Source: Acinetobacter sp. ANC 4204 (GTDB lineage: Bacteria > Pseudomonadota > Gammaproteobacteria > Pseudomonadales > Moraxellaceae). Taken from it: 64,000 nt of DNA. A program made the translations under genes and the position numbers. Positions 1-64,000 of this stretch are shown piece by piece. Position 1 is the stretch's first letter. Each line of letters opens with the position of its first letter. The notes beneath the pieces were generated by a model. That model ran no database searches. It saw nothing but the letters and a program-made list of their open reading frames with translations, and was not told the DNA's origin. The stretch covers positions 62,001 to 126,000 of the forward strand of contig NZ_NEFZ01000010.1 of assembly GCF_002135205.1 (NCBI RefSeq), read 5' to 3'.

Positions 1-472
1 GTTGGGTAGATATTTTGCATTGGGTGGCTTTCTTTCCATTCCGACAGGTTCGCATAAAGAAGATAATTTCGCAATCAGTAATGATCGCTTCCAGTACAAT
101 TTTCAAACTGGATACCAACATGCATTAAACCCAAATATAGTTCTTGAAGGAATTGCTCAAATTGAACTTTATAGTGATAAAGATAAAAGTGGAATGGAAA
201 AAGAAACATTTTATCAAACTGATTTATCAGCAATTTACAAGTTTAATAGTGAAACAAGTCTTGCAATTACATGGAGAAGGGTTGATGGTGGACGGGAGTT
301 CTTAGGAAATGAAACAATGCTAGAGAGTGAGCAAAAAAATATACTGCTCTTGTCTGGAGCAACTAATATTGCAAAAAATACTCAATTGTTACTTCAATGG
401 CGCCAAGATTTTGATGTAAAAGACGGTGCAGAAATCTCAGGTATTCAGAGTAGATTAGTTTTTGCTTTTTAA
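1..472 (+). CDS. Outer-membrane channel/transporter of the phenol-degradation MetA-like family, C-terminal part
   Basis: The reading frame is open from the window edge, so the N-terminus and signal peptide are missing. The remaining ~156 residues alternate polar and hydrophobic positions as beta-strands do, and the chain ends in Phe, the usual terminal signal of outer-membrane barrels. It resembles the complete channel gene at 28198-29079, sharing the GRYFAL segment and the spacing of strands. Such proteins often sit in aromatic or alicyclic catabolic clusters and are thought to admit hydrophobic substrates; here it precedes chnB. The substrate is inferred from position only. Confidence 0.7.
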   Translation, partial: LGRYFALGGFLSIPTGSHKEDNFAISNDRFQYNFQTGYQHALNPNIVLEGIAQIELYSDKDKSGMEKETFYQTDLSAIYKFNSETSLAITWRRVDGGREFLGNETMLESEQKNILLLSGATNIAKNTQLLLQWRQDFDVKDGAEISGIQSRLVFAF

Positions 473-489
473 AACACAACGAGTATAAA

Positions 490-520
490 TACAAATAGTG
501 AATTAATTTCACTATTTGTA
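490..520 (+). terminator. Stem-loop after the first channel gene
   Basis: A perfect 12-bp stem (TACAAATAGTGA pairing with TCACTATTTGTA) with a 7-nt loop lies 18 bp after the stop codon. The following T-run is weak, so termination is probable but not certain. The next 200 bp before chnB are very AT-rich and would hold the ChnR-dependent promoter; I could not assign its boxes. Confidence 0.5.
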
Positions 521-737
521 TATTACATATAGTTAAAAAATAATTTCAACAAGTATTTAAATTAATGATTTTTAAATAATTTTTAATTTTCACATACATG
601 ATCATTTTGTCCAATTTATTCTAAGTTTTATCCAATCCTACAGAAATATAATTTGCGATCCTAGCAGACATGAAGAATCTGTGACCTAAATTTAATTGTT
701 TTAAGATTCTCTTTTTATAGAAATATGGAGATAAAAA

Positions 738-2372
738 ATGTCAATGACTGATATGAACTATGATGCGATAGTAATTGGAACTGGTTTTGGTGGGTTGTAT
801 GCAATCAAAAAGTTACGTGATGAACTAAACTTAAGTGTTCGTGCTTTTGATAAAGCCACAGAAGTGGGTGGAACCTGGTTTTGGAATAAATATCCTGGTG
901 CATTATCAGATTCAGAAACTCATTTATATCGTTACTGCTGGGAAAAAGAGTTACTGCAAGAATTTGATATTAAAAATAAATACATTAACGGTCCCGATGT
1001 TTTTAATTATTTAAAAGCAGTCGCTGACAAGCACGACCTTAGAAAAAATATTGAGTTTAATACTGGTATTAATTCAGCACATTTTGATGAGCTAAATAAT
1101 CAATGGGTCGTAACTACCGATAAAGGAGATGTTTTTAGATCCCGTTTTCTAGTCACTGCTCTAGGTCTTTTATCTGCACCTAATCTGCCTAAGATTAAAG
1201 GAATCGAAAATTTTAAAGGGGAGCTTTATCATACTAGTCGCTGGCCTGAGCATGTTGATGTTTCTGAAAAGCGTGTAGCTGTGATTGGTACAGGTTCTAC
1301 AGGTGTACAGGTTATTACTTCAATTGCACCCAAAGTTAAACATTTGACAGTTTTACAACGTTCGGCACAATATACAGTGCCTATTGGTAATAGCCAGTTA
1401 TCAGAGCAAGAAGTAAAAAATATCCGTGATAACTATGAACAAATTTGGGATCAGGTTTGGAATTCAGCCCTTGGTTTTGGCTTAAATGAGACAGATCGTC
1501 CTACCTTTAGTGTGACTCCTGAGGAGCGTAAAGCTATCTTTGAGGATGCATGGCAAAAAGGTGGCGGTTTCCGATTTATGTTTGAAACTTTTGGTGATAT
1601 TGCGACCAATATGGATGCCAATATTGAGGCTCAAAACTTTGTTAAAAACAAAATTACTGAAATTGTAAAAGATCCTGAAACTGCACAAAAATTAATGCCT
1701 AAAGATTTATATGCTAAACGTCCTTTATGTGACAGTGGGTACTATGCGGTCTTTAACAGAGAGAATGTAACACTTGAAGATGTAAAATCTAATCCAATTC
1801 AGGAGATCACTGAAAAAGGTGTATTACTGACTGATGGGAAATTCATAGAGTTGGATATGCTTATTTGTGCAACTGGATTTGATGCAGTAGATGGGAATTA
1901 TATTCGAATGGATATCCGTGGTAGAAACGGGTTAGAAATGAAAGATTACTGGAAAGAAGGACCTTCAAGCTACTTAGGTGTTACAGTAGCAAATTATCCA
2001 AATATGTTTATGGTACTTGGACCTAATGGGCCTTTTACAAACTTGCCACCGTCTATTGAAAGTCAAGTTGAATGGATTAGTGATTTTATTCAATATGCGC
2101 AAGAGCAGAATATTGAGTCAATTGAAGCTCCTGTGATTGAAGAGGAAAAGTGGTCTCAGGTTTGTGCAGATATTGCAGCTCAGACTTTATTTCCTAAAGC
2201 AGAGTCATGGATTTTTGGCGCTAATATTCCAGGTAAAAAGAATACAGTTTATTTCTATATGGGTGGTCTTAAAGAATATCGGAGTGTTCTTGCTCAAGTA
2301 CGTCTGAACAATTTTTCCAATTTTAAGTTAACAGCTAAATCACATTCGAAAGAATCAGTTGTAGCTTCATAA
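738..2372 (+). CDS. chnB: Cyclohexanone monooxygenase (Baeyer-Villiger, FAD/NADPH)
   Basis: Converts cyclohexanone to epsilon-caprolactone using NADPH and O2. Visible landmarks: FAD Rossmann motif GTGFGG at residues 14-19; the Baeyer-Villiger fingerprint F-x-G-x3-H-x3-W-P at 159-170 (FKGELYHTSRWP); the NADPH Rossmann motif GTGSTG at 184-189; and the catalytic-type Arg in KRPLCDSGYY near 328. The 544-residue length and long shared stretches match, from memory, the classical Acinetobacter cyclohexanone monooxygenase. A GGAG ribosome site lies 7 nt before the ATG. It heads a chnB-chnE-chnR block; the next gene starts 27 bp downstream. Confidence 0.93.
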   Translation: MSMTDMNYDAIVIGTGFGGLYAIKKLRDELNLSVRAFDKATEVGGTWFWNKYPGALSDSETHLYRYCWEKELLQEFDIKNKYINGPDVFNYLKAVADKHDLRKNIEFNTGINSAHFDELNNQWVVTTDKGDVFRSRFLVTALGLLSAPNLPKIKGIENFKGELYHTSRWPEHVDVSEKRVAVIGTGSTGVQVITSIAPKVKHLTVLQRSAQYTVPIGNSQLSEQEVKNIRDNYEQIWDQVWNSALGFGLNETDRPTFSVTPEERKAIFEDAWQKGGGFRFMFETFGDIATNMDANIEAQNFVKNKITEIVKDPETAQKLMPKDLYAKRPLCDSGYYAVFNRENVTLEDVKSNPIQEITEKGVLLTDGKFIELDMLICATGFDAVDGNYIRMDIRGRNGLEMKDYWKEGPSSYLGVTVANYPNMFMVLGPNGPFTNLPPSIESQVEWISDFIQYAQEQNIESIEAPVIEEEKWSQVCADIAAQTLFPKAESWIFGANIPGKKNTVYFYMGGLKEYRSVLAQVRLNNFSNFKLTAKSHSKESVVAS

Positions 2373-2399
2373 GATATAATTTATTAAGAGTATAAGTAA

Positions 2400-3830
2400 A
2401 TGAACTATCCACAAATACCTATGTACATCAATGGTGAGTTTATTCACCTAAACAGAGATAGCAGAGAGATCCTTAATCCTGCGACGAATGAGTGTATTGG
2501 TGTAATGCCATGTGCAACTCAAAGTGATTTAGATTTAGCATTAGAAAGTGCACAAGAAGCATTCGAATCTTGGAAAGATACTTCTCCCTTGTTACGAAGT
2601 GACATTTTACGAAGGTTTGCTCAACTTGCACGTGAACGTTCTGAAGAAATCGGACGTTGGATTACCATCGATCAAGGAAAGCCACTTCAAGAAGCAATTG
2701 GAGAGGTAAAAGTTTGTGCAGAACATGCAGAATGGCATGCTGAAGAATGTAGACGAATTTATGGTCGTGTTATTCCGTCCAGACGTTCTGATATTGAACA
2801 AATTGTTATTCGTGAACCAATAGGTGTGTGTTTAGCTTTTTCGCCTTGGAATTTTCCATTTAATCAGGCAATCAGAAAAATTTCAGCAGCTATTGCAGCT
2901 GGTTGTAGCATCATCATAAAAGGTTCAAGTGATACACCAAGTGCAGTAGTAGCGATTGCACAAATGTTTCATGAGGTGGGCTTACCTAAAGGTGTTTTAA
3001 ATATGGTATGGGGAGATTCAGATTTTATTTCTGAATACTTAATCAAATCTCAGATCATTAAAAAAGTAAGTTTTACTGGGTCTACTCCAATCGGAAAAAA
3101 ATTGGCTGCCCTAGCAAGTTTACACATGAAGCAATGTACCATGGAGTTAGGGGGACATGCTCCCGTCATTATTTGTGATGATGCCAATATTGATAAGACG
3201 GTTGAAGCTTTGGTTGGATATAAATTCAGAAATGCTGGGCAAGTGTGTATATCTCCAACAAGATTTTATGTTCAAGAAAATGTTTATCATGAAGTTGTAC
3301 AAAAAATTACTCAACGTACTCAGAAAATTAGAGTTGGAAATGGTCTAGATAGTCAAAGTCAAATGGGACCATTAGCACAAACTCGACGTATTAGTGCTAT
3401 GCTTAAAATGGTCGGAGATGCAAAACAAAAGGGTGCAAAAATCCAAACAGGTGGTGAGGTAATGGACGGTAAGGGAAATTATTTCATGCCTACCGTAATT
3501 AGTGACTTAACCAATGAGATGGATTTTATGAATGATGAGCCTTTTGGTCCTATTATTGGTTTAGTTCCTTTTGGAACAGTTGATGATGTCCTTCTCGAGG
3601 CAAATCGGTTACCTTTTGGGCTAGCATCATACGCTTTTACACAATCTTTAGAAAATTCTCATAAAATTTCGAGAGGTTTAGAAGCTGGAATGGTATCGAT
3701 TAACCACATTGGTTTAGCTCTTGCTGAGACTCCGTTTGGTGGTATTAAAGATAGTGGATTTGGTAGTGAAGGCGGTATTGAATCATTTGATGGGTATTTA
3801 AACACTAAGTTTATTACTAAAATGAACTAA
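2400..3830 (+). CDS. chnE: 6-oxohexanoate dehydrogenase (NAD(P)-dependent aldehyde dehydrogenase)
   Basis: Oxidises the semialdehyde 6-oxohexanoate to adipate, the last step of the cyclohexanol/cyclohexanone route. The chain has the standard aldehyde-dehydrogenase order: SPWNFP at about 148-153, the cofactor region FTGSTPIG, catalytic Glu249 in MELGG, and catalytic Cys283 in NAGQVC. Its 476 residues fit the succinate-semialdehyde-dehydrogenase-like branch. Position directly after chnB and before chnR is the arrangement known for Acinetobacter chnBER. Assignment to 6-oxohexanoate rather than another semialdehyde rests on that context. Confidence 0.85.
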   Translation: MNYPQIPMYINGEFIHLNRDSREILNPATNECIGVMPCATQSDLDLALESAQEAFESWKDTSPLLRSDILRRFAQLARERSEEIGRWITIDQGKPLQEAIGEVKVCAEHAEWHAEECRRIYGRVIPSRRSDIEQIVIREPIGVCLAFSPWNFPFNQAIRKISAAIAAGCSIIIKGSSDTPSAVVAIAQMFHEVGLPKGVLNMVWGDSDFISEYLIKSQIIKKVSFTGSTPIGKKLAALASLHMKQCTMELGGHAPVIICDDANIDKTVEALVGYKFRNAGQVCISPTRFYVQENVYHEVVQKITQRTQKIRVGNGLDSQSQMGPLAQTRRISAMLKMVGDAKQKGAKIQTGGEVMDGKGNYFMPTVISDLTNEMDFMNDEPFGPIIGLVPFGTVDDVLLEANRLPFGLASYAFTQSLENSHKISRGLEAGMVSINHIGLALAETPFGGIKDSGFGSEGGIESFDGYLNTKFITKMN

Positions 3831-3835
3831 ATATT

Positions 3836-3863
3836 TTTGGTGAATTGAATTCAATTCACCAAA
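3836..3863 (+). terminator. 28-bp perfect palindrome between chnE and chnR
   Basis: Every base from TTTGGTGAATTGAA to its exact complement is paired, with no loop-forming spacer in the DNA sense. As RNA it would form a long hairpin followed by a pyrimidine-rich tail (TCTCTTTT), so it may end or attenuate chnBE transcription before chnR. A perfect two-fold symmetric site could equally be a dimeric protein-binding site. Confidence 0.55.
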
Positions 3864-3893
3864 TCTCTTTTGACTTTAAGGATGGAAGTTAAA

Positions 3894-4823
3894 ATGAGTA
3901 AAGATAAAACTGAAAAAAAATTAGTGAAACCTGAAGAAGTAATCTTATGGGTTCCAGGAGATCTTACTATAGATAGTATAGGTCTTGGTTGGGATAATAT
4001 AGCTATGCGTGGCTATAGTTATAACTATTTAGATGTTGATATTCCTGCAATGCGTGATTATATGATTGTTAACTACAAATCTAATAATCTAGAGATGAAA
4101 CGTAGGGAAAATAATTCTTGGAAATCTAAATGTGTTAATCCTAAGACGGTTTCTTTACTGACCTGTGGTGAGGATACAAGATGGGCGTGGGATAAAGATC
4201 TCGAAGTCGTTCATGTTTATATAGCACATGAAACTGTATCAAATATGGCCAATCAAGTGTTTGATTATGATATTGCTAATATCAGAATTCCAGATGAGAT
4301 AGGTGTAGAAGATGAAACATTACCAATTTTATCTTCATTGTTAGAGCAAGAATTAAGAAGTGGTGGGCTAGGGGGTAATTTATTTGTAGAAAGCCTTAAA
4401 AATCAAATTGCACTTCATCTTTTAAGGCGCTATGCAAAATTAGAGTTTAAGGAGGGTATTTGTAAAACAGGATTTAATTTGGTTCAGCGAAACTTATTAG
4501 TAGATTTTATTCAGCAACATTTAAGTGAAAAAATCTGCTTAGACGATTTAGCAGTATTAATCGGGATCAGCGTTCCACATTTAATGAGAAAGTTTAAAGT
4601 GGATTTCGGAACTTCCCCAGCGGCATATATTATGGAACAAAGGATTCAGTTAGCAAAAAAACTTTTGATAAGTCGAAAGGATATGCCAATTAAGGTTATT
4701 GCAAGTGAATCAGGCTTTTTTGACCAAAGCCATATGAATCGCGTATTTCATAAATTCTTCAAAAAAACTCCTGCTGAAATTCGACAGGAACTATCTAAAA
4801 TTACACAAATTCAAATTGGTTAA
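3894..4823 (+). CDS. chnR: AraC/XylS-family activator of the cyclohexanone genes
   Basis: A transcription activator with an N-terminal effector/dimer domain (about 1-200) and a C-terminal double helix-turn-helix (about 210-305) ending in the AraC signature GFFDQSHMNRVFHKFFKKTP. In Acinetobacter, ChnR activates chnB in response to cyclohexanone. The ATG at 3894 is preferred over upstream TTG/ATG codons in the same frame because AAGGA and GGAAG lie just before it. It stands after the 28-bp palindrome and is followed 21 bp later by a small hydrolase gene. Identification rests on family plus the chnBE context. Confidence 0.85.
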   Translation: MSKDKTEKKLVKPEEVILWVPGDLTIDSIGLGWDNIAMRGYSYNYLDVDIPAMRDYMIVNYKSNNLEMKRRENNSWKSKCVNPKTVSLLTCGEDTRWAWDKDLEVVHVYIAHETVSNMANQVFDYDIANIRIPDEIGVEDETLPILSSLLEQELRSGGLGGNLFVESLKNQIALHLLRRYAKLEFKEGICKTGFNLVQRNLLVDFIQQHLSEKICLDDLAVLIGISVPHLMRKFKVDFGTSPAAYIMEQRIQLAKKLLISRKDMPIKVIASESGFFDQSHMNRVFHKFFKKTPAEIRQELSKITQIQIG

Positions 4824-4844
4824 TATAAATTTAAGGAAATAGGA

Positions 4845-5390
4845 ATGAGTAATTCAATATATTTAATTCATGGATACTTAGCAAATTCTGAATCACATTG
4901 GTTTCCATGGTTGAAAAAGGAGCTTCGAAAAAATAATAAAAAATTAATAGCTGAAACATTAACAAATGCAGATAATCCTGAATATCATATTTGGAAAAAA
5001 GATATTGGTAGTCTACTTAGTAATGTAAAAACTGGAGATTCTATTGTTTGTCATAGTTTAGGTTGTATTTCTACACTAGATTTTTTAAAAAACTATACTG
5101 GACCTAAACTTGATAAATTAATTCTTGTTGCTGGATTTAATGAGAAGTTAAAATCCTTTCCTTATTTAGATGATTTTATTAATGAATGTCAATTGGATTT
5201 GGAAAAAACGGCACAGTATTTTGACAAAATCATTGTTTTTGTATCTAGTAATGATGTAATTGTTGATCCAATCTTAACTAGGAATCTTGCAAAGCAACTT
5301 TCTGCAGAGTTGATTGTAGAAAATAATGCAGGTCATTTTTTAGAGTCTGATGGATATACTGAGTTTGACTCCCTATTAAATTTTATTTAA
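4845..5390 (+). CDS. RBBP9/YdeN-type serine hydrolase
   Basis: A small alpha/beta hydrolase of 181 residues. The oxyanion-side motif HGYLANSESHWFPW is near the N-terminus; the nucleophile elbow is CHSLGC (Ser about 72); a late Asp (SSNDVIVDP) and His (NAGHF) complete a triad. RBBP9-like proteins are small esterases of poorly defined substrate. It follows chnR by 21 bp, so it may be co-transcribed. It might help hydrolyse a lactone or ester made by ChnB, but known caprolactone hydrolases are longer, so this is only a possibility. Confidence 0.75.
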   Translation: MSNSIYLIHGYLANSESHWFPWLKKELRKNNKKLIAETLTNADNPEYHIWKKDIGSLLSNVKTGDSIVCHSLGCISTLDFLKNYTGPKLDKLILVAGFNEKLKSFPYLDDFINECQLDLEKTAQYFDKIIVFVSSNDVIVDPILTRNLAKQLSAELIVENNAGHFLESDGYTEFDSLLNFI

Positions 5391-5403
5391 TTTAAATTTT
5401 AAT

Positions 5404-5440
5404 AAAACCAATGCCTATATTTTTTTGACATTGGTTTTTA
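5404..5440 (+). terminator. Rho-independent terminator after the chnR-hydrolase unit
   Basis: AAAACCAATG pairs with CATTGGTTTT, followed directly by a T-run (TTTTTATAT). It lies 14 bp after the hydrolase stop codon and separates the chn block from the tautomerase gene. The next 220 bp up to 5662 carry no gene that I can see and presumably hold the tautomerase promoter. Confidence 0.75.
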
Positions 5441-5662
5441 TATGCCTTTATATAAAATTTTATTTTACATTTATTTAAATAGGTGTGCAGATGATTGTAA
5501 TAAAAATTTATTCTAATTCTAAAAAAAATATATAACAATGGTCTACAGTGACTCTTTGGCTTTGTAGAAGTTTTTTCTACAATGTTGAGAATTTTTGCAT
5601 GTTTATCCCTATTCATTAATACTTTAAATTGATATGACACACACTTATGAATAGGAAATATA

Positions 5663-5860
5663 ATGCCAGTAGTCAATATCCAATTATTTGAAGGCCGTGA
5701 TGAAGCTAAACCAGCGATTGCAAAAGAAGTCACTGAAGCCATTTCTAAGCATGCAAATATAGACCCCAAATATATTTATGTCATCTTTAATGATGTTTCA
5801 GTAGACAACTGGGCTATATCGGGTGAGTTATTTTCAGAGACCTTAAAAAAACAAGGGTAA
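5663..5860 (+). CDS. 4-oxalocrotonate tautomerase family protein
   Basis: A 65-residue protein beginning MPVVNIQLFEGR. Removal of Met exposes Pro1, the catalytic base of this family, and length and fold pattern (beta-alpha-beta) match a single-domain tautomerase. Members isomerise enol/keto acids in aromatic meta-cleavage and related pathways. No meta-cleavage genes are nearby, so its substrate is unclear. It is a single-gene unit with its own terminator. Confidence 0.85.
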   Translation: MPVVNIQLFEGRDEAKPAIAKEVTEAISKHANIDPKYIYVIFNDVSVDNWAISGELFSETLKKQG

Positions 5861-5874
5861 ACAATTGATCAAGA

Positions 5875-5906
5875 GTAAGTGAAATTCAGTATTCACTTAC
5901 TTTTTT
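5875..5906 (+). terminator. Rho-independent terminator after the tautomerase
   Basis: GTAAGTGAA pairs with TTCACTTAC across an 8-nt loop and is followed by TTTTTT. It starts 15 bp after the tautomerase stop codon. Confidence 0.8.
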
Positions 5907-5931
5907 ATTAATCACACGAGTTGTAATACTA

Positions 5932-6285
5932 ATGAATAATGAAATTATATGCGTATTTAAATTGAGTTTGGAGAGTGGTTCTTTTCAGGCTTTTGAAAAA
6001 CTGATTGCACAGATTGTCAATGCTACAGATAAAGAAGTAGGTACCTTGACTTATTTATATAGTGTTAATGAAGAAAAGAGTAGTGTTCATATTATTGAAC
6101 GATATAAAGAAAATTCACTTTTGTCACATATAGATACCACATTTTCACCTTTTGCAGAAGAATTTCTCTCTCTTGTTTCTATCACCGAACTCACCGTTTA
6201 TGGTCATCCTAATCAAGAAGAAAAAAGTAGGTTAGATAAGTTTGGCGCTCAATATTTGACACCCTTTAATGGCTTTTCAAAATAA
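5932..6285 (+). CDS. Antibiotic-biosynthesis-monooxygenase (ABM) domain protein
   Basis: A 117-residue protein with the compact ferredoxin-like pattern of the ABM/quinol monooxygenase family: an opening strand (IICVFKL), a helix with FEKLIAQIVNATDKEVGTL, then a strand with TYLYSVNEE and VHIIERY. These small dimeric enzymes act on quinols or aromatic substrates without a bound cofactor, or serve as stress proteins. It starts a run of same-strand genes (ABM, glutaredoxin 2, hydrolase, LysR). No convincing ribosome site precedes the ATG. Confidence 0.65.
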   Translation: MNNEIICVFKLSLESGSFQAFEKLIAQIVNATDKEVGTLTYLYSVNEEKSSVHIIERYKENSLLSHIDTTFSPFAEEFLSLVSITELTVYGHPNQEEKSRLDKFGAQYLTPFNGFSK

Positions 6286-6302
6286 TTTTAGGAGAAATTG
6301 AG

Positions 6303-6956
6303 TTGGAATTATATATTTACGATCATTGTCCGTTCTGTACCAGAGCCAGAATGATCTTTGGCCTAAAAAAAATGAATTATTCTGAAATTATTTTGGATAA
6401 TCATGATGAGAAAACACCTATCAGTATGATTGGTAAAAAGAGTTTACCAATTCTGAAACTTAAAGATAATCACTATATCGGTGAAAGCTTAGATATTGTC
6501 ACTTATATTGATTCTCTAAGTGGTGATCAATCCTTAACTAAAAATAGAAATATTGAGATTGAAAATTGGATTATCAATATTGAACAGACTATTTATGAAT
6601 TAGCCATTCCTCGCTGGGCATTTTCTGATTTTAATGAGTTTAATGAAATAACGTCCAGAATGTATTTTATCAATAAAAAACAATCTGCTATTGGTGATTT
6701 TGTCGAAAAATTAAATACTAGTCCTGCGAAAATTGATTTGATTATTAAGGAGCTTGAAGTTCTTAATAACATCATAAGTTTGGAGTCATTCGAGAACAGA
6801 ACGAATTTTTGGTCTTATACCGATATTCTTCTTTTTCCAATTTTACGATCTTTATCAATAGTTAAGGGTATTGTTTGGCCCAAGAATGTGCAATCTTGGA
6901 TGGAAAAAATGTCAGAACAATGTGGCATTGCTTTGCACAATGATATTGCTCTTTAA
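6303..6956 (+). CDS. grxB: Glutaredoxin 2
   Basis: A 217-residue GST-like glutaredoxin. The dithiol active site is C-P-F-C in YDHCPFCTRAR near residue 9, followed by the glutathione-binding cis-Pro (KSLPIL) and ES (GESLDIV). GrxB proteins reduce mixed glutathione disulphides. The frame starts with TTG at 6303, supported by AGGAGA 7 nt upstream; the first downstream ATG would remove the active site. It is 18 bp after the ABM gene, suggesting one transcript. In this neighbourhood it may protect against quinone or aldehyde stress. Confidence 0.85.
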   Translation: MELYIYDHCPFCTRARMIFGLKKMNYSEIILDNHDEKTPISMIGKKSLPILKLKDNHYIGESLDIVTYIDSLSGDQSLTKNRNIEIENWIINIEQTIYELAIPRWAFSDFNEFNEITSRMYFINKKQSAIGDFVEKLNTSPAKIDLIIKELEVLNNIISLESFENRTNFWSYTDILLFPILRSLSIVKGIVWPKNVQSWMEKMSEQCGIALHNDIAL

Positions 6957-6977
6957 TCTATTCAATCTGAGTGAATT

Positions 6978-7979
6978 ATGAATAAGTTACTTCCCATTTC
7001 GTTAAGTATAATTTTAACAAGCTTAAGCCCAAATCTATTTGCTGCAGATGCGGTTAAAGCACTCGCTCAGGATTATTATTTTCCTCATAAAATTGAAGGT
7101 TTTCCTGAAAAATTATCTCAGTTTAAAGACCTGAAAATTAACAAATTCAAGACGAGTGATAATGTTAATTTGGCTTATTGGGAAGCTGGAAGTGGCGAAC
7201 CTGTAATCTTTGTACCAGGATGGTCAGCGAATGGTGCTGAATTTATTAATGTGATGTTTTTGCTCAGCAAAAAATATCACGTTTATGTATTAGACCCAAG
7301 AAATCAAGGTCTTTCAGATAGTGTGCCTTATGGTAATCGAATCTCACGTTATGCGGTCGATTTAAAAGAATTTATTGATCATACACAGAATAAGCAAGTC
7401 AATCTTGTAGGCTGGTCGATGGGTGCTTCTATTATCTGGAGTTATATCGATCTTTTTGGAGATACAAAGTTAAAAAAATTAGCCTTCATTGATGAACCCA
7501 TCTCCATATATACTCATAGTGACTGGAGTGAAGAAAAGCGTTTAAACCTTGGTGCAATGACAACATCACCAGAACGTATGATTGCTGCATTTACTAAAAA
7601 TGAATCTACAAATCAGCAAGTTGTAGATATGAATGTATTTGCACGTTATATGAAGCAAGATTCTGATTACTTTAAAAATTCGGAAAGTTTTGCTCAATCT
7701 ATTATTAAAAAATCACCAGAAAGTATGTCTCCAGTCCTGTTTGATCATGCAACGAATAACTGGGAAGACGTTATTCAATACAAAGTAAACAAACCTACAG
7801 CAATTTTTACTGGAGAATTCAGTAACAATCTACAGAGTCAAAAATGGATGAATTCAGCAATTAGAAATTCTGAATTGTTTATTTATGAAGGGGATTATGC
7901 TGATCATTTTCTAGCATTTAAGAACCCGACTCAATTCACTCAGGATTTAATAGGTTTCATAGATAACAAAGAGAAATAG
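6978..7979 (+). CDS. Exported alpha/beta hydrolase (putative esterase/lactonase)
   Basis: A 333-residue alpha/beta hydrolase with an N-terminal signal peptide (hydrophobic core SLSIILTSL, likely cut after NLFA). The oxyanion region is FVPGWSANG and the nucleophile elbow GWSMGAS (Ser about 146); the C-terminal His lies in GDYADHFLAF. It is the only full-size ester hydrolase in the chn neighbourhood, so it is a candidate for opening the lactone made by ChnB. The predicted export argues against this, because ChnB acts in the cytoplasm. The substrate is unknown. Confidence 0.7.
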   Translation: MNKLLPISLSIILTSLSPNLFAADAVKALAQDYYFPHKIEGFPEKLSQFKDLKINKFKTSDNVNLAYWEAGSGEPVIFVPGWSANGAEFINVMFLLSKKYHVYVLDPRNQGLSDSVPYGNRISRYAVDLKEFIDHTQNKQVNLVGWSMGASIIWSYIDLFGDTKLKKLAFIDEPISIYTHSDWSEEKRLNLGAMTTSPERMIAAFTKNESTNQQVVDMNVFARYMKQDSDYFKNSESFAQSIIKKSPESMSPVLFDHATNNWEDVIQYKVNKPTAIFTGEFSNNLQSQKWMNSAIRNSELFIYEGDYADHFLAFKNPTQFTQDLIGFIDNKEK

Positions 7980-8033
7980 TGCTTTGTTAAATGGTGTATT
8001 AAACAGATTCACTTCTTTAGGACCATTCTCATT

Positions 8034-8954
8034 ATGTCGTCTTCCATTTCATTAGATTCTTTTAAAAGTCTGATCTATTTTATTACTGCAGCACAGCAAA
8101 AGAGTTTTACCAATGCTGCAGAAGAATTAGGCGTTTCAAAATCTACTATTGGGAAAAGTATAAGTCGCCTAGAGGAAAATCTCGGGATTACATTATTTCA
8201 TCGTAATACCAGAAAGATCACCTTAACGACTGAAGGTGAGGGATATTTAAAAAGTTGTTTGGATGCCTTACAAACTTTGGAGTCTGCACAAAACCTTTTG
8301 CGAGCGAATATCAATGCTCCTAATGGCATTGTAAGAATTGATATGCCTTCCGCTTTTGGTCGGAAGGTCATGATTCCCATCTTGATGGAAATGTCTTCTG
8401 AACATCCGAGATTAAATTTTATTATTACTTTTAATGATAAAGTTATTGACCCACAAGACCTAGGTTTTGATTTAGCTATTCGGTTTGGTGAGGTAAAAGA
8501 TAGTTTGGATTTAGTTGCCAAAAATTTAAATGATCAACAGCTTGTACTCTGTGCGTCTACACAATATTTGAAAAAAAATGGAATTCCAAACACACTGGAC
8601 GATTTAAATCAGCATCAATGTTTAGTTGCTTGGCGAGGAGCAACCCCGTTGGGTTGGTTGCTCAAAAATGAAAATTTACAAGATGTCAGATTTTATCCTA
8701 AGCCCTTTCATCAAATCAGTGATGGTGATGCAATGGTAGATGCTTGTTTACTTGGCGCTGGGATCATGCAATTCCCACTCTCCTTAATAAAAGAACACAT
8801 TGTAGAGAATAAATTGCAAATCATATTGCCTGAGTTTAATCCAGACCCTACAAAACTTAGTATTATTTGGCCGCGTACACCCTTTTTACTACCAGGGTTA
8901 CGTTATGTGATTGATACACTCATGGCCTTATCAGAGAAAAGTAAATTTAGTTAA
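8034..8954 (+). CDS. LysR-family transcriptional regulator
   Basis: A 306-residue LysR protein. The winged helix-turn-helix is at about 10-70 (SFTNAAEELGVSKSTIGKSISRLEENLG) and a periplasmic-binding-protein-like effector domain follows (about 95-300) with the CrgA-like DLAIRFG element. It runs in the same direction as grxB and the hydrolase, 54 bp downstream. Regulators of this subgroup usually control an adjacent oxidoreductase or detoxification unit; the target here is not evident. Confidence 0.88.
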   Translation: MSSSISLDSFKSLIYFITAAQQKSFTNAAEELGVSKSTIGKSISRLEENLGITLFHRNTRKITLTTEGEGYLKSCLDALQTLESAQNLLRANINAPNGIVRIDMPSAFGRKVMIPILMEMSSEHPRLNFIITFNDKVIDPQDLGFDLAIRFGEVKDSLDLVAKNLNDQQLVLCASTQYLKKNGIPNTLDDLNQHQCLVAWRGATPLGWLLKNENLQDVRFYPKPFHQISDGDAMVDACLLGAGIMQFPLSLIKEHIVENKLQIILPEFNPDPTKLSIIWPRTPFLLPGLRYVIDTLMALSEKSKFS

Positions 8955-9056
8955 AATAATCTTAACTATTTAATTTAATTTGTATTTTCAACTTAATTAC
9001 CACATTAAATTTACTTTATTATTTATAATTAATTTGTTTTTTTTACCATTTATAGT

Positions 9057-9074
9057 ACTATACCCCAGTATAGT
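9057..9074. promoter_or_regulatory. Inverted-repeat operator before frmR (FrmR/CsoR type)
   Basis: ACTATAC-CCCA-GTATAGT is a perfect 7-bp inverted repeat around a C-rich centre, 19 bp before the frmR start. CsoR/RcnR/FrmR tetramers bind this kind of AT-arm/GC-centre site, so this is the likely autoregulatory operator of frmRA. The low-GC region just before it probably contains the promoter. Confidence 0.75.
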
Positions 9075-9093
9075 TTATTAATGGTATGAAAAT

Positions 9094-10496
<1,403 letters not shown>

Positions 10497-10509
10497 TAAC
10501 CTTTGAAAA

Positions 10510-10687
10510 TACAGTATTTCTGAAATATGAGATACTGTACCTGGGATGTAATGTATTGAATCTATCTGTCATAAATTGATTTATTGGTTGTATGTATCTA
10601 ATATACATACATAAATATTTATCGAAAAATATTATATTGTTTCAATTGAGAACAAAGTGAGTATAACTTATCTCATGAAACAATATA
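10510..10687. repeat. Cluster of three inverted repeats between frmA and catA
   Basis: This 267-bp convergent gap has no gene but is full of symmetric DNA. Arms TACAGTAT/ATACTGTA lie at 10510-10517 and 10532-10539. Arms TGTATGTAT/ATACATACA lie at 10589-10597 and 10603-10611. A long interrupted stem, TATATTGTTTCA with TGAAACAATATA, lies at 10633-10644 and 10676-10687, with an inner TGAGA/TCTCA stem and a T6 run soon after. The first may end frmA; the last could be another terminator or a small mobile palindrome. Confidence 0.5.
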
Positions 10688-10710
10688 GGAGTTTTTTGAG
10701 ATTATGTATG

Positions 10711-10751
10711 AGATATAAAAATATGGGATGTAACTATTAGTGTACATCCCA
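10711..10751 (-). terminator. Terminator of catA
   Basis: Reading the minus strand, TGGGATGTA pairs with TACATCCCA across a 10-nt loop, then TATTTTTATAT follows. It starts 13 bp past the catA stop codon. Confidence 0.7.
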
Positions 10752-10763
10752 GTCTTCATTGTA

Positions 10764-11684
10764 TTAAGCGATAGCGCGACGACGTACAACTTCTGTCGTC
10801 GGAACACCTTGCTGTTCTTTCACTAACTCAACATTGAATGTGATATGTTTGAATGGTTGCTTTACGCCACGACGAGTAATTTCAGTTTCATCTGTTACAT
10901 CGACAGCAGTTGCCACTAGACCATCACGTGTTGCGAATGCGAAGTCATCCCAGAGGTATTTATCACCTTCAATGTTGAACTGTGTTGTCAACTTGCGATA
11001 ACCAGGAGCAGAGACAAAGTAATGCACATGAGAAGGACGATTACCATGACGACCAAGTTTGTCGAGTACAAATTGTGTTGTACCATTCGGTGGACAACCA
11101 TAACCAACAGGCATTGTGGTTTGTGCTAGGTATTTACCATCAGCATCAGTCAAAATTGTGCGACGTAAGTTAAAGTCAGATTGTGATTTATCAAAGAATG
11201 AATAGTTACCTAAGCTGTTGGCATGCCAAACTTCAATTTTGGCACCTTCAATAATATTGCCATCACTATCTGTTACTGTACCTTCAATAAACAATGTTGG
11301 GATTTTGTCTGTTTCAGAACCATCATCCATGCGAGCAAAACCTACAGATTCAGGTGCACCAGCGACATAAAGCGGACCTTCGATGGTACGTGGAGTACCG
11401 CCCGAAATACCAGCTTTAACATCAGCTTCATCAGCACGTAAATCAAGATAATGTTCCAATCCTAAACCTGCAGCAAGAAGCCCTAATTCATTGGCCTGAC
11501 CAGCATCGGTAAAGTATTCCAGACCTTTCCATAATTCCGATTGTGAAATATCTAAATCTTCTATAGCTTGGAATAGATCACCAAGTAAACGTACAACAAT
11601 TTGTTGTACACGAGCATTAACAGGGCCAGTCGCTGTGTCGACATTCATTTCTTTTACGAGAGCATCAATTTGTTGACGGTTCAT
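10764..11684 (-). CDS. catA: Catechol 1,2-dioxygenase
   Basis: Cleaves catechol between its hydroxyls to cis,cis-muconate, the entry to the catechol branch of the beta-ketoadipate pathway. The non-haem Fe(III) ligands are visible as Tyr161 (GNYSFFD), Tyr195 (VGYGCPP), His219 and His221 (SHVHYF). The helical dimer/lipid-binding N-terminus typical of intradiol catechol dioxygenases covers about 1-100, and 306 residues is the normal length. It stands alone on the minus strand, divergent from the salicylate hydroxylase gene whose product is catechol. No catB or catC is in the window. Confidence 0.95.
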   Translation of the reverse strand: MNRQQIDALVKEMNVDTATGPVNARVQQIVVRLLGDLFQAIEDLDISQSELWKGLEYFTDAGQANELGLLAAGLGLEHYLDLRADEADVKAGISGGTPRTIEGPLYVAGAPESVGFARMDDGSETDKIPTLFIEGTVTDSDGNIIEGAKIEVWHANSLGNYSFFDKSQSDFNLRRTILTDADGKYLAQTTMPVGYGCPPNGTTQFVLDKLGRHGNRPSHVHYFVSAPGYRKLTTQFNIEGDKYLWDDFAFATRDGLVATAVDVTDETEITRRGVKQPFKHITFNVELVKEQQGVPTTEVVRRRAIA

Positions 11685-12243
11685 ACTATAACTTCCTGTA
11701 ATAAGTAATCAGCTTTTCCAAAAATCAGCTAATTAATAAAGTTTAACTTGCTTAAATAAAACAAATTAAATAGAAAAAAAACTACATGTTTGCTTATTAA
11801 TCGAGGCATACCAAGTTTTAATTAAAAAAGGTTCCTATGAGTAAAATACTTAATAAAAAGACTAAGTAATCCTCTAAATTTAGAATTTACTCTCAAATTA
11901 TTAATTATAAAAATCGATATTTTTATAGTTAAAATATAGTCTAGATTGATATTTCTTTTTGGGGTAATAACATAGTCATCCTTTTTAAGCTTCATATCCA
12001 TTTTTCCTAATTAAATATGAAATTTTTAATCAAAACACTTTTTTGAATGAGTGGATCAATCAAAATATACTTGATAATTTATTGATTTAATTGAAAATAA
12101 ATTTAAATAATAAAAACTTAAAAATCGACTTTTTTAGGAAATATCAAAAAAATAGATAGTATAGGTAAAAAAATATAAATTGGATTTATCCTAAAAAATA
12201 ACCAATCATAGAAATCTAAGCGATTTAGTAAGGAATGCTAAAA
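11685..12243. other. AT-rich divergent promoter region between catA and salicylate hydroxylase
   Basis: About 560 bp without a believable gene. It must hold both promoters and their LysR-type operators. I see strongly AT-rich DNA with several A/T runs and no clear ATAC-N7-GTAT element, so I cannot place a regulator site. Confidence 0.5.
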
Positions 12244-13530
12244 ATGGACAAGAAGATTAAAGTTGCGGTGATTGGTGGCGGTATTGCTGGCTTAGCACTC
12301 ACGACTCAATTGGTCAAAAATACGAATTTAGATGTACATCTATTTGAAGCCGCACCTCAATTTTCTGAAATTGGAGCGGGTATTTCTTTTGGCGCCAATG
12401 CAGTTAAAGCAATTCAGTTATTAGGCTTAAGCCAAGAGTACGAAGCTATTGCTGATAAGGTCAAAGCGCCATATACGGATATTTGGTTTCAATGGAGAAA
12501 TGGCTATACAGATGAGTATTTATCTGCTTCCATTGCACATCAAGTTGGTCAGTCCTCTGTACACCGCGCAGATTTCCTCGATACTTTAATTCCTTTAGTC
12601 CCTTTAACTAATGTACATTTTAATAAACGGGTACAAGAAATTGAAGCCAATAAAAATCAAGTGACGATTACTTTCATTGATGGTCAACAAGCTGAATTTG
12701 ATTATGTGATCGGCTGTGATGGAATTCGCTCTGTTATACGTAATCATGTGCTTGATTCAAACGAATTAGTGCGTGTTGAGCCGCAATTCTCTGGAACGTG
12801 GGCATATCGAGGTATTATTAAATTCCAAGATTTTAAAAATGCGATTGAAAAATTAGGCAACGATGTAGAAATTGCTGATGTTCCACAAATGTTTTTAGGT
12901 AAAGACAAGCATATTTTAACTTTCCCGATCCGTCAGGGTGAAGAGATCAATATCGTAGCTTTCAAATCTGATCGCACTCAAACTGCCTTAGCAGAAAATA
13001 CACCTTGGACATTCCCTGTTTCAAAACAGGAAATGCTTGCTGATTTTGATGGCTGGAGTGACAGCTGCAAAGCTTTATTAGACCTCATCGAGTCGCCAAC
13101 AATTTGGGCTTTACATGAAATCCAGCCTTTAACGACTTATAAGAACAAAAATAAGAATGTAATTTTAATTGGCGATGCTGCACATGCCATGTTACCGCAT
13201 CAAGGTGCTGGTGCAGGGCAGGGCCTTGAAGATGCTTTAATTTTAGCAAAATTATTGGAAAATTCTGAGCTCAATTCTGAATCAATCAAACTTGTTTCTG
13301 AGGTTTATGAGCAAATCCGTTTAGACCGTGCTGTAAAAGTTCAAAATACCTCACGAGAATCTGGCGAAATTTATGAGCTCTATTCATCGAAGTATTCAGA
13401 TTTCGATTCTGTAGGGAAACATTTAGCGCATCGTTTTGATTGGTTGTGGCAACACTCGCTGGAAAATGATATTCAGACAGCCCAAGTGGAATTAAAGAAT
13501 AAATTAGAGCAAACAGAAATGTCAGCTTAA
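12244..13530 (+). CDS. salA: Salicylate 1-monooxygenase (FAD-dependent)
   Basis: A flavoprotein aromatic hydroxylase expected to convert salicylate to catechol with NADH. The FAD motif GGGIAGLAL is at residues 11-19, the conserved GCDGIRS is near 155, and the second FAD motif GDAAHAMLPHQGAGAGQGLEDA is in the C-terminal half. The ATG at 12244 has AGGA 9 nt upstream; an ATG at 12235 directly abuts that ribosome site and is less likely. Its position opposite catA and before a transporter and a LysR gene fits a salicylate-to-catechol unit. 3-Hydroxybenzoate 6-hydroxylase is a related alternative. Confidence 0.8.
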   Translation: MDKKIKVAVIGGGIAGLALTTQLVKNTNLDVHLFEAAPQFSEIGAGISFGANAVKAIQLLGLSQEYEAIADKVKAPYTDIWFQWRNGYTDEYLSASIAHQVGQSSVHRADFLDTLIPLVPLTNVHFNKRVQEIEANKNQVTITFIDGQQAEFDYVIGCDGIRSVIRNHVLDSNELVRVEPQFSGTWAYRGIIKFQDFKNAIEKLGNDVEIADVPQMFLGKDKHILTFPIRQGEEINIVAFKSDRTQTALAENTPWTFPVSKQEMLADFDGWSDSCKALLDLIESPTIWALHEIQPLTTYKNKNKNVILIGDAAHAMLPHQGAGAGQGLEDALILAKLLENSELNSESIKLVSEVYEQIRLDRAVKVQNTSRESGEIYELYSSKYSDFDSVGKHLAHRFDWLWQHSLENDIQTAQVELKNKLEQTEMSA

Positions 13531-13648
13531 AGGAAAAGATTGAAAAATCAACAGTGCCTGTTTAGAAGGAAATTGATGGCTTAAACAGGCACGTTTGATT
13601 AAAGGAAAAAAATTACAAAACATGGGAATATGACCAGGGAGGTCAACT

Positions 13649-15001
13649 ATGCAAACGATAAATGCAAATGAAATTATTGATCATGCTAAATTGAAAGCGA
13701 TTCATTGGCGTGTGATTTTGCTTAGCGCACTCATCATCATTTTTGATGGCTATGATTTAGTAATATACGGTGTAGCATTACCCAAACTGATGGCAGAATG
13801 GAAAATTGATAGCATTACAGCTGGTTTTCTTGGCAGTGTCGCTTTATTTGGCATGATGTTTGGTGCCATTATTTTTGGTAGTTTGAGTGATAAATTAGAA
13901 CGTTATGGATTCAGCCGTAAAAAATTAATTATTTTATGTATCTGTTTATTTAGTAGTTTTACCTTGCTTTGCGGATATGCAACGGGTCCACAAGAATTTG
14001 CAATTTTTCGATTCTTGGCGGGTCTCGGTTTAGGCGGTGTTATGCCAAATGTAATTGCACTTATGACGGAGTATGCTCCTAAAAAGCTACGTTCAACCTT
14101 AGTTTCATTAATGTTCAGTGGGTATGCTGTTGGTGGAATGTGTTCAGCTTTATTGGGAATGTGGCTGGTTCCTCAATTTGGTTGGAAGATCATGTTTATT
14201 TTAGGCGGATTACCACTATTACTGGTACCAATGATTTGGATGCTTTTACCAGAATCCATCGATTATTTGGTTCGCCAAAAGAGAACAGAAAAAGCAATTC
14301 AAATTCTGAAGAAAATTGATAGTAGTATTTCCTATACAGAAAAAACTCAAATCGGTCTACATCCAGTCAACCAGTCAACTTCTAAATCTCCTGTAAAAGA
14401 TTTATTTGCAGAGAATCGGGGTATGGTAACGTTGTTATTCTGGGGCAGTGTGTTTATGGCACTCGTTTTAGTTTATGCCTTAGGGAATTGGTTACCGAAA
14501 TTAATGGTGGAAGCTGGATATGATCTATCTACGAGCCTTGTTTTTCTGCTCGCCTTAAATATTGGTGGTATGCTTGGGGCAATTTGTGGTGGTTATTTTG
14601 CAGATCGTTTCAATTTAGCCAAAGTTTTATGTACGCTTTTTTTTAGTGGTGCGATTGCTTTAATATTACTCAGTTACAATTTACCTACTGTCATTCTATA
14701 TTTCTGTATTGCTGTTGCGGGTGCGGCTTCAATTGGTGGACAAATTTTACTGTTAGCATTTATGTCGCAATTTTACTCATCCAACATTCGTGCAACAGGC
14801 TTAGGTATGGCTTTAGGTGTTGGTCGCTTAGGTGCAATTTTAGGGCCGATTTTATGTGGTTGGTTATTAAGCTTGAGCTTACCTATTAACTATAATTTTA
14901 TTGCATTAGCCATTCCTTGTATCATTGCCGTGATGAGTGTCTCTATGATTCACTTTCGTTTAAAAAAAGCAAAATTAAACGCAAAAGTTGTAGAAGCCTA
15001 A
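13649..15001 (+). CDS. MFS transporter, aromatic acid:H+ symporter family
   Basis: A 450-residue 12-helix permease. The early signature DGYDLVIYGVALP (about 29-41) is characteristic of the aromatic-acid:H+ symporter (AAHS) family of PcaK, BenK and relatives. The loop 2-3 motif GSLSDKLERYG and the helix-8 motif GGYFADRF are also present. A strong AGGGAGG ribosome site precedes the ATG. Placed between salicylate hydroxylase and a LysR gene, it probably imports salicylate or a related aromatic acid across the inner membrane. Confidence 0.85.
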   Translation: MQTINANEIIDHAKLKAIHWRVILLSALIIIFDGYDLVIYGVALPKLMAEWKIDSITAGFLGSVALFGMMFGAIIFGSLSDKLERYGFSRKKLIILCICLFSSFTLLCGYATGPQEFAIFRFLAGLGLGGVMPNVIALMTEYAPKKLRSTLVSLMFSGYAVGGMCSALLGMWLVPQFGWKIMFILGGLPLLLVPMIWMLLPESIDYLVRQKRTEKAIQILKKIDSSISYTEKTQIGLHPVNQSTSKSPVKDLFAENRGMVTLLFWGSVFMALVLVYALGNWLPKLMVEAGYDLSTSLVFLLALNIGGMLGAICGGYFADRFNLAKVLCTLFFSGAIALILLSYNLPTVILYFCIAVAGAASIGGQILLLAFMSQFYSSNIRATGLGMALGVGRLGAILGPILCGWLLSLSLPINYNFIALAIPCIIAVMSVSMIHFRLKKAKLNAKVVEA

Positions 15002-15055
15002 TAGCAAAAAATTGGGGGAGGTACGCCTCCCTAATTTTATCGAGATAAGAAAAAA

Positions 15056-15949
15056 ATGATCGATCTAAGTCTTATTAAAGTTTTTATTATTATTTATGAA
15101 ACTAAAAATATCAGCCATGCTGCTGATCGCTTAAATTTGAGCCAACCCTCAGTCACCTATAACCTCAATCGCCTACGTAAATATCTTAATGATGCTTTGT
15201 TTGAGCGTGATAAATTTGGTGTCAAACCAACCAAGTTGGCGCAAAGTCTATATCCGAGTTTTAGACAAGCTATTACCGATATTGAAATGGCGATTACAGC
15301 TTCGCAACAGTTTGATCCTAAAACATCTACCCGAATCTTTCGTTTGGGGTTGTCTGATTTAGGTGAAATCTGTCTTTTACCTTCATTGATTCAATATCTT
15401 TCTAAAGAAGCACCTTTTATTAAGATAGAGGTGGAGGAAATTCAATCTGATCGAGTCGAGGATTGGCTGATTGACGGTTTTTTAGATGTTGCTGTGTTTA
15501 ATAGCAGTTATACTGTTATGCCTAAAATTGAATCGCGTAATGTATTTGAAGAGCGCTACATGTGCATTGCACACAAACACCATCCGCGTGTTAAGAATCA
15601 GCTCAGTTTAGAACTGTACCTCCAAGAAAATCATGCGGCAGTTAAGTCTTCAACAGGTCATATCGAAATAGATCAAAGACTAAAAGAATCAGGCTTAACA
15701 AGAAAAATTATGCTTGAACTTCCTCATTTTAGTGTATTACAAGATGTCATAACGAGTTCTGAGTTGCTGGTAACTTTGCCTTCTCGTGCCGCAAAAGTAT
15801 ATGCGCGAAATGGTGATGTAAATATTTTTGAATTACCATTTTCAGTTAAGCCCTTTAATGTCAGTGTCAATTGGTACAATCATCGAGATGACTTAGACGC
15901 TCGAACTTGGTTTATCAACAAACTTCAGGAATTATTTAAATTACTTTAA
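15056..15949 (+). CDS. LysR-family regulator of the salicylate genes (NahR/SalR-like)
   Basis: A 297-residue LysR protein. The helix-turn-helix (ISHAADRLNLSQPSVTYNLNRLRKYLNDALFERD) with PSVTYNLNRLR and FERDKFGVKPT resembles the NahR/NodD/LinR branch, whose members respond to aromatic acids. The effector domain begins near residue 95 (FRLGLSDLGE). It lies 54 bp after the transporter and most likely activates salA and perhaps the transporter in response to salicylate. The effector is inferred from family and location. Confidence 0.85.
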   Translation: MIDLSLIKVFIIIYETKNISHAADRLNLSQPSVTYNLNRLRKYLNDALFERDKFGVKPTKLAQSLYPSFRQAITDIEMAITASQQFDPKTSTRIFRLGLSDLGEICLLPSLIQYLSKEAPFIKIEVEEIQSDRVEDWLIDGFLDVAVFNSSYTVMPKIESRNVFEERYMCIAHKHHPRVKNQLSLELYLQENHAAVKSSTGHIEIDQRLKESGLTRKIMLELPHFSVLQDVITSSELLVTLPSRAAKVYARNGDVNIFELPFSVKPFNVSVNWYNHRDDLDARTWFINKLQELFKLL

Positions 15950-15953
15950 TATC

Positions 15954-15995
15954 AAACAAAAATTTTAATCCTAGCCCCCGAGGGGACTAGGATTA
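15954..15995 (-). terminator. Terminator of the ETF-quinone oxidoreductase gene
   Basis: TAATCCTAG and CTAGGATTA with inner CCCC/GGGG form a stable hairpin at 15966-15995. On the minus strand it is followed by AAAATTTTTGTTT. It lies 130 bp past the minus-strand stop at 16125 and just after the plus-strand LysR gene, so it may serve both. Confidence 0.65.
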
Positions 15996-16124
15996 CCTAA
16001 AAAAATAACATTCGAACGATTAGATCAAATGTCTCTGGTAACAGATCCATACAAATCTTTTATGTTATCTAAATACGACTAAAAGTAAGGTAATGGGAAA
16101 TTACTTTTAATCTAATATTTAATC

Positions 16125-17858
16125 TTACATATTCGGATAGTTTGGACCACCACCCCCTTCCGGTGTTACCCAAGTGATGTTCTGAGATGGATCTTTAATG
16201 TCACAAGTCTTACAGTGTACGCAGTTTGCGGCGTTAATCTGGAAGCGTTTAGAGCCATCATCATTTTCCATGATTTCATAAACACCCGCAGGGCAGTAGC
16301 GCTGAGCAGGCTCATCCCATTTGGGTAAGTTCACGTTCACAGGAATTGATGCATCAGCCAGTTTTAAATGTGCAGGCTGGTTTTCTTCATGCACGGTGTT
16401 TGAAACGAACACTGATGACAAACGGTCAAAAATCAATTTGCCATCTGGTTTTGGATAGTTAGGCTTAACTGTTGCTGCATCAACGGTTTTTAATGTGCTG
16501 AAGTCTGGTACTAAGTCGTGCAGTGTAAATGGCACTTTAAATACGTTTTGGTCGATGAAGTTAAATGCACCACCGCCGAACGTGCCAAATTTATGCATCG
16601 CTGGACCAAAGTTACGCGCGTTGTATAACTCTTCTTTTAACCAGCTGTTGTTGAATTTTTCAGTATAAGCTGTGAGTTCTTTGGAGAAGAAGTCTTCACC
16701 TTCGGTTACACGGGCAATCGCAAGATCACCACCTTTTTCAACGCCAGCAGCAATTGCTTCAAATACTGCTTCGCCACACAACATGCCAGATTTCATGGCC
16801 GTGTGAGAGCCTTTAATTTTAGCAAAGTTCAGGAAGCCTGCATCATCACCAATTAAAGAACCGCCCGGGAAAGTGAATTTAGGCAAAGAGTTGAAACCGC
16901 CTTTCACCACGGCACGTGCACCATAAGAAATGCGTTTGCCACCTTCCAAATACTGTTTCACCAATGGGTGGGTTTTCCAGCGCTGCATTTCTGCAAATGG
17001 GTACATGTGTGGATTTTCGTAAGATAAATCCACGATCATGCCCAAAGTCACTTGGTTGTTTTCGGCGTGGTATAACCACCAACCGCCAGAAGAACCTGTT
17101 TCACTTAAAGGCCAACCAGCACCGTGCATCACCAAACCTGGTTTGTGTTTTGCAGGATCAATTTCCCAAAGTTCTTTAATGCCGATACCGTAGTGCTGTG
17201 GGTCTGCATCTTTGTCCAAATTGAATTTGGCAATCAGACGCTTACCTAAATGACCCCGACAGCCTTCAGCAAAAATGGTGTATTTGGCATGCAGCTCATA
17301 GCCCGGAGTAAAGTTATGGGTAGGTTCACCATCTTTACCAATGCCCATATCACCGGTTTGAATGCCTTTGACTGTACCATCTGCATGGTAAAGTACTTCA
17401 GCAGCGGCAAAGCCCGGGAAAATCGAAACTTCAAGTTCTTCCGCTTTTTGACCTAACCAGCGGACCACGTTACCTAAAGAGATCACGTAGTTGCCATCAT
17501 TGTGCATGGTTTTAGGCACCATCCAGTGCGGGGCTTCTTGTGCCTTTTCAGGCGACATCAAGAAATAGGTTTTATCTTCCGTTACAGGAACATTTAAAGG
17601 TGCACCTTCTTCTTTCCAGTTCGGGAATAATTCGTTAATCGCACGTGGTTCTAGTACAGCACCCGAAAGAATATGCGCACCGACTTCGGAGCCCTTTTCC
17701 ACGACACAGACGGAGAGGTCTGTCAGGTTATTTTCAATGGCTAATTGACGAATCTTAATTGCAGCAGACAGTCCCGCAGGTCCTGCACCAACAACAACGA
17801 CATCAAACTCCATTGCTTCGCGTTCGATTTCTTGCTCTTGCATATGAATAACATCCAT
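16125..17858 (-). CDS. Electron-transfer flavoprotein:ubiquinone oxidoreductase
   Basis: Passes electrons from acyl-CoA dehydrogenases, through ETF, to ubiquinone at the inner membrane. The N-terminal FAD motif is VVVGAGPAGLSAA. The middle contains the conserved quinone-binding region, and the C-terminus carries the four-Cys [4Fe-4S] cluster pattern (YCPAGVYE, ANCVHCKTCDIKDPSQNI). The 577-residue length fits the family. It is co-directional with, and downstream of, the acyl-CoA dehydrogenase it would serve. No strong ribosome site marks the start; an internal Met 15 nt later is an alternative. Confidence 0.93.
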   Translation of the reverse strand: MDVIHMQEQEIEREAMEFDVVVVGAGPAGLSAAIKIRQLAIENNLTDLSVCVVEKGSEVGAHILSGAVLEPRAINELFPNWKEEGAPLNVPVTEDKTYFLMSPEKAQEAPHWMVPKTMHNDGNYVISLGNVVRWLGQKAEELEVSIFPGFAAAEVLYHADGTVKGIQTGDMGIGKDGEPTHNFTPGYELHAKYTIFAEGCRGHLGKRLIAKFNLDKDADPQHYGIGIKELWEIDPAKHKPGLVMHGAGWPLSETGSSGGWWLYHAENNQVTLGMIVDLSYENPHMYPFAEMQRWKTHPLVKQYLEGGKRISYGARAVVKGGFNSLPKFTFPGGSLIGDDAGFLNFAKIKGSHTAMKSGMLCGEAVFEAIAAGVEKGGDLAIARVTEGEDFFSKELTAYTEKFNNSWLKEELYNARNFGPAMHKFGTFGGGAFNFIDQNVFKVPFTLHDLVPDFSTLKTVDAATVKPNYPKPDGKLIFDRLSSVFVSNTVHEENQPAHLKLADASIPVNVNLPKWDEPAQRYCPAGVYEIMENDDGSKRFQINAANCVHCKTCDIKDPSQNITWVTPEGGGGPNYPNM

Positions 17859-18007
17859 TTTTGTCGTGAATGATCCGTTTTAAACAAGGACAGATCAGAT
17901 AATTCCTGTTGCATATCCTGACAATCAAAAGTACAGGATTAGTATTCAAGGTGTACTTAAATTGCCAATCCCATCTTTTTAGAAAAACTCAATCATTGTT
18001 ATTCAAA

Positions 18008-19168
18008 TTATTGAGTTGCTTCACGAATCATGTTGCGGGCAATGATCACTTGCTGAATTTGCGTAGTACCCTCATATAAACGGAATAAACGTACATCACG
18101 GTAGAAACGCTCAATTGCATATTCACTGATATAACCGGCACCACCATGGATTTGTACGCCACGATCTGCGACACGGCCACACATTTCGGTGGCAAACATC
18201 TTGGCACAAGATGCTTCCGTGCTGACATTCTGTCCAGTATCACGAAGTCGGGCAGCATCTAACACCATACATTTTGCTGCGTAAATTTCGGCTTTAGAGT
18301 CTGCCAACATACCTTGAATCAACTGGAAGTTCGCAATCGCTTGACCAAACTGTTTGCGCTCAACAGCATATTGCAGGGAATCTTCCAACATGCGTGTAGC
18401 AGCACCCACGCTTAATGCAGCAATATGAATACGGCCTTTATCAAGTACCTTCATTGCAGTTTTAAAACCCACACCTTCAACACCACCAATGAGTGCAGAA
18501 GCTGGAATTCGGCAGTTTTCAAAAATCACATCACAGGTATGTGCACCTTTTTGACCCATCTTCTTGTCACGTTTACCCAGAGAAATTCCCGGTATTTTAC
18601 TGTCCACGATAAAGGCTGAAATTCCACCTGCACCTTTAATTTCAGTGCTGGTACGTGCCATTACAGTAAAGACACCTGCATGTGGTGCATTGGTGATGTA
18701 ACGCTTGGTACCGTTTAAAATGTAATGATCACCATCTTTTACGGCAGTCGTTTTTAAAGAGGCCGCATCTGAACCGGAATCAGGTTCGGTTAAACAGAAT
18801 GAACCAATAATTTCACCACTTGCCAGACGTGGCAGAAAATACTGTTTCTGCTCTTCGGAGCCATCAATAATTAAGCCTGATGAACCGATCCCATTGTTGG
18901 TACCGATCAGTGAACGGAAAGAAGGAGAGGTACGTCCCAATTCAAATGCAATATAAACCTCTTCCTCCATGGTCAGGCCAAGACCCTCATAATCCTCAGG
19001 AATTGTCAGGCCAAAAAGACCCAGTTCTTTCATTTGCTGAACGATTTCAGCTGGAATTTCATCGGTTTCCGCAACAATTTCTTCATTAGGAATAAGAACG
19101 CCATCAACAAACTGACGGATCATATCAACCAGCTGATTTAATGTTTCTTGATCACGAATCATTTTCAA
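18008..19168 (-). CDS. Acyl-CoA dehydrogenase (dicarboxylyl-CoA candidate)
   Basis: FAD enzyme making the 2,3-enoyl-CoA. The 386-residue chain shows CLTEPDSGSDA at about 130-140, the second signature (QFGQAIANFQLIQGMLADS) and the catalytic Glu in RLYEGTTQIQQ near the C-terminus. It is transcribed away from the enoyl-CoA hydratase operon, sharing a promoter region that contains two IclR-type operators. The gene set resembles the dca genes for dicarboxylate breakdown in Acinetobacter, so adipyl-CoA is a sensible substrate. This is inference; the sequence alone does not fix chain length. Confidence 0.88.
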   Translation of the reverse strand: MKMIRDQETLNQLVDMIRQFVDGVLIPNEEIVAETDEIPAEIVQQMKELGLFGLTIPEDYEGLGLTMEEEVYIAFELGRTSPSFRSLIGTNNGIGSSGLIIDGSEEQKQYFLPRLASGEIIGSFCLTEPDSGSDAASLKTTAVKDGDHYILNGTKRYITNAPHAGVFTVMARTSTEIKGAGGISAFIVDSKIPGISLGKRDKKMGQKGAHTCDVIFENCRIPASALIGGVEGVGFKTAMKVLDKGRIHIAALSVGAATRMLEDSLQYAVERKQFGQAIANFQLIQGMLADSKAEIYAAKCMVLDAARLRDTGQNVSTEASCAKMFATEMCGRVADRGVQIHGGAGYISEYAIERFYRDVRLFRLYEGTTQIQQVIIARNMIREATQ

Positions 19169-19281
19169 ATCCTTGTATTTAATAAATCAAACTCGTCATC
19201 ACTGGCATCAGAGAGTGATGATTACTTGTCTTGGAATGAAACCAATATGACAGAATGAAAATATAAATGCAACAAATATGA

Positions 19282-19310
19282 TATCAAATACCGCTGTGCG
19301 GTATTTGATA
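19282..19310. promoter_or_regulatory. IclR-type operator, 29-bp palindrome
   Basis: TATCAAATACCGC and GCGGTATTTGATA are perfect 13-bp arms around TGT. The core ACCGC-N3-GCGGT is repeated in weaker form at 19404-19420 and 24248-24262. It lies 114 bp before the acyl-CoA dehydrogenase start and 123 bp before the hydratase start. The likely ligand is the IclR protein encoded at 24292-25140. Confidence 0.7.
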
Positions 19311-19403
19311 AGCGCTATTTTAAGTTAAAAACATCATTATTTAATCGAAATTACATATATAGGGCTTTAATGTTTAAAAAAAACAAGTATATTTGATTTA
19401 TTA

Positions 19404-19420
19404 AAACCGCTATGCGAAAC
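19404..19420. promoter_or_regulatory. IclR-type operator next to the hydratase start
   Basis: AAACCGCTATGCGAAAC keeps the CCGC-N3-GCG core seen at 19282-19310. Its end is 12 bp from the hydratase ATG, a position suited to repression by blocking RNA polymerase. Confidence 0.65.
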
Positions 19421-19432
19421 ATGTGAGTTGTT

Positions 19433-20209
19433 ATGAATAAAGAAATTTTGAATTTGGATATTCAAAGTAATGGTGTGGCTATTGTCGAGCTACATCGCCC
19501 AGAGGCCCGAAATGCACTGAATTTGGAGCTACGCCAACAACTTGCTGCAACGTTTGCACAGCTCGCAGCATCTGATTCAGTCCGCGCAATTGTCATTACA
19601 GGTGGTGAAAAAGTGTTTGCAGCAGGTGCGGATATCCGTGATTTCACCACGGCAAAAACCGTTGATATGCATTTACGCCATACAGAACAGTACTGGCAGG
19701 CGATTATTGATTGCCCTAAACCGATTATTGCCGCAGTGAATGGTTATGCATTGGGTGGTGGTTGTGAACTTGCCATGCATGCAGACATCATCATTGCCGG
19801 AAAATCAGCCCAGTTTGGTCAGCCTGAAGTCAAATTAGGACTAATGCCGGGTGCAGGTGGTACACAGCGCTTACTGCGCGCGGTAGGGAAGTTTAAAGCC
19901 ATGCAAATCGTGTTAACCGGCAAGATTTTTTCTGCAGAGGAAGCTGACAAAATTGGCTTGGTCTCTGAAGTGGTCGAGGATGATCAAACGATCGCAAAAG
20001 CAATTGAAGTGGCGACACAGATTGCCCAATTTTCACCGATTGCAGTTGAGCAAATTAAAGAAGTGACGACTTTAGGCGCAAATATGCCACTCTATGGTGC
20101 TTTGGCATTAGAGCGTAAAGCCTTCCAGATTTTGTTTGATACACAAGATCAGAAAGAAGGCATCAATGCCTTTTTCGAAAAGCGCAGCCCTCAGTATCAA
20201 GGAAAATAA
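19433..20209 (+). CDS. Enoyl-CoA hydratase
   Basis: Crotonase-family hydratase of 258 residues that adds water to the enoyl-CoA. The oxyanion-hole motif AAGADIRDF is near residue 65, the second oxyanion segment ALGGGCELAMHADI is near 110, and the catalytic acid segment follows (QFGQPEVKLGLMPGAGGTQRL). It is the first gene of a four-gene operon; only 3 bp separate it from the hydroxyacyl-CoA dehydrogenase gene. Close in type to PaaF and DcaE. Confidence 0.9.
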   Translation: MNKEILNLDIQSNGVAIVELHRPEARNALNLELRQQLAATFAQLAASDSVRAIVITGGEKVFAAGADIRDFTTAKTVDMHLRHTEQYWQAIIDCPKPIIAAVNGYALGGGCELAMHADIIIAGKSAQFGQPEVKLGLMPGAGGTQRLLRAVGKFKAMQIVLTGKIFSAEEADKIGLVSEVVEDDQTIAKAIEVATQIAQFSPIAVEQIKEVTTLGANMPLYGALALERKAFQILFDTQDQKEGINAFFEKRSPQYQGK

Positions 20210-20212
20210 GTC

Positions 20213-21730
20213 ATGACGATTCAAAAAATGGCCTTGATTGGCACAGGCGTAATGGGAATGGGCATTGCGCAAATTGCAGCACAGGCGGGTGTTGAGGTCC
20301 GTTTATTTGACGCCAAACCTGGCGCTGCTGAGCAAGGCTTGGAAAAATTAAAAGCAACCTTAGATAAACTGGCGGCTAAAGGCAAGTTAACCGAACAGCA
20401 GCTTGTGGATACCTTAGCCAGATTGGTTGTGTTGGAAACCATTGAAGAGATTGCCGGCGTTGATTTGGTCGTAGAAGCGATTATTGAAAATCTGGAAATC
20501 AAGCAAACTTTGTTTAAACAGCTTGAAGGGATTGTGGCTAAAGAAACCATTCTGGTTTCAAATACATCCTCACTATCCGTGACTTCGATTGCATCTGCAT
20601 GTCAGCATCAGGGACGTATCGCAGGTTTCCATTTCTTCAATCCGGTTCCACTGATGAAAATTGTTGAAGTGATTGCTGGTTTGGCAACCGATGAACACGT
20701 GGTCGCTGATTTGCTTGAGCTGGCACAAAAGATGGGACATTTTGGTGTACGTACCAAAGATACACCGGGATTCATCGTGAATCATGCCGGTCGGGCTTAC
20801 AGTACAGAAGCCCTCAAAATACTGGGTGAATGTGTGACTTCAGTCAGTGAAATTGACCGGATTTTGCGTGACGGTGCGGGTTTCCGTATGGGGCCACTCG
20901 AGCTGTTCGACCTGACGGCATTAGATGTTTCTCATCCGGTGATGGAATCCATTTTCAATCAGTTTTATCAGGAAGCTCGTTACCGTCCGAGCGCTTTAAC
21001 CCGTCAGATGCTGGCAGGGAAAAAAGTTGGCCGTAAGGTCGGTGAAGGTTTCTACCAATATGTAGATGGTGTCAAAATCAATGAAGAACCTCATCAGGCG
21101 GTGCCTCAGGTTTCAACATTTAATGCAGTCTGGATGAAAACAGATTTAGAACAGGATGAAATCATCCTAAGAAATTATCTACAAGCACAAGGATTAATTT
21201 TAGATACAGCCGAGCAACCGGCTGCAGACAGCTTAATTTTACTTGCTACTTATGGTGAAGATACGACGACTGCAGCTCTGCGCTTTGGGGTAGATGCAAC
21301 GCATGCGATCAGTATTGATATGCTGACTGACTTTGCCAAACATCGCACTTTAATGCCATCGATTGCCACTGATAAAGTCTACATTGATCAGGCACATGCC
21401 ATCTTTTCTGCGAATGACCATGGCGTCAGTGTGATTGATGAAAGCATGGGATTTGTCGCGCAGCGTGTATTGGCCATGGTAATCAATCTGGCCTGCGATA
21501 TCGCACAACAAGGCATTGCAACTGTAGTAGATATTGATAAGGCAGTGAAACTTGGTTTGGGCTACCCACATGGTCCGATCTCATGGGGGGACGTACTGGG
21601 TTCATCACGTATTCTGCAGATTCTGGAACGTATTACGAAGAACACAGGTGATCCACGTTACCGTCCAAGTCCATGGTTGCAGCGTCGCGCCCGATTAAAC
21701 CTGTCTTTGCTTCATACCTCAACGATTTAA
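20213..21730 (+). CDS. 3-hydroxyacyl-CoA dehydrogenase (PaaH/DcaH type)
   Basis: NAD-dependent oxidation of 3-hydroxyacyl-CoA to 3-oxoacyl-CoA. The NAD motif GTGVMGMGIAQ is at residues 10-20, the catalytic His region is HFFNPVPLMKIVEV near 140, and two C-terminal helical domains are present, one after GFIVNHAGRAY and one after GFVAQRVLAMV. The 505-residue double-C-domain form is the PaaH-like one rather than the shorter 280-residue form. It is translationally close to its neighbours (3 bp upstream, 11 bp downstream). Confidence 0.9.
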   Translation: MTIQKMALIGTGVMGMGIAQIAAQAGVEVRLFDAKPGAAEQGLEKLKATLDKLAAKGKLTEQQLVDTLARLVVLETIEEIAGVDLVVEAIIENLEIKQTLFKQLEGIVAKETILVSNTSSLSVTSIASACQHQGRIAGFHFFNPVPLMKIVEVIAGLATDEHVVADLLELAQKMGHFGVRTKDTPGFIVNHAGRAYSTEALKILGECVTSVSEIDRILRDGAGFRMGPLELFDLTALDVSHPVMESIFNQFYQEARYRPSALTRQMLAGKKVGRKVGEGFYQYVDGVKINEEPHQAVPQVSTFNAVWMKTDLEQDEIILRNYLQAQGLILDTAEQPAADSLILLATYGEDTTTAALRFGVDATHAISIDMLTDFAKHRTLMPSIATDKVYIDQAHAIFSANDHGVSVIDESMGFVAQRVLAMVINLACDIAQQGIATVVDIDKAVKLGLGYPHGPISWGDVLGSSRILQILERITKNTGDPRYRPSPWLQRRARLNLSLLHTSTI

Positions 21731-21741
21731 AGGATTAAAAT

Positions 21742-22944
21742 ATGTTAAATGCTTATATTTACGATGGTCTGCGCACTCCATTTGGCCGTCATGCCGGAGC
21801 TTTATCTTCTATCCGTCCAGACAATCTAGCAGCGCATGTGATCAAATCGGTGGTAGAAAAGAACCACCTTCTAGCCAATATATTTGATGATGTGATTCTG
21901 GGAAATACTAACCAGGCCGGTGAAGACAGCCGTAACATTGCGCGTCATGCGACCTTATTGGCAGGTCTAGATGTAAAAACTCCGGCACAATCTGTTAACC
22001 GTTTATGTGCTTCTGGCCTTGCTGCGGTGATAGATGCTGCACGTGCAATTAGCTGTGGGGAAGGTGATGTCATCCTGGCCGGAGGCGTGGAATCCATGTC
22101 TCGGGCTCCTTTTGTGTTTGCCAAATCGGAAACCCCGTTCAGCCGTGATTTTAAAGTCTTTGATTCAACTATCGGTGCACGTTTTCCAAACCCGGCGATT
22201 GAAAAGCAGTTCGGTGATGACACGATGCCTAAAACTGGCGATAACGTGGCGATTGAATACGATGTAACGCGTGAAGATGCAGACCGTTTCGCAGCCGCTT
22301 CCCAAGCGAAATATGAGGCTGCCAAACAAGCAGGTTTTTTCGCCGGTGAAATCGTAGGTGTTGAGGTTGCTCAAGGGCGTAAATTGCCACCAAAACTGGT
22401 GGAAACCGATGAGCATCCACGTCCAAGTTCGGATTTTACAGCTTTACAAAAGCTCAAGCCCTTATTTGAAGATGGTGTGGTGACTGCGGGTAATGCATCT
22501 GGTGTCAATGATGGTGCAGCTGCGCTGATCATTGGTTCTGCTGCCGCTGAACAAAAACTAGGAATCAAACCGATGGCCAAAATCCTGTCTTCCGGTGCGG
22601 CAGGGATCGAACCGCGCATTATGGGTGCTGGTCCGGTAGATGCGATTAAGCTTGCGCTTAAACGTGCCAACCTTACTTTGGATGACATGGACATCATTGA
22701 AATCAATGAAGCCTTTGCACCTCAGGTATTGGCGTGTTTAAAAGGTTTGGATGTTACTTTTGATGATCCACGCGTCAATCCAAATGGCGGTGCCATTGCA
22801 GTAGGTCATCCACTGGGAGCCTCTGGAGCGCGTCTTGCCTTAACGACAGCACGTGAATTACAACGTAGCGGAAAAAAATATGCTGTGATCAGTTTATGTA
22901 TTGGTGTGGGACAAGGTCTCGCCCTGGTTATTGAGCGCGTATAA
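21742..22944 (+). CDS. Acetyl-CoA acyltransferase (3-oxoadipyl-CoA thiolase type)
   Basis: Cleaves a 3-oxoacyl-CoA with CoA to release acetyl-CoA; for 3-oxoadipyl-CoA the other product is succinyl-CoA. The nucleophilic Cys is in NRLCASGLAA near residue 90, the catalytic His in GGAIAVGHPLGASGAR, and the second Cys in SLCIGVGQG near the C-terminus. Length (400) and the PcaF/PaaJ/DcaF-like N-terminus fit beta-ketoadipyl thiolases. It links the dicarboxylate route to the TCA cycle. Confidence 0.9.
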   Translation: MLNAYIYDGLRTPFGRHAGALSSIRPDNLAAHVIKSVVEKNHLLANIFDDVILGNTNQAGEDSRNIARHATLLAGLDVKTPAQSVNRLCASGLAAVIDAARAISCGEGDVILAGGVESMSRAPFVFAKSETPFSRDFKVFDSTIGARFPNPAIEKQFGDDTMPKTGDNVAIEYDVTREDADRFAAASQAKYEAAKQAGFFAGEIVGVEVAQGRKLPPKLVETDEHPRPSSDFTALQKLKPLFEDGVVTAGNASGVNDGAAALIIGSAAAEQKLGIKPMAKILSSGAAGIEPRIMGAGPVDAIKLALKRANLTLDDMDIIEINEAFAPQVLACLKGLDVTFDDPRVNPNGGAIAVGHPLGASGARLALTTARELQRSGKKYAVISLCIGVGQGLALVIERV

Positions 22945-22956
22945 AGGGAAGATAAA

Positions 22957-24174
22957 ATGGGTGCATTGGAAGGTATTCGCGTACTGGATTTAAGCCGCGT
23001 ACTGGCAGGTCCTTGGTGTGGTCAGATTCTGGCGGATTTAGGTGCGGAGGTCATCAAGGTGGAACGTCCCAAAACCGGTGATGATACCCGATTGTGGGGA
23101 CCACCGTGGATGAAAGATGATCAGGGTAAAGATACGCTGGAAGCAGCCTATTACCAGTCTGCTAACCGCAATAAGCTCTCCATCGCGATTGATATTGCCA
23201 CACCAGAAGGTCAGAAATTAGTTCGTACACTGGCAGCAGGATCGGATGTTTTAATTGAAAATTACAAAGCAGGCTCGCTGAAAAAGTACGGTCTGGATTA
23301 TGACAGCTTAAAAGCGATTAATCCGAAACTGGTGTATTGCTCGATTACCGGCTTTGGCCAAACCGGTCCACGTGCGCCAGAACCTGGTTATGATTTTATC
23401 ATTCAGGGCATGGGCGGTTTGATGTCTGTGACCGGAGAGAAAGATGACCTTCCGGGCGGTGGGCCGCAAAAAGTGGGCGTGGCTTTTGCTGACCTGACGA
23501 CCGGGCTTTATGCCACTATTGCGATTCAAGCAGCACTTTTGAATCGTACCATAACAGGCCTAGGTCAGTATATTGATATGGCGTTATTGGATGTACAGGT
23601 TGCAACGTTGGCCAATCAAGGCATGAATTATCTATCTTCGGGTAAAGTTCCTGGACGTTATGGCAATGCACACGCGAATATTGTCCCGTATCAAGTGTTT
23701 AAAGCAGTTGATCAAGATTTTATTATTGCATGTGGTAATGACAAGCAATTTGTTGCTCTGTGTCATGCCATTGGTTTGCCAGAGCTGCCGAATGATCCGC
23801 GTTTCTTAAGCAATGCATTACGAATCCAACATCGTCAAGAGATCGGCGAATTACTCGGCACCCACTTTAAAACCAATTCTGCACGGCACTGGGTAGATGT
23901 GATTCACGCGGTAAAAGTTCCAGTGGGTTTAATCAACAATTTACAGCAAGCATTTGAGGAGCCTCAGGTAATTGCGCGCAATATGTTGGTTGAAATGAAG
24001 CATCCGTTAAAGGAAAAGTTAACGGTGATTGGTTCACCCATTAAACTTTCACGGACACCGGTGGAATATAAGAAAGCACCGCCAATGCTGGGTGAACATA
24101 CTGATGAAATTTTAAGTGGCATTCTAGATGAAGAAAAGATTGCTGAACTTAGGCAGAAAGGTATTATCGGATAA
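22957..24174 (+). CDS. Class III CoA-transferase (CaiB/BaiF family)
   Basis: Transfers CoA between carboxylic acids through an enzyme-bound aspartyl-CoA anhydride. The N-terminal signature RVLDLSRVLAGPWCGQILADLGAEVIKVE region (7-35) and the catalytic Asp segment (GQYIDMALLD, about 209) are visible; the length is 405. It is the last gene of the operon, 12 bp after the thiolase. In this setting it probably activates the starting dicarboxylate (for example adipate), with succinyl-CoA as donor. It replaces the two-subunit DcaIJ-type transferase known for adipate in Acinetobacter. Confidence 0.87.
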   Translation: MGALEGIRVLDLSRVLAGPWCGQILADLGAEVIKVERPKTGDDTRLWGPPWMKDDQGKDTLEAAYYQSANRNKLSIAIDIATPEGQKLVRTLAAGSDVLIENYKAGSLKKYGLDYDSLKAINPKLVYCSITGFGQTGPRAPEPGYDFIIQGMGGLMSVTGEKDDLPGGGPQKVGVAFADLTTGLYATIAIQAALLNRTITGLGQYIDMALLDVQVATLANQGMNYLSSGKVPGRYGNAHANIVPYQVFKAVDQDFIIACGNDKQFVALCHAIGLPELPNDPRFLSNALRIQHRQEIGELLGTHFKTNSARHWVDVIHAVKVPVGLINNLQQAFEEPQVIARNMLVEMKHPLKEKLTVIGSPIKLSRTPVEYKKAPPMLGEHTDEILSGILDEEKIAELRQKGIIG

Positions 24175-24186
24175 TATTTAAATATT

Positions 24187-24223
24187 GGGCAAAGTACAGT
24201 CTATCGAAGACTCTCCTTTGCCC
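24187..24223 (+). terminator. Stem-loop after the beta-oxidation operon
   Basis: GGGCAAAG pairs with CTTTGCCC, with an inner AGTCT/AGACT stem. The following TAATT is not a real T-run, so termination may be partial and IclR could be read through. Confidence 0.5.
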
Positions 24224-24247
24224 TAATTAGAAGAAATGAATTATAAT

Positions 24248-24262
24248 TTCCGCAGTGCGAAA
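24248..24262. promoter_or_regulatory. IclR-type operator in front of the iclR-family gene
   Basis: TTCCGCAGTGCGAAA has the same CCGC-N3-GCG core as the two sites near 19.3-19.4 kb. It lies 30 bp before the regulator's start codon, implying autoregulation together with control of the divergent beta-oxidation genes. Confidence 0.65.
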
Positions 24263-24291
24263 CAAAGTATGCTTAATTAGGCAGGAATAAT

Positions 24292-25140
24292 ATGATGAAT
24301 GACGTGATTGATTCAGAACAGACAGAAAATCTTTTGACGCCATTACGTCACGAATTATTGAATCCTATTGAAGACATGCAGGATGAAAATGACCGTCAAT
24401 ATGTGACCGCATTGGCTAGAGGTTTAGAGCTATTACGCTGTTTTACCGCGAAATATCAGCATCTGGGAAATCAGGAGCTGTCGCAGATGACCGGATTGCC
24501 AAAAGCGACCATCACACGTTTAACCCATACGCTGTCGCGCTTGGGATATATCAAGCAAGTACCGAACTCGAATAAATTCCAATTGTCATCGGGTGTGCTT
24601 TCTTTTGGTTATTCGATGCTAGCCAATGTTTCTATTCGATCGATTGCCCATCCACATATGCAGGAGTTGGCGGATTATGCCGGTGCTGCGGTTGCCATGG
24701 CCACGCGTGATCGTCTGAATATGATTTATCTAGATGTCGTGCAGGGTAAAGGCAATGTCACGATGCGTCGTCCAGTCGGGACCTATTTACCGATTCATTT
24801 AAGTGCTATGGGAAGAGCATGTCTCGCAGCGATGCCTGCTGATGAGCGCGATTTTTTGTTAAATGCGATTCGGGAAAGGAATAAAGAAGACTGGATTAAA
24901 ATTAATCGAGATTTAGACAAAGCATTTAAAGACTACCAAGATTACGGCTGTTGTTATTCGATCGGTGAATGGCAGAAAGATGTAAATTCTGTTGCTGTTC
25001 CCTTATTGCATGAACAACATGGACTCTTGGTGTTTAACTGTGGTGGGCCAAGCTTTATCTTAAGCCGTGAAAAACTCGAGGAAGATATCGCTCCAAGATT
25101 AATTTTGATGGTGAATAACATAAAAGCCGAAATTGGCTAA
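24292..25140 (+). CDS. IclR-family transcriptional regulator
   Basis: A 282-residue regulator with an N-terminal winged helix-turn-helix (about 35-95, containing NQELSQMTGLPKATITRLTH) and a C-terminal GAF-like effector domain (MRRPVGTYLPIHLSAMGRACLAA). It groups by motif with PcaU/PcaR/PobR-type regulators of aromatic and dicarboxylate pathways. An AGGAA precedes tandem ATG codons (24292 and 24295). Matching operators at its own promoter and between the acyl-CoA dehydrogenase and hydratase genes mark it as their regulator. A decayed copy of its last ~60 codons is at 31869-32047. Confidence 0.9.
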   Translation: MMNDVIDSEQTENLLTPLRHELLNPIEDMQDENDRQYVTALARGLELLRCFTAKYQHLGNQELSQMTGLPKATITRLTHTLSRLGYIKQVPNSNKFQLSSGVLSFGYSMLANVSIRSIAHPHMQELADYAGAAVAMATRDRLNMIYLDVVQGKGNVTMRRPVGTYLPIHLSAMGRACLAAMPADERDFLLNAIRERNKEDWIKINRDLDKAFKDYQDYGCCYSIGEWQKDVNSVAVPLLHEQHGLLVFNCGGPSFILSREKLEEDIAPRLILMVNNIKAEIG

Positions 25141-25538
25141 GCTTTTTAAAGCTCTAAAATGTATTTTTTCTTCGTGAAAAGGGGGATTTAGAATGCAGCT
25201 CTAGATTATTGCATTCTAACTACGAAATCACCCGTACTGGTTTAATCTCAATACTGAGAGGTATGCTCAGTCAGAATCAAACTTATACTGATACAGCTAC
25301 TCAGTACTACCTGATAATCTAGATTTTATTTCTATTATCTTTAGATGTAGTTTCAGGTTTTGTTTAAAGTCTCATCCTGCTTTCTAGATTAAATATAAAA
25401 CCGTTAGACTAAACTACGATTTGCAGACGACAAAAATATGTTGATATTTTTACTATTCATTAATAAATGAGACTTGGTATACCATATTAAAAAGCAGGCT
25501 TAATTGGTTGGCATACTTATTCTGATGATTGACATTGA
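25141..25538. other. Gene-free spacer after the IclR gene
   Basis: Roughly 400 bp with no coding signal. It contains the short palindrome TGGTATACCA at 25475-25484. It marks the left edge of the 6.7-kb block lying between the intact IclR gene end and its decayed copy. Confidence 0.5.
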
Positions 25539-25919
25539 TTAAGTATCCAGTTGGATCAATGCGAGCTGTACAGGTGTCGTACCCGCATTCCAGCTTTTAT
25601 GACCTTTCCCATAAGTGTCTGTGGTTAAGATATATGAGCCTGCGCGGAGAACCAACTCACTACCGTCTTCTGATTGATAGCCCATTTCACCTGCAAGGCA
25701 AATCACCCACTGTTTCTTTGGACTTGGGTGCCAGTCCCCTTGCCACCCTACAGATAATTCTACCATGACCATTGATTGTACAGCCATAGACTGAGACACT
25801 AGCATTTGAGGAGCAGGAGGAGCAAAGCTGATTGCTTCTAATTCTTTAGTTGCATTTGGGTTTACGCGAGAAACACCATTTTCATCAACATATAAATGTA
25901 AAAAATCCCAGTTATGCAT
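25539..25919 (-). CDS. Small cupin-domain protein
   Basis: A roughly 127-residue single-domain cupin. The first metal-site-like motif lies around GDWHPSPKKQWVICLAGEMGYQ and the second around GSYILTTDTYGKGHKSW, so His residues typical of the family are present but the set is incomplete. Two in-frame ATGs occur; the second (25919) is better spaced from GAGGAA. It is divergent from the sigma-54 activator gene. Enzyme or sensor roles are both possible, and no substrate can be assigned. Confidence 0.7.
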   Translation of the reverse strand: MHNWDFLHLYVDENGVSRVNPNATKELEAISFAPPAPQMLVSQSMAVQSMVMVELSVGWQGDWHPSPKKQWVICLAGEMGYQSEDGSELVLRAGSYILTTDTYGKGHKSWNAGTTPVQLALIQLDT

Positions 25920-25945
25920 CATTATTCCTCTAGTGACTCAAAGTT

Positions 25946-25994
25946 ACCATGGTCTTTGGGACTGTATTTGGAGGAGTATACCAATTACCATGGT
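25946..25994. promoter_or_regulatory. Pair of ACCATGGT palindromes between cupin and sigma-54 activator
   Basis: TTACCATGGT occurs at 25944-25953 and again at 25985-25994, the 8-bp palindromes being 41 bp apart. They sit in the 140-bp divergent promoter region and may be operators for one or both genes. No known regulator is recognised from the motif. Confidence 0.35.
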
Positions 25995-26060
25995 ATTAAT
26001 ATTTATCATTTTGTACTAATTATTAATTTATCTTATTTTTGAATGCTCAAGGATATACGC

Positions 26061-27857
26061 ATGGATGGTTTATCTGAAATATCTTGGAAGAATATAAAAT
26101 ACAATTTTTACCATAGTGGAGAGCTTCCAGAAGTTGTACAGCGAGACTCTCCCATATTGCAGGCTTGGGAAAGTGCAAAAAAAGCAGGCCTAAGTCCATT
26201 TTCCCAACTGACCACCTTATATGACTTTCAAATAGATCCACTTACAGGAGAGGACCTGAAATTTGCTACACTGGCTGATGGGGTATTGAATGATATTTGG
26301 CAACTTTTTGGGCAGCAGGATGTTTGTGTATTTTTAATTAATCATCAGCTTAAAATTATTGCAGAAAAACATAATCCTGATTTAGATCGACAGTATCATT
26401 TTTTACGAACAGGTCGTGTGATTGATCCCTCCATATTTGGCGCGATTGCTCCGACATGTAGTGTTTTATCTAAACAGCCTATGATTATGACGGGGCACCA
26501 ACATTATTTGGATGAGTTTGCGAATTACTCGTGTGCCTCAGTGCCAATCTTTAATGGGGCAGGCGTCGTCCTTGGCGCTTTAGATATCACTTCACCTAAA
26601 GGTTTATTGGCGAGTAACTGGCTTCGGCATTTGCTTTATCAAAGTTATATTTTAGAAAATAAAATTATTCATTCAGCATTGCGACCCGAGCAGCGCGTAC
26701 TTTATTTCCAACATTCTAAAGACTTACTTGAGAATGCTTATACAGGAATGATTGTGCTCGATGAGCATGGAAAAATTATCAAAGCGAATCAAATGGCTTT
26801 AAAATTGCTGAATTGCGCGATAGGTCAGTTGTTAGACAGAACTATCCATAATTTCTTTTTCACAGAAATTCTCAATCAACTGGATTCGAGTGATTCATTT
26901 TTAATTCAAAGTCATGATCATGCATTCTTTTATGCAAAATTAAGTCAGTTGAATATAAGTGCTCTAAAATATCCAAAGCAAATAGCAGCGAACCCTATTT
27001 TGGATCAGGCACTGAAAGCATTAAAAGCCGATATTCCAGTGCTTATCACAGGAGAGACGGGTACAGGGAAAGATCATTTCGCACAACAATTACATCAGCA
27101 GCTTGACCCAAACTTACCTTTTATTTCTATTAATTGTGGTGCTATTCCAGATCATTTACTTGAATCTGAATTATTTGGCTACGAAGGTGGAGCATTTACA
27201 GGTGCTAAGAAGCAAGGCGAAAAAGGGCTGATTGAACTGGCAGATCAAGGGATTCTCTTTCTCGATGAGATTGGTGACTTAGCTTTGCATTTGCAAGTCA
27301 AAATTCTAAGGGTTTTACAGGATCAGCAATTCTATCGTGTGGGTGGGCGTAAACCCGTGAAGTCTGCTTTCAAGTTGTTATGCGCAACGCATCAGGATCT
27401 TACATCTAAAATTGAACAGCAGTTATTTCGTCGCGATTTGTATTATCGAATCTGCGGTTTTCAAGTGCATTTAGAACCCTTACGTTTACGTCAAAATAAA
27501 CAAGAGATTCTCCATCAAATTTTGGATCAGTTTAGTGTGCTCCAGTGGTCTGCCAAAGTGGAACAACAATTTAATGCCTATCCATGGTCTGGCAATATCC
27601 GAGAACTGATTCATATTGTTCGGTTATCGGCTGCATTTAATGATGAGAAGGTGTTGAATCAGCTTTATTTGCCAGATTGTCCATTGAGCGCTCAAAATAA
27701 AAATCAGTCGATGCTGAGTTTGGAAAACAATAATTTGAATGCCATGACCAAGCACATGGTCATGCAGGTGCTGGGTGAAGAAAATGGCAATATTGCGCGT
27801 ACCGCAAAGCGTTTAAATATTTCCAGAACAACGGTCTATAAATACATCAGTAATTGA
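26061..27857 (+). CDS. Sigma-54-dependent activator, AcoR-like
   Basis: A 598-residue bacterial enhancer-binding protein. The N-terminal half is a GAF-like sensor (about 60-220) followed by a PAS-like segment (GMIVLDEHGKIIKANQMA, about 230). The AAA+ core has Walker A GETGTGKD at 331-338 and the sigma-54 contact loop GAFTGA at 377-382, with the Walker B segment LFLDEIG soon after. A Fis-type helix-turn-helix (NIARTAKRLNISRTTVYKYI) ends the chain. The ATG at 26061 has AAGGA 7 nt upstream. It should activate the downstream sigma-54 promoter at 28048-28063. Confidence 0.92.
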   Translation: MDGLSEISWKNIKYNFYHSGELPEVVQRDSPILQAWESAKKAGLSPFSQLTTLYDFQIDPLTGEDLKFATLADGVLNDIWQLFGQQDVCVFLINHQLKIIAEKHNPDLDRQYHFLRTGRVIDPSIFGAIAPTCSVLSKQPMIMTGHQHYLDEFANYSCASVPIFNGAGVVLGALDITSPKGLLASNWLRHLLYQSYILENKIIHSALRPEQRVLYFQHSKDLLENAYTGMIVLDEHGKIIKANQMALKLLNCAIGQLLDRTIHNFFFTEILNQLDSSDSFLIQSHDHAFFYAKLSQLNISALKYPKQIAANPILDQALKALKADIPVLITGETGTGKDHFAQQLHQQLDPNLPFISINCGAIPDHLLESELFGYEGGAFTGAKKQGEKGLIELADQGILFLDEIGDLALHLQVKILRVLQDQQFYRVGGRKPVKSAFKLLCATHQDLTSKIEQQLFRRDLYYRICGFQVHLEPLRLRQNKQEILHQILDQFSVLQWSAKVEQQFNAYPWSGNIRELIHIVRLSAAFNDEKVLNQLYLPDCPLSAQNKNQSMLSLENNNLNAMTKHMVMQVLGEENGNIARTAKRLNISRTTVYKYISN

Positions 27858-27940
27858 CTGTTATTCCTGATGACCACTGTGGCGCTCTTGCAGATATTTT
27901 GAGAACTTCATTATTTATTACTTTTCCAAAGATACTTTTT

Positions 27941-27975
27941 AAGGGACTGTCCAGTAATTGGACAGTCCCTTTTTT
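27941..27975 (+). terminator. Terminator of the activator gene, also carrying a putative activator-binding repeat
   Basis: AAGGGACTGTCC and GGACAGTCCCTT form a perfect 12-bp stem with a 7-nt loop, then TTTTTT: a textbook terminator. The inner part TGTCC-N7-GGACA (27948-27964) is repeated at 27980-27996, so the same DNA can also be the distal enhancer site. Confidence 0.85.
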
Positions 27976-27996
27976 GTTGTGTCTGGATTATGGACA
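27948..27996. promoter_or_regulatory. Two upstream activator sequences for the sigma-54 activator
   Basis: TGTCCAGTAATTGGACA (27948-27964) and TGTCTGGATTATGGACA (27980-27996) share TGTC-Y-N7-GGACA. Their centres are 32 bp apart, three helical turns, so both face the same side. They lie about 80-120 bp before the expected start of transcription, the usual range for enhancer-binding proteins. Confidence 0.7.
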
Positions 27997-28047
27997 GTAT
28001 GAATTTTATCTTAAATTTAAGGTATTGATTTTTATTAATTTAAAAGT

Positions 28048-28063
28048 TGGCATGTAAGCTGCA
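28048..28063 (+). promoter_or_regulatory. Sigma-54 promoter of the channel-benzaldehyde-benzyl alcohol operon
   Basis: TGGCATGTAAGCTGCA contains the invariant GG-N10-GC of -24/-12 promoters (GG at 28049-28050, GC at 28061-28062). Transcription should begin near 28074, leaving a leader of about 125 nt before the channel gene. Confidence 0.8.
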
Positions 28064-28197
28064 ATCATTGTTTCACTCATACTCAGTTGAGAAGGATGCT
28101 CAATGCTTTGAGAAATTTTGTAGGGATTGAAATGCCCTTGAAACCTTTAAAAAAGAGATGAGTGATTAAGGAAAATTTGGATAAAAGGGAACATGTT

Positions 28198-29079
28198 ATG
28201 CATTTTAGGAATCAAAATGCGTTAATGCTGATGTTGGGCACTTTGTTGGCTCAGCATAGTTATGCGATTGATGTGAATGTAGGGGATTACACTGCTTTAC
28301 CCAAAGGAACAAATGTTGGTGTGTTCTATTATCAACATAGTGAGATGGATGGTTATTATCAAAATGGTCAAAAAACCGATGCGGACTCGACCTCAGATAT
28401 TGGTATCGCACGTTTAATTCATTTCACCGATATTGCGGGTATACGCGCAGATCCTCAAATTATTTTGCCATTTGGGTCGGTACGGAATACTCAAATTGGA
28501 GGAGCGCATTTAAATAATGCCTCAGGTTTTGCAGATCCGATTATTGCTTCTTCATTTTGGTTGATCAATCAACCTGAACAAGGAGCTTCTGGGCGTTATT
28601 TCGCATTAACTCCATTAATTACTTTACCAATAGGTAGCTACGACAAACACGATGTCGTAAATCTGGGTGAAAACCGCTTTAAATATGATTTGCAAATGGC
28701 ATGGGTACAACCGCTTTATGGAAAATTGGGCCTAGAGTTTTATCAAGATGTCATTTGGTATGGTGACAATGATGAGGCAGGCGATGGTCATCAAACGCTG
28801 TCCCAAGATACCAGTTATCAAACCCAAATCAATTTACGTTATGACTTGAATACAACGCAAAGAGTTGCTTTGGGCTATGTGGCGAATTATGGCGGTGAAC
28901 AATCCTTAGATGGCATTCACCTTGACCAAGATATGGAAAAGCAGCAGGTCAGATTCGAATTCCAACAAATGCTGAATGCCAAAACGCAACTGAGTACGCA
29001 GGTAGTTTCAGATACACAAGTCGAAAGCGGATTTAAAAAAGATTTGGGACTGAATTTACGCCTGCTTTACATTTTTTAA
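28198..29079 (+). CDS. Outer-membrane channel of the phenol-degradation MetA-like family
   Basis: A 294-residue protein with a signal peptide (hydrophobic ALMLMLGTLLAQHSYA, cut before IDVN) and a predicted beta-barrel ending in Phe. The ATG at 28198 is used because it directly starts the signal peptide and follows AAGGGAAC; the longer frame would add a charged non-signal leader. It is related to the partial gene at 1-472. As first gene after the sigma-54 promoter it likely admits aromatic alcohols or aldehydes for the two dehydrogenases downstream. Confidence 0.8.
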   Translation: MHFRNQNALMLMLGTLLAQHSYAIDVNVGDYTALPKGTNVGVFYYQHSEMDGYYQNGQKTDADSTSDIGIARLIHFTDIAGIRADPQIILPFGSVRNTQIGGAHLNNASGFADPIIASSFWLINQPEQGASGRYFALTPLITLPIGSYDKHDVVNLGENRFKYDLQMAWVQPLYGKLGLEFYQDVIWYGDNDEAGDGHQTLSQDTSYQTQINLRYDLNTTQRVALGYVANYGGEQSLDGIHLDQDMEKQQVRFEFQQMLNAKTQLSTQVVSDTQVESGFKKDLGLNLRLLYIF

Positions 29080-29179
29080 TTTAAAGCATGCGTTATGACT
29101 ACACATCCGTTGATCCAGTTTTGTAATGATCAAAATGAAGGGACATGTCGGTTGTTAAAATAAATCTTAAGAGGTAACT

Positions 29180-30634
29180 ATGTCGATATTAACAAAAGAG
29201 ATTTGGGATAAAAAACTATTTAACGGTGCATGGCAATCAGCTTCACAGACTTATAACGTCGTTGAGGTGGCAACAGGTCATGAATTAGGCGAAATTGGCT
29301 ACGCTTCTGTTCAGGATGTTGTAGATGCTGCCCAACAAGCCAAGATTGCGCAGCAACAATGGTGGGCATTAAGCTATCAAGAACGCCAAGCTGTATTTGA
29401 ACGAGCAGCCAATTTACTGACCGAAAATCAAGCCGAAGTCATTGAGTGGCTGGTCAAAGAAAGTGGCTCTTTACAGCTCAAAGCAGGCTTTGAAGTGAGC
29501 ATTGCAATTCAAGTGCTTAAACATTGTATTGCTTTGCCTGCTGCTGATCAGGGCATGTTATTACCGACACAAAATGGAAAACTCAGTATTGCTAAACGTG
29601 TGCCTTTGGGCGTGGTTGGAGTCATTTCTCCTTTCAATTTCCCATTATATTTAGCCTTACGTGCTGTCGCTCCTGCCTTGGCATTAGGCAATGCTGTTGT
29701 ACTTAAGCCTGACGAACGTACCGCAGTGTGTAGCGGTTATGCGATTGCCCGATTTTTTGAGTTGGCTGGTTTGCCAAAGGGACTGTTACATGTATTGCCA
29801 GGTGGCGCAGAAGTTGGTGAAGCACTGACCTTAGATCAAAATATTGCCAGTATTCAATTTACAGGATCTACTCATGTCGGGCGTATAGTCGGCGCCAATG
29901 CGGCAAAGACTTTGAAGAAAGTTTCCTTGGAATTGGGCGGTAAAAACTCACTGATTATTTTGGACGATGCAGACATTGAGCTTGCCGCTGAAAATATTGC
30001 TTGGGGTGTCTTTTTGCATTCAGGTCAAATTTGTATGACTTCGGGAAAAATCTTAATCCATCAAGAGATTTATACGCAAGTTAAACAGCGTGTGATTGAA
30101 AAGGTGAAAAATTTTGTCGTCGGTAATCCTTGTGACAGCAAAGTCACGATTGGACCACTGATTAATGCCAAGCAAGCCCAACGTGTAGAGCAATTGGTCA
30201 ATGCCGCTGTTTCAGAAGGTGCTACATTGGAAATTGGTGGACGTGCAGATGGCGTCTTTTTTGAACCTACGGTGCTTGCTGACGTGACGTCGAATAACTC
30301 AATTTTCACCGAAGAAATTTTTGGACCTGTGGCTGTCCTGATTCCTTTTAGCACCGATGCAGAAGCCATTGAGTTGGCAAATGATGGAGATTACGGACTT
30401 TCTGCTGGAATTATTACCGCGAATGTTGGACGAGGCATGCAGCTCGGTGCACAGCTTAAAGTTGGTTTGCTACATATCAATGATCAAACCGTGAATGATG
30501 AAACCGTCAATCCATTTGGAGGTTTTGGTGCATCAGGGAACGGCACACGTATTGGGGGACCCGCCAATGTGGATGAGTTTACCCAATGGCAATGGATGAC
30601 TGTACAGGCTCAAGCGCCACATTATCCTTTTTAA
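29180..30634 (+). CDS. Benzaldehyde dehydrogenase (AreC/XylC type)
   Basis: NAD(P)-dependent aldehyde dehydrogenase of 484 residues. Visible: SPFNFPL in the cofactor region, FTGSTHVG, catalytic Glu in LELGGKN and catalytic Cys in HSGQICMTSGK. The N-terminus and the C-terminal QWQWMTVQ segment resemble benzaldehyde/vanillin dehydrogenases. It follows the channel gene by 100 bp and precedes the alcohol dehydrogenase by 33 bp, matching the benzyl alcohol to benzaldehyde to benzoate logic of Acinetobacter are genes. No esterase (AreA) is linked here. Confidence 0.8.
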   Translation: MSILTKEIWDKKLFNGAWQSASQTYNVVEVATGHELGEIGYASVQDVVDAAQQAKIAQQQWWALSYQERQAVFERAANLLTENQAEVIEWLVKESGSLQLKAGFEVSIAIQVLKHCIALPAADQGMLLPTQNGKLSIAKRVPLGVVGVISPFNFPLYLALRAVAPALALGNAVVLKPDERTAVCSGYAIARFFELAGLPKGLLHVLPGGAEVGEALTLDQNIASIQFTGSTHVGRIVGANAAKTLKKVSLELGGKNSLIILDDADIELAAENIAWGVFLHSGQICMTSGKILIHQEIYTQVKQRVIEKVKNFVVGNPCDSKVTIGPLINAKQAQRVEQLVNAAVSEGATLEIGGRADGVFFEPTVLADVTSNNSIFTEEIFGPVAVLIPFSTDAEAIELANDGDYGLSAGIITANVGRGMQLGAQLKVGLLHINDQTVNDETVNPFGGFGASGNGTRIGGPANVDEFTQWQWMTVQAQAPHYPF

Positions 30635-30667
30635 TACATAAAACCATTTATTACAGGAAGTAATTAC

Positions 30668-31783
30668 ATGAACGAAATGAGAGACATCGTTGCTGCTGTG
30701 ACAGCATGTAAAGGCGCAGATTTTGAATTGCAGCCTTTAAAAATTCGCCAACCGAAAGGTGATGAAGTCTTGGTAAAAGTTGTTGCCACAGGTATGTGTC
30801 ATACTGACTTAATTGTGCGTGATCAATATTATCCAGTGCCTTTGCCTGCGGTTCTTGGGCATGAGGGTGCGGGCATTATTGAGGCGATTGGACCGAATGT
30901 CACTGACCTTCAAGTAGGGGACCATGTGGTGCTGAGTTATGGTTACTGTGGCAAATGTGCACAGTGTAATACGGGGAATCCAGCCTATTGCTCAGAGTTT
31001 TTTGGACGTAACTTTAGTGGCGCAGATTTAGAAGGGAACAGTGCAATTTGTACCCATGATCATGGCGTTGTACATGACCATTTCTTTGCCCAATCTTCTT
31101 TTGCGACCTATGCCTTAAGTCGTGAAAATAATGCGGTTAAGGTGACCAAAGATGTACCAATTGAATTACTTGGTCCTTTAGGTTGTGGTATTCAAACGGG
31201 TGCTGGTGCATGTATTAATGCGCTTAAAGTTACACCTGCCAGTAGTTTTGTGACATGGGGCGCGGGTGCAGTTGGTTTAAGTGCCTTACTTGCGGCAAAG
31301 GTCTGTGGTGCAGCTACCATCGTTGCAGTTGATATTGTTGAATCCCGTTTAGAGTTAGCCAAGCAGTTAGGTGCGACACATGTGATTAATAGTAAGACTC
31401 AAGACCCTGTAGAGGCGATTAAAAAAATAACGGGTGGGGGCATCAATTTTGCTTTGGAGTCTACTGGACGACCTGAAATATTGAAACAAGGTATTGATGC
31501 ATTGGGCATTTTGGGCAAGATTGCCGTAGTTGGTGCACCACCTTTAGGTACCACAGCTCAATTTGATGTGAATGATTTATTGTTAGGCGGGAAAACGATT
31601 TTGGGCGTTGTCGAAGGAAGTGGTGCTCCTAAAAAATTCATTCCTGAACTGGTCAAGCTTTATCAGCAAGGACAATTCCCGTTTGATAAGCTTGTGAAAT
31701 TCTATGCCTTTGACGAAATTAACCAAGCCGCGATGGATAGTCATAAGGGCATAACACTCAAGCCTATTATTAAAATCGCATAA
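30668..31783 (+). CDS. Aryl (benzyl) alcohol dehydrogenase, zinc type
   Basis: A 371-residue zinc alcohol dehydrogenase that would oxidise benzyl alcohol to benzaldehyde with NAD+. Catalytic zinc region GMCHTDLIVRD and GHEGAG; structural zinc loop CGKCAQCNTGNPAYC; NAD motif GAGAVGLSALL. It resembles the AreB/XylB branch. It is the last gene before a strong terminator. A second enzyme of the same branch is encoded at 35677-36768. Confidence 0.83.
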   Translation: MNEMRDIVAAVTACKGADFELQPLKIRQPKGDEVLVKVVATGMCHTDLIVRDQYYPVPLPAVLGHEGAGIIEAIGPNVTDLQVGDHVVLSYGYCGKCAQCNTGNPAYCSEFFGRNFSGADLEGNSAICTHDHGVVHDHFFAQSSFATYALSRENNAVKVTKDVPIELLGPLGCGIQTGAGACINALKVTPASSFVTWGAGAVGLSALLAAKVCGAATIVAVDIVESRLELAKQLGATHVINSKTQDPVEAIKKITGGGINFALESTGRPEILKQGIDALGILGKIAVVGAPPLGTTAQFDVNDLLLGGKTILGVVEGSGAPKKFIPELVKLYQQGQFPFDKLVKFYAFDEINQAAMDSHKGITLKPIIKIA

Positions 31784-31791
31784 TATCTGGA

Positions 31792-31820
31792 GACATGATC
31801 ATCCGTGATCATGTCTTTTT
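31792..31820 (+). terminator. Rho-independent terminator of the benzyl alcohol operon
   Basis: GACATGATCA and TGATCATGTC form a 10-bp stem with a TCCG loop, followed by TTTTT. It begins 9 bp after the alcohol dehydrogenase stop. Confidence 0.9.
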
Positions 31821-31868
31821 CTGAATAATAAAAATACAGTCAAATGAAGCCAATGGCTGCTAGTTTTT

Positions 31869-32047
31869 AATCGGTGAGTAGTAAAAGATGTAAACTTTGT
31901 AGCGGTATCGTTTCTGCATGAACAGCATGGGCTACTGGTATTCAACTGTGGTGATCCAAGTTTTGTATTAAACCGTGAAAATCTGGAAGAAGATATCGCT
32001 CCAATATTAATTTTGATAGTGAATAACATAAAAGCCGAAATTGGTTA
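31869..32047 (+). pseudogene. Decayed 3' end of an IclR-family gene
   Basis: About 178 bp align with the last part of the intact IclR gene at 24961-25140; the final 60 bp are nearly identical (ATATCGCTCCAA, AAAGCCGAAATTGG). Early stop codons (GAG TAG TAA) and a 1-bp length change break the frame, and no start or DNA-binding part remains. It is in the same orientation as the intact gene, so the two copies are direct repeats around the cupin/sigma-54/benzyl alcohol block. The rest of the 31784-32242 gap has no other feature I can name. Confidence 0.85.
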
Positions 32048-32242
32048 AAATGAAGATTTAAACTCTAGAAAAAATATAGTAATTCATTTCTTTTATCATT
32101 AGGTAATGATAAGTGGCTTGCACTGTAATTATGTTACTTATATAAAAGGAATATACTAAATTAGTATATGAGAGTGATAAAAGACCATGATTTCATGAAA
32201 TATTCTATCTATTCTGATGTTTAAAGGTGTGAAAAATAAAAT

Positions 32243-33154
32243 ATGGATCGATTAGAATGCAATCGAATGTTGATTGCAGTGATTGAACAGGGTAGCTTTG
32301 CAAAAGCAGCTGAACAACGTTTGACGAGTGTTGCACAAGCATCCAAACTAATTGCGCGTTTAGAAAATGAATTGGGGGTGCAATTACTACATCGTTCAAC
32401 ACGATCATTACGAACTACTGAAATTGGTCAGGCGTATTATTTTCAAGTGAAGCAACTCATGGCTGAATTTGATGAACTTGAAGTCAGTGTAAAAAATCAA
32501 TCACGCACACCAAGTGGTCGAATCAAAATTAGTGTTCCCAATTCTTTTGGAGTAAATCAATTAAGTCACGCACTTGTTGAGTTTGCCCAGCGATATCCTG
32601 AAATTGAGCTAGATGTCAGTTTTACAGATCGACTGGTAAACGTTATTGATGAAGGCTTTGATCTAGCAATACGTATTGGACTTTTAAAAGATAGTAACCT
32701 GATTGCTAGACATTTATTGGATATACAAATTTTACTTGTAGCCGCACCAAGCTATTTACAACAGGTTCAATCACCGGAAAAACCTGAAGATTTATTAAAG
32801 CATCAATGTATTATTGATCGTAATTTTAAAGAACCTGAATTCTGGCGTTTTTCTTCCACAGAACAACCACAGCTAGAAGAAACTGTACAGTTAGAAGGCA
32901 GAGTGAACTTTGCAAACACTGAAGCTTGTCATATTGCAGCTTTAGCCGGACTAGGTGTTTGTAGAATCCCTGCATTCATTTGTAGCCAATCGCTTAAATC
33001 GAAACAGCTTATTCCACTTATGCCAAATTACTATATTAAAAGTAGTGGTTTATATGCTGTGTACCCACCATCACGTCACTTAGCCAATAAGGTAAGAAGT
33101 TTAATTGATTTCTTAAAAGACTATTATCAGAACCGTCAAGAATGGGATTTCTAA
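32243..33154 (+). CDS. LysR-family transcriptional regulator (CrgA-like)
   Basis: A 303-residue LysR protein; the helix-turn-helix is SFAKAAEQRLTSVAQASKLIARLENELG (about 18-45) followed by LLHRSTRSLRTTE, and the effector domain contains DLAIRIG. It is immediately upstream of, and co-directional with, DoxX, a glutathionyl-hydroquinone reductase and an esterase, a grouping commonly seen in quinone or electrophile stress units, which it may regulate. Confidence 0.87.
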   Translation: MDRLECNRMLIAVIEQGSFAKAAEQRLTSVAQASKLIARLENELGVQLLHRSTRSLRTTEIGQAYYFQVKQLMAEFDELEVSVKNQSRTPSGRIKISVPNSFGVNQLSHALVEFAQRYPEIELDVSFTDRLVNVIDEGFDLAIRIGLLKDSNLIARHLLDIQILLVAAPSYLQQVQSPEKPEDLLKHQCIIDRNFKEPEFWRFSSTEQPQLEETVQLEGRVNFANTEACHIAALAGLGVCRIPAFICSQSLKSKQLIPLMPNYYIKSSGLYAVYPPSRHLANKVRSLIDFLKDYYQNRQEWDF

Positions 33155-33273
33155 TAAAATTGAGTTAATAATTTCTAAAATGGAAATAATATTTTGCTAT
33201 ACATGGTATTAATCAACAAATAAAAAATAATTATATTATTTCTATAACGACATCATTGTTGAAGGAAATGATT

Positions 33274-33678
33274 ATGAATACTGCACCCACAGCTCCTTAT
33301 GCGGCTTTACTCTTACGCATTAGCTTAGCCATTCTATTTTTTGCCCATGCAGGTCTGAAATTCTTTGTGTATACCCCAACAGGGACAGCACAATTTTTTG
33401 AATCTGTTGGCGTTCCTGGATGGATGGCTTATATCACTATCACATGGGAATTCTTAGGTGCAATTGCATTATTGGTTGGTTTTAAACCACGACTGGCTGC
33501 ACTTTCCCTGATTCCAGTATTACTTGGCACAATTTTCACAGTACATGGAGCATCTGGTTTTTGGTTTACTAATCCGAATGGCGGTTGGGAATATCCTGCA
33601 TTCTGGATTGTCGGTTTGATTAGCTTGGCTTTAATTGGTGATGGTCCGTTTCATCTAAAATCTTCTTTTAAGTCTTAA
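33274..33678 (+). CDS. DoxX-family membrane protein
   Basis: A 134-residue inner-membrane protein with four predicted helices (LLRISLAILFFAHAGLKF, ITWEFLGAIALLVGF, AALSLIPVLLGTIFTVHG, FWIVGLISLALIG), the DoxX layout. The ATG at 33274 has GAAGGA 7 nt upstream, whereas the longer TTG frame would start inside the ribosome site. DoxX-like proteins take part in thiol/oxidative stress complexes or quinol-linked redox; the exact role is unknown here. Confidence 0.82.
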   Translation: MNTAPTAPYAALLLRISLAILFFAHAGLKFFVYTPTGTAQFFESVGVPGWMAYITITWEFLGAIALLVGFKPRLAALSLIPVLLGTIFTVHGASGFWFTNPNGGWEYPAFWIVGLISLALIGDGPFHLKSSFKS

Positions 33679-33686
33679 TTTCATTC

Positions 33687-33716
33687 AAGTGCGGCACTTC
33701 TATAGGTGCTGTACTT
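33687..33716 (+). terminator. Hairpin after doxX-like gene
   Basis: AAGTGCGGCAC pairs with GTGCTGTACTT including G-U pairs, followed by a short TTGC. It may be a weak or leaky terminator before the hydroquinone reductase gene 22 bp on. Confidence 0.45.
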
Positions 33717-33737
33717 TTGCATTAGAAAGGTTAAGTC

Positions 33738-34694
33738 ATGTTAGTGAATGGACAGTGGGTCGAAAATTGGCAACCCGTACAAGCAGTTGATCATGAGGGT
33801 GGATTTGTTCGTCAAGTCTCAAGTTTTAGACATTGGGTCACAGTTGATGGTCAGGCAGGTCCAACAGGTGAGGGTGGTTTTAAAGCAGAAAAAGGACGTT
33901 ACCATTTATATGTTGCATTGATTTGTCCTTGGGCATCTCGAACGCTAATAGCACTTGCACTGAAAGGACTAACCGATGTTATTTCGGTGTCTGTTGTAGA
34001 GCCTCAGTTGAGTGATTGTGGTTGGCGTTTTGGGGATTCATTTGATGCCAATCATGATGAGATCAATCATAAACAATATATGCATGAAATTTACACCATG
34101 GCAGACTCCAATTTCACAGGTCGAGCAACTGTACCTGTGCTTTGGGATAAAAAACGTCAAATCATTGTGAATAATGAATCAGCAGATATTATTCGTATGT
34201 TGAACTCTGGTTTTGGAGATTTTGCTCATACTGATTATGAATTGTACCCAGAGAGCTTGCAGAATGATATAGACACACTCAATCAACAAATTTATCAAAA
34301 GCTCAATAATGGTGTTTATCGTGCTGGATTTGCAACAACGCAAATTGCCTATGAGCATGCAGTTGGTGACGTATTCTCAATGCTAGATCAGCTTGAAGAA
34401 CGTTTGTCTAAATATCGATATTTATTTGGTGATGTCTTTACTGAATCGGATATCCGTTTGTTTGTGACCCTTATTCGTTTTGATGTCGCATATCATGGTT
34501 TATTTAAGTGTAATCTAAAAAAATTGAGTGATTACCCATCATTAAGCCGTTATGTGCAAGAGATTCTGCATATCCCTGGTGTGGCAAATACGGTCAATTT
34601 TGAACATATTAAACAGGGATATTATTCCATCAAATCATTAAATCCTTTAGGTATTGTTCCTTTAGGTCCTGAAATTAAATTTGAATTATCTTGA
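33738..34694 (+). CDS. Glutathionyl-hydroquinone reductase (Xi-class GST)
   Basis: Reduces glutathionyl-hydroquinones back to hydroquinones using glutathione. The diagnostic active site C-P-W-A is in LICPWASRTLIALALKGL near residue 62; the N-terminal extension with FRHWV and GGFKAEKGRYHLY and the C-terminal GST helical domain (ESDIRLFVTLIRFD) complete the family pattern. The 318-residue length fits. Suited to detoxifying quinones formed during aromatic catabolism, together with the neighbouring DoxX and esterase. Confidence 0.9.
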   Translation: MLVNGQWVENWQPVQAVDHEGGFVRQVSSFRHWVTVDGQAGPTGEGGFKAEKGRYHLYVALICPWASRTLIALALKGLTDVISVSVVEPQLSDCGWRFGDSFDANHDEINHKQYMHEIYTMADSNFTGRATVPVLWDKKRQIIVNNESADIIRMLNSGFGDFAHTDYELYPESLQNDIDTLNQQIYQKLNNGVYRAGFATTQIAYEHAVGDVFSMLDQLEERLSKYRYLFGDVFTESDIRLFVTLIRFDVAYHGLFKCNLKKLSDYPSLSRYVQEILHIPGVANTVNFEHIKQGYYSIKSLNPLGIVPLGPEIKFELS

Positions 34695-34707
34695 TAAGGT
34701 GAAAATC

Positions 34708-35304
34708 ATGCATATTAAGCTGGTTATTTTTTTACATGGTGTTGGTAGTAATGGAAAGGATTTACTCCCTATTGGGGAATATTGGCAGCAAAATCATCCT
34801 GAATTGGAAATTTCCTCACCCAATGCACCCTTTCCATTTATGAATAGTACTGAAGCATTTCAGTGGTTTAGTGTTACTGGTGTAACAGTAGAAAATCGCT
34901 TGGAGCGTATAGAGCAAGCACGTCCTGCTTTTGATCAGACAATTAAACAAATTTTAGAACAACATCAATTGCAAAATCAGCTAGATCAGGTGGTATTTTG
35001 TGGATTCTCACAAGGTACTATCATGGCATTAGATGCTGTTGTAACAGGACGTTGGCCTGTTGCTGGTGTGATTGGTTTTTCTGGTCGTTTAGCGACGCCA
35101 ATTCAAAATGATTTAATCATTAAACCTAAAATTTTATTATTACATGGTAAAAATGACACTGTAATACCTGTCACTGAATCTCTACAGGCTCAACAGTTTC
35201 TAACACAGGCTGGATTTAATAGCACACTGCATACCATTGATGGGTTGGGACATTCTATTAATCAAGAGGAACTAGAACAATGTACTAGTTTTTTCAATAA
35301 ATAG
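34708..35304 (+). CDS. Phospholipase/carboxylesterase-family hydrolase
   Basis: A 198-residue alpha/beta hydrolase of the carboxylesterase-2/YpfH type. Oxyanion region LHGVGSNGKDL, nucleophile elbow GFSQGTIMALD (Ser about 102), Asp in GKNDTVIPV and His in GLGHSIN complete the triad. The ATG at 34708 follows AAGGTG by 6-7 nt; an upstream TTG at 34681 overlaps the previous gene and lacks a ribosome site. The substrate is unknown. Confidence 0.82.
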   Translation: MHIKLVIFLHGVGSNGKDLLPIGEYWQQNHPELEISSPNAPFPFMNSTEAFQWFSVTGVTVENRLERIEQARPAFDQTIKQILEQHQLQNQLDQVVFCGFSQGTIMALDAVVTGRWPVAGVIGFSGRLATPIQNDLIIKPKILLLHGKNDTVIPVTESLQAQQFLTQAGFNSTLHTIDGLGHSINQEELEQCTSFFNK

Positions 35305-35343
35305 GTACATATAGAAATTGAATACGTGAATTGTTCTTGACCA

Positions 35344-35370
35344 ACTAGATTCGTGATGTACGAATCTAGT
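35344..35370 (+). terminator. Hairpin after the carboxylesterase gene
   Basis: ACTAGATTCGT and ACGAATCTAGT form a perfect 11-bp stem with a 5-nt loop; the tail TTAGTT is only moderately T-rich. Confidence 0.6.
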
Positions 35371-35376
35371 TTAGTT

Positions 35377-35408
35377 AAAAAAATAAAAAAATAAAAAAAT
35401 AAAAAAAT
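35377..35408. repeat. Four tandem copies of AAAAAAAT
   Basis: An exact 8-bp unit repeated four times in the convergent gap between the esterase and the minus-strand alcohol dehydrogenase. Such A-tract repeats can change copy number by slippage. The remainder of 35409-35676 shows no gene. Confidence 0.9.
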
Positions 35409-35676
35409 TATCAATACAGAACCTATTTCTAAGTAAATACAGCTTATTCATAAGCACCATTTTTATTAGTTTTTACCTAACTTAAAGGTGTCTATAAATA
35501 TGGGAACTATTCGATGAATAAAATTTTTGGTTGCTTAGAATAGGTTAAAAATTGAGAGTGATTGATCTTGAGAGTGGCATGTTGTTTTTTAAATTATTTT
35601 TCTTTATATATTAGAATTTATCTTGAGATAAGCATTAGAAATAATGCTTATCTACCTATATATTGAAATAATTGAA

Positions 35677-36768
35677 TTATCCACCGATTACAACAATCGG
35701 TTTAATGGTGATTCCTGATTTAGAATCCTCAAATGCTTGGTTAATATCGTTAAAATCATAAAATTTCACCAATTTATCAAAAGGAAATTTCCCTTCTTTA
35801 TAATATTGAATGATTTTAGGTATATGTATTTGTGGTGTAGAGTCACCTTGGATGGTCCCTACAATTGTTTTACCTTCCATCAAGATATCATTGGTAAAAT
35901 TTAAAGTCACATCTCCACCCATACCTACAATTGAGATTTTTCCTGCGACTCTTAATGCATCTATGGCATTTTTAATAACAATAGGGACACCAGTTGTTTC
36001 AATTGCATAATGAACACCACCATCTGTGATCTTTTTGATTTCTTCCACTACATTTGAATTTTTACTATTAATCGCATGAGTAGCACCAAGCTCTTTGGCT
36101 ATTTCTAGACGATTTTCATGGATATCTACAACAATAATATACTTCAGCCCCAAAAGGTTTGCCGCCATCACAGCACTGAGTCCGACAGCACCAGAACCAT
36201 AAATTGCTATAGATGTTCCTGGTTCAGGATGCAGACTATTCATCACTGTGCCACTGCCAGTTTGAATCCCACAACCCAAAGGTCCTAATAGTTTTAAATC
36301 AACATCTTTATCCACTTTCACAACATTATGCTTATTTGCTACCGCATAGGTGGCAAAAGATGACTGACCAAAAAATGTCGAGTAATCCTGACCATCTTTA
36401 TGCAATCGATAGGTGCGATCCTGAAGTTTTCCACCAAAGTTGAGCTCAACGGTACGTACACATAAATTGTGATGTCCTGTAAGACATTGCGAGCAAGAAT
36501 TACAATATGAGTAAGATAAAACCACGTGGTCACCGACAGTGACATTCGCAACACTAGAACCTACTTTCTCAACAATACCTGCACCTTCATGCCCTAATAC
36601 TGCTGGAAATGGGGCACCATTTCCTTTAATCGACTCTGCATCTGTGTGACATATACCTGATGCAACGATTCTGATGAGTACTTCGTCTTCTTTGGGTTCA
36701 TCAATTTCAATTTCTTCAATCACTAGTGGATAGTTTTTTTCTTTTGCAAGTGCAGCATTAATTTTCAT
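35677..36768 (-). CDS. Zinc-dependent alcohol dehydrogenase (aryl-alcohol branch)
   Basis: A 363-residue NAD-dependent zinc alcohol dehydrogenase. Catalytic zinc region GICHTDAESIK and GHEGAG, structural zinc loop CNSCSQCLTGHHNLC, NAD motif GSGAVGLSAV. It is clearly a paralogue of the enzyme at 30668-31783, with shared FFGQSSFATYA-type and LLGPLGCGIQTG-type segments. It lies 72 bp downstream of the aldehyde dehydrogenase gene on the same strand. The alcohol oxidised is not determined by sequence. Confidence 0.88.
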   Translation of the reverse strand: MKINAALAKEKNYPLVIEEIEIDEPKEDEVLIRIVASGICHTDAESIKGNGAPFPAVLGHEGAGIVEKVGSSVANVTVGDHVVLSYSYCNSCSQCLTGHHNLCVRTVELNFGGKLQDRTYRLHKDGQDYSTFFGQSSFATYAVANKHNVVKVDKDVDLKLLGPLGCGIQTGSGTVMNSLHPEPGTSIAIYGSGAVGLSAVMAANLLGLKYIIVVDIHENRLEIAKELGATHAINSKNSNVVEEIKKITDGGVHYAIETTGVPIVIKNAIDALRVAGKISIVGMGGDVTLNFTNDILMEGKTIVGTIQGDSTPQIHIPKIIQYYKEGKFPFDKLVKFYDFNDINQAFEDSKSGITIKPIVVIGG

Positions 36769-36840
36769 ACATTTTTCCTTAAATGTAGCTGTTATCTCGC
36801 CGAGTGCTCGATAACAGCGTGTTGTAGATATAATAAAATA

Positions 36841-38289
36841 TTAGTTAATCAATCGAATTGAATGTGGCTCTAGATAAGATTTCAATGTCTCGTTAATATC
36901 TAATTCACGTCCAATACCACTTTGCTTGATACCACCGAATGGCATACCAAGTTGTAGCGAATCGAAACTATGACTATTAATAAATGTGCTGCCTGCCTCA
37001 ATCTTCTGAGCAATTTCATAGGCACGTTCAATGTTGTCAGACCAAACTGAAGAACATAAACCTTGCTCATTATCATTGGCATATGCAATCGCTTGTTCAA
37101 CTGAATCATAACCAATCAATGGGATAATCGGTCCGAATTGTTCTTGTTGAACAATTTCTAAGGAGTTATCGAGAGTTTTCACAACATGCGGTAAAACGTA
37201 GTATCCCTTATCCCATTGTTCTGGATTCAGTTTTTGCCCTAATTCACGTACTTCACATTGATCTGATGCTTTTGCATTTTCAATAAATTTCTGCACGATT
37301 GACCACTGTTTTTTATTGTTAAGTGGCCCAAAATTTGCGTCAGCATCTAAGCCATGCCCAACTTTGTATTTATCCACTTCTTCACATACAAGATCAAAAT
37401 AATGATCAAGTTTATCTTTGGGTACATACACACGTTTTACCGCAAAACAGATTTGTCCGCTACGGGTAAATACACCTTTTAATAATTTTGGAAGAATCGC
37501 TTTAAAATCCGAGTCATCTAAAATAATAGCAGCGTCATTTCCACCTAATTCAAGTGTGACATCTTTAATCGATTGTGCTGCACTAGCCATAACGGCTGCA
37601 CCTGTTGCAGTACCACCCGTAAATGCAACTTTACGTATAAGAGGATGGCTGGTCATAAGATTGCCTACATCTGCATCACCATGCACAACATTGATCACAC
37701 CTTTAGGGAAGATTGCTGCAATTTTTGCTAACAATTGCGTTAATGCTAATGCCGCAAAAGGAGAGGGCTTTAACACTACGGTATTACCCGCCAATAAGAG
37801 TGGTCCAAGTTTCATCATGGTCAACACAATAGGCATGTTCCAAGGAACAATCGCTGAGATAACGCCTTTAGGCTTTTTGTGAATACGAATCCAACCGTTT
37901 TCTTCTGATATTTCTTTTGGAACCAAGAAGTCGTCTGGAGCTTGAGCATACATACTCATAACACCTGATCCTAAGTAAAAATCAGTTTCTGCTTCCCACA
38001 GCATACCGCCATGTTCAGAAACTAGTAGTTCCTTTAAATTATCTTTTTCTTGAAAAATGAGCTCAGATGCTTTTTTTAACAGTTCTTGTCTTTCAGCAAT
38101 TGGTGTGTCTTTCCATGTTTGAAAAGCTTTATGAGCCGCTTCAATTGCTTTATTGACATCATCGAGGCTGGTATTGCTAATCGTTCCGATTTGCTGGGTG
38201 GAATTTCCCGGATCATACACAGGTTGAATCTGGTCGGAAGGGGGTAAGAACTCTCCGTTTATAAAACCAGTTATTTGAACTTGTGACAT
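36841..38289 (-). CDS. NAD(P)-dependent aldehyde dehydrogenase
   Basis: A 482-residue aldehyde dehydrogenase with VPWNMPI in the cofactor pocket, FTGGTATG, catalytic Glu in LELGGND and catalytic Cys in RSGQICFAV. It is first in a two-gene minus-strand unit with the alcohol dehydrogenase, and divergent from a LysR gene 168 bp away, so alcohol-to-acid oxidation under LysR control is likely. It resembles the benzaldehyde/salicylaldehyde-type branch but the substrate is uncertain. Confidence 0.88.
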   Translation of the reverse strand: MSQVQITGFINGEFLPPSDQIQPVYDPGNSTQQIGTISNTSLDDVNKAIEAAHKAFQTWKDTPIAERQELLKKASELIFQEKDNLKELLVSEHGGMLWEAETDFYLGSGVMSMYAQAPDDFLVPKEISEENGWIRIHKKPKGVISAIVPWNMPIVLTMMKLGPLLLAGNTVVLKPSPFAALALTQLLAKIAAIFPKGVINVVHGDADVGNLMTSHPLIRKVAFTGGTATGAAVMASAAQSIKDVTLELGGNDAAIILDDSDFKAILPKLLKGVFTRSGQICFAVKRVYVPKDKLDHYFDLVCEEVDKYKVGHGLDADANFGPLNNKKQWSIVQKFIENAKASDQCEVRELGQKLNPEQWDKGYYVLPHVVKTLDNSLEIVQQEQFGPIIPLIGYDSVEQAIAYANDNEQGLCSSVWSDNIERAYEIAQKIEAGSTFINSHSFDSLQLGMPFGGIKQSGIGRELDINETLKSYLEPHSIRLIN

Positions 38290-38457
38290 ATGTGTTTCTC
38301 CTTGAAAGCACTCAGATCCATTCTGTAGTGTATCGATAGATTTAATATCTAGAAATTCAAAAATATGTATCTGATATTTTGAATTTAGATAATAATAGTC
38401 ACAATAATGGAGATAAAGTAAGCTTTTTTGAGAGCTTATATTTCATGGAGTGAAAGT

Positions 38458-39357
38458 ATGAGTGCCTACGATAAAGTAAGTGATTTAGAATTTTTTTTAA
38501 AAATTGTTGAAGCAGGCTCATTAACTCGCGCTGCAATACTGATGGAAAGCTCTTTACCGTCTATGAGTCGTCGTTTGTCTCAGTTGGAGCTACGCTTAGG
38601 GGTGAAACTAATTGATCGTAATGCGAGACGCTTCAAATTGACAGACAAGGGAGAATTTTTTTTAGAAAATACCCGACAAATTGTTTCGTTGATTGAGAAG
38701 ATGGAAAACAATTTACAAGCTGAACAAGAGTTTTTGACAGGTCGTCTAAGAATCGCCTGTTTGAATCAGTTTGGAAAACAATATTTAGCTGGCTGGATTG
38801 CAGAGTTTAATCAACTCTATCCCCATTTAAAGATTGAATTACTCCTGTCCGATTCTAAAGTAGATTTAATGGAACAAGAACTTGATTTTTCGTTCCAAAT
38901 TGAAGTTCCGCTAGAGCTTGATTATTGTGCAATACCTTTAATCGAAGGTAAAAAAATATATTGTGCTTCTCCTGAATACCTAGATAGATTTGGCATCCCC
39001 CTTAATCCTTATGATTTAAGAGACCACCGTTGTCTATGCCTCATCAGAAATCGTCATACTTTTAATGATTGGCCATTTTGGGATAATGGGAAAAATTTGA
39101 ATATTAAAGCCACCCCATACTTATCGAGTGATAGTAGTGAAGTAGTTCATAATTGGGTATTAAATGGTCTCGGGATTGCTTATAAATTAAACTGGGATAT
39201 CCAAAAAGATATTGCTTCTGGTGCAATTATTGAATGCTTGGAGACATTCAATCCGCTACATAAAAATTTATATCTGGTGTATCTAGCAAATAATCAATCA
39301 CAACTTAAATATATTCATTTTATTGATTTTATTGAAAGTAAATTTAAAAAAACATAA
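38458..39357 (+). CDS. LysR-family transcriptional regulator
   Basis: A 299-residue LysR protein with helix-turn-helix SLTRAAILMESSLPSMSRRLSQLELRLG near the N-terminus and an effector domain from about 90. The ATG at 38458 is used because GGAG lies 7 nt upstream; a TTG-started frame 10 codons longer has no ribosome site. Divergent from the aldehyde/alcohol dehydrogenase pair, its probable target. It is the last ordinary metabolic gene before the accessory island. Confidence 0.87.
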   Translation: MSAYDKVSDLEFFLKIVEAGSLTRAAILMESSLPSMSRRLSQLELRLGVKLIDRNARRFKLTDKGEFFLENTRQIVSLIEKMENNLQAEQEFLTGRLRIACLNQFGKQYLAGWIAEFNQLYPHLKIELLLSDSKVDLMEQELDFSFQIEVPLELDYCAIPLIEGKKIYCASPEYLDRFGIPLNPYDLRDHRCLCLIRNRHTFNDWPFWDNGKNLNIKATPYLSSDSSEVVHNWVLNGLGIAYKLNWDIQKDIASGAIIECLETFNPLHKNLYLVYLANNQSQLKYIHFIDFIESKFKKT

Positions 39358-39532
39358 GATATTGATGCTTTTAGAAAAGCATTAAAAAATGGTAACCGAG
39401 GTACTTATGAGTAATAAAGATATCCAGAAAAATTCACAATTGAAGCAGGACACAGAAAGGTCATAGCGTTAGCCCTATAGCCTATATGAATGACATATTT
39501 AATTAACTATTCAAATTTCTTCTTTTATCATG

Positions 39533-40741
39533 TCAATAACTTTTGGTACTAGGATATGGTGCCATAATGTTTGCGATTGAACGTTCTATAGATGTCCGTA
39601 ATCCATCGAATAATTGAACCTCATTAGATGTTTGAAGATAGTCCAATATATTTTCGCTAAAGGATTCTATGATTGCTTTGGGATTTCTGATTCTAAATTG
39701 GTCACTTTCAGCTAATTTGATGAGATGTGTAAGATCTGGAAATGCTTTACTACTAGCCAGTTTGAGGGCCATTTTATTATCAATTGATTTATAAATGAGT
39801 GTATGCGTAATATCAAAAGGTGGTGAAACAAAAATGTTCTTCATATCTGGGGAATATTGCAAAGCAAAGTTTTTAAGATGTGCATCGCCATTGCCGATTA
39901 AACAGTTGAATACAACGTATTTATAAATTTTTTCAACTTCAGCTGCGCTACGAGTATATAGATAGGTCGCTTTCAGAAGTGTTTCATAGCTACCTGCATA
40001 TTTCGCATTTGGGTCATTTGACTTTTTCATGAGCGTCGTAAAGTCTTCATAGCCTAGTTTTGTACCATCGCTGGATTTATCAAACCGCTCTACCACATAT
40101 GTTTCTAAATTTTCAGACAAATAAGTCTTTGGTGTCTCAAGTCCACAATGCGATGCAGCCTGCATACAGACAAATTCATTGACTGTGAGTAATGGAAACT
40201 CAGAATCAAACGACTTTACAATCAAATCCCTCTGTTGAACTGTTATATCCGTTTGAACAGTAGTAATAGCATTTGGAATGCTTACCTTGGGTTGCATACC
40301 AGCCAATGATGTCCTGAGATAGTATTTTTCTAATAGTTGTGGGAAAAGAGATTCTTTACTACGGTAGGATAGAATTTCACTTAAGCTCAAGGACTCAGCT
40401 TCGGGCAAATTTAACTCACTTTTGTATGAGAGCATTCCGATGCCTTGATCACCTTGCAGTGCCAATAAATACATATCATTGACCTTGGCATATCTTGAAA
40501 GCTTTTCAGCGATTAATCTACGATTAAACCCTTCAGGTAGGTTTTGAGCAAATATTGGGTGAATTGAGTCTGACGAATAACCATCCATGCCTCTTTGAGT
40601 CATAGTAAGTGATATATGTTGTTTTTCTTGTGTTGGCTGATAGTGGTGCACTGAACCATATGTCAATATGCCTAATTCAGCTTGATTAGCACACACTGTG
40701 ATATTGGTGATTTTGGCAGGAAGGTTGGTTTGTGTATTCAT
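39533..40741 (-). CDS. hipA: HipA-family toxin kinase
   Basis: A 402-residue Ser/Thr kinase-fold toxin of a type II toxin-antitoxin pair. An N-terminal HipA_N-like domain (about 1-105) precedes the kinase domain, whose phosphate-binding region is near TSLAGMQPKVS, with YVVERFD and the catalytic loop GNGDAHLKNFAL. HipA of E. coli phosphorylates glutamyl-tRNA synthetase and arrests translation. Its start overlaps the hipB stop by 4 bp (ATGA), indicating translational coupling. The pair opens the accessory island on its left side. Confidence 0.9.
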   Translation of the reverse strand: MNTQTNLPAKITNITVCANQAELGILTYGSVHHYQPTQEKQHISLTMTQRGMDGYSSDSIHPIFAQNLPEGFNRRLIAEKLSRYAKVNDMYLLALQGDQGIGMLSYKSELNLPEAESLSLSEILSYRSKESLFPQLLEKYYLRTSLAGMQPKVSIPNAITTVQTDITVQQRDLIVKSFDSEFPLLTVNEFVCMQAASHCGLETPKTYLSENLETYVVERFDKSSDGTKLGYEDFTTLMKKSNDPNAKYAGSYETLLKATYLYTRSAAEVEKIYKYVVFNCLIGNGDAHLKNFALQYSPDMKNIFVSPPFDITHTLIYKSIDNKMALKLASSKAFPDLTHLIKLAESDQFRIRNPKAIIESFSENILDYLQTSNEVQLFDGLRTSIERSIANIMAPYPSTKSY

Positions 40742-40998
40742 TCGTCATCTTCAGCAAACATATTTTCAATCTCATCCCAATGGGGTAGTGAATGTCGCTG
40801 TGGAGATACATCAAATTGTAAACCAACTGCATCAAGCACATGCTCAAATATGTCAAAAGAACCCATAAATCGCCCATTCTCGATCTCTGATATGGTGGTT
40901 TTATTGACAGTAGTTTTTTCTGAAAGTGTCTTTTGTGTATAGCCTAGCGCTTTTCTTGCTAAACGTATCTCTTGACCTATTTCTCTTCTAGAAGCCAT
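40738..40998 (-). CDS. hipB: HipB-like XRE antitoxin
   Basis: An 86-residue helix-turn-helix protein (GQEIRLARKALGYTQKTLSEKTTVNKTTISEIENGR) with a short C-terminal tail rich in acidic residues, as in antitoxins that plug the partner or are proteolysed. It precedes and overlaps hipA. It probably represses the operon by binding the repeated TGTTAGC-ATATAG sequences just upstream. Confidence 0.88.
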   Translation of the reverse strand: MASRREIGQEIRLARKALGYTQKTLSEKTTVNKTTISEIENGRFMGSFDIFEHVLDAVGLQFDVSPQRHSLPHWDEIENMFAEDDE

Positions 40999-41021
40999 AT
41001 GAGTTAATTGTTCCTAAAATA

Positions 41022-41074
41022 TGTTAGCTATATAGATAATATGAAACCATTTATACTCAATGTTAGCCATATAG
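41022..41074. promoter_or_regulatory. Direct-repeat operator before hipBA
   Basis: TGTTAGCTATATAG at 41022-41035 and TGTTAGCCATATAG at 41061-41074 differ at one base, are 39 bp apart, and the core GC(T/C)ATATAG is nearly palindromic. They lie 24 and 63 bp before the hipB start, suited to cooperative HipB binding. Confidence 0.6.
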
Positions 41075-41101
41075 CAAATTTTTTTATTAATATTTTCTTG
41101 A

Positions 41102-41302
41102 GATATATCTTTAGAAAAGCTTAAGAGTACTGAAAACTTAGATTCACACTTTAACGCCACTCATTGTATCTATAGTTTCGATAAAAACTCCCCCCTTAAT
41201 TTGATTGGCTCAAAGGCTTTACTTTTAACTGAAGAATACCTAATAGATTTAAAATTTAGTGATGACTTCTTTTTGATTAAATTGAATTTATTGCTGACAT
41301 AA
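41102..41302 (+). pseudogene. Open 66-codon fragment without a start codon
   Basis: Between hipB and the SIR2 gene one frame stays open from just after a TGA at 41099 to a TAA at 41300. Its conceptual product has protein-like composition (for example KALLLTEEYLIDLKFSDD), yet no ATG, GTG or TTG at a useful place. It may be the remnant 3' end of a lost island gene, or chance. No family is recognised. The rest of this gap should hold the SIR2-HerA promoter. Confidence 0.25.
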
Positions 41303-41408
41303 GTTTTTATTTCACTTATTATTTTTAGATAAAGAATTCGTAAGATGTGTACTGAGATAGGATAACAACCTAGTCTCGTACAGGTAAAGTATAAGAAGAG
41401 ATCATATC

Positions 41409-42422
41409 GTGTCTAATGTTAATTATGAAAAACAAGCACAAGATTATTACGGGAAGGCTCCCATTATAATTCTGGGCAGCGGAGCCTCTGCTGCACATGG
41501 GATGTCAGGCATGTGGGCGCTTGCGAAACATTTGATTGAAAAAACTGATGTTTCGGAATTATCTGAAGAGGAGTTAGAGTGTTGGGGGATTTTCTGCCAA
41601 AAACTTACAGATGGTGTAGATCTTGAGACTGCACTCCATCAGGTAAACGTATCGAAAGAGCTGACGAACAGGATCATTAACTCTACTTGGTCACTTATCA
41701 ATTTTGAAGATTGTAATGTTTTTGATAATGCACTTCAAAATACTGAAATGTTTCCATTAAGCCGCCTTCTTGAACACATGTTTGGGACAAGCAACAAAAC
41801 CATAAACATTATCACAACAAATTATGACCGCTTAGCAGAGTATGCCTGTGAACAAAGAAAAATTCATCATTATACTGGCTTCACACATGGATTTTTCCGT
41901 CAATTAGCCACTCCTAATGAGTTGACCTGCGCACGTAGAGTAAATATTTGGAAAGTACATGGTTCTCTAGATTGGTTTCAATCGCCATTTGAAGATACTA
42001 TTGCAATTTCTGGTATACAGAAAATACCTAATAAATACACTCCACAAATCGTGACCCCTGGAACTCAAAAATATCAGAAAACTCATTTTGAACCTTTTCG
42101 CTCCATTATTAATAGCGCTGATATTGCTATTAATCAAGCTGGTTCATATTTATGCATTGGATATGGATTTAATGATGAGCATATTCAGCCTAAACTCATG
42201 GCTAAATGTCATAGACAGAGAGCACCAGTCACCATAATTACATATTCGCTTTCTGATTCAGTTAGAAAACTTATCTTTGATGGAAGAGCACAAAATTACT
42301 TAGCAATAGAAAGAGGAGAAACAGATAACCAGTCTGTAGTCTATTCTTCACTAGGTGAAGCACCAATTATAGTAGAAAAGAACATCTGGAGTCTCGAAGG
42401 TTACCTGTCACTCATCATGTAG
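41409..42422 (+). CDS. SIR2-domain NADase of an anti-phage SIR2-HerA pair
   Basis: A 337-residue SIR2-like protein. GSGAS at residues 23-27 is the NAD-binding glycine motif, TTNYD (Asn137) and KVHGS (His183) hold the residues needed for NAD cleavage in defence sirtuins, and GYGFNDEHI is the late nucleotide-site motif. It starts with GTG, backed by AAGAAG 8 nt upstream. herA begins 9 bp after its stop. In known SIR2-HerA systems both proteins assemble and deplete NAD on infection. No regulator is adjacent. Confidence 0.85.
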   Translation: MSNVNYEKQAQDYYGKAPIIILGSGASAAHGMSGMWALAKHLIEKTDVSELSEEELECWGIFCQKLTDGVDLETALHQVNVSKELTNRIINSTWSLINFEDCNVFDNALQNTEMFPLSRLLEHMFGTSNKTINIITTNYDRLAEYACEQRKIHHYTGFTHGFFRQLATPNELTCARRVNIWKVHGSLDWFQSPFEDTIAISGIQKIPNKYTPQIVTPGTQKYQKTHFEPFRSIINSADIAINQAGSYLCIGYGFNDEHIQPKLMAKCHRQRAPVTIITYSLSDSVRKLIFDGRAQNYLAIERGETDNQSVVYSSLGEAPIIVEKNIWSLEGYLSLIM

Positions 42423-42431
42423 AGAAGCAAT

Positions 42432-44159
42432 ATGCCAATATTCAACTTTAGGGATGAAAATGCCCTTGGAAAGGTCGCATCTGTCGACACAACAAATGTT
42501 ATTGTGGAAGTGAATAATATCACTCATCTAAAACGACTACAGGTAAACCATCTAGCAGTACTTCAGAGCAGTCGACCTGGGCAACATCTCATTGGCCTCA
42601 TTACACAAGTAACTAGAAAGCGAGGGGTTGAAGATCTCACCAATGATGGAATTAATGATCAAAATTCTGAATTGAATCTTTGTCGTATCAGTTTAATTGG
42701 AACCATGCTAGATCGAGATGGAGCAAACGAAAATGTCTTTCGAAGAACACTAGAAAGTGTTCCTGAAATAGATGCGAATTGTTTCTCTCTTGAAGGAGAA
42801 AATCTCACTGGATTTATGCGCACACTTTCCAGTGTTTCAGCTGATGGAAATGCTTTGACACTCGGGAAATATACCTTGGACGAGAATGCGGTAGCGTATC
42901 TGAACGGGAATAAGTTCTTTCAACGTCATGCCTTCATTGGAGGAAGCACAGGTTCTGGGAAATCATGGACAACCGCAAAAATTATTGAGCAGATGTCTAG
43001 GCTTTCAACTGCAAATGCTATTGTTTTTGATCTTCATGGAGAATATGCACCATTGACAGAGCCAAGCATTCAGCATTTTAAAGTTGCTGGACCAGCTGAT
43101 GTTGAAGCTAAGCGCACTATTTCTGACAATGTGCTTTATCTTCCTTATTGGTTACTTTCTTATGAGGCATTGGTCTCCATGTTCGTGGATCGTAGTGATC
43201 AGAATGCACCTAATCAAGCGATGATTATGGCTCGTGAGATTAATCATGCAAAAAGAAAGTACCTTGAAGATAGTAGTCAACAGGATTTATTAAAACATTT
43301 TACTGTTGATAGTCCTGTTCCATTTGATCTCCATTTTCTTATGGAGCGATTAAATTCGATAAACGTTGAAATGATTCCTGGTGCTAGAGGTGAAAAACAA
43401 GGTGATTTCTTTGGGAAGCTTGCTCGCATGATTTCCAGACTTGAAAACAAGATTTCTGATAGACGCCTCGGGTTTATATTCAGTGGTGGAGGGGATATTC
43501 TTGATTTTGATTGGCTTGAAAAATTTGTTAGTTCAGTACTTGGTAGTACAGATGAAAATGGTAAGGCCGGTATCAAGATCATTAACTTTTCCGAAGTTCC
43601 TTCAGATGTGCTCCCTTTGATAGTATCCCTTGTGGCACGAGTCACATTTTCCGTACAGCAGTGGACTCCATCTGAACTTCGCCATCCAATTGCACTTCTC
43701 TGTGATGAAGCACATTTATATATGCCCCAGCGCAATATGGCAGACTCTGCCGATGATATTTCATTGGATATATTCGAGCGTATTGCAAAAGAAGGTCGTA
43801 AATATGGTGTTAGCTTAATTGTAATCAGCCAACGGCCATCTGAAGTTAATAAAACACTACTAAGCCAATGTAGCAACTTTGTGTCTATGCGATTGACCAA
43901 TGCAGAGGATCAAAGTGTTATCAAACGACTTCTTCCTGATAGCCTTGGTGGTTTTAGCGATATTCTTCCTACCCTAGATACTGGTGAAGCTTTGGTAGTT
44001 GGTGATGCAAGTTTATTGCCGAGCCGTATCAGAATCGATGAGCCGAAGAATAAGCCGAATAGTGGTACTGTTAATTTTTGGGATGAATGGCAAAAACCTG
44101 TTAAAGAAAAACGTTTATTTGCTGCTATAGATAACTGGCGGAAACAAAATATTCAATAA
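42432..44159 (+). CDS. HerA-like hexameric ATPase/translocase of the SIR2-HerA pair
   Basis: A 575-residue HerA/FtsK-superfamily ATPase. The N-terminal HAS-barrel-like region (about 1-150) precedes Walker A GGSTGSGKSWT at 170-180, Walker B ALLCDEAHLYMP near 420 and the HerA sensor region SQRPSEVNKTLLSQCSNFVSMRLTN. It forms rings that pair with the SIR2 effector. Its last 40 bp, the terminator and the next gene are copied in inverted form at 53.0-53.8 kb. Confidence 0.87.
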   Translation: MPIFNFRDENALGKVASVDTTNVIVEVNNITHLKRLQVNHLAVLQSSRPGQHLIGLITQVTRKRGVEDLTNDGINDQNSELNLCRISLIGTMLDRDGANENVFRRTLESVPEIDANCFSLEGENLTGFMRTLSSVSADGNALTLGKYTLDENAVAYLNGNKFFQRHAFIGGSTGSGKSWTTAKIIEQMSRLSTANAIVFDLHGEYAPLTEPSIQHFKVAGPADVEAKRTISDNVLYLPYWLLSYEALVSMFVDRSDQNAPNQAMIMAREINHAKRKYLEDSSQQDLLKHFTVDSPVPFDLHFLMERLNSINVEMIPGARGEKQGDFFGKLARMISRLENKISDRRLGFIFSGGGDILDFDWLEKFVSSVLGSTDENGKAGIKIINFSEVPSDVLPLIVSLVARVTFSVQQWTPSELRHPIALLCDEAHLYMPQRNMADSADDISLDIFERIAKEGRKYGVSLIVISQRPSEVNKTLLSQCSNFVSMRLTNAEDQSVIKRLLPDSLGGFSDILPTLDTGEALVVGDASLLPSRIRIDEPKNKPNSGTVNFWDEWQKPVKEKRLFAAIDNWRKQNIQ

Positions 44160-44165
44160 TTCTAA

Positions 44166-44194
44166 AAGTCATTGGGGTATAGCCCCAATGACTT
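44166..44194. terminator. Bidirectional terminator between herA and the MbcA-like gene
   Basis: AAGTCATTGGGG and CCCCAATGACTT form a 12-bp stem; downstream on the plus strand the sequence is AATTATTTCTATTTTT. It lies between two convergent genes. A mutated copy is in the inverted repeat at about 53696-53723. Confidence 0.8.
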
Positions 44195-44225
44195 AATTAT
44201 TTCTATTTTTTAGAGGGAATTCACT

Positions 44226-44558
44226 TTATTTCAAAATCTCTAGAAACGTTAACACTGCAATTAAGCCTTCAGAATCTTTTATCTGCTCAGCAGGAATACC
44301 GCCTGTTCCTTTATTAAAGTTTTTCATAAAATGTTGAATCAGCCTAATATCGTTACCATTTAAAGCATGTAAGGATTTGAAGATTCGGATGAGTATTAAC
44401 GCCCTCTGACCAGATTCAGATATTGGATCTATTTCCGAATTACAACTTAATCTAAGATCAACCCCAAGAACAGTTACAAGGTCATCTTGACTAACTTCTA
44501 GAAAATCAGCAGCTTTTAATACGGCTTTTACTAGAACCTCATTTCCGTTCATGCTCAT
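44226..44558 (-). CDS. DUF2384/MbcA-ParS-type antitoxin-like protein
   Basis: A ~110-residue protein. The first half is a helical DNA-binding-like region (VLKAADFLEVSQDDLVTVLGVDL) and the second half has the RIFKSLHALNG...GGIPAEQIKDSEGLIAVLTFLEIL pattern of the Xre/MbcA/ParS toxin-binding domain. The start at 44558 is chosen because the duplicate gene at 53326 begins at the equivalent position. The usual RES-domain toxin partner is absent on both sides, so it may regulate the neighbouring defence genes or be an orphan antitoxin. The family assignment is by motif shape. Confidence 0.6.
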   Translation of the reverse strand: MSMNGNEVLVKAVLKAADFLEVSQDDLVTVLGVDLRLSCNSEIDPISESGQRALILIRIFKSLHALNGNDIRLIQHFMKNFNKGTGGIPAEQIKDSEGLIAVLTFLEILK

Positions 44559-44751
44559 AAAAAATACTACTCTAAAAGTTGTATATAAATTATTATTAAA
44601 ACTCATTATAACGAGTATATTTGAACTGTGCCAAGTATCCTATACAGTAAACGGAACTCAATTATAAGTAGCCATATGCGCCACATATAGTCAAAAATAT
44701 TAAAAATCTACTTAACTAAATAAAAATAGAATTTTTCTACAATGAGGTTAT

Positions 44752-47742
44752 ATGAAACAAGCTAACGAATTAAAAGTAGGAAAGAGTACGATAACTAAGC
44801 TGTCACTCAATGATCATGAACACTCGCCCGATTCAGTTTTAAAATCATGGTTAAAGTCTAATTTCTTTTTTATTGAAGAAAATCAAACTTTAGGAGGCAG
44901 GGGACTTAGGCCACCACAATTAGGTGGAATATTTGCAGCTCTGGGCTATGAAAAATCTGATGAGAAAAATGCAGCGACAATTGTTATGCCAACTGGCACA
45001 GGTAAAACTGAAACGATTCTATCAATTGTAGTTGCTGGGAAGTTTAAAAAAACTTTAGTTATTGTTCCGTCAGATGCTCTACGAGAGCAGACAAAAACTA
45101 AGTTTGTTGAACTTGGCTTATTGAGAGACTTAGGTCTAGTTACGAATGATATGCTTAATCCTGTAGTTTCAACCATCAAACATGGGATTACTAATACAGA
45201 AGAATTATCCAAAATATTAAAAGCTAATGTTCTAATAGCATCTGCGGCCTCATTATCAAAATTTTCAAAGGAGTTTTTTGATAAGCTTACTAGTGAATGT
45301 ACACATTTAATAGTTGACGAAGCTCATCATGTAGCAGCTTCTACTTGGGCAAGGATTAAATCACAATTTAGAGATAAATCTGTCTTTCAATTTACAGCCA
45401 CTCCATTCCGAAGTGATGGTTCAAGGGTGGAAGGAAAAATAATCTTCAATTATCCTTTGAAACGGGCACAAGAGGAAGGATATTTCAAGCCTATCGTATT
45501 TCATCCTGTGCGAGAGTTTGTTGAAGAAAAGTCAGATGAGGCGATAGCTAAGCAAGCTATATTGTTATTAAGAGAAGATTTAGAAAATGGCTTAGATCAC
45601 ATAGTTATGGCTAGAGCTTCATCTATGAAGCGGGCTAAAGATATTTTTAATATATATTCGAAAGAAAAAGACCTTAACCCTGTATTGATAGATAGTAAAA
45701 CTAAGAAGAAAGCAGAAGTTCTTAAAGCAATTAGAAATAGAGAACATAAGATCATCGTATGTGTAAATATGCTTGGAGAGGGATTCGATCTTCCTCAGCT
45801 GAAAATTTCAGCCATTCATGATCCCCATAAAAGTATAAATGTAATGCTCCAATTTACGGGTAGGTTTACAAGAACGACTAAGAATGTTGGTGATGCCAAG
45901 TTTATTGCAAACATCGCCAACCCTAATGTCAATGAAAGTTTGGAAGAACTTTATAAAGAAGATTCAGATTGGAATACAGTAATTAGCAGTATTAGCTCTA
46001 GAAAAATTAAAAATGAAAAAGAATATCAAGCATTTCGAGAGGAATTTTCTGAACCTAGTAAATTATTAGATTTGGGATTAACTCCGAGTATAAGTACTAC
46101 TATTTATAAAATGAAGTTTGCTAAATGGAAGCCAGAAAAGTTTAGTGAGTTTGGGAATAAACAGTTTCAGATCGTAGATTCAATAATTAATGACGAACAG
46201 GATACATTGGTTTTTTCTGTTAAGTCTTATTTGCCTGTAGGCTGGACTAGTTCTAAAGAGCTTTTCGATGAATCATGGGATTTATATATTGCTTTCTATG
46301 ATAAGGATACAGATTTACTTTTTATCCATTCTTCTTCGAAAGATGGATTGGTCAAGAGATTAATACAACTAATTGCTGAAGATGCTATTCAGGTTAAGGG
46401 TGAATATATATTTAGAGCGTTGGCAAATTTAAAAAGATTAAAGCTTCAAAACGTTGGTCTTAATAAAAATAAGAAGGGGCTGCGTTATTCTATGCATACA
46501 GGGACAGAAATTAATGATCAAATTCCTGACATAGAGGCAAATAGAGCAACTAAATCGAATATTTTTGGTAAAGGGTATGAAAATGGTCAGCTTGTAAGTA
46601 TTGGCTGTTCATATAAAGGTAAAATTTGGGCAATGGATAGTGATTCTTTAGACCAATGGGTAGCATGGTGCAAAGGAGTGGGTACTAAAATACTAGACGA
46701 TACTATTAATACAAATGATGTTATGAAAACAGCCATGCAAACTGAAGAGTTGGAGGAGTTCCCAAATATTCAGGTGCTTGCTGTTGAATGGCCAATAGAG
46801 ATTCTTCGAAAAAATGAATCGAAAATAACCGTTAAAGCAACTAAATGGGAAGAGTCACTAATAAATTGTGATCTAATTTTTAGTGATGAACAGAATCTAG
46901 ATATGAAAGAGCTTCAGATCTGTCTAAGAACACAATATGGACTTAGTAAAATCACCATGAAGATTAAAGGTCGTGGAGAAGTAGTCTTCCATTCAGAAGA
47001 TAACCTAGACATCAAGATAGGTGAGCAATCATATTCAATTGCTGAGTTCTTTGAGGAAAACTCTCCGACGCTCTTTTTGAGAGATACTTCAATAATCGAT
47101 GGTGGTTTTAGATTTTACCCCAATGATAATTACGCTTATAAGTATGACATTAATAATACAGAAGACTGGGATTGGCAGGGTGTTGATATATCCGTTGAAT
47201 CACAAACAACAAGTAAGTTAAAGCATTCAATTCAATACTCTACGATTAAAAAAGTTATGAATGACTATGATCTTATTTTTGATGATGATGGCGCAGGTGA
47301 AGTTGCTGATATCGTCGCAATAAAAAACATTGATGATAATAAACTAGTCATAGACTTATTCCATTGTAAATATTGCTCTAAAAAAGATGGTGTAGCTAAA
47401 CCAGGTGCTAGAATCGATGATGTATACCAAGTTGTAGGGCAAGCAGAAAAAAGTGTTAAGTGGTTTGCAGATAAAGAAAGATTAATTTTGCGTTTAATGG
47501 AAAGAGAGCGAGATCGTTTGAGCCAAGGTAAAGCTTCTAGAATCGATAAAGGTAAGTTCGAGGACTTAATCAACTTAGCAAAAATTGCAAGGTATGCTGA
47601 CTTTCAACTAGGTGTCGCAATTGTTCAACCCGCAATTTCCAAAGCTAAAATGTCAGATGATCAATTGACTGTGATTGGTGCTACTGCTGCATATATTAAT
47701 GAAATTAGTGGTTTAAAATTAAGAGTGATTATTAATAAATAG
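44752..47742 (+). CDS. Large superfamily-2 helicase with nuclease-like C-terminal domain
   Basis: A 996-residue protein. Walker A MPTGTGKTET is at 80-89, motif II VDEAHH at 188-193, motif III FTATPFRSDG near 214, and motifs IV-VI lie by about 380 (NMLGEGFDLPQL, QFTGRFTRT). The middle 430-830 matches nothing I recognise. Near 843-870, GEVADIVAI followed by KLVIDLFHCKY looks like the acidic, D/E-x-K type metal site of restriction-endonuclease-fold nucleases. It sits between an antitoxin-like gene and the tns genes, so a DNA-targeting defence role is likely. It is not one of the standard defence genes I can name. Confidence 0.75.
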   Translation: MKQANELKVGKSTITKLSLNDHEHSPDSVLKSWLKSNFFFIEENQTLGGRGLRPPQLGGIFAALGYEKSDEKNAATIVMPTGTGKTETILSIVVAGKFKKTLVIVPSDALREQTKTKFVELGLLRDLGLVTNDMLNPVVSTIKHGITNTEELSKILKANVLIASAASLSKFSKEFFDKLTSECTHLIVDEAHHVAASTWARIKSQFRDKSVFQFTATPFRSDGSRVEGKIIFNYPLKRAQEEGYFKPIVFHPVREFVEEKSDEAIAKQAILLLREDLENGLDHIVMARASSMKRAKDIFNIYSKEKDLNPVLIDSKTKKKAEVLKAIRNREHKIIVCVNMLGEGFDLPQLKISAIHDPHKSINVMLQFTGRFTRTTKNVGDAKFIANIANPNVNESLEELYKEDSDWNTVISSISSRKIKNEKEYQAFREEFSEPSKLLDLGLTPSISTTIYKMKFAKWKPEKFSEFGNKQFQIVDSIINDEQDTLVFSVKSYLPVGWTSSKELFDESWDLYIAFYDKDTDLLFIHSSSKDGLVKRLIQLIAEDAIQVKGEYIFRALANLKRLKLQNVGLNKNKKGLRYSMHTGTEINDQIPDIEANRATKSNIFGKGYENGQLVSIGCSYKGKIWAMDSDSLDQWVAWCKGVGTKILDDTINTNDVMKTAMQTEELEEFPNIQVLAVEWPIEILRKNESKITVKATKWEESLINCDLIFSDEQNLDMKELQICLRTQYGLSKITMKIKGRGEVVFHSEDNLDIKIGEQSYSIAEFFEENSPTLFLRDTSIIDGGFRFYPNDNYAYKYDINNTEDWDWQGVDISVESQTTSKLKHSIQYSTIKKVMNDYDLIFDDDGAGEVADIVAIKNIDDNKLVIDLFHCKYCSKKDGVAKPGARIDDVYQVVGQAEKSVKWFADKERLILRLMERERDRLSQGKASRIDKGKFEDLINLAKIARYADFQLGVAIVQPAISKAKMSDDQLTVIGATAAYINEISGLKLRVIINK

Positions 47743-47868
47743 CTAACGTTAATTAAAGATTTACGCAACCTGAATGAATAATTGATCATGTAACAGGAAA
47801 TAACCCTCAAAAATATAAGAGAAAATAATTTAAAATTTAATCAATATAATTGACCTATTGTGATTTTA
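47743..47868. other. Short gap between helicase and tniQ
   Basis: Convergent gap of 126 bp. I looked here for reversed TnsB repeats (TTAGAAT type) that would mark the second transposon end and found none. No good terminator is visible either. Confidence 0.5.
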
Positions 47869-49104
47869 TTACGAAAAATAGTTCAAATCATTAATCTTTA
47901 TTTTTATGCTTTTAAATACCTCGAAACTATTAAAATTATAAAGAATAATTATCCCAAATTTTAAATTTTTTATAACTTTTACTTTATCAAAAACTGATAA
48001 ATCATCAAAATAAATAAAATCTGAAATCAGGTCCTTTTCAGTTGAAAACACACTAATATCAACACATAAATCAAAAATACTCTTAATATCTACATAAGCC
48101 CCATCGTAACACTTTAAAATATTTTCACAGCAAAGCAGATTAATAAACCACTCCTGTAAAATAAGTATGTTTGCACAATTTTTATAACTTAAAAAACAGT
48201 ATTTTCCTGAATCAACTTTTTTTAAAAATCCTTTAAGGTTAATAAAATAATATGAATCTAATTTTTTAACTAATTTAGTATTTATTTCAACACCAAATCC
48301 ATGTATTGTATACTTTCTCAAAACTTCATTTAAATTATTATAAAATACAATATTTTCAAGATTGCAAATAATATCTTCGATTTCAATTAAAAAAAATATA
48401 TAATCAGCTACAAAATTAGATACTTGTCTAGAATAGACTCTATCTATAAATAAATATTTTCTTAAATAAGATTCAAAACAATTATTTTTATTAATAAGAA
48501 GATCATAAGATTGATTGAAGCAACTAGAAAAATACCTTGTTGAGTATGATAAACTATTTGGAGAATAATACTTAAATTTAAAAAAATTATGGAAAATTTT
48601 AAAAATATCTGAAATATTATTACTTGTATTTAATCTAAAAATATTTCCAGAAAAGATGTTTTCATGACATTTTTTACAAAAAAAATTATTCAATATATTA
48701 AATGAATATAAAGAACCACAAAATGAACATCTACAACTTATTGGCAATTTATGATGGCAACAAACATAATCTTTAATGTACCAATCTTTTTTTATGTAAT
48801 TTAACTCTTTAAAACACTCTAAACAAAGATATACATTTGCAGAAATGTAGTACTTTTTATCTGTTATACAAAGATTTTTAATTTCATTACAATTTAAACT
48901 CGTGTAAGTTGAAAATAATATTTTATCAAAATTACCTTTAACGATATCAATGAGACTAATTTTAGTTCCCAAAATGGTTTTACATATGATATCAATAGAT
49001 GAGTAACCATTTTCAATGCGCAATCGTTCTAAGTAACTCAAAATATATTCATCATCTAAAGGGGCAGGACGTACTAAAAACTTAGTACTAGATAGGAGGG
49101 ACAT
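47869..49104 (-). CDS. TniQ/TnsD-family target-selection protein
   Basis: A ~411-residue TniQ-family protein. The N-terminal segment LLSSTKFLVRPAPLDDEYILSYLERL is the TniQ opening motif. Zinc-finger Cys/His sets follow (CLECF ... CCHHKLPISCRCSFC ... FFCKKCHENIF). The rest is AT-rich and divergent. The ATG at 49104 has AAGGAGA about 7 nt upstream and overlaps the end of tnsC. TniQ proteins bind a target and recruit the TnsC ATPase; as the only TniQ here it should set the insertion site. Confidence 0.85.
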   Translation of the reverse strand: MSLLSSTKFLVRPAPLDDEYILSYLERLRIENGYSSIDIICKTILGTKISLIDIVKGNFDKILFSTYTSLNCNEIKNLCITDKKYYISANVYLCLECFKELNYIKKDWYIKDYVCCHHKLPISCRCSFCGSLYSFNILNNFFCKKCHENIFSGNIFRLNTSNNISDIFKIFHNFFKFKYYSPNSLSYSTRYFSSCFNQSYDLLINKNNCFESYLRKYLFIDRVYSRQVSNFVADYIFFLIEIEDIICNLENIVFYNNLNEVLRKYTIHGFGVEINTKLVKKLDSYYFINLKGFLKKVDSGKYCFLSYKNCANILILQEWFINLLCCENILKCYDGAYVDIKSIFDLCVDISVFSTEKDLISDFIYFDDLSVFDKVKVIKNLKFGIIILYNFNSFEVFKSIKIKINDLNYFS

Positions 49105-50077
49105 TATCTTTTCTCCTTGCAATAGATCTAAATGCCTTTTTTGTACTTAGTGTAGACCCTACCAATGCCCAAGACATGAATGTCTCATAACTCACACTAA
49201 AGGGATTTTGAAAATTAGGAAAAATAGACTCATTTCTAAAAATTGATTTATTGTAAATATATTCAAAATATTCACGTTTTATTAAATTGGAATCAATATT
49301 AATCGCATGTCTAAAAACCAATTTTATAAATTTCATTATATTAGCAACAGTACCATTTGCAGCAAAGAACAGAGGTAAATAAAATTCTTTATCCAAGAAG
49401 AAATTATCTTCGAATTCAAAATTCGACTTATCTTTGATTATAGATAAAAATTTTACAAACTCCGCATCACCATTTACTGTGGATACATTAAATGGATCAA
49501 TAGAATGTGAATAGTAAAACCGGCGCCTCAGTTGAGAATTTCTTAATAAGATTTCTTCAGATTCTGGAAGACCCAGAAGTACAATAGGAGTTTTGGAATG
49601 ATTAATAAGACTCTTTAACCAATTGGAAACATCATCAAATTTTCTATCGCTAGCATTATTAATTAAATGTTGGAATTCATCAATAATTATTAGCTTAACA
49701 CGGCAATTATATAATAATTTGTATAATTTATTTGTCATACTAACTTTTGTACCTGATGCTGGATTGGGATCTCCTAAAGCATCTAACATTGTAGAAGCTA
49801 TATCTTTAATTGATGCTTGAGATGGAATTTCGACAGAAAAAACAGGAACACATGTTCTATCAGCTAACTCTTCCCTAGGATGATTCTGAAGATAATGCTC
49901 TATTAAACAAGTTTTACCTACGCCGCTATGTCCTGTTATAAAAAGGCAATTAGGTTCGGAAGATACGCCAGATAAACAATATATTTTTTCAATTACGTTT
50001 AAGATTTCTTGTAATCGTGGATATACAATATAAATATTCTCAATTTCTCTCAATCTAATATCATTATTATGGGACAT
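49088..50077 (-). CDS. tnsC: TnsC/TniB AAA+ transposition regulator
   Basis: A ~330-residue AAA+ ATPase. Walker A GHSGVGKT is at 49-56, Walker B LIIIDEFQHL near 140, and sensor/arginine-finger segments follow (PIVLLGLPESEEIL, RRRFYYSH). It links TniQ target binding to the TnsAB transposase. It is shorter than Tn7 TnsC and nearer the TniB size class. The ATG at 50077 lies 4 bp after the tnsB stop; a longer frame starting inside tnsB is less likely. Its 3' end overlaps tniQ. Confidence 0.88.
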   Translation of the reverse strand: MSHNNDIRLREIENIYIVYPRLQEILNVIEKIYCLSGVSSEPNCLFITGHSGVGKTCLIEHYLQNHPREELADRTCVPVFSVEIPSQASIKDIASTMLDALGDPNPASGTKVSMTNKLYKLLYNCRVKLIIIDEFQHLINNASDRKFDDVSNWLKSLINHSKTPIVLLGLPESEEILLRNSQLRRRFYYSHSIDPFNVSTVNGDAEFVKFLSIIKDKSNFEFEDNFFLDKEFYLPLFFAANGTVANIMKFIKLVFRHAINIDSNLIKREYFEYIYNKSIFRNESIFPNFQNPFSVSYETFMSWALVGSTLSTKKAFRSIARRKDNVPPI

Positions 50078-50081
50078 AAGA

Positions 50082-51974
50082 TTAATCTCGACTAAAAATA
50101 CTCCAGTTATCATTATCATCTATTTTTTCATCTAAGTCTTTTATCTTATCGTAATCAGATATTGGACTACCATCATTTCTTGTAAGCTCTGGATCATTAT
50201 TAAATATGCTAGAAGACACATTCTTATAGTATAAAACTTTATCTTTTCGCTTAGCTTTTTTATTTTTATCACCTAAACTGAGCAAATATTCATTAATTCT
50301 ATTAACAGCTGAATATATTTTATCTCTATCACTTTCATTTTTAGCATCTTTGCTGGAAATTTTTAAAATACATTCATGTTGGAAAACAGTTTTATTCCTT
50401 GTATATTCTTGATCAACGGCATTAACTTTAAAATATTTTTTCAAAAGATTTGAAAAAACGTAAATATAAGAAATGTCCTCCCAATTTCTTTTTAACTTAA
50501 CTTTACAATTACCTAAAGTATTTCTTCTAATAAAATTTAAGTTCTCATCATTATAGTAAATATTATCTATAGAAATTCCTGATTTTGAAATTGAACGCTC
50601 TAAAGTTTTACCCATAATAATATTTATTTCATCATAGCTAAAAGGTAATGAAACAGGACTATCTTTTTGAGAATCTTTCCATAAAGTATAAGGTGTTCCT
50701 CTTTTCCGTTGATTGTAAGTATTGTGATATATATCAACAATATAAATATACAGCACTTGAATGAAATTATGATATGGAAGTGAATATTTTTTATTTTCAC
50801 TTCTATGATAACTACCTGGCAAGTTATCTATCAATTTTTTATTTAAGGTACTAAAAAAATTTTCAATATATCTTTTATACCATGGATGATAGGGTGGTGC
50901 ATATTGGATATTCATACCCAACTCAAGACATATACTTTTAAAGTCATTACTATGAAATTCTTTACCATTATCTACTATTAAGTTCTCCATAATTCCATAC
51001 TGAAACCATCTTGACTTTAGTCCTTCAATATTTTTATGTATAACTTCTTTAGGGAGTATTGCAGATTTTATAGCTTGAATAACACAATTTGTATTTGGTT
51101 TACCAAATCCAATATATAAGCCCAGTATACTTAGAGAGAAATTATCTATAAGTAAAGTTAATATTGGCCGCCCTAAATTAACATCATCATAACTTACTTC
51201 TATATCTAAAAAAACATGATCTATTTCGACGTATTCTAGTATTCTACTAGACTTAATACCTTGCTTGTATGTTTTATATTGTTTAATAGCTTCAATGTTG
51301 CCATATCTACTTGAAACTACAGTTTTTTTATCAATAAGATTAACAAATTGACGTATTGTTTCATATGCTGGTTCTTTTAATTTTTTGTCTTCAGCTATAT
51401 TTTTTTGCCATATTAAATTATTTATTAATCTATGTAACTGCCTTATTGTTACTCTTTGACTATTTAAATAGAAATCATTTACAGCATTTTTTATTATATT
51501 TTCAACTTCTTCACTTATTTTAGGTATTCTAATTTGTTTGGCTATTAAATAACTAAAATCTATCTTACTATCAATCACATATCTCTTATTCCAGTTGTAT
51601 AAAGTTGCAACACAAGGTGGATTAGGATCACTAATTTCCTCAGATACTTTATTTATTATATTAATTAATTCATTAGTTCCACAATGCTCCACTTTTAAGA
51701 AGTATGTTAAATATCTAGCGATTCTAATAGCATTTTTTTGTTTTTTATCATCTAATGTATTTAAATCAATAGAATAAAATTCAGGGTTATAGGTGTAGGG
51801 TACTATAAAATTAGCTCTATATTCTTTATAGAACTCATCCTCAGTCATTCTATATAGTTTTTTATTATCTAATTTTTGTAAAGTAAAGCATAGCTCATTG
51901 ATACTTATTAGCTCGTAAAGTACTCCTTTCCAAAGAAATTTATTTCCCGCTTTAATTTCTAATTTATTTTTCAT
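50082..51974 (-). CDS. tnsB: TnsB/TniA DDE transposase
   Basis: A 630-residue Mu/Tn7-type integrase-fold transposase that joins the 3' ends. The catalytic triad is visible as Asp252 (VEIDHV), Asp335 (IVDNGKEF) and Glu371 (RYIENFF); 35 residues separate the last two, as expected. N-terminal DNA-binding helices (about 80-240) and a C-terminal beta-barrel-like region follow the family plan, and the basic, low-complexity C-terminal tail would contact TnsC. Its start overlaps tnsA by 4 bp. Confidence 0.92.
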   Translation of the reverse strand: MKNKLEIKAGNKFLWKGVLYELISINELCFTLQKLDNKKLYRMTEDEFYKEYRANFIVPYTYNPEFYSIDLNTLDDKKQKNAIRIARYLTYFLKVEHCGTNELINIINKVSEEISDPNPPCVATLYNWNKRYVIDSKIDFSYLIAKQIRIPKISEEVENIIKNAVNDFYLNSQRVTIRQLHRLINNLIWQKNIAEDKKLKEPAYETIRQFVNLIDKKTVVSSRYGNIEAIKQYKTYKQGIKSSRILEYVEIDHVFLDIEVSYDDVNLGRPILTLLIDNFSLSILGLYIGFGKPNTNCVIQAIKSAILPKEVIHKNIEGLKSRWFQYGIMENLIVDNGKEFHSNDFKSICLELGMNIQYAPPYHPWYKRYIENFFSTLNKKLIDNLPGSYHRSENKKYSLPYHNFIQVLYIYIVDIYHNTYNQRKRGTPYTLWKDSQKDSPVSLPFSYDEINIIMGKTLERSISKSGISIDNIYYNDENLNFIRRNTLGNCKVKLKRNWEDISYIYVFSNLLKKYFKVNAVDQEYTRNKTVFQHECILKISSKDAKNESDRDKIYSAVNRINEYLLSLGDKNKKAKRKDKVLYYKNVSSSIFNNDPELTRNDGSPISDYDKIKDLDEKIDDNDNWSIFSRD

Positions 51975-52576
51975 AACTTAAGCCTCAGAGAGATTTTTAA
52001 GTCACCATTAATTTCACGATTTACATCAAAATTAATAAAATTATTATACATGGCTGCATATATATATTTAATATCAATTAAATTAGAAAGCTTTTCTAAG
52101 CTTGTATCAAAATTAAAATTAAATTTTTCCTCGAAAGACAATCCTGAATATTTATATAAAAATTTTATGTTTTCCAACCTTGGTTGCAATCTAATTTCAT
52201 CTTCGTATAATATTTTGTAATTAATTTTTTCTATTTTGAAATACTCAGTTAATAATTTTAGTTTCTTGACAATTTTTGGATTTTCTAATGAGTTACTGAA
52301 TTTAACCTCAAAATACTTAAAACTCTTATCAGTATATTCAACATAAAAATCAGGAGTATATTGAACTTTATTACCATCATAGTTTAAAAAAAAGGTTTTT
52401 GGTTGAGAAAAATACTTTTTAATATTTTTGTCGAATTCTAATAAATAGCAAAAATCTCTTTCAAGTTGAGATTCCCAAGCGATCTGTGCATTCATCTTTT
52501 TACTGGAAAAAAGTCCAATAACTTTGCTCAGACCATTTCTATTATTAATTCGTCTAGCAGGGTGATAGCTTTCCAT
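51971..52576 (-). CDS. tnsA: TnsA endonuclease
   Basis: A 201-residue restriction-fold nuclease that cuts the 5' ends, allowing cut-and-paste transposition. Catalytic residues are visible as Glu in WESQLERDF (35-42), Asp76 in TPDFYVEY and E-x-K at 90-92 (YFEVKF). Compact compared with Tn7 TnsA but complete. It is the first gene of the tnsA-tnsB-tnsC-tniQ operon, whose promoter must lie within the transposon end. Confidence 0.9.
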   Translation of the reverse strand: MESYHPARRINNRNGLSKVIGLFSSKKMNAQIAWESQLERDFCYLLEFDKNIKKYFSQPKTFFLNYDGNKVQYTPDFYVEYTDKSFKYFEVKFSNSLENPKIVKKLKLLTEYFKIEKINYKILYEDEIRLQPRLENIKFLYKYSGLSFEEKFNFNFDTSLEKLSNLIDIKYIYAAMYNNFINFDVNREINGDLKISLRLKL

Positions 52577-52643
52577 AGAGAACCCCTCGATGTTCCTATA
52601 TCACTACTTTACATGTTGAAACTGTAACTCTCATCAGTAGCAA

Positions 52644-52728
52644 TGTATTCTAATAGTTAACTTGTATTCTAATAGTTATGTAGTCGTTATTCTAATTTAA
52701 CTAGTCAAATTCTAAAAGTTAACTAGTC
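52644..52728. repeat. Four TnsB-type end repeats (transposon end on the tnsA side)
   Basis: ATTCTAA-type units start at 52647, 52666, 52689 and 52709 (for example ATTCTAATAGTTAACT twice, ATTCTAATTTAACTAGTC, ATTCTAAAAGTTAACTAG), 19-23 bp apart and in one direction. Overlapping ~20-bp TnsB sites next to tnsA are the layout of the Tn7 right end. A candidate terminus is the ACA at 52750-52752 (TGTAGCC read inward). The opposite end was not found. Confidence 0.75.
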
Positions 52729-52766
52729 ATTGCATGCGTTGCGTAGGCTACAGTCTTAGATATTCT

Positions 52767-52794
52767 ATTTAACATAATATACATTATACGAACT
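52767..52794 (-). other. dif: dif site (XerC/XerD recombination site)
   Basis: Read on the minus strand: XerC arm AGTTCGTATAA, central TGTATA, XerD arm TTATGTTAAAT. The XerD arm and the central hexamer equal those I recall for E. coli dif, and the XerC arm differs by a few bases as expected for another genus. It is complete (11+6+11), so it is probably the chromosomal dimer-resolution site. It begins about 40 bp after the last TnsB repeat. Confidence 0.85.
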
Positions 52795-52954
52795 AAGTGT
52801 AATAATAATTCTGTTGTCTATATAACATCATTACGTAGGTAAAAAATTATTAAAGTGTACTTTTATGTGTTGTTTAAAAAATATTGAGGTTAAATATTAG
52901 CTACGATATAGATATGCACTTGGTCAATGGTTCTATATGGTTCAGCCAAAGTGC
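52795..52954. other. Gene-free stretch between dif and the inverted repeat
   Basis: About 160 bp of AT-rich DNA with no coding signal and no second dif-like site that I can see. Confidence 0.5.
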
Positions 52955-53129
52955 TTAATTGTGGTAGCCGAAGTCCACTGATTTCTCTAGATCTTGATTT
53001 TTTTCAATAAAAAAGAAATTACACTTCAATCATGATTTAAAAACTGAAATCGGTCGTGTGTTCATGATCATTGAATGACAGCTTAGTGAGCTTACTCTTT
53101 TCAACTTTTAATACGTTGGCTTGTTCCAT
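52955..53129 (-). pseudogene. 5' fragment of a helicase gene (duplicate)
   Basis: On the minus strand the first ~57 codons of the helicase at 44752 are recognisable (MEQANVLKV versus MKQANELKV; LNDHEH versus FNDHEH). A 1-bp insertion near codon 28 shifts the frame to a stop, and homology ends near 52955. It is the helicase part of the right copy of the inverted repeat. Confidence 0.85.
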
Positions 53130-53325
53130 ATATCCTCATTTTGTAGAAAATTCTTTTTTTGTTTAGTTAAGTAGATTTTTTACTATATATGTGTAAATTT
53201 AGCTACTTATAAGTGGATTATTAATTAATCACCATTTACTAGAGGATACTTGGCACAGTTCAAATATACTCTCTAAAATAAGTTTTAAAGGTAATTTATA
53301 TACAACTTTTAGAGTATTAATTTTT

Positions 53326-53663
53326 ATGAACTTGAACGAAAATGAAGTTTTATTAAAAGCTGTATTAAAAGTTACTGACTTACTTAATGTTAGTCAAGAT
53401 GACCTTACAACCATCCTTGGAATTGATTTTAGATTAATTTGTAATTCAGAATTAGATCCAAAATCTGAATCTGGTAAGAGAGCTCTAATACTTATCAGAA
53501 TCTTTAAATCTTTAGATGCTTTAAATGGTAACGATATTAGGCTGAATCAACATTTTATGAAAAACTTTAATTTAATAAAGTAACAGGCGGTATTCCTGCT
53601 GAGCAGATAAAAGATTCTGAGGGCTTAATTGCAGTATTAATGTTTCTAGAGATTTTGAAATAA
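53326..53663 (+). pseudogene. Broken copy of the DUF2384/MbcA-like gene
   Basis: Codons 1-80 align closely with the intact gene at 44226-44558. A 5-bp tandem duplication (TTTAATTTAA) near 53573 then shifts the frame and creates a stop at 53581. The lost remainder, GGIPAEQIKDSEG to the terminal LEILK, is still readable in another frame up to 53663. The truncated 85-residue product would lack the toxin-binding end. Confidence 0.85.
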
Positions 53664-53862
53664 AGTGAATTTGCTATAAAAAAAAGAAGTAATTAAGTCA
53701 TTGGAGCCCTGCCCCAATGACTTTTAGAAGTATTGAATATTTTGCTTCCGCCAGTTATCTATAGCAGCAAAAACCAATAAAAAATCCGAAATTTAAGACA
53801 AACTTTTTATCAAAAATTTGACAGTTATGAAAATTTAAATTCATAACTCTCTCTTCTATTAT

Positions 53863-54285
53863 TTAACCTTGCAATGTAGGCATGACAATTTCTTGCACAA
53901 TTTGCCTCATTAATGTTGGATAAACGGTACATACGTCATTTGTTAGCCACGCAATGATGATACGTTTACGTCCTGTTGCTGTAACTGCTGCGGCAAAAAT
54001 ATCATCGTCCATTGCGTTGACGATGCCTAGACGCTTAATACACGCTTCGAACTCAACAGGTAAATTATCTTTCAGTTCATCCATCAAAGGTCCCTGAGCA
54101 TATTTTTCCATACTTGAAGTAAGTACAGTCGGAATATTCAGAATTTTTGCTGTTTTAGCCAACATAACTGCATGGCGTTTCATCTCTTCAAGTGAAATCG
54201 AGTTAACCCAGCTCATTGTTCCAACTTGATGGTCAATCAATAACAATGCTGAATCTTCACTTGTAAATCGTTTGAGTTCCCTCAT
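53863..54285 (-). pseudogene. Isochorismatase-family hydrolase, C-terminally truncated
   Basis: A 140-residue piece of a YcaC-like cysteine hydrolase: LLLIDHQVGTM with the catalytic Asp, and TNDVCTVYPTLMRQ with the nucleophile Cys. Full-length relatives run about 60 residues further. Here the frame ends soon after the Cys with unrelated residues, so the gene was cut by the event that placed the inverted repeat beside it. Probably non-functional. Confidence 0.8.
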
Positions 54286-54391
54286 TTAATTTAATAATGG
54301 TTTAGCACTAAAAAAAAACGAGTTTTGCTCCTCGTTCGAGAGCTTTCAAAGTACTATACTGAGCTACTTCTTTTTCATTAAAAATAGGAAC

Positions 54392-54814
54392 CTATAAATC
54401 ATCAAGTTTAATGGTTTGATCATCTACCCTAACTTTGCCATAGACAGGTAAGAGAAAGCCTGAATGTTCAGGTGCTAAGTTCAAAACAAGTTCTGCGTTT
54501 GGTTCTAAAAACTAATGTCCAACATTGTGACTTCAGTGGGTGGAGTCAATGGCAGGCTAATAAAGATTAGTAGGGAATGTACGGTCTTTCCTGTTTCAGC
54601 AGGAACTTCTTCATGTACGATCCCTTTACCCGCGGTCGTCCAATGCAGACCACCTGATTTTATAAGATTTTGAGTCCCAATTGAGTCACGATTATTAATT
54701 CCTGTTTCTGAATCAAGGAATAAATATGAAACTGCTGAAAAGCCTTGATGGGGAGGAAAAGTCGGTCCACTCATCCAAGCATGATCAACACCAATAAATG
54801 GATTAGTTGCGTTG
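54392..54814 (-). pseudogene. Pirin-family protein remnant
   Basis: The N-terminal metal-site part is readable (NPFIGVDHAWMSGPTFPPH, then GLHWTTAGKGIVHEEVP), but the true start is lost at the IS boundary. The frame stops at 54505, and a further piece (LEPNAELVLNLAPEHSGF, ending LDDL and a stop at 54392) lies in another frame after an internal deletion. Pirin and isochorismatase-type genes are often neighbours, so both are remnants of one older locus. Confidence 0.8.
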
Positions 54815-55855
54815 GGCTTTATTGCATAAAGCCTTTAAAGATAGAGTTCTTTTAAGCAACTCAAATTTAAGTTACAACTTGGGTATGTGGTCGACCTAAT
54901 TCCATAAATTTGTTAAGGACTGCTACACATGCATGAACCTCATTGACTTGGCTTCGAAGGTTTCTTGAACTGAGTTTATCACTTAATAATTTGATGCAGT
55001 ACATCTTGGTTTCAACCAAACTTCGGCGATGATAGCCTCACCATTTTTTCCATAGTGTCCTGCCTAAACGTTTTAACTGTTCGAAGTAATTCATTTCGCT
55101 CTAGCGAACTGGTCTTTGTATCTTTCCAAAACTTGGCATTTTTCCTAGGAGGAATCACTGCATGTTTTTGCCGATCCGCAATGACCGGACGGCATTTCTT
55201 GGTGTCATAAGCTCCATCGGTATAAACAGAGTCAATCTGCTCATCTTGTGGAATCTGATCAAGTAAATCACCAAGTAGCTGTTAATCACTGACATTATTG
55301 ATTGTGAGCTGAATAGCATGTGTTTGCATGGTTTTAGCATCTATACCAATATGTAATTTACGCCATTGGTGACGATATTCAGGCTGATGTTTCTTACGTT
55401 TCCATTCACCTTCACCTAAAAACTTCAAGCCCGTGGAATCGACGAGTATATGCAGTCTATTGCAACTCTTCTCATAGCTAATTTGAATATCAATATGCTT
55501 TTGTCTGCTACACAGCGTACTGTAATCTGGTGCTGCCCAATTTAATCCGCAAAGGTTAATCAGACTTTGAACAAAACCTGTGACCATGCGTACAGAGAGT
55601 CTGAATAAAGATTTAATCATTAAACAGCATTGAATAGCGGTGTCAGAGTAAGTTTGATTCCGACCATGATTGCCTTATGATTGTGCATACCACTGGGTCT
55701 TTGGATCGAACCAAATGGCAATATTCCCACGATTAATGAGAGGTCGGTTATATGCGGGCCAATTGGTTGTGCGGTAGATTTTGTGTGTAGGCTTCTTCAT
55801 TTGAAAATCATATTGCTGAAGAAGCCCTTAAGAACAGTTTTGTGCAACTAAAGCC
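54815..55855. mobile_element. Dead IS5-family insertion sequence
   Basis: Ends are imperfect 19-bp inverted repeats: GGCTTTATTGCATAAAGCC at 54815-54833 and, reversed, GGCTTTAGTTGCACAAAAC at 55837-55855. The 1041-bp length fits the IS903/IS5 group. The flanks do not show a matching 9-bp target duplication, so one side was probably rearranged after insertion. It lies 27 bp beyond the stop of the glxD-like gene. Confidence 0.8.
54867..55800 (-). pseudogene. IS5-family DDE transposase, multiply disrupted
   Basis: The start MKKPTHKIYRTTNWPAYNRP is at 55800, followed by WFDPKTQWYAQS and an in-frame TAA. Next come LHILVDSTGLKFLGEGEW with the first catalytic Asp, NNVSD with a second in-frame TAA, and VYTDGAYDTKKC with the second Asp. 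A later frameshift precedes the end GRPHTQVVT at 54867. At least two nonsense codons and one frameshift make it inactive. Confidence 0.85.
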
Positions 55856-55881
55856 ATTCAGAACCAAAATCATTTCTAAGC

Positions 55882-57216
55882 TTAATACTGTAATTGCCCT
55901 GGAACCCAGTTTGTTCCTGCAAGTGGTACACGGGCCATTGCTGCAGCTTCAACAGTTAACGCAACCAAATCTTCAGGGTCAAGGTTGTGTAAGTGCGATT
56001 TACCACAAGCGCGCGCCATGGTTTGGGCTTCTAATACCAAGACCCGTAAATAATTGGCTAAGTGGCGCCCTCCTTCAATTGGGTCTAAGCGTTGAGCCAA
56101 CTCTGGGTCTTGGGTAGTAATCCCTGCAGGATCACGTCCATTCTGCCAATCATCATAATAACCCGACGCAGAGCCAATTTTATTTAACTCTTCATTTAAA
56201 CGAGGATGGTTATCACCTAATGCAATCAGTGCAGCAGTGCCAATCGCCACTGCATCTGCACCCAATGCCATCGCTTTTGCAACATCAGCACCTGTACGAA
56301 TTCCGCCTGAAACGATGAGCTGAACCTTACGATGCATTCCCATTTCTTGCAGCGCCTGAACAGCTTGAGGAATCGCAGACAAAATTGGAATACCGACATG
56401 CTCAATAAATACTTCTTGAGTTGCAGCAGTACCGCCTTGCATACCATCTAATACAATGACATCCGCCCCTGCTTTAACTGCAAGTTTGACATCATAGTAC
56501 GGACGGCTCGCCCCGATTTTGACATAAATCGGTTTTTCCCAATCAGTAATTTCACGGATTTCAGCAATTTTAATGGCTAAGTCATCTGGGCCTGTCCAAT
56601 CAGGATGACGACATGCACTACGTTGATCGACACCTACTGGAAGTGTACGCATACCCGCAACACGCTCAGTGACCTTCATGCCGAGTAGCATGCCGCCACC
56701 GCCTGGTTTTGCACCTTGTCCGAGTACAATTTCAATGGCATCTGCTTTGCGTAAATCGTCTGGGTTCATACCATAACGTGAAGGAAGATATTGGTACACT
56801 AATGTTTCAGAATGACCACGCTCTTCAGGTGTCATTCCGCCATCACCTGTCGTTGTCGATGTCCCCACCATAGAGGCGCCACGACCGAGTGATTCTTTGG
56901 CATTGGCAGACAAAGCACCGAAGCTCATCCCTGCAATGGTCACTGGAATTTTTAAATGAATTGGTTTTTTCGCAAAACGTGTACCCAACACCACATCGGT
57001 GCCACATTTTTCACGGTAACCTTCTAATGGGTAACGCGACATACTCGCGCCCAAAAGCAGTAAATCATCAAAGTGTGGTAAATGGCGTTTAGTACCGCCA
57101 CCACGAATATCGTAGATCCCTGTTGCAGCTGCACGTTGAATTTCTTGAATCGTCAAACGATCAAACGTAGCGGATTCACGTAATACTGGCTCAAATGTAG
57201 TAGTCGCTTGTGTCAT
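55882..57216 (-). CDS. glxD: Glutamate-synthase-like FMN subunit (GlxD/MgsC type)
   Basis: A 444-residue protein matching the central FMN/FeS domain of large-subunit glutamate synthase. Visible: ITIAGMSFGALSANAKESLGRGA, the GQGAKPGGGGML loop, VDQRSACRHPDW, and the FMN/phosphate segments VIVLDGMQGGTAATQEVF and LIVSGGIRTGADVAKAMALGADAV. With GlxB and GlxC it forms a split enzyme making glutamate or N-methylglutamate. Last gene of the glnT-glxBCD operon, 27 bp after glxC. Confidence 0.87.
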   Translation of the reverse strand: MTQATTTFEPVLRESATFDRLTIQEIQRAAATGIYDIRGGGTKRHLPHFDDLLLLGASMSRYPLEGYREKCGTDVVLGTRFAKKPIHLKIPVTIAGMSFGALSANAKESLGRGASMVGTSTTTGDGGMTPEERGHSETLVYQYLPSRYGMNPDDLRKADAIEIVLGQGAKPGGGGMLLGMKVTERVAGMRTLPVGVDQRSACRHPDWTGPDDLAIKIAEIREITDWEKPIYVKIGASRPYYDVKLAVKAGADVIVLDGMQGGTAATQEVFIEHVGIPILSAIPQAVQALQEMGMHRKVQLIVSGGIRTGADVAKAMALGADAVAIGTAALIALGDNHPRLNEELNKIGSASGYYDDWQNGRDPAGITTQDPELAQRLDPIEGGRHLANYLRVLVLEAQTMARACGKSHLHNLDPEDLVALTVEAAAMARVPLAGTNWVPGQLQY

Positions 57217-57243
57217 GATGATTTCTCCAAATACGTTGAATTC

Positions 57244-57972
57244 TTAGTAAGCAGATGCATTGTCTACTTTGAAGTTATAAAGTTGGCGTGCGGAACCGTA
57301 GCGTTTAAATGTGCTTGGATCTTGGTCAAAACCCGCTTTTGCTAATAACTCAGTCAATTCAGCAATGTGCTCAGGGCGCATTTCTTTTTCAATACAATCT
57401 GAACCCAGTGATTTCACTGTGCCTTTAACATAAATACGGGTTTCATAGAGTGAGTCGCCAAGTGCATCACCTGCATCTCCACACACCACCAAGCGACCTG
57501 CTTGACCCATGAAGCAGCTCATATGACCAATACTACCGCCCACCACAATATCCACGCCTTTCATGGAAATGCCACAGCGGGCACCTGCATCTCCTTCAAT
57601 CACCAGCAAACCACCATGTGCCGTTGCGCCTGCCGCTTGCGATGCATTGCCTTTAATATAAACAGAACCTGACATCATATTTTCAGCTACGCCTACACCG
57701 ACATTACCATTCACCACGATGTCTGCTTCTTGATTCATGCCTGCACAGTAATAACCTGCATGTCCATCAATGGTGACTTGAACGGGCGCTTTAATCCCTA
57801 CGGCAATGTTATGTTGACCCGCTGGATTTTTAACTTTCCAAGATGTGACTTCTTCAACAATTTCTGCAGTATGTAACGCCTGATTCAGCTCACGAATCGT
57901 ATCCACGCTTAGATCATAAGTATCTTTAAAAGTGGTTGAAGTCATTTTTTCTGCTAGTACTGTGCTATTCAT
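57244..57972 (-). CDS. glxC: Glutamate-synthase GXGXG-domain protein (GlxC/MgsB type)
   Basis: A 242-residue right-handed beta-helix protein equal to the C-terminal GXGXG domain of glutamate synthase; the repeats run from about 70 to 190 (GHAGYYCAGMNQEADIVV, GNVGVGVAENMMSG, GDAGARCGISMKG, GSIGHMSCFMGQAG, GDAGDALGDSLYE). It is a structural subunit between GlxB and GlxD, 26 bp after glxB and 27 bp before glxD. Confidence 0.9.
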   Translation of the reverse strand: MNSTVLAEKMTSTTFKDTYDLSVDTIRELNQALHTAEIVEEVTSWKVKNPAGQHNIAVGIKAPVQVTIDGHAGYYCAGMNQEADIVVNGNVGVGVAENMMSGSVYIKGNASQAAGATAHGGLLVIEGDAGARCGISMKGVDIVVGGSIGHMSCFMGQAGRLVVCGDAGDALGDSLYETRIYVKGTVKSLGSDCIEKEMRPEHIAELTELLAKAGFDQDPSTFKRYGSARQLYNFKVDNASAY

Positions 57973-57998
57973 ATTTTTACTCCAATTTTTCTGTTAAC

Positions 57999-58922
57999 TT
58001 ATGCTGCTGCACTGCTATTGGTTGAAGAACGTTCCCAAACATATAAAGTCGCTGGCTCTGGCTCCCACACTTTGGCTTTATCAATATTCGGTAATGAGGC
58101 TAAGGCTTGATATTCAGAAGCCATGGCAACGTAATCATCCGTTTCAGCCAAAACCGCGGGTTTACAAGCAATCGGATCACGAATCACGGCAAAACCATCG
58201 CGTGTCCCAATGGCAAAAGTAAAGAAGCCATCTAAGTCATCCAGTGCATGATTTAACGCTTGCTCAAGATTGTCCCCTTGCTGTAAGCGCCAAGTGAGAT
58301 AACCTGCCGCAACTTCGGTATCGTTATCTGTTTCGAAGCTAATGCCTTCACGTTTGAGTTCTTGGCGTAAACGGGCATGATTCGATAATGAACCGTTATG
58401 TACTAAACATAAGTCGGCACCCGTAGAAAAAGGATGGCTGCCTTCCATCGTTACAGCACTTTCAGTCGCCATACGGGTATGCCCAATGATGTGGCTACCT
58501 TTCATCTTAGCTAAGCCAAAACGTTCAGAAATTTCGACTGGAAGACCCATGCCTTTTAAGATTTCAATGCTTTGCCCCACGCTCATAATTTTAAGTTCAG
58601 ATGCAAGTTCAGTAATGGCAGCACGAACAGTGGCTTCATCTGCTTCAACTTTTAACACCGCCGCAGTTGCATTTTGAAACCAGTCAAACCCTGTGCCCAG
58701 TTTTGCTTGTAATTTTTCTGAAAAACCTTGCCAGTTAAAGCTTTCATCTGCGCTTTGTAAGGTCAATTTGACCCAGCCATCTTGTACTTCATCACCATAA
58801 ATGGCGAAGCCCGCACTATCTGGACCACGTCCAGTCATGGCTTCTAGCATTGGTTCAAATAACTTGCCTAATTGTGATTCAAGCGCTGGGTTTTTAAGAT
58901 ATAAGCCAACAATTCCACACAT
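57999..58922 (-). CDS. glxB: Class II glutamine amidotransferase (GlxB/MgsA type)
   Basis: A 307-residue N-terminal-nucleophile amidotransferase. Cys2 (MCGIVGLY) is the nucleophile after Met removal, and HTRMATES, SHPF and LVHNGSLSNHARLR with the later GFFTFAIGTRDGFAVIRDP are the glutamine-site motifs. It supplies ammonia, or accepts a gamma-glutamyl amide, for the GlxCD synthase. It lies 62 bp after glnT. Confidence 0.9.
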   Translation of the reverse strand: MCGIVGLYLKNPALESQLGKLFEPMLEAMTGRGPDSAGFAIYGDEVQDGWVKLTLQSADESFNWQGFSEKLQAKLGTGFDWFQNATAAVLKVEADEATVRAAITELASELKIMSVGQSIEILKGMGLPVEISERFGLAKMKGSHIIGHTRMATESAVTMEGSHPFSTGADLCLVHNGSLSNHARLRQELKREGISFETDNDTEVAAGYLTWRLQQGDNLEQALNHALDDLDGFFTFAIGTRDGFAVIRDPIACKPAVLAETDDYVAMASEYQALASLPNIDKAKVWEPEPATLYVWERSSTNSSAAA

Positions 58923-58984
58923 ATTCTTTCTCCGATTATTTTGTATTCATTGCTTTGTATTAGCGGTGACATTAGGTCTTTTGC

Positions 58985-60385
58985 TTAAAAGAACTCGGTA
59001 TAACGCTGTATTTCCCAGTCCGAAACGTGACGACAGTATTCGACCCATTCCATACTTTTTTGTTCAATAAACTCACCCACAATCTCTGCACCCATTTTGT
59101 CTTTAAATAATGGATCAGCTTTTAAAGCATCGACCGCTTCTTTTAAGGACTGTGGTAAGGTTTCAATGCCACGTTCTGCAATTTCATCAAAACCTAAGGT
59201 GTATAAATTTTCATTGCATGCGGTTGGCGGGCTAAGTTCACGCTCAATACCATCTAAACCAGCGGCAATGATGGCTGCAGAAACTAAATAGGGATTACAG
59301 CCTGCATCTGGTAGTCGAAGCTCAATACGTCCATAGGGAATACGGACCATTGCCGAACGGTTATTTGCTCCGTAAGTGATAAAAGCAGGTGCCCATGTTG
59401 CGCCCGACAGTGAACGACCAACCACTAAGCGTTTGTAAGAGTTGACGGTTGGGGCACAAAATGCGCAAAGTGCTGGTGCATGAGCCAACAAACCAGCAAT
59501 AAATTGGTAAGCCATTTTTGACAGCCCCATACCGCTTGGGTCGCTCGGATCATGAAATAAGTTATTTGATTCATCACTACCAATAGACAAATGGAAGTGC
59601 ATTCCATTTCCTGCTCGTTTAGGATCTGGTTTAGGCATAAATGAACAAATCATGCCTAAATCATTGGCAATTTCTCCTGCTGCCATGCGGAAGAAAGTAA
59701 ACATATCTGCCGAATTCATAGCATCACTATAAGTATAATTAATCTCAAATTGCCCATTGGCATCTTCATGATCAATTTGATAAATATCAAAACCTACGGG
59801 GATTAATGCTTCAGTTAAGCGCTCAAGGAACTGACGAGAACGGGAAAGACCTTTATAGTCATAACAAGGTTTATCTAAAGTATCTGAGTCATCCACAGCT
59901 TTTAATTTGCCATCTTCTCCACGACGGAAAAGACTAAATTCTGGTTCTAAACCTGTATTTAATGTCCAACCTTTCTCAGCCAAACGTTGTACTTGTTTAC
60001 GCAGTACATAACGAGTGTCATAAGGGTGAGGTTTACCATTTACATGTCCTTCGCAAACCACGCGGCCATAACCAGGTTGCCAAGGGACAGGAATTAAAGT
60101 AGATAAATCCCCTTTTACCATAAAGTCAGGGCCATGCGGTTGCATTCCCATACCAGAAATTGCAAATCCAGCAAAGCCTACACCATCTTTCTCAATGGCT
60201 TTTAAACCAGAAATTGGAACTGATTTTGTTTTTGCTGCACCATGAATATCCACAAATTGTGCAAGCACATATTTCAAATGATGTTGATCAATGACTTTTT
60301 GTACTTCTGAACGATACATGGGTTTGTTGATCACTTCGTGGTGATCAAACATCTCCTTTACAGCCTGCTGCAACATGATTGACAT
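58985..60385 (-). CDS. glnT: GlnT-type glutamine synthetase / gamma-glutamyl-amide synthetase
   Basis: A 466-residue glutamine-synthetase-fold ligase. [14 protein letters not shown] near 46 (Asp and substrate loop), EPEFSLF near 157, [13 protein letters not shown] near 220, the ATP region [14 protein letters not shown] near 272 and [19 protein letters not shown] near 352 are the family landmarks. The neighbours GlxBCD make it resemble gamma-glutamylmethylamide synthetase of the N-methylglutamate route, which ligates amines to glutamate, rather than housekeeping GlnA. The amine substrate is unknown. A sigma-54 promoter lies upstream. Confidence 0.85.
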
Positions 60386-60487
60386 ACTCCTAATATGACA
60401 AAAACAGTGTTTGGCTTGAAAAATGCATTGAGATATTTATATTAATGCAAGTTTCATATCAAGAAATTTTATTTCCCAAAGAGAAAA

Positions 60488-60502
60488 GCAAATCTCTTGC
60501 CA
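60488..60502 (-). promoter_or_regulatory. Sigma-54 promoter of glnT-glxBCD
   Basis: On the minus strand TGGCAAGAGATTTGC has GG-N10-GC at the required spacing (GG at 60501-60500, GC at 60489-60488). The start of transcription would be near 60476, about 90 nt before glnT. Such a promoter implies NtrC-type control by nitrogen supply. Confidence 0.75.
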
Positions 60503-60668
60503 AGTTTCATTTTTTGCAGAAGAATTTGATAAAAAACAGCCAAGCCTTTAATTTCCTTATAGGAATATTTATTTCACAAGAGGATTATTAAAATATAGAA
60601 CAATAGTTTTTTATTTTTAGTAGAATTTAAAAGGCATAATTTTCAAAACAGTGCAGAGTTGAACCATA

Positions 60669-61268
60669 ATGAGTCAAACCAAGAACAGCCTAAAGTTGGA
60701 ACAATATATAGGTATTCAAATTAAGAAACATCGACAAGAACAGAGCCTCAAACTGTCTGAAGTAGCCCAAATTTCAGGTATTAGCCAAGGCATGTTAAGT
60801 AAAATTGAAAATGCTCAGGTTTCGACTAGCCTTGAAACTCTTAGTCGCCTATGTGAAGTCCTCGGTATTCCAATGTCAACGTTGTTTAGTCAATATGACC
60901 AACAAGAAAGTAATGCCATGTTGGTTAAATCAGGTGAAGGTATGGAAGTTGTACGTCGTGGAACTGAAAAAGGACACACGTATCATCTCATTACGCATTC
61001 ACGTGGCCCACGTAAAAATTTTGAGGCTTATTTGGTGAGTATGGATGATGCTAGTGAGGAGTTCCCGACCTTTGCTCATCCTGGTACAGAAATGTTGTAT
61101 CTGGTTGAAGGTGAATTAATGTATCGCCATGGTCATGAAATTTTCCACATGCAGCCAGGTGACTGTTTAACACTTGAAGGTGAAATCCCACATGGACCAG
61201 AAAAACTGATTAAAGTGCCAATTCGTTTACTCTCAATTATGAACTATGGATCAAATGGAGAAGTATAA
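60669..61268 (+). CDS. XRE-cupin transcriptional regulator
   Basis: A 199-residue regulator with an N-terminal XRE helix-turn-helix (LKLSEVAQISGISQGMLSKIENAQVS, about 24-50) and a C-terminal cupin sensor domain (HPGTEMLYLVEGELMYRHGHEIFHMQPGDCLTLEGEIPHGPE). This architecture is common in regulators of amine and amino-acid catabolism such as PuuR. It is divergent from glnT and precedes amt, so control of one or both is likely. Confidence 0.87.
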   Translation: MSQTKNSLKLEQYIGIQIKKHRQEQSLKLSEVAQISGISQGMLSKIENAQVSTSLETLSRLCEVLGIPMSTLFSQYDQQESNAMLVKSGEGMEVVRRGTEKGHTYHLITHSRGPRKNFEAYLVSMDDASEEFPTFAHPGTEMLYLVEGELMYRHGHEIFHMQPGDCLTLEGEIPHGPEKLIKVPIRLLSIMNYGSNGEV

Positions 61269-61413
61269 GTTTCTGTATGGTACCTGTTTTAAGAAATGGT
61301 GCATGTGAAAATATTAAAGCTAAATCACATACACCTTTCAATCATTTCAATGTTTCATAGTTTTATCAATCACACTACATTGTCACGTCATAAGAATGCT
61401 TAATAAATAATCA

Positions 61414-61429
61414 TGGTACAAGAATTGCT
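61414..61429 (+). promoter_or_regulatory. Sigma-54 promoter of amt
   Basis: TGGTACAAGAATTGCT fits the -24/-12 consensus with GG at 61415-61416 and GC at 61427-61428, 10 nt between. Transcription should start near 61440, about 90 nt before the amt ATG. It parallels the promoter of glnT. Confidence 0.8.
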
Positions 61430-61532
61430 TTAACTGAAAGGAAATTATTATTCTCTTTAGGAATGCTGATCTTATGTATTTCTATTTAAGAGCCAATCAA
61501 ATAAGCAAATCCTCCATTGGGAGTACTTCATC

Positions 61533-62846
61533 ATGATTCATGTGTTAAAAAAAATCTTTCTGGCCTTGCTATTCCTTATTCCTACCTGTGTTTTTGCCGA
61601 AGAACCTCACTTAGATGCTGCATCTACAGTATGGATGATGATCTCTGCAATTTTAGTACTGATGATGTTCATTCCAGGTCTTGCCTTATTTTATGGTGGA
61701 ATGCTACGGTCAAAAAATGTTTTGTCCTTGTTCTCTCAATTCTTTGCCGTTGCAGGTATTTCAGCCATTTTATGGGTGGCATTTGTTTATAGTATGACCT
61801 CCGACACCAGTAACATGACCGAAGGGAATTTAAACCTTAATAGTTTTGTAGGTTCCTTAAATAAAGCATTTCTACTCGGCATAAATGACCAGACCTTGGT
61901 GGGCGGTGTGCCTGAGTATGTGTTGATTACTTTTGGTCTAACTTTTGCCATTATTACACCTTGTATTGCCATTGGTGCTTTTGCAGAACGTATGAAGTTT
62001 AGTGCTGTTATAATCTTTGCTGCACTTTGGCTGACTTTAGTTTATGGCCCTTTAGCACATATGGTCTGGGGTGGCCCTGGGGCAATTATGCACAACTGGG
62101 GGGTGTTAGATTTTGCTGGCGGGACAGCGGTTCATATTAACTCTGGTATTGCGGCCTTGGTCGGTGTATTGGTTTTGGGGAAACGTCACGGCTGGCCTAC
62201 GACAGCGATGCCGCCACACAATTTAGTATATACCATGATTGGTGCTGCACTATTATGGGCAGGTTGGTTTGGTTTTAATGTCGGTTCTGCGCTCTCTGCC
62301 AACACCACAGCGGGCGTCGCACTGTTAACCACAATGCTTGCGACTTGTGCAGGTATTACTGGTTGGATGTGTATTGAAAAAATGATGGCAAAACATGTGA
62401 CATCTCTTGGACTGGCTTCAGGAGCTGTTGCTGGCTTGGTTGGCATTACGCCTGCTGCTGCCTATGTTGGACCATTAGGTGCGCTTGCGATTGGCTTCCT
62501 TACAAGTATTTGTTGTTTTTATGCTGTGACTAAATTAAAGCGAAAATTTGGTTTTGATGATGCTGTTGATGTATTTGCCTTACACGGTGTAGGTGGCATG
62601 GTTGGGGCAATATTAACAGGCATTTTCTGTATTCCTGCTTTAGGGGGTACTGTAAGCGATGTTAATTTAGTCCAGCAATTCTTTGCTCAAGTTGCAGGCA
62701 TTGTCTTAACTATTGTGTACTGTGGATGTTTTACATGGCTCATTATGAAAGGCATAGATATGACAATCGGGTTACGGGTCAGTGCAGAAGAAGAACAGCA
62801 AGGTCTTGATATTATTGAGCATAACGAACGTGCTTATAACAGTTAA
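61533..62846 (+). CDS. amt: Ammonium transporter (Amt family)
   Basis: A 437-residue inner-membrane ammonium channel with an N-terminal signal peptide (FLALLFLIPTCVFA) and eleven expected helices. Landmarks: FYGGMLRSKNVLS after helix 1, the DFAGGTAVHINSGIAALVG signature with the first pore His, and DVFALHGVGGMVGAI with the second. It is not paired with glnK, which usually precedes amtB. The sigma-54 promoter and the glnT neighbourhood place it in a nitrogen-scavenging unit. Confidence 0.93.
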   Translation: MIHVLKKIFLALLFLIPTCVFAEEPHLDAASTVWMMISAILVLMMFIPGLALFYGGMLRSKNVLSLFSQFFAVAGISAILWVAFVYSMTSDTSNMTEGNLNLNSFVGSLNKAFLLGINDQTLVGGVPEYVLITFGLTFAIITPCIAIGAFAERMKFSAVIIFAALWLTLVYGPLAHMVWGGPGAIMHNWGVLDFAGGTAVHINSGIAALVGVLVLGKRHGWPTTAMPPHNLVYTMIGAALLWAGWFGFNVGSALSANTTAGVALLTTMLATCAGITGWMCIEKMMAKHVTSLGLASGAVAGLVGITPAAAYVGPLGALAIGFLTSICCFYAVTKLKRKFGFDDAVDVFALHGVGGMVGAILTGIFCIPALGGTVSDVNLVQQFFAQVAGIVLTIVYCGCFTWLIMKGIDMTIGLRVSAEEEQQGLDIIEHNERAYNS

Positions 62847-62900
62847 AAAATAATAAAGTAGGTGCTTTATACTTTGATGTAATGGCACAACGAACCAAAT

Positions 62901-62928
62901 AAAAAGAGAAACTGCTGTTTCTCTTTTT
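62901..62928. terminator. Bidirectional terminator between amt and the decarboxylase-like gene
   Basis: AAAAAGAGAAAC and GTTTCTCTTTTT form a perfect 12-bp stem with a TGCT loop, giving T-runs on both strands between two convergent genes. Confidence 0.88.
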
Positions 62929-62945
62929 ATTATTCATACATAGCA

Positions 62946-63329
62946 CTAAGCGTCTGCTTCAAACTCTTTAATCGCTTCTTTAGCAATACGAAAACTATCC
63001 ACTGCCGCAGGTACGCCACAGTAAATTGCGACTTGTAGCAATACCTCACGAATTTTTTCTTTGGGCACACCATTACGCAATGCACCTTTGACATGTAGTT
63101 TTAATTCATGTGGACGGTTCAAAGCAGAAATCATCGCCAAATTAATCATGCTTCTTTCAGCTTTCGAAAGTTCTTCTCTGCCCCAAACTGCGCCCCAGCA
63201 ATATTCTGTCACAAGCTCTTGTAAGGGAAGATTGAAATCATCGGCATTGTTGAGCGAGTTATTGACGTATTCTTCACCCAAGACTTGCTTACGAATAGCT
63301 AAACCTTTTTCAAATTTTTCATTGCTCAT
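62946..63329 (-). CDS. Carboxymuconolactone-decarboxylase-family protein
   Basis: A 127-residue all-helical protein of the CMD/AhpD superfamily, close in length and pattern to PcaC (GLAIRKQVLGEEYVNNSLNNADDF, the catalytic-region ELVTEYCWGAVWGREEL, and LKLHVKGALRNGVPKEKIREVLLQVAIYCGVPAA). True PcaC decarboxylates 4-carboxymuconolactone in protocatechuate breakdown; no other pca gene is here, so its reaction is open. Two bp separate it from the aldehyde dehydrogenase upstream, so they are co-transcribed. Confidence 0.85.
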   Translation of the reverse strand: MSNEKFEKGLAIRKQVLGEEYVNNSLNNADDFNLPLQELVTEYCWGAVWGREELSKAERSMINLAMISALNRPHELKLHVKGALRNGVPKEKIREVLLQVAIYCGVPAAVDSFRIAKEAIKEFEADA

Positions 63330-63331
63330 AC

Positions 63332-64000
63332 TTAAATGCCTCCAAATAAGGTGTATTTAATTTCAAGATAGTCTTCAATACCATATTTAGAACCCTCACG
63401 CCCCAAACCTGAATGTTTCACGCCACCAAAAGGCGCCACTTCATTTGAAATCAGACCCTTATTGATCCCAACCATACCGTACTCAAGCTGTTCACTCATA
63501 CGCCATGCACGGCCTAAGTCTCGGGTATAACAATAAGCAGCAAGACCATATTCTGTGTCATTTGCCATCTGTACGGCTTGATCTTCAGTTTCAAACTTAA
63601 ATACCGCTGCAAGTGGACCAAAAGTTTCTTGAGTTGCCACTAACATCTCACTATTTGCATCGGCAATCAGTGTCGGTTCAAAAAACAGAGGACCCGCTAC
63701 GTGGCTTTGTCCACCAGTCACTAAACGCCCCTGTTTGGAAAGTGCATCTTGAATGTGTGATTGAACTTTTTCCACTGCACCTTGATTAATCAACGGGCCA
63801 ATTTCATGTCCTGCTTCTAAACCATTACCGACTTTTAAGGCTTCAATTTTACTTTTGAAGACTTGAATGAATTTTTCATAAATTCCTGCTTGCACCAAAA
63901 AGCGATTTACACATACACAGGTTTGTCCTGCATTTCGGAACTTGGCGATTAAGGCACCTTCAACAGCGGCGTCGACATCAGCATCATCAAATACAATAAA
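63332..64000 (-). CDS. Succinate-semialdehyde-dehydrogenase-like aldehyde dehydrogenase, C-terminal part
   Basis: The frame runs off the right edge of the window, so the N-terminal half is not visible. The catalytic Cys is present in FRNAGQTCVCVNRF, and the C-terminal ALDH motifs QETFGPLAAVFKF, GMVGINKGLISNEVAPFGGVKHSGLGREG follow. NAGQTCVCVNRF is typical of GabD-type succinate-semialdehyde dehydrogenases. The gene is upstream of, and coupled to, the CMD-family gene. Confidence 0.87.
   Translation of the reverse strand, partial: FIVFDDADVDAAVEGALIAKFRNAGQTCVCVNRFLVQAGIYEKFIQVFKSKIEALKVGNGLEAGHEIGPLINQGAVEKVQSHIQDALSKQGRLVTGGQSHVAGPLFFEPTLIADANSEMLVATQETFGPLAAVFKFETEDQAVQMANDTEYGLAAYCYTRDLGRAWRMSEQLEYGMVGINKGLISNEVAPFGGVKHSGLGREGSKYGIEDYLEIKYTLFGGI

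Follow-up and report, generated by a model that had tools for sequence, protein, structure and literature searches.

Within Acinetobacter we identified, by sequence comparison, a putative family of Tn7-like transposons that inserts about 35 bp from dif, on chromosomes and plasmids alike. The range of distances, the orientation, the target duplications, the use of both chromosomal and plasmid targets and the link with a single TniQ clade were demonstrated at the sequence level. The dif site is the place where cells separate joined chromosomes. The family was recognized from a window of 64,000 nucleotides (G000:C2:62001-126000) in a genome of 3.9 Mb; positions given without a contig refer to this window.

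The transposon next to the chromosomal dif site

The ORF list and the Pfam profiles placed tnsA, tnsB, tnsC and tniQ side by side in this order, all on the minus strand. The tnsA endonuclease gene (51971..52576, 201 aa) matched PF08722 (E 2e-8), and the tnsB gene for a DDE transposase (50082..51974, 630 aa) carried the Mu-transpos_C domain (PF09299) and matched other TnsB proteins in phmmer. The tnsC gene (49088..50119, 343 aa) encodes a TniB-type AAA ATPase (PF05621, E 4e-35), and tniQ (47869..49122, 417 aa), the putative dif target selector, scored 27.9 bits with PF06527 against a cut-off of 27. The tnsA-tnsB-tnsC-tniQ element proposed in the first-pass annotation was thereby confirmed, and the adjacency of tnsA, tnsB, tnsC and a gene for a TniQ-domain protein assigns it to the Tn7-like transposons.

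The chromosomal dif site, AGTTCGTATAA TGTATA TTATGTTAAAT, lies at 52767..52794 on the minus strand; its XerD arm is the one next to the element. It agrees at 22/22 arm positions and is the full 28-bp XerC/XerD site that had been read from 52767 onwards. A pattern scan of the genome found it to be the sole match with up to two mismatches, and the same pattern was matched in 162 of the 175 genomes of the genus.

The tnsA-side (right) end covers 52640..52734 and terminates in CATTGCA at 52734. Three of the four TnsB-type repeats announced for this end were recovered with a motif (at 52647, 52666 and 52709), and the fourth, a diverged copy between them, was read in the sequence. Inverted ends with several putative TnsB-binding repeats, as expected of Tn7-like elements, were thus found by sequence. 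The exact end TGCAATGACTA was present in two copies only in the 144 kb of contig scanned, in opposite orientations, at 52724-52734 (minus) and G000:C2:49216 (plus). The whole element spans approximately G000:C2:49217-114734 (65,518 bp); its left end is located 12,784 bp (~12.8 kb) ahead of the window start, and most of it, 1..52734, lies in the window. The pentamer TGCGT, the right copy of the target-site duplication (52735..52739), is repeated identically at C2:49212-49216. The duplication shrinks to 4 bp if the ends are strictly symmetric, hence one end base is ambiguous.

An unoccupied site was available in G115, the flank of which is 92% identical to that of G000 over 286 bp. It reads dif-ATCATATCCAAGACTGTAGCCTACGCAACCTCAGTTGGTGCTACAGC, and the matching G000 sequence is interrupted after CTACGCAACGCA. 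The alignment of empty and filled sites, advised in the annotation as the way to the 5-bp duplication, gave together with TGCGT on both sides the expected result (4 bp if symmetric) and put the terminus, at 52734, 32 bp from dif. The earlier placement of the terminus at the ACA at 52752, with an insertion point about 15 bp from dif, had to be given up. The candidate terminus at 52750-52752, with its TGTAG/CTACA inverted repeat, is part of a chromosomal hairpin present in empty sites and is accompanied by no duplication. The hairpin arm GCTACAG (52747..52753) can pair with CTGTAGC beside dif, also in genomes without the element there (G115 and, as a one-letter variant, G087); the loop in G000 would lack one base compared with that of G115. 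As defined by the duplications, the termini read 5'-TGCAATG in the window and 5'-CGTCA in the relatives and do not have the form 5'-TGT...ACA-3' listed for Tn7-like transposons. To our knowledge, such termini are not a universal requirement in this group.

The cargo in the window includes a gene pair of the SIR2-HerA anti-phage type (41409..44159, plus strand; PADLOC SIR2 E 8e-144, HerA E 2e-243), a gene for a 996-aa DEAD/ResIII helicase adjoining tniQ (44752..47742, plus strand; PF04851 and PF00271, weak PADLOC matches) and a gene for a HipA-like kinase (39533..40741, minus strand; PF07804, E 1.5e-41). Oxidoreductase, aldehyde dehydrogenase and acyl-CoA type genes were among the ten further cargo genes of the window that were scanned. 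According to annotations, the plasmid elements carry metal, formaldehyde-detoxification and CBASS genes.

Insertion sites of the related elements

The window TniQ used as a query gave matches in 5 of the 175 genus genomes (its own included) and in 8 plasmid records. The TniQ of G022 retrieved 11 plasmid records, including these 8, and the G022 TnsB was searched against the genomes. For each of the 5 genomes and 11 plasmid records we read the flank on the tnsA side, and the 16 elements were reduced to ten distinct insertion sites, five of which are plasmid sites. No close TniQ relative outside the genus was detected in 299 genomes of the family, 390 of the order and 369 of the class (overlapping samples that include some genus members), and none in viral contigs; among genome contigs TniQ relatives occurred in two records only, both from Acinetobacter.

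A complete Xer site (dif or pdif) was located 32-37 bp from the tnsA-side end at seven of the ten sites, each with 22/22 positions on the Xer arms by a relaxed consensus. Six are approached from the XerD side: the chromosomal dif sites of G000 (32 bp), G130 and G022 (36 bp each) and G104 (34 bp), and the pdif sites of p5E-022166 (35 bp) and of the pAS843-2 group (three records, 37 bp), the latter a disrupted element that retains only a portion of tniQ and carries an IS5. The seventh, the pdif of pRIVM_C011601_2, is approached from the XerC side (36 bp). Because both XerD-side and XerC-side sites occur, recognition has no fixed polarity. The 6-bp spacer of the Xer sites varies and the two arms differ in sequence. 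Alignment of the six XerD-side sites showed invariant columns at 23/28 positions in dif versus 1/40 in the flanks.

An eighth site, 37 bp away on the XerC side, was inferred for G127 across an assembly gap by linking two contigs via an IS end, and would be the second approached from that side. The element terminates 32 bp inside an IS end, beyond which ATTAA and another IS end follow; an identical IS end opens the dif contig and leads through ATTAA into dif. Until the second IS copy entered, element and dif would have stood 37 bp apart. From its ACA end 5 bp off the XerC arm, the IS is a candidate member of the IS1202 type.

The last two sites are degenerate and both read with the XerC arm nearer. 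The pWM98-2 group (four records: pApiAE13c, pApW20-1, pAbW39-1 and pWM98-2) has a 15/22 site at offset 36, or 35 in pApW20-1 and pAbW39-1, which have one A fewer; the far XerD arm is perfect and the near arm poor, and the flanks of pApiAE13c and pWM98-2 part just beyond the XerD arm. The pRIVM0002 group (two records: pRIVM0002 and pRIVM_C011601_1) has a 16/22 site at offset 37. The sequence CCGATACACCTAAC comes after the 28-bp site in both its records and likewise after the pdif of pRIVM_C011601_2, and the empty site in pAP43 revealed that the pRIVM0002 site was already degenerate prior to insertion. Treating the two groups as counterexamples was considered and dropped; as their Xer-like sites, though degenerate, lie at a similar distance, they were counted as weaker cases. 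Two loci stand outside the ten. At G051:C34, where TnsABC are window-like and the TniQ match is confined to the N-terminal part, the 14 kb read contained no Xer site, and the element ends were not found. At G064:C2, with a TnsB 48% identical to that of G022 and a contig that stops within tnsC, so that TniQ is unseen, no Xer site was found in the 10.5 kb read.

The tnsA-side end was directed towards the Xer site at all ten sites (one inferred, two degenerate), which corresponds to the fixed-orientation insertion of Tn7-like elements at a defined attachment site. Matching 5-bp duplications, also typical of these elements, were found at eight of the ten sites with one record taken for each group; for G127 and the pAS843-2 group no left end was found. 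Besides TGCGT in the window, the duplications on the right/left flanks, read outward, were AAACA/TGTTT (G130), TTAGT/ACTAA (G022) and GATGC/GCATC (G104) on chromosomes, and CATTT/AAATG (p5E-022166), TTGAG/CTCAA (pRIVM0002), AAAAG/CTTTT (pWM98-2) and AGAAA/TTTCT (pRIVM_C011601_2) on plasmids. The duplications differ, therefore the insertions were separate events. The other complete elements had sizes of 15.3 kb (G022), 17.2 kb (G130), 21.7 kb (G104), 20.9 kb (p5E-022166), 24.7 kb (pRIVM0002) and 39.3 kb (pWM98-2).

In 20,000 random stretches of the fetched DNA, a Xer score of 22/22 at offsets 31-38 was never obtained (0/20,000) and a score of 21 only once. Scores of at least 16, the level of pRIVM0002, arose in 261 stretches (1.3%) and of at least 15, the pWM98-2 total, in 1,087 (5%), and a perfect XerD arm such as that of the pWM98-2 group arose in 2/20,000. 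The chance per chromosomal insertion was estimated at ~3e-6. The Pfam TniQ profile had matches in 74 of the 175 genus genomes, and among the matches listed 26 TniQ domains of other types share a contig with dif, the nearest of them 513,613 bp from it and none within 500 kb; of the five dif-type TniQ genes this model lists two, those of G000 and G127. The remaining listed matches are on contigs other than that of dif, or in genomes that have no dif match or come after G137, the last one covered by the dif positions used. Among 19 further Tn7-like loci from the genus, in a few of which the sequence beyond tnsA was ~600 bp only, we found one near-perfect Xer site (21/22); it lay on the side of tniQ, away from the tnsA end.

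The distances of TniQ relatives to dif or pdif, the measurement recommended in the annotation, hence amount to seven complete sites at 32-37 bp, one inferred at 37 bp and two degenerate at 35-37 bp. Neither of the outcomes named beforehand as speaking against the idea, namely relatives inserted at unrelated places and an empty site remote from dif, was encountered, the two degenerate sites being the weaker cases. The use of dif as a landing pad by a Tn7-like element is supported by the ten sites and the chance estimate, and the earlier reservation about chance proximity at one locus no longer holds with ten sites at 32-37 bp and 0/20,000 in the random stretches.

Target recognition and rival explanations

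The element is very probably a Tn7-like cut-and-paste transposon with the Xer site (dif or pdif) as its attachment site, which TniQ would read as TnsD uses attTn7. TniQ, as the proposed reader, would recognize the Xer site either directly or via bound XerC/XerD and recruit TnsC. TnsAB would then act last, inserting the element 32-37 bp off the Xer site, its tnsA-side end turned towards that site, producing the 5-bp duplication and leaving dif intact.

Trees of TniQ and TnsB were built from 24 paired rows, with the dif elements represented by G000, G130, G022, G127, p5E-022166, pApiAE13c and pRIVM0002. The seven TniQ proteins formed one clade (99/97), whereas their TnsB proteins fell into two groups and monophyly was rejected (lnL 116, AU p 9e-8). 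In the second set of trees, made under a mixture model without the long or fragmentary rows L106, L110, L113 and L130, support for the TniQ clade was 100/100 and TnsB monophyly was again rejected (lnL 38, AU p 2e-4). Six of the seven dif elements tested have a TnsB that clusters with a TnsB set taken here to be Tn6022-like. The window branch is long, and long branches were flagged in the trees; in the second TnsB tree the window was nearest by path to the dif rows, yet grouped with controls at 100/100. The window TnsC scored 117.0-121.1 bits with those of the dif elements and 118.9 bits with the best control, and is thus barely nearer to the former. Since TniQ is monophyletic and TnsB is not, dif targeting appears to follow TniQ, which seems to have been passed between TnsAB cores or retained as the cores changed. 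The seven TniQ proteins align over the full length with conserved C-terminal residues, including an invariant LYNFN near the C terminus. The similarity of TniQ to solved TniQ proteins is mainly in the zinc region. The predicted TniQ structure was set aside (mean pLDDT 34.7).

We see an even chance that TniQ reads bare dif DNA, as TnsD does at attTn7, and does not need XerC/XerD. The full-length alignment of the seven TniQ proteins with their conserved C-terminal residues is in agreement with this, as is the fact that TnsD of Tn7 reads DNA; the use of degenerate sites, perhaps poorly bound by XerC/XerD, hints at DNA reading too. What argues the other way is that the Xer site is used in either orientation at roughly equal distances despite the differing arms, and that the 6-bp spacer varies. 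Such two-sided use at a nearly constant distance is a hint of a symmetric Xer complex. Recognition by TniQ or TnsC of XerC/XerD on dif, or of the DNA bend that they make, would turn the element into a recombinase hunter like Tn5053, a reading that is plausible and only a shade on the doubtful side. It would fit the approach from either side, the variable spacer, the confinement of nearly all common bases to dif and the perfect XerD arm next to an imperfect one in the pWM98-2 group. Against it, the degenerate pRIVM0002 site was used with a score of only 16/22, and contact with a Xer protein is hypothetical. The combined proposal that TniQ senses the XerC/XerD-dif complex itself and has moved, as a transferable unit for dif targeting, from one TnsAB core to distant others is tentative, and we lean somewhat against it as a whole.

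Two explanations dispense with target selection. Secondary dif-like units lie near dif in many genus genomes, so the area accumulates insertions, and random insertions might have survived only there; chance or selection of this kind is nevertheless extremely improbable, as the narrow range of 32-37 bp is taken to refute it. The single orientation shared by all ten sites, half of which are on plasmids, the remoteness of the 26 other TniQ domains on dif contigs (among the matches listed) and the low estimate per chromosomal insertion speak against it as well. The element could also have been brought to dif inside a Xer (dif) module without targeted transposition. Acinetobacter carries dif modules, as described in the available part of PMC12907356, and the flanks of pWM98-2 and pApiAE13c part just past the XerD arm, as Xer exchange would give. 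This is very unlikely for the primary insertions, for which it is refuted by eight insertions with their own 5-bp duplications; moreover, the bases adjacent to the terminus are local wherever the empty site is known (G000/G115 and pRIVM0002/pAP43), and a Xer-integrated element or dif module would have neither transposon ends nor duplications, both of which are present here. Xer exchange may have acted after primary insertion.

Relation to known elements and significance

TnsD is longer than the TniQ of ~410 aa described here. Tn7 with TnsD at attTn7 (glmS) and relatives such as Tn6171 (in the accessible part of PMC8190619) have in common with the dif elements TnsA, TnsB, TnsC and a selector with a TniQ domain. 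The likeness to Tn7 extends to several TnsB sites at the ends, the 5-bp duplication, a single orientation and a conserved site that is left undamaged. Unlike Tn7, the dif elements have as their target a recombination site, chromosomal or plasmid-borne, instead of a gene end, and their termini are 5'-TGCAATG or 5'-CGTCA, not TGT.

Elements of the Tn5053/Tn402 type lack TnsA and transpose replicatively, through a cointegrate. They also combine a DDE transposase, TniB and TniQ and direct insertion to a site-specific recombination site; going by the titles of papers on them, Tn5053 elements hunt res sites. The targets differ, being res of a serine resolvase there and sites of tyrosine recombinases here, and the window element possesses tnsA and a Xer-site target.

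Insertion sequences of the IS1202 family lie 5 bp from the XerC arm of dif/pdif and were called "dif site hunters" (Harmer, Pong and Hall 2023, PMC10132070, accessible part); a 2023 paper by Siguier and others has a similar title. Members such as ISAjo2 and ISAba71 (PMC10132070, same part) resemble the dif elements in the use of dif/pdif in Acinetobacter, a TnsB-like transposase and the 5-bp duplication. They differ in being 1.5 kb long with a lone transposase, without TnsA, TnsC or TniQ, whereas the dif elements have four tns genes and are inserted 32-37 bp away, mostly on the XerD side. Tn6022 is also a Tn7-like element of Acinetobacter; it differs in its target comM, chosen by TnsF, according to the accessible part of PMC10293859.

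No description of a Tn7-like element at dif was found in the literature as far as it could be searched. For A. baumannii, Correa 2024 reportedly distinguished four families of Tn7-like elements that differ in their sites, and is said to describe a dif-like site in Tn6022 that serves cointegrate resolution, not targeting. The novelty is provisional because one of these four families might be at dif. The whole word dif is absent from the main texts of Faure 2023, Benler 2021 and a 2024 review. The claim of an undescribed strategy consequently stands for Tn7-like elements within the part of the literature searched, but not for transposases in general, as targeting of dif is known in the IS1202 family (PMC10132070, accessible part).

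A recombination site joins the list of Tn7-like attachment sites. Since dif is conserved and pdif copies are numerous on Acinetobacter plasmids, a dif-reading TniQ would have one address valid on the chromosome and on plasmids. The choice of target looks portable, as the seven TniQ proteins group together and their TnsB proteins do not. Dif-adjacent islands are predicted, exemplified here by one of 65 kb with an anti-phage gene pair. If TniQ senses the XerC/XerD-dif complex, the machinery that resolves chromosome dimers would guide a Tn7-like transposon.

Gene content of related elements and other Tn7-like loci

Upstream of tnsA, the 65,518-bp Tn7-like element of the window carries only a 158-bp end region, whereas the related dif-adjacent element of genome G022 has a gene for a 59-aa BcepMu gp16-like protein at this position (L017 6072-6251; E 9e-24). 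In the related element of G104, tniQ (L019 10284-11264; L129) was split into two pieces, the second of which contained stops; hence, this copy is probably immobile by the TniQ route.

The window genome encodes two more Tn7-like TnsB proteins, at C1:712036 (L105) and C18:66872 (L106), accompanied by different TniQ proteins. Neither of the 12-kb stretches read around these genes contained an Xer site. The TnsB of the element at G064:C2:350000-360533 (L104) was 48% identical to the G022 TnsB. The contig ends within tnsC of this element, with TniQ unseen, and no Xer site was detected in the piece read.

Degenerate dif-like site and its hairpin

A second, degenerate dif-like site was located at G000:C2:49123-49150 (L003 7123-7150), 66 bp beyond the left end of the window element, followed by a terminator-like hairpin; this site with its hairpin was also noted for the unoccupied-site genome G115 (L137). 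The unit of approximately 89 bp formed by this site and the hairpin has matches near dif in many genomes of the genus, sometimes in more than one copy.

Possible Xer exchange, and IS ends at Xer sites

The plasmids pApiAE13c and pWM98-2 (L012 and L015) have the element end and the next 64 bp of flank in common; their sequences part exactly past a perfect XerD arm, approximately 65 bp outside the element. Such a divergence is the pattern expected of Xer exchange at a hybrid site.

At the chromosomal dif of G127 (L030 152-219) and G060 (L036), an IS end lies 5 bp from the XerC arm. Both ends look like IS1202-type by position and their ACA terminus, and the spacing agrees with PMC10132070. A Tn7-like insertion lies within an IS1202-type-looking IS end in G127 C35 (L018) and in pRIVM_C011601_2 (L071); the IS ends hit themselves sit, or sat, beside an Xer site. 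Each is a case of two dif hunters, an IS and a Tn7-like element, stacked at one Xer site.
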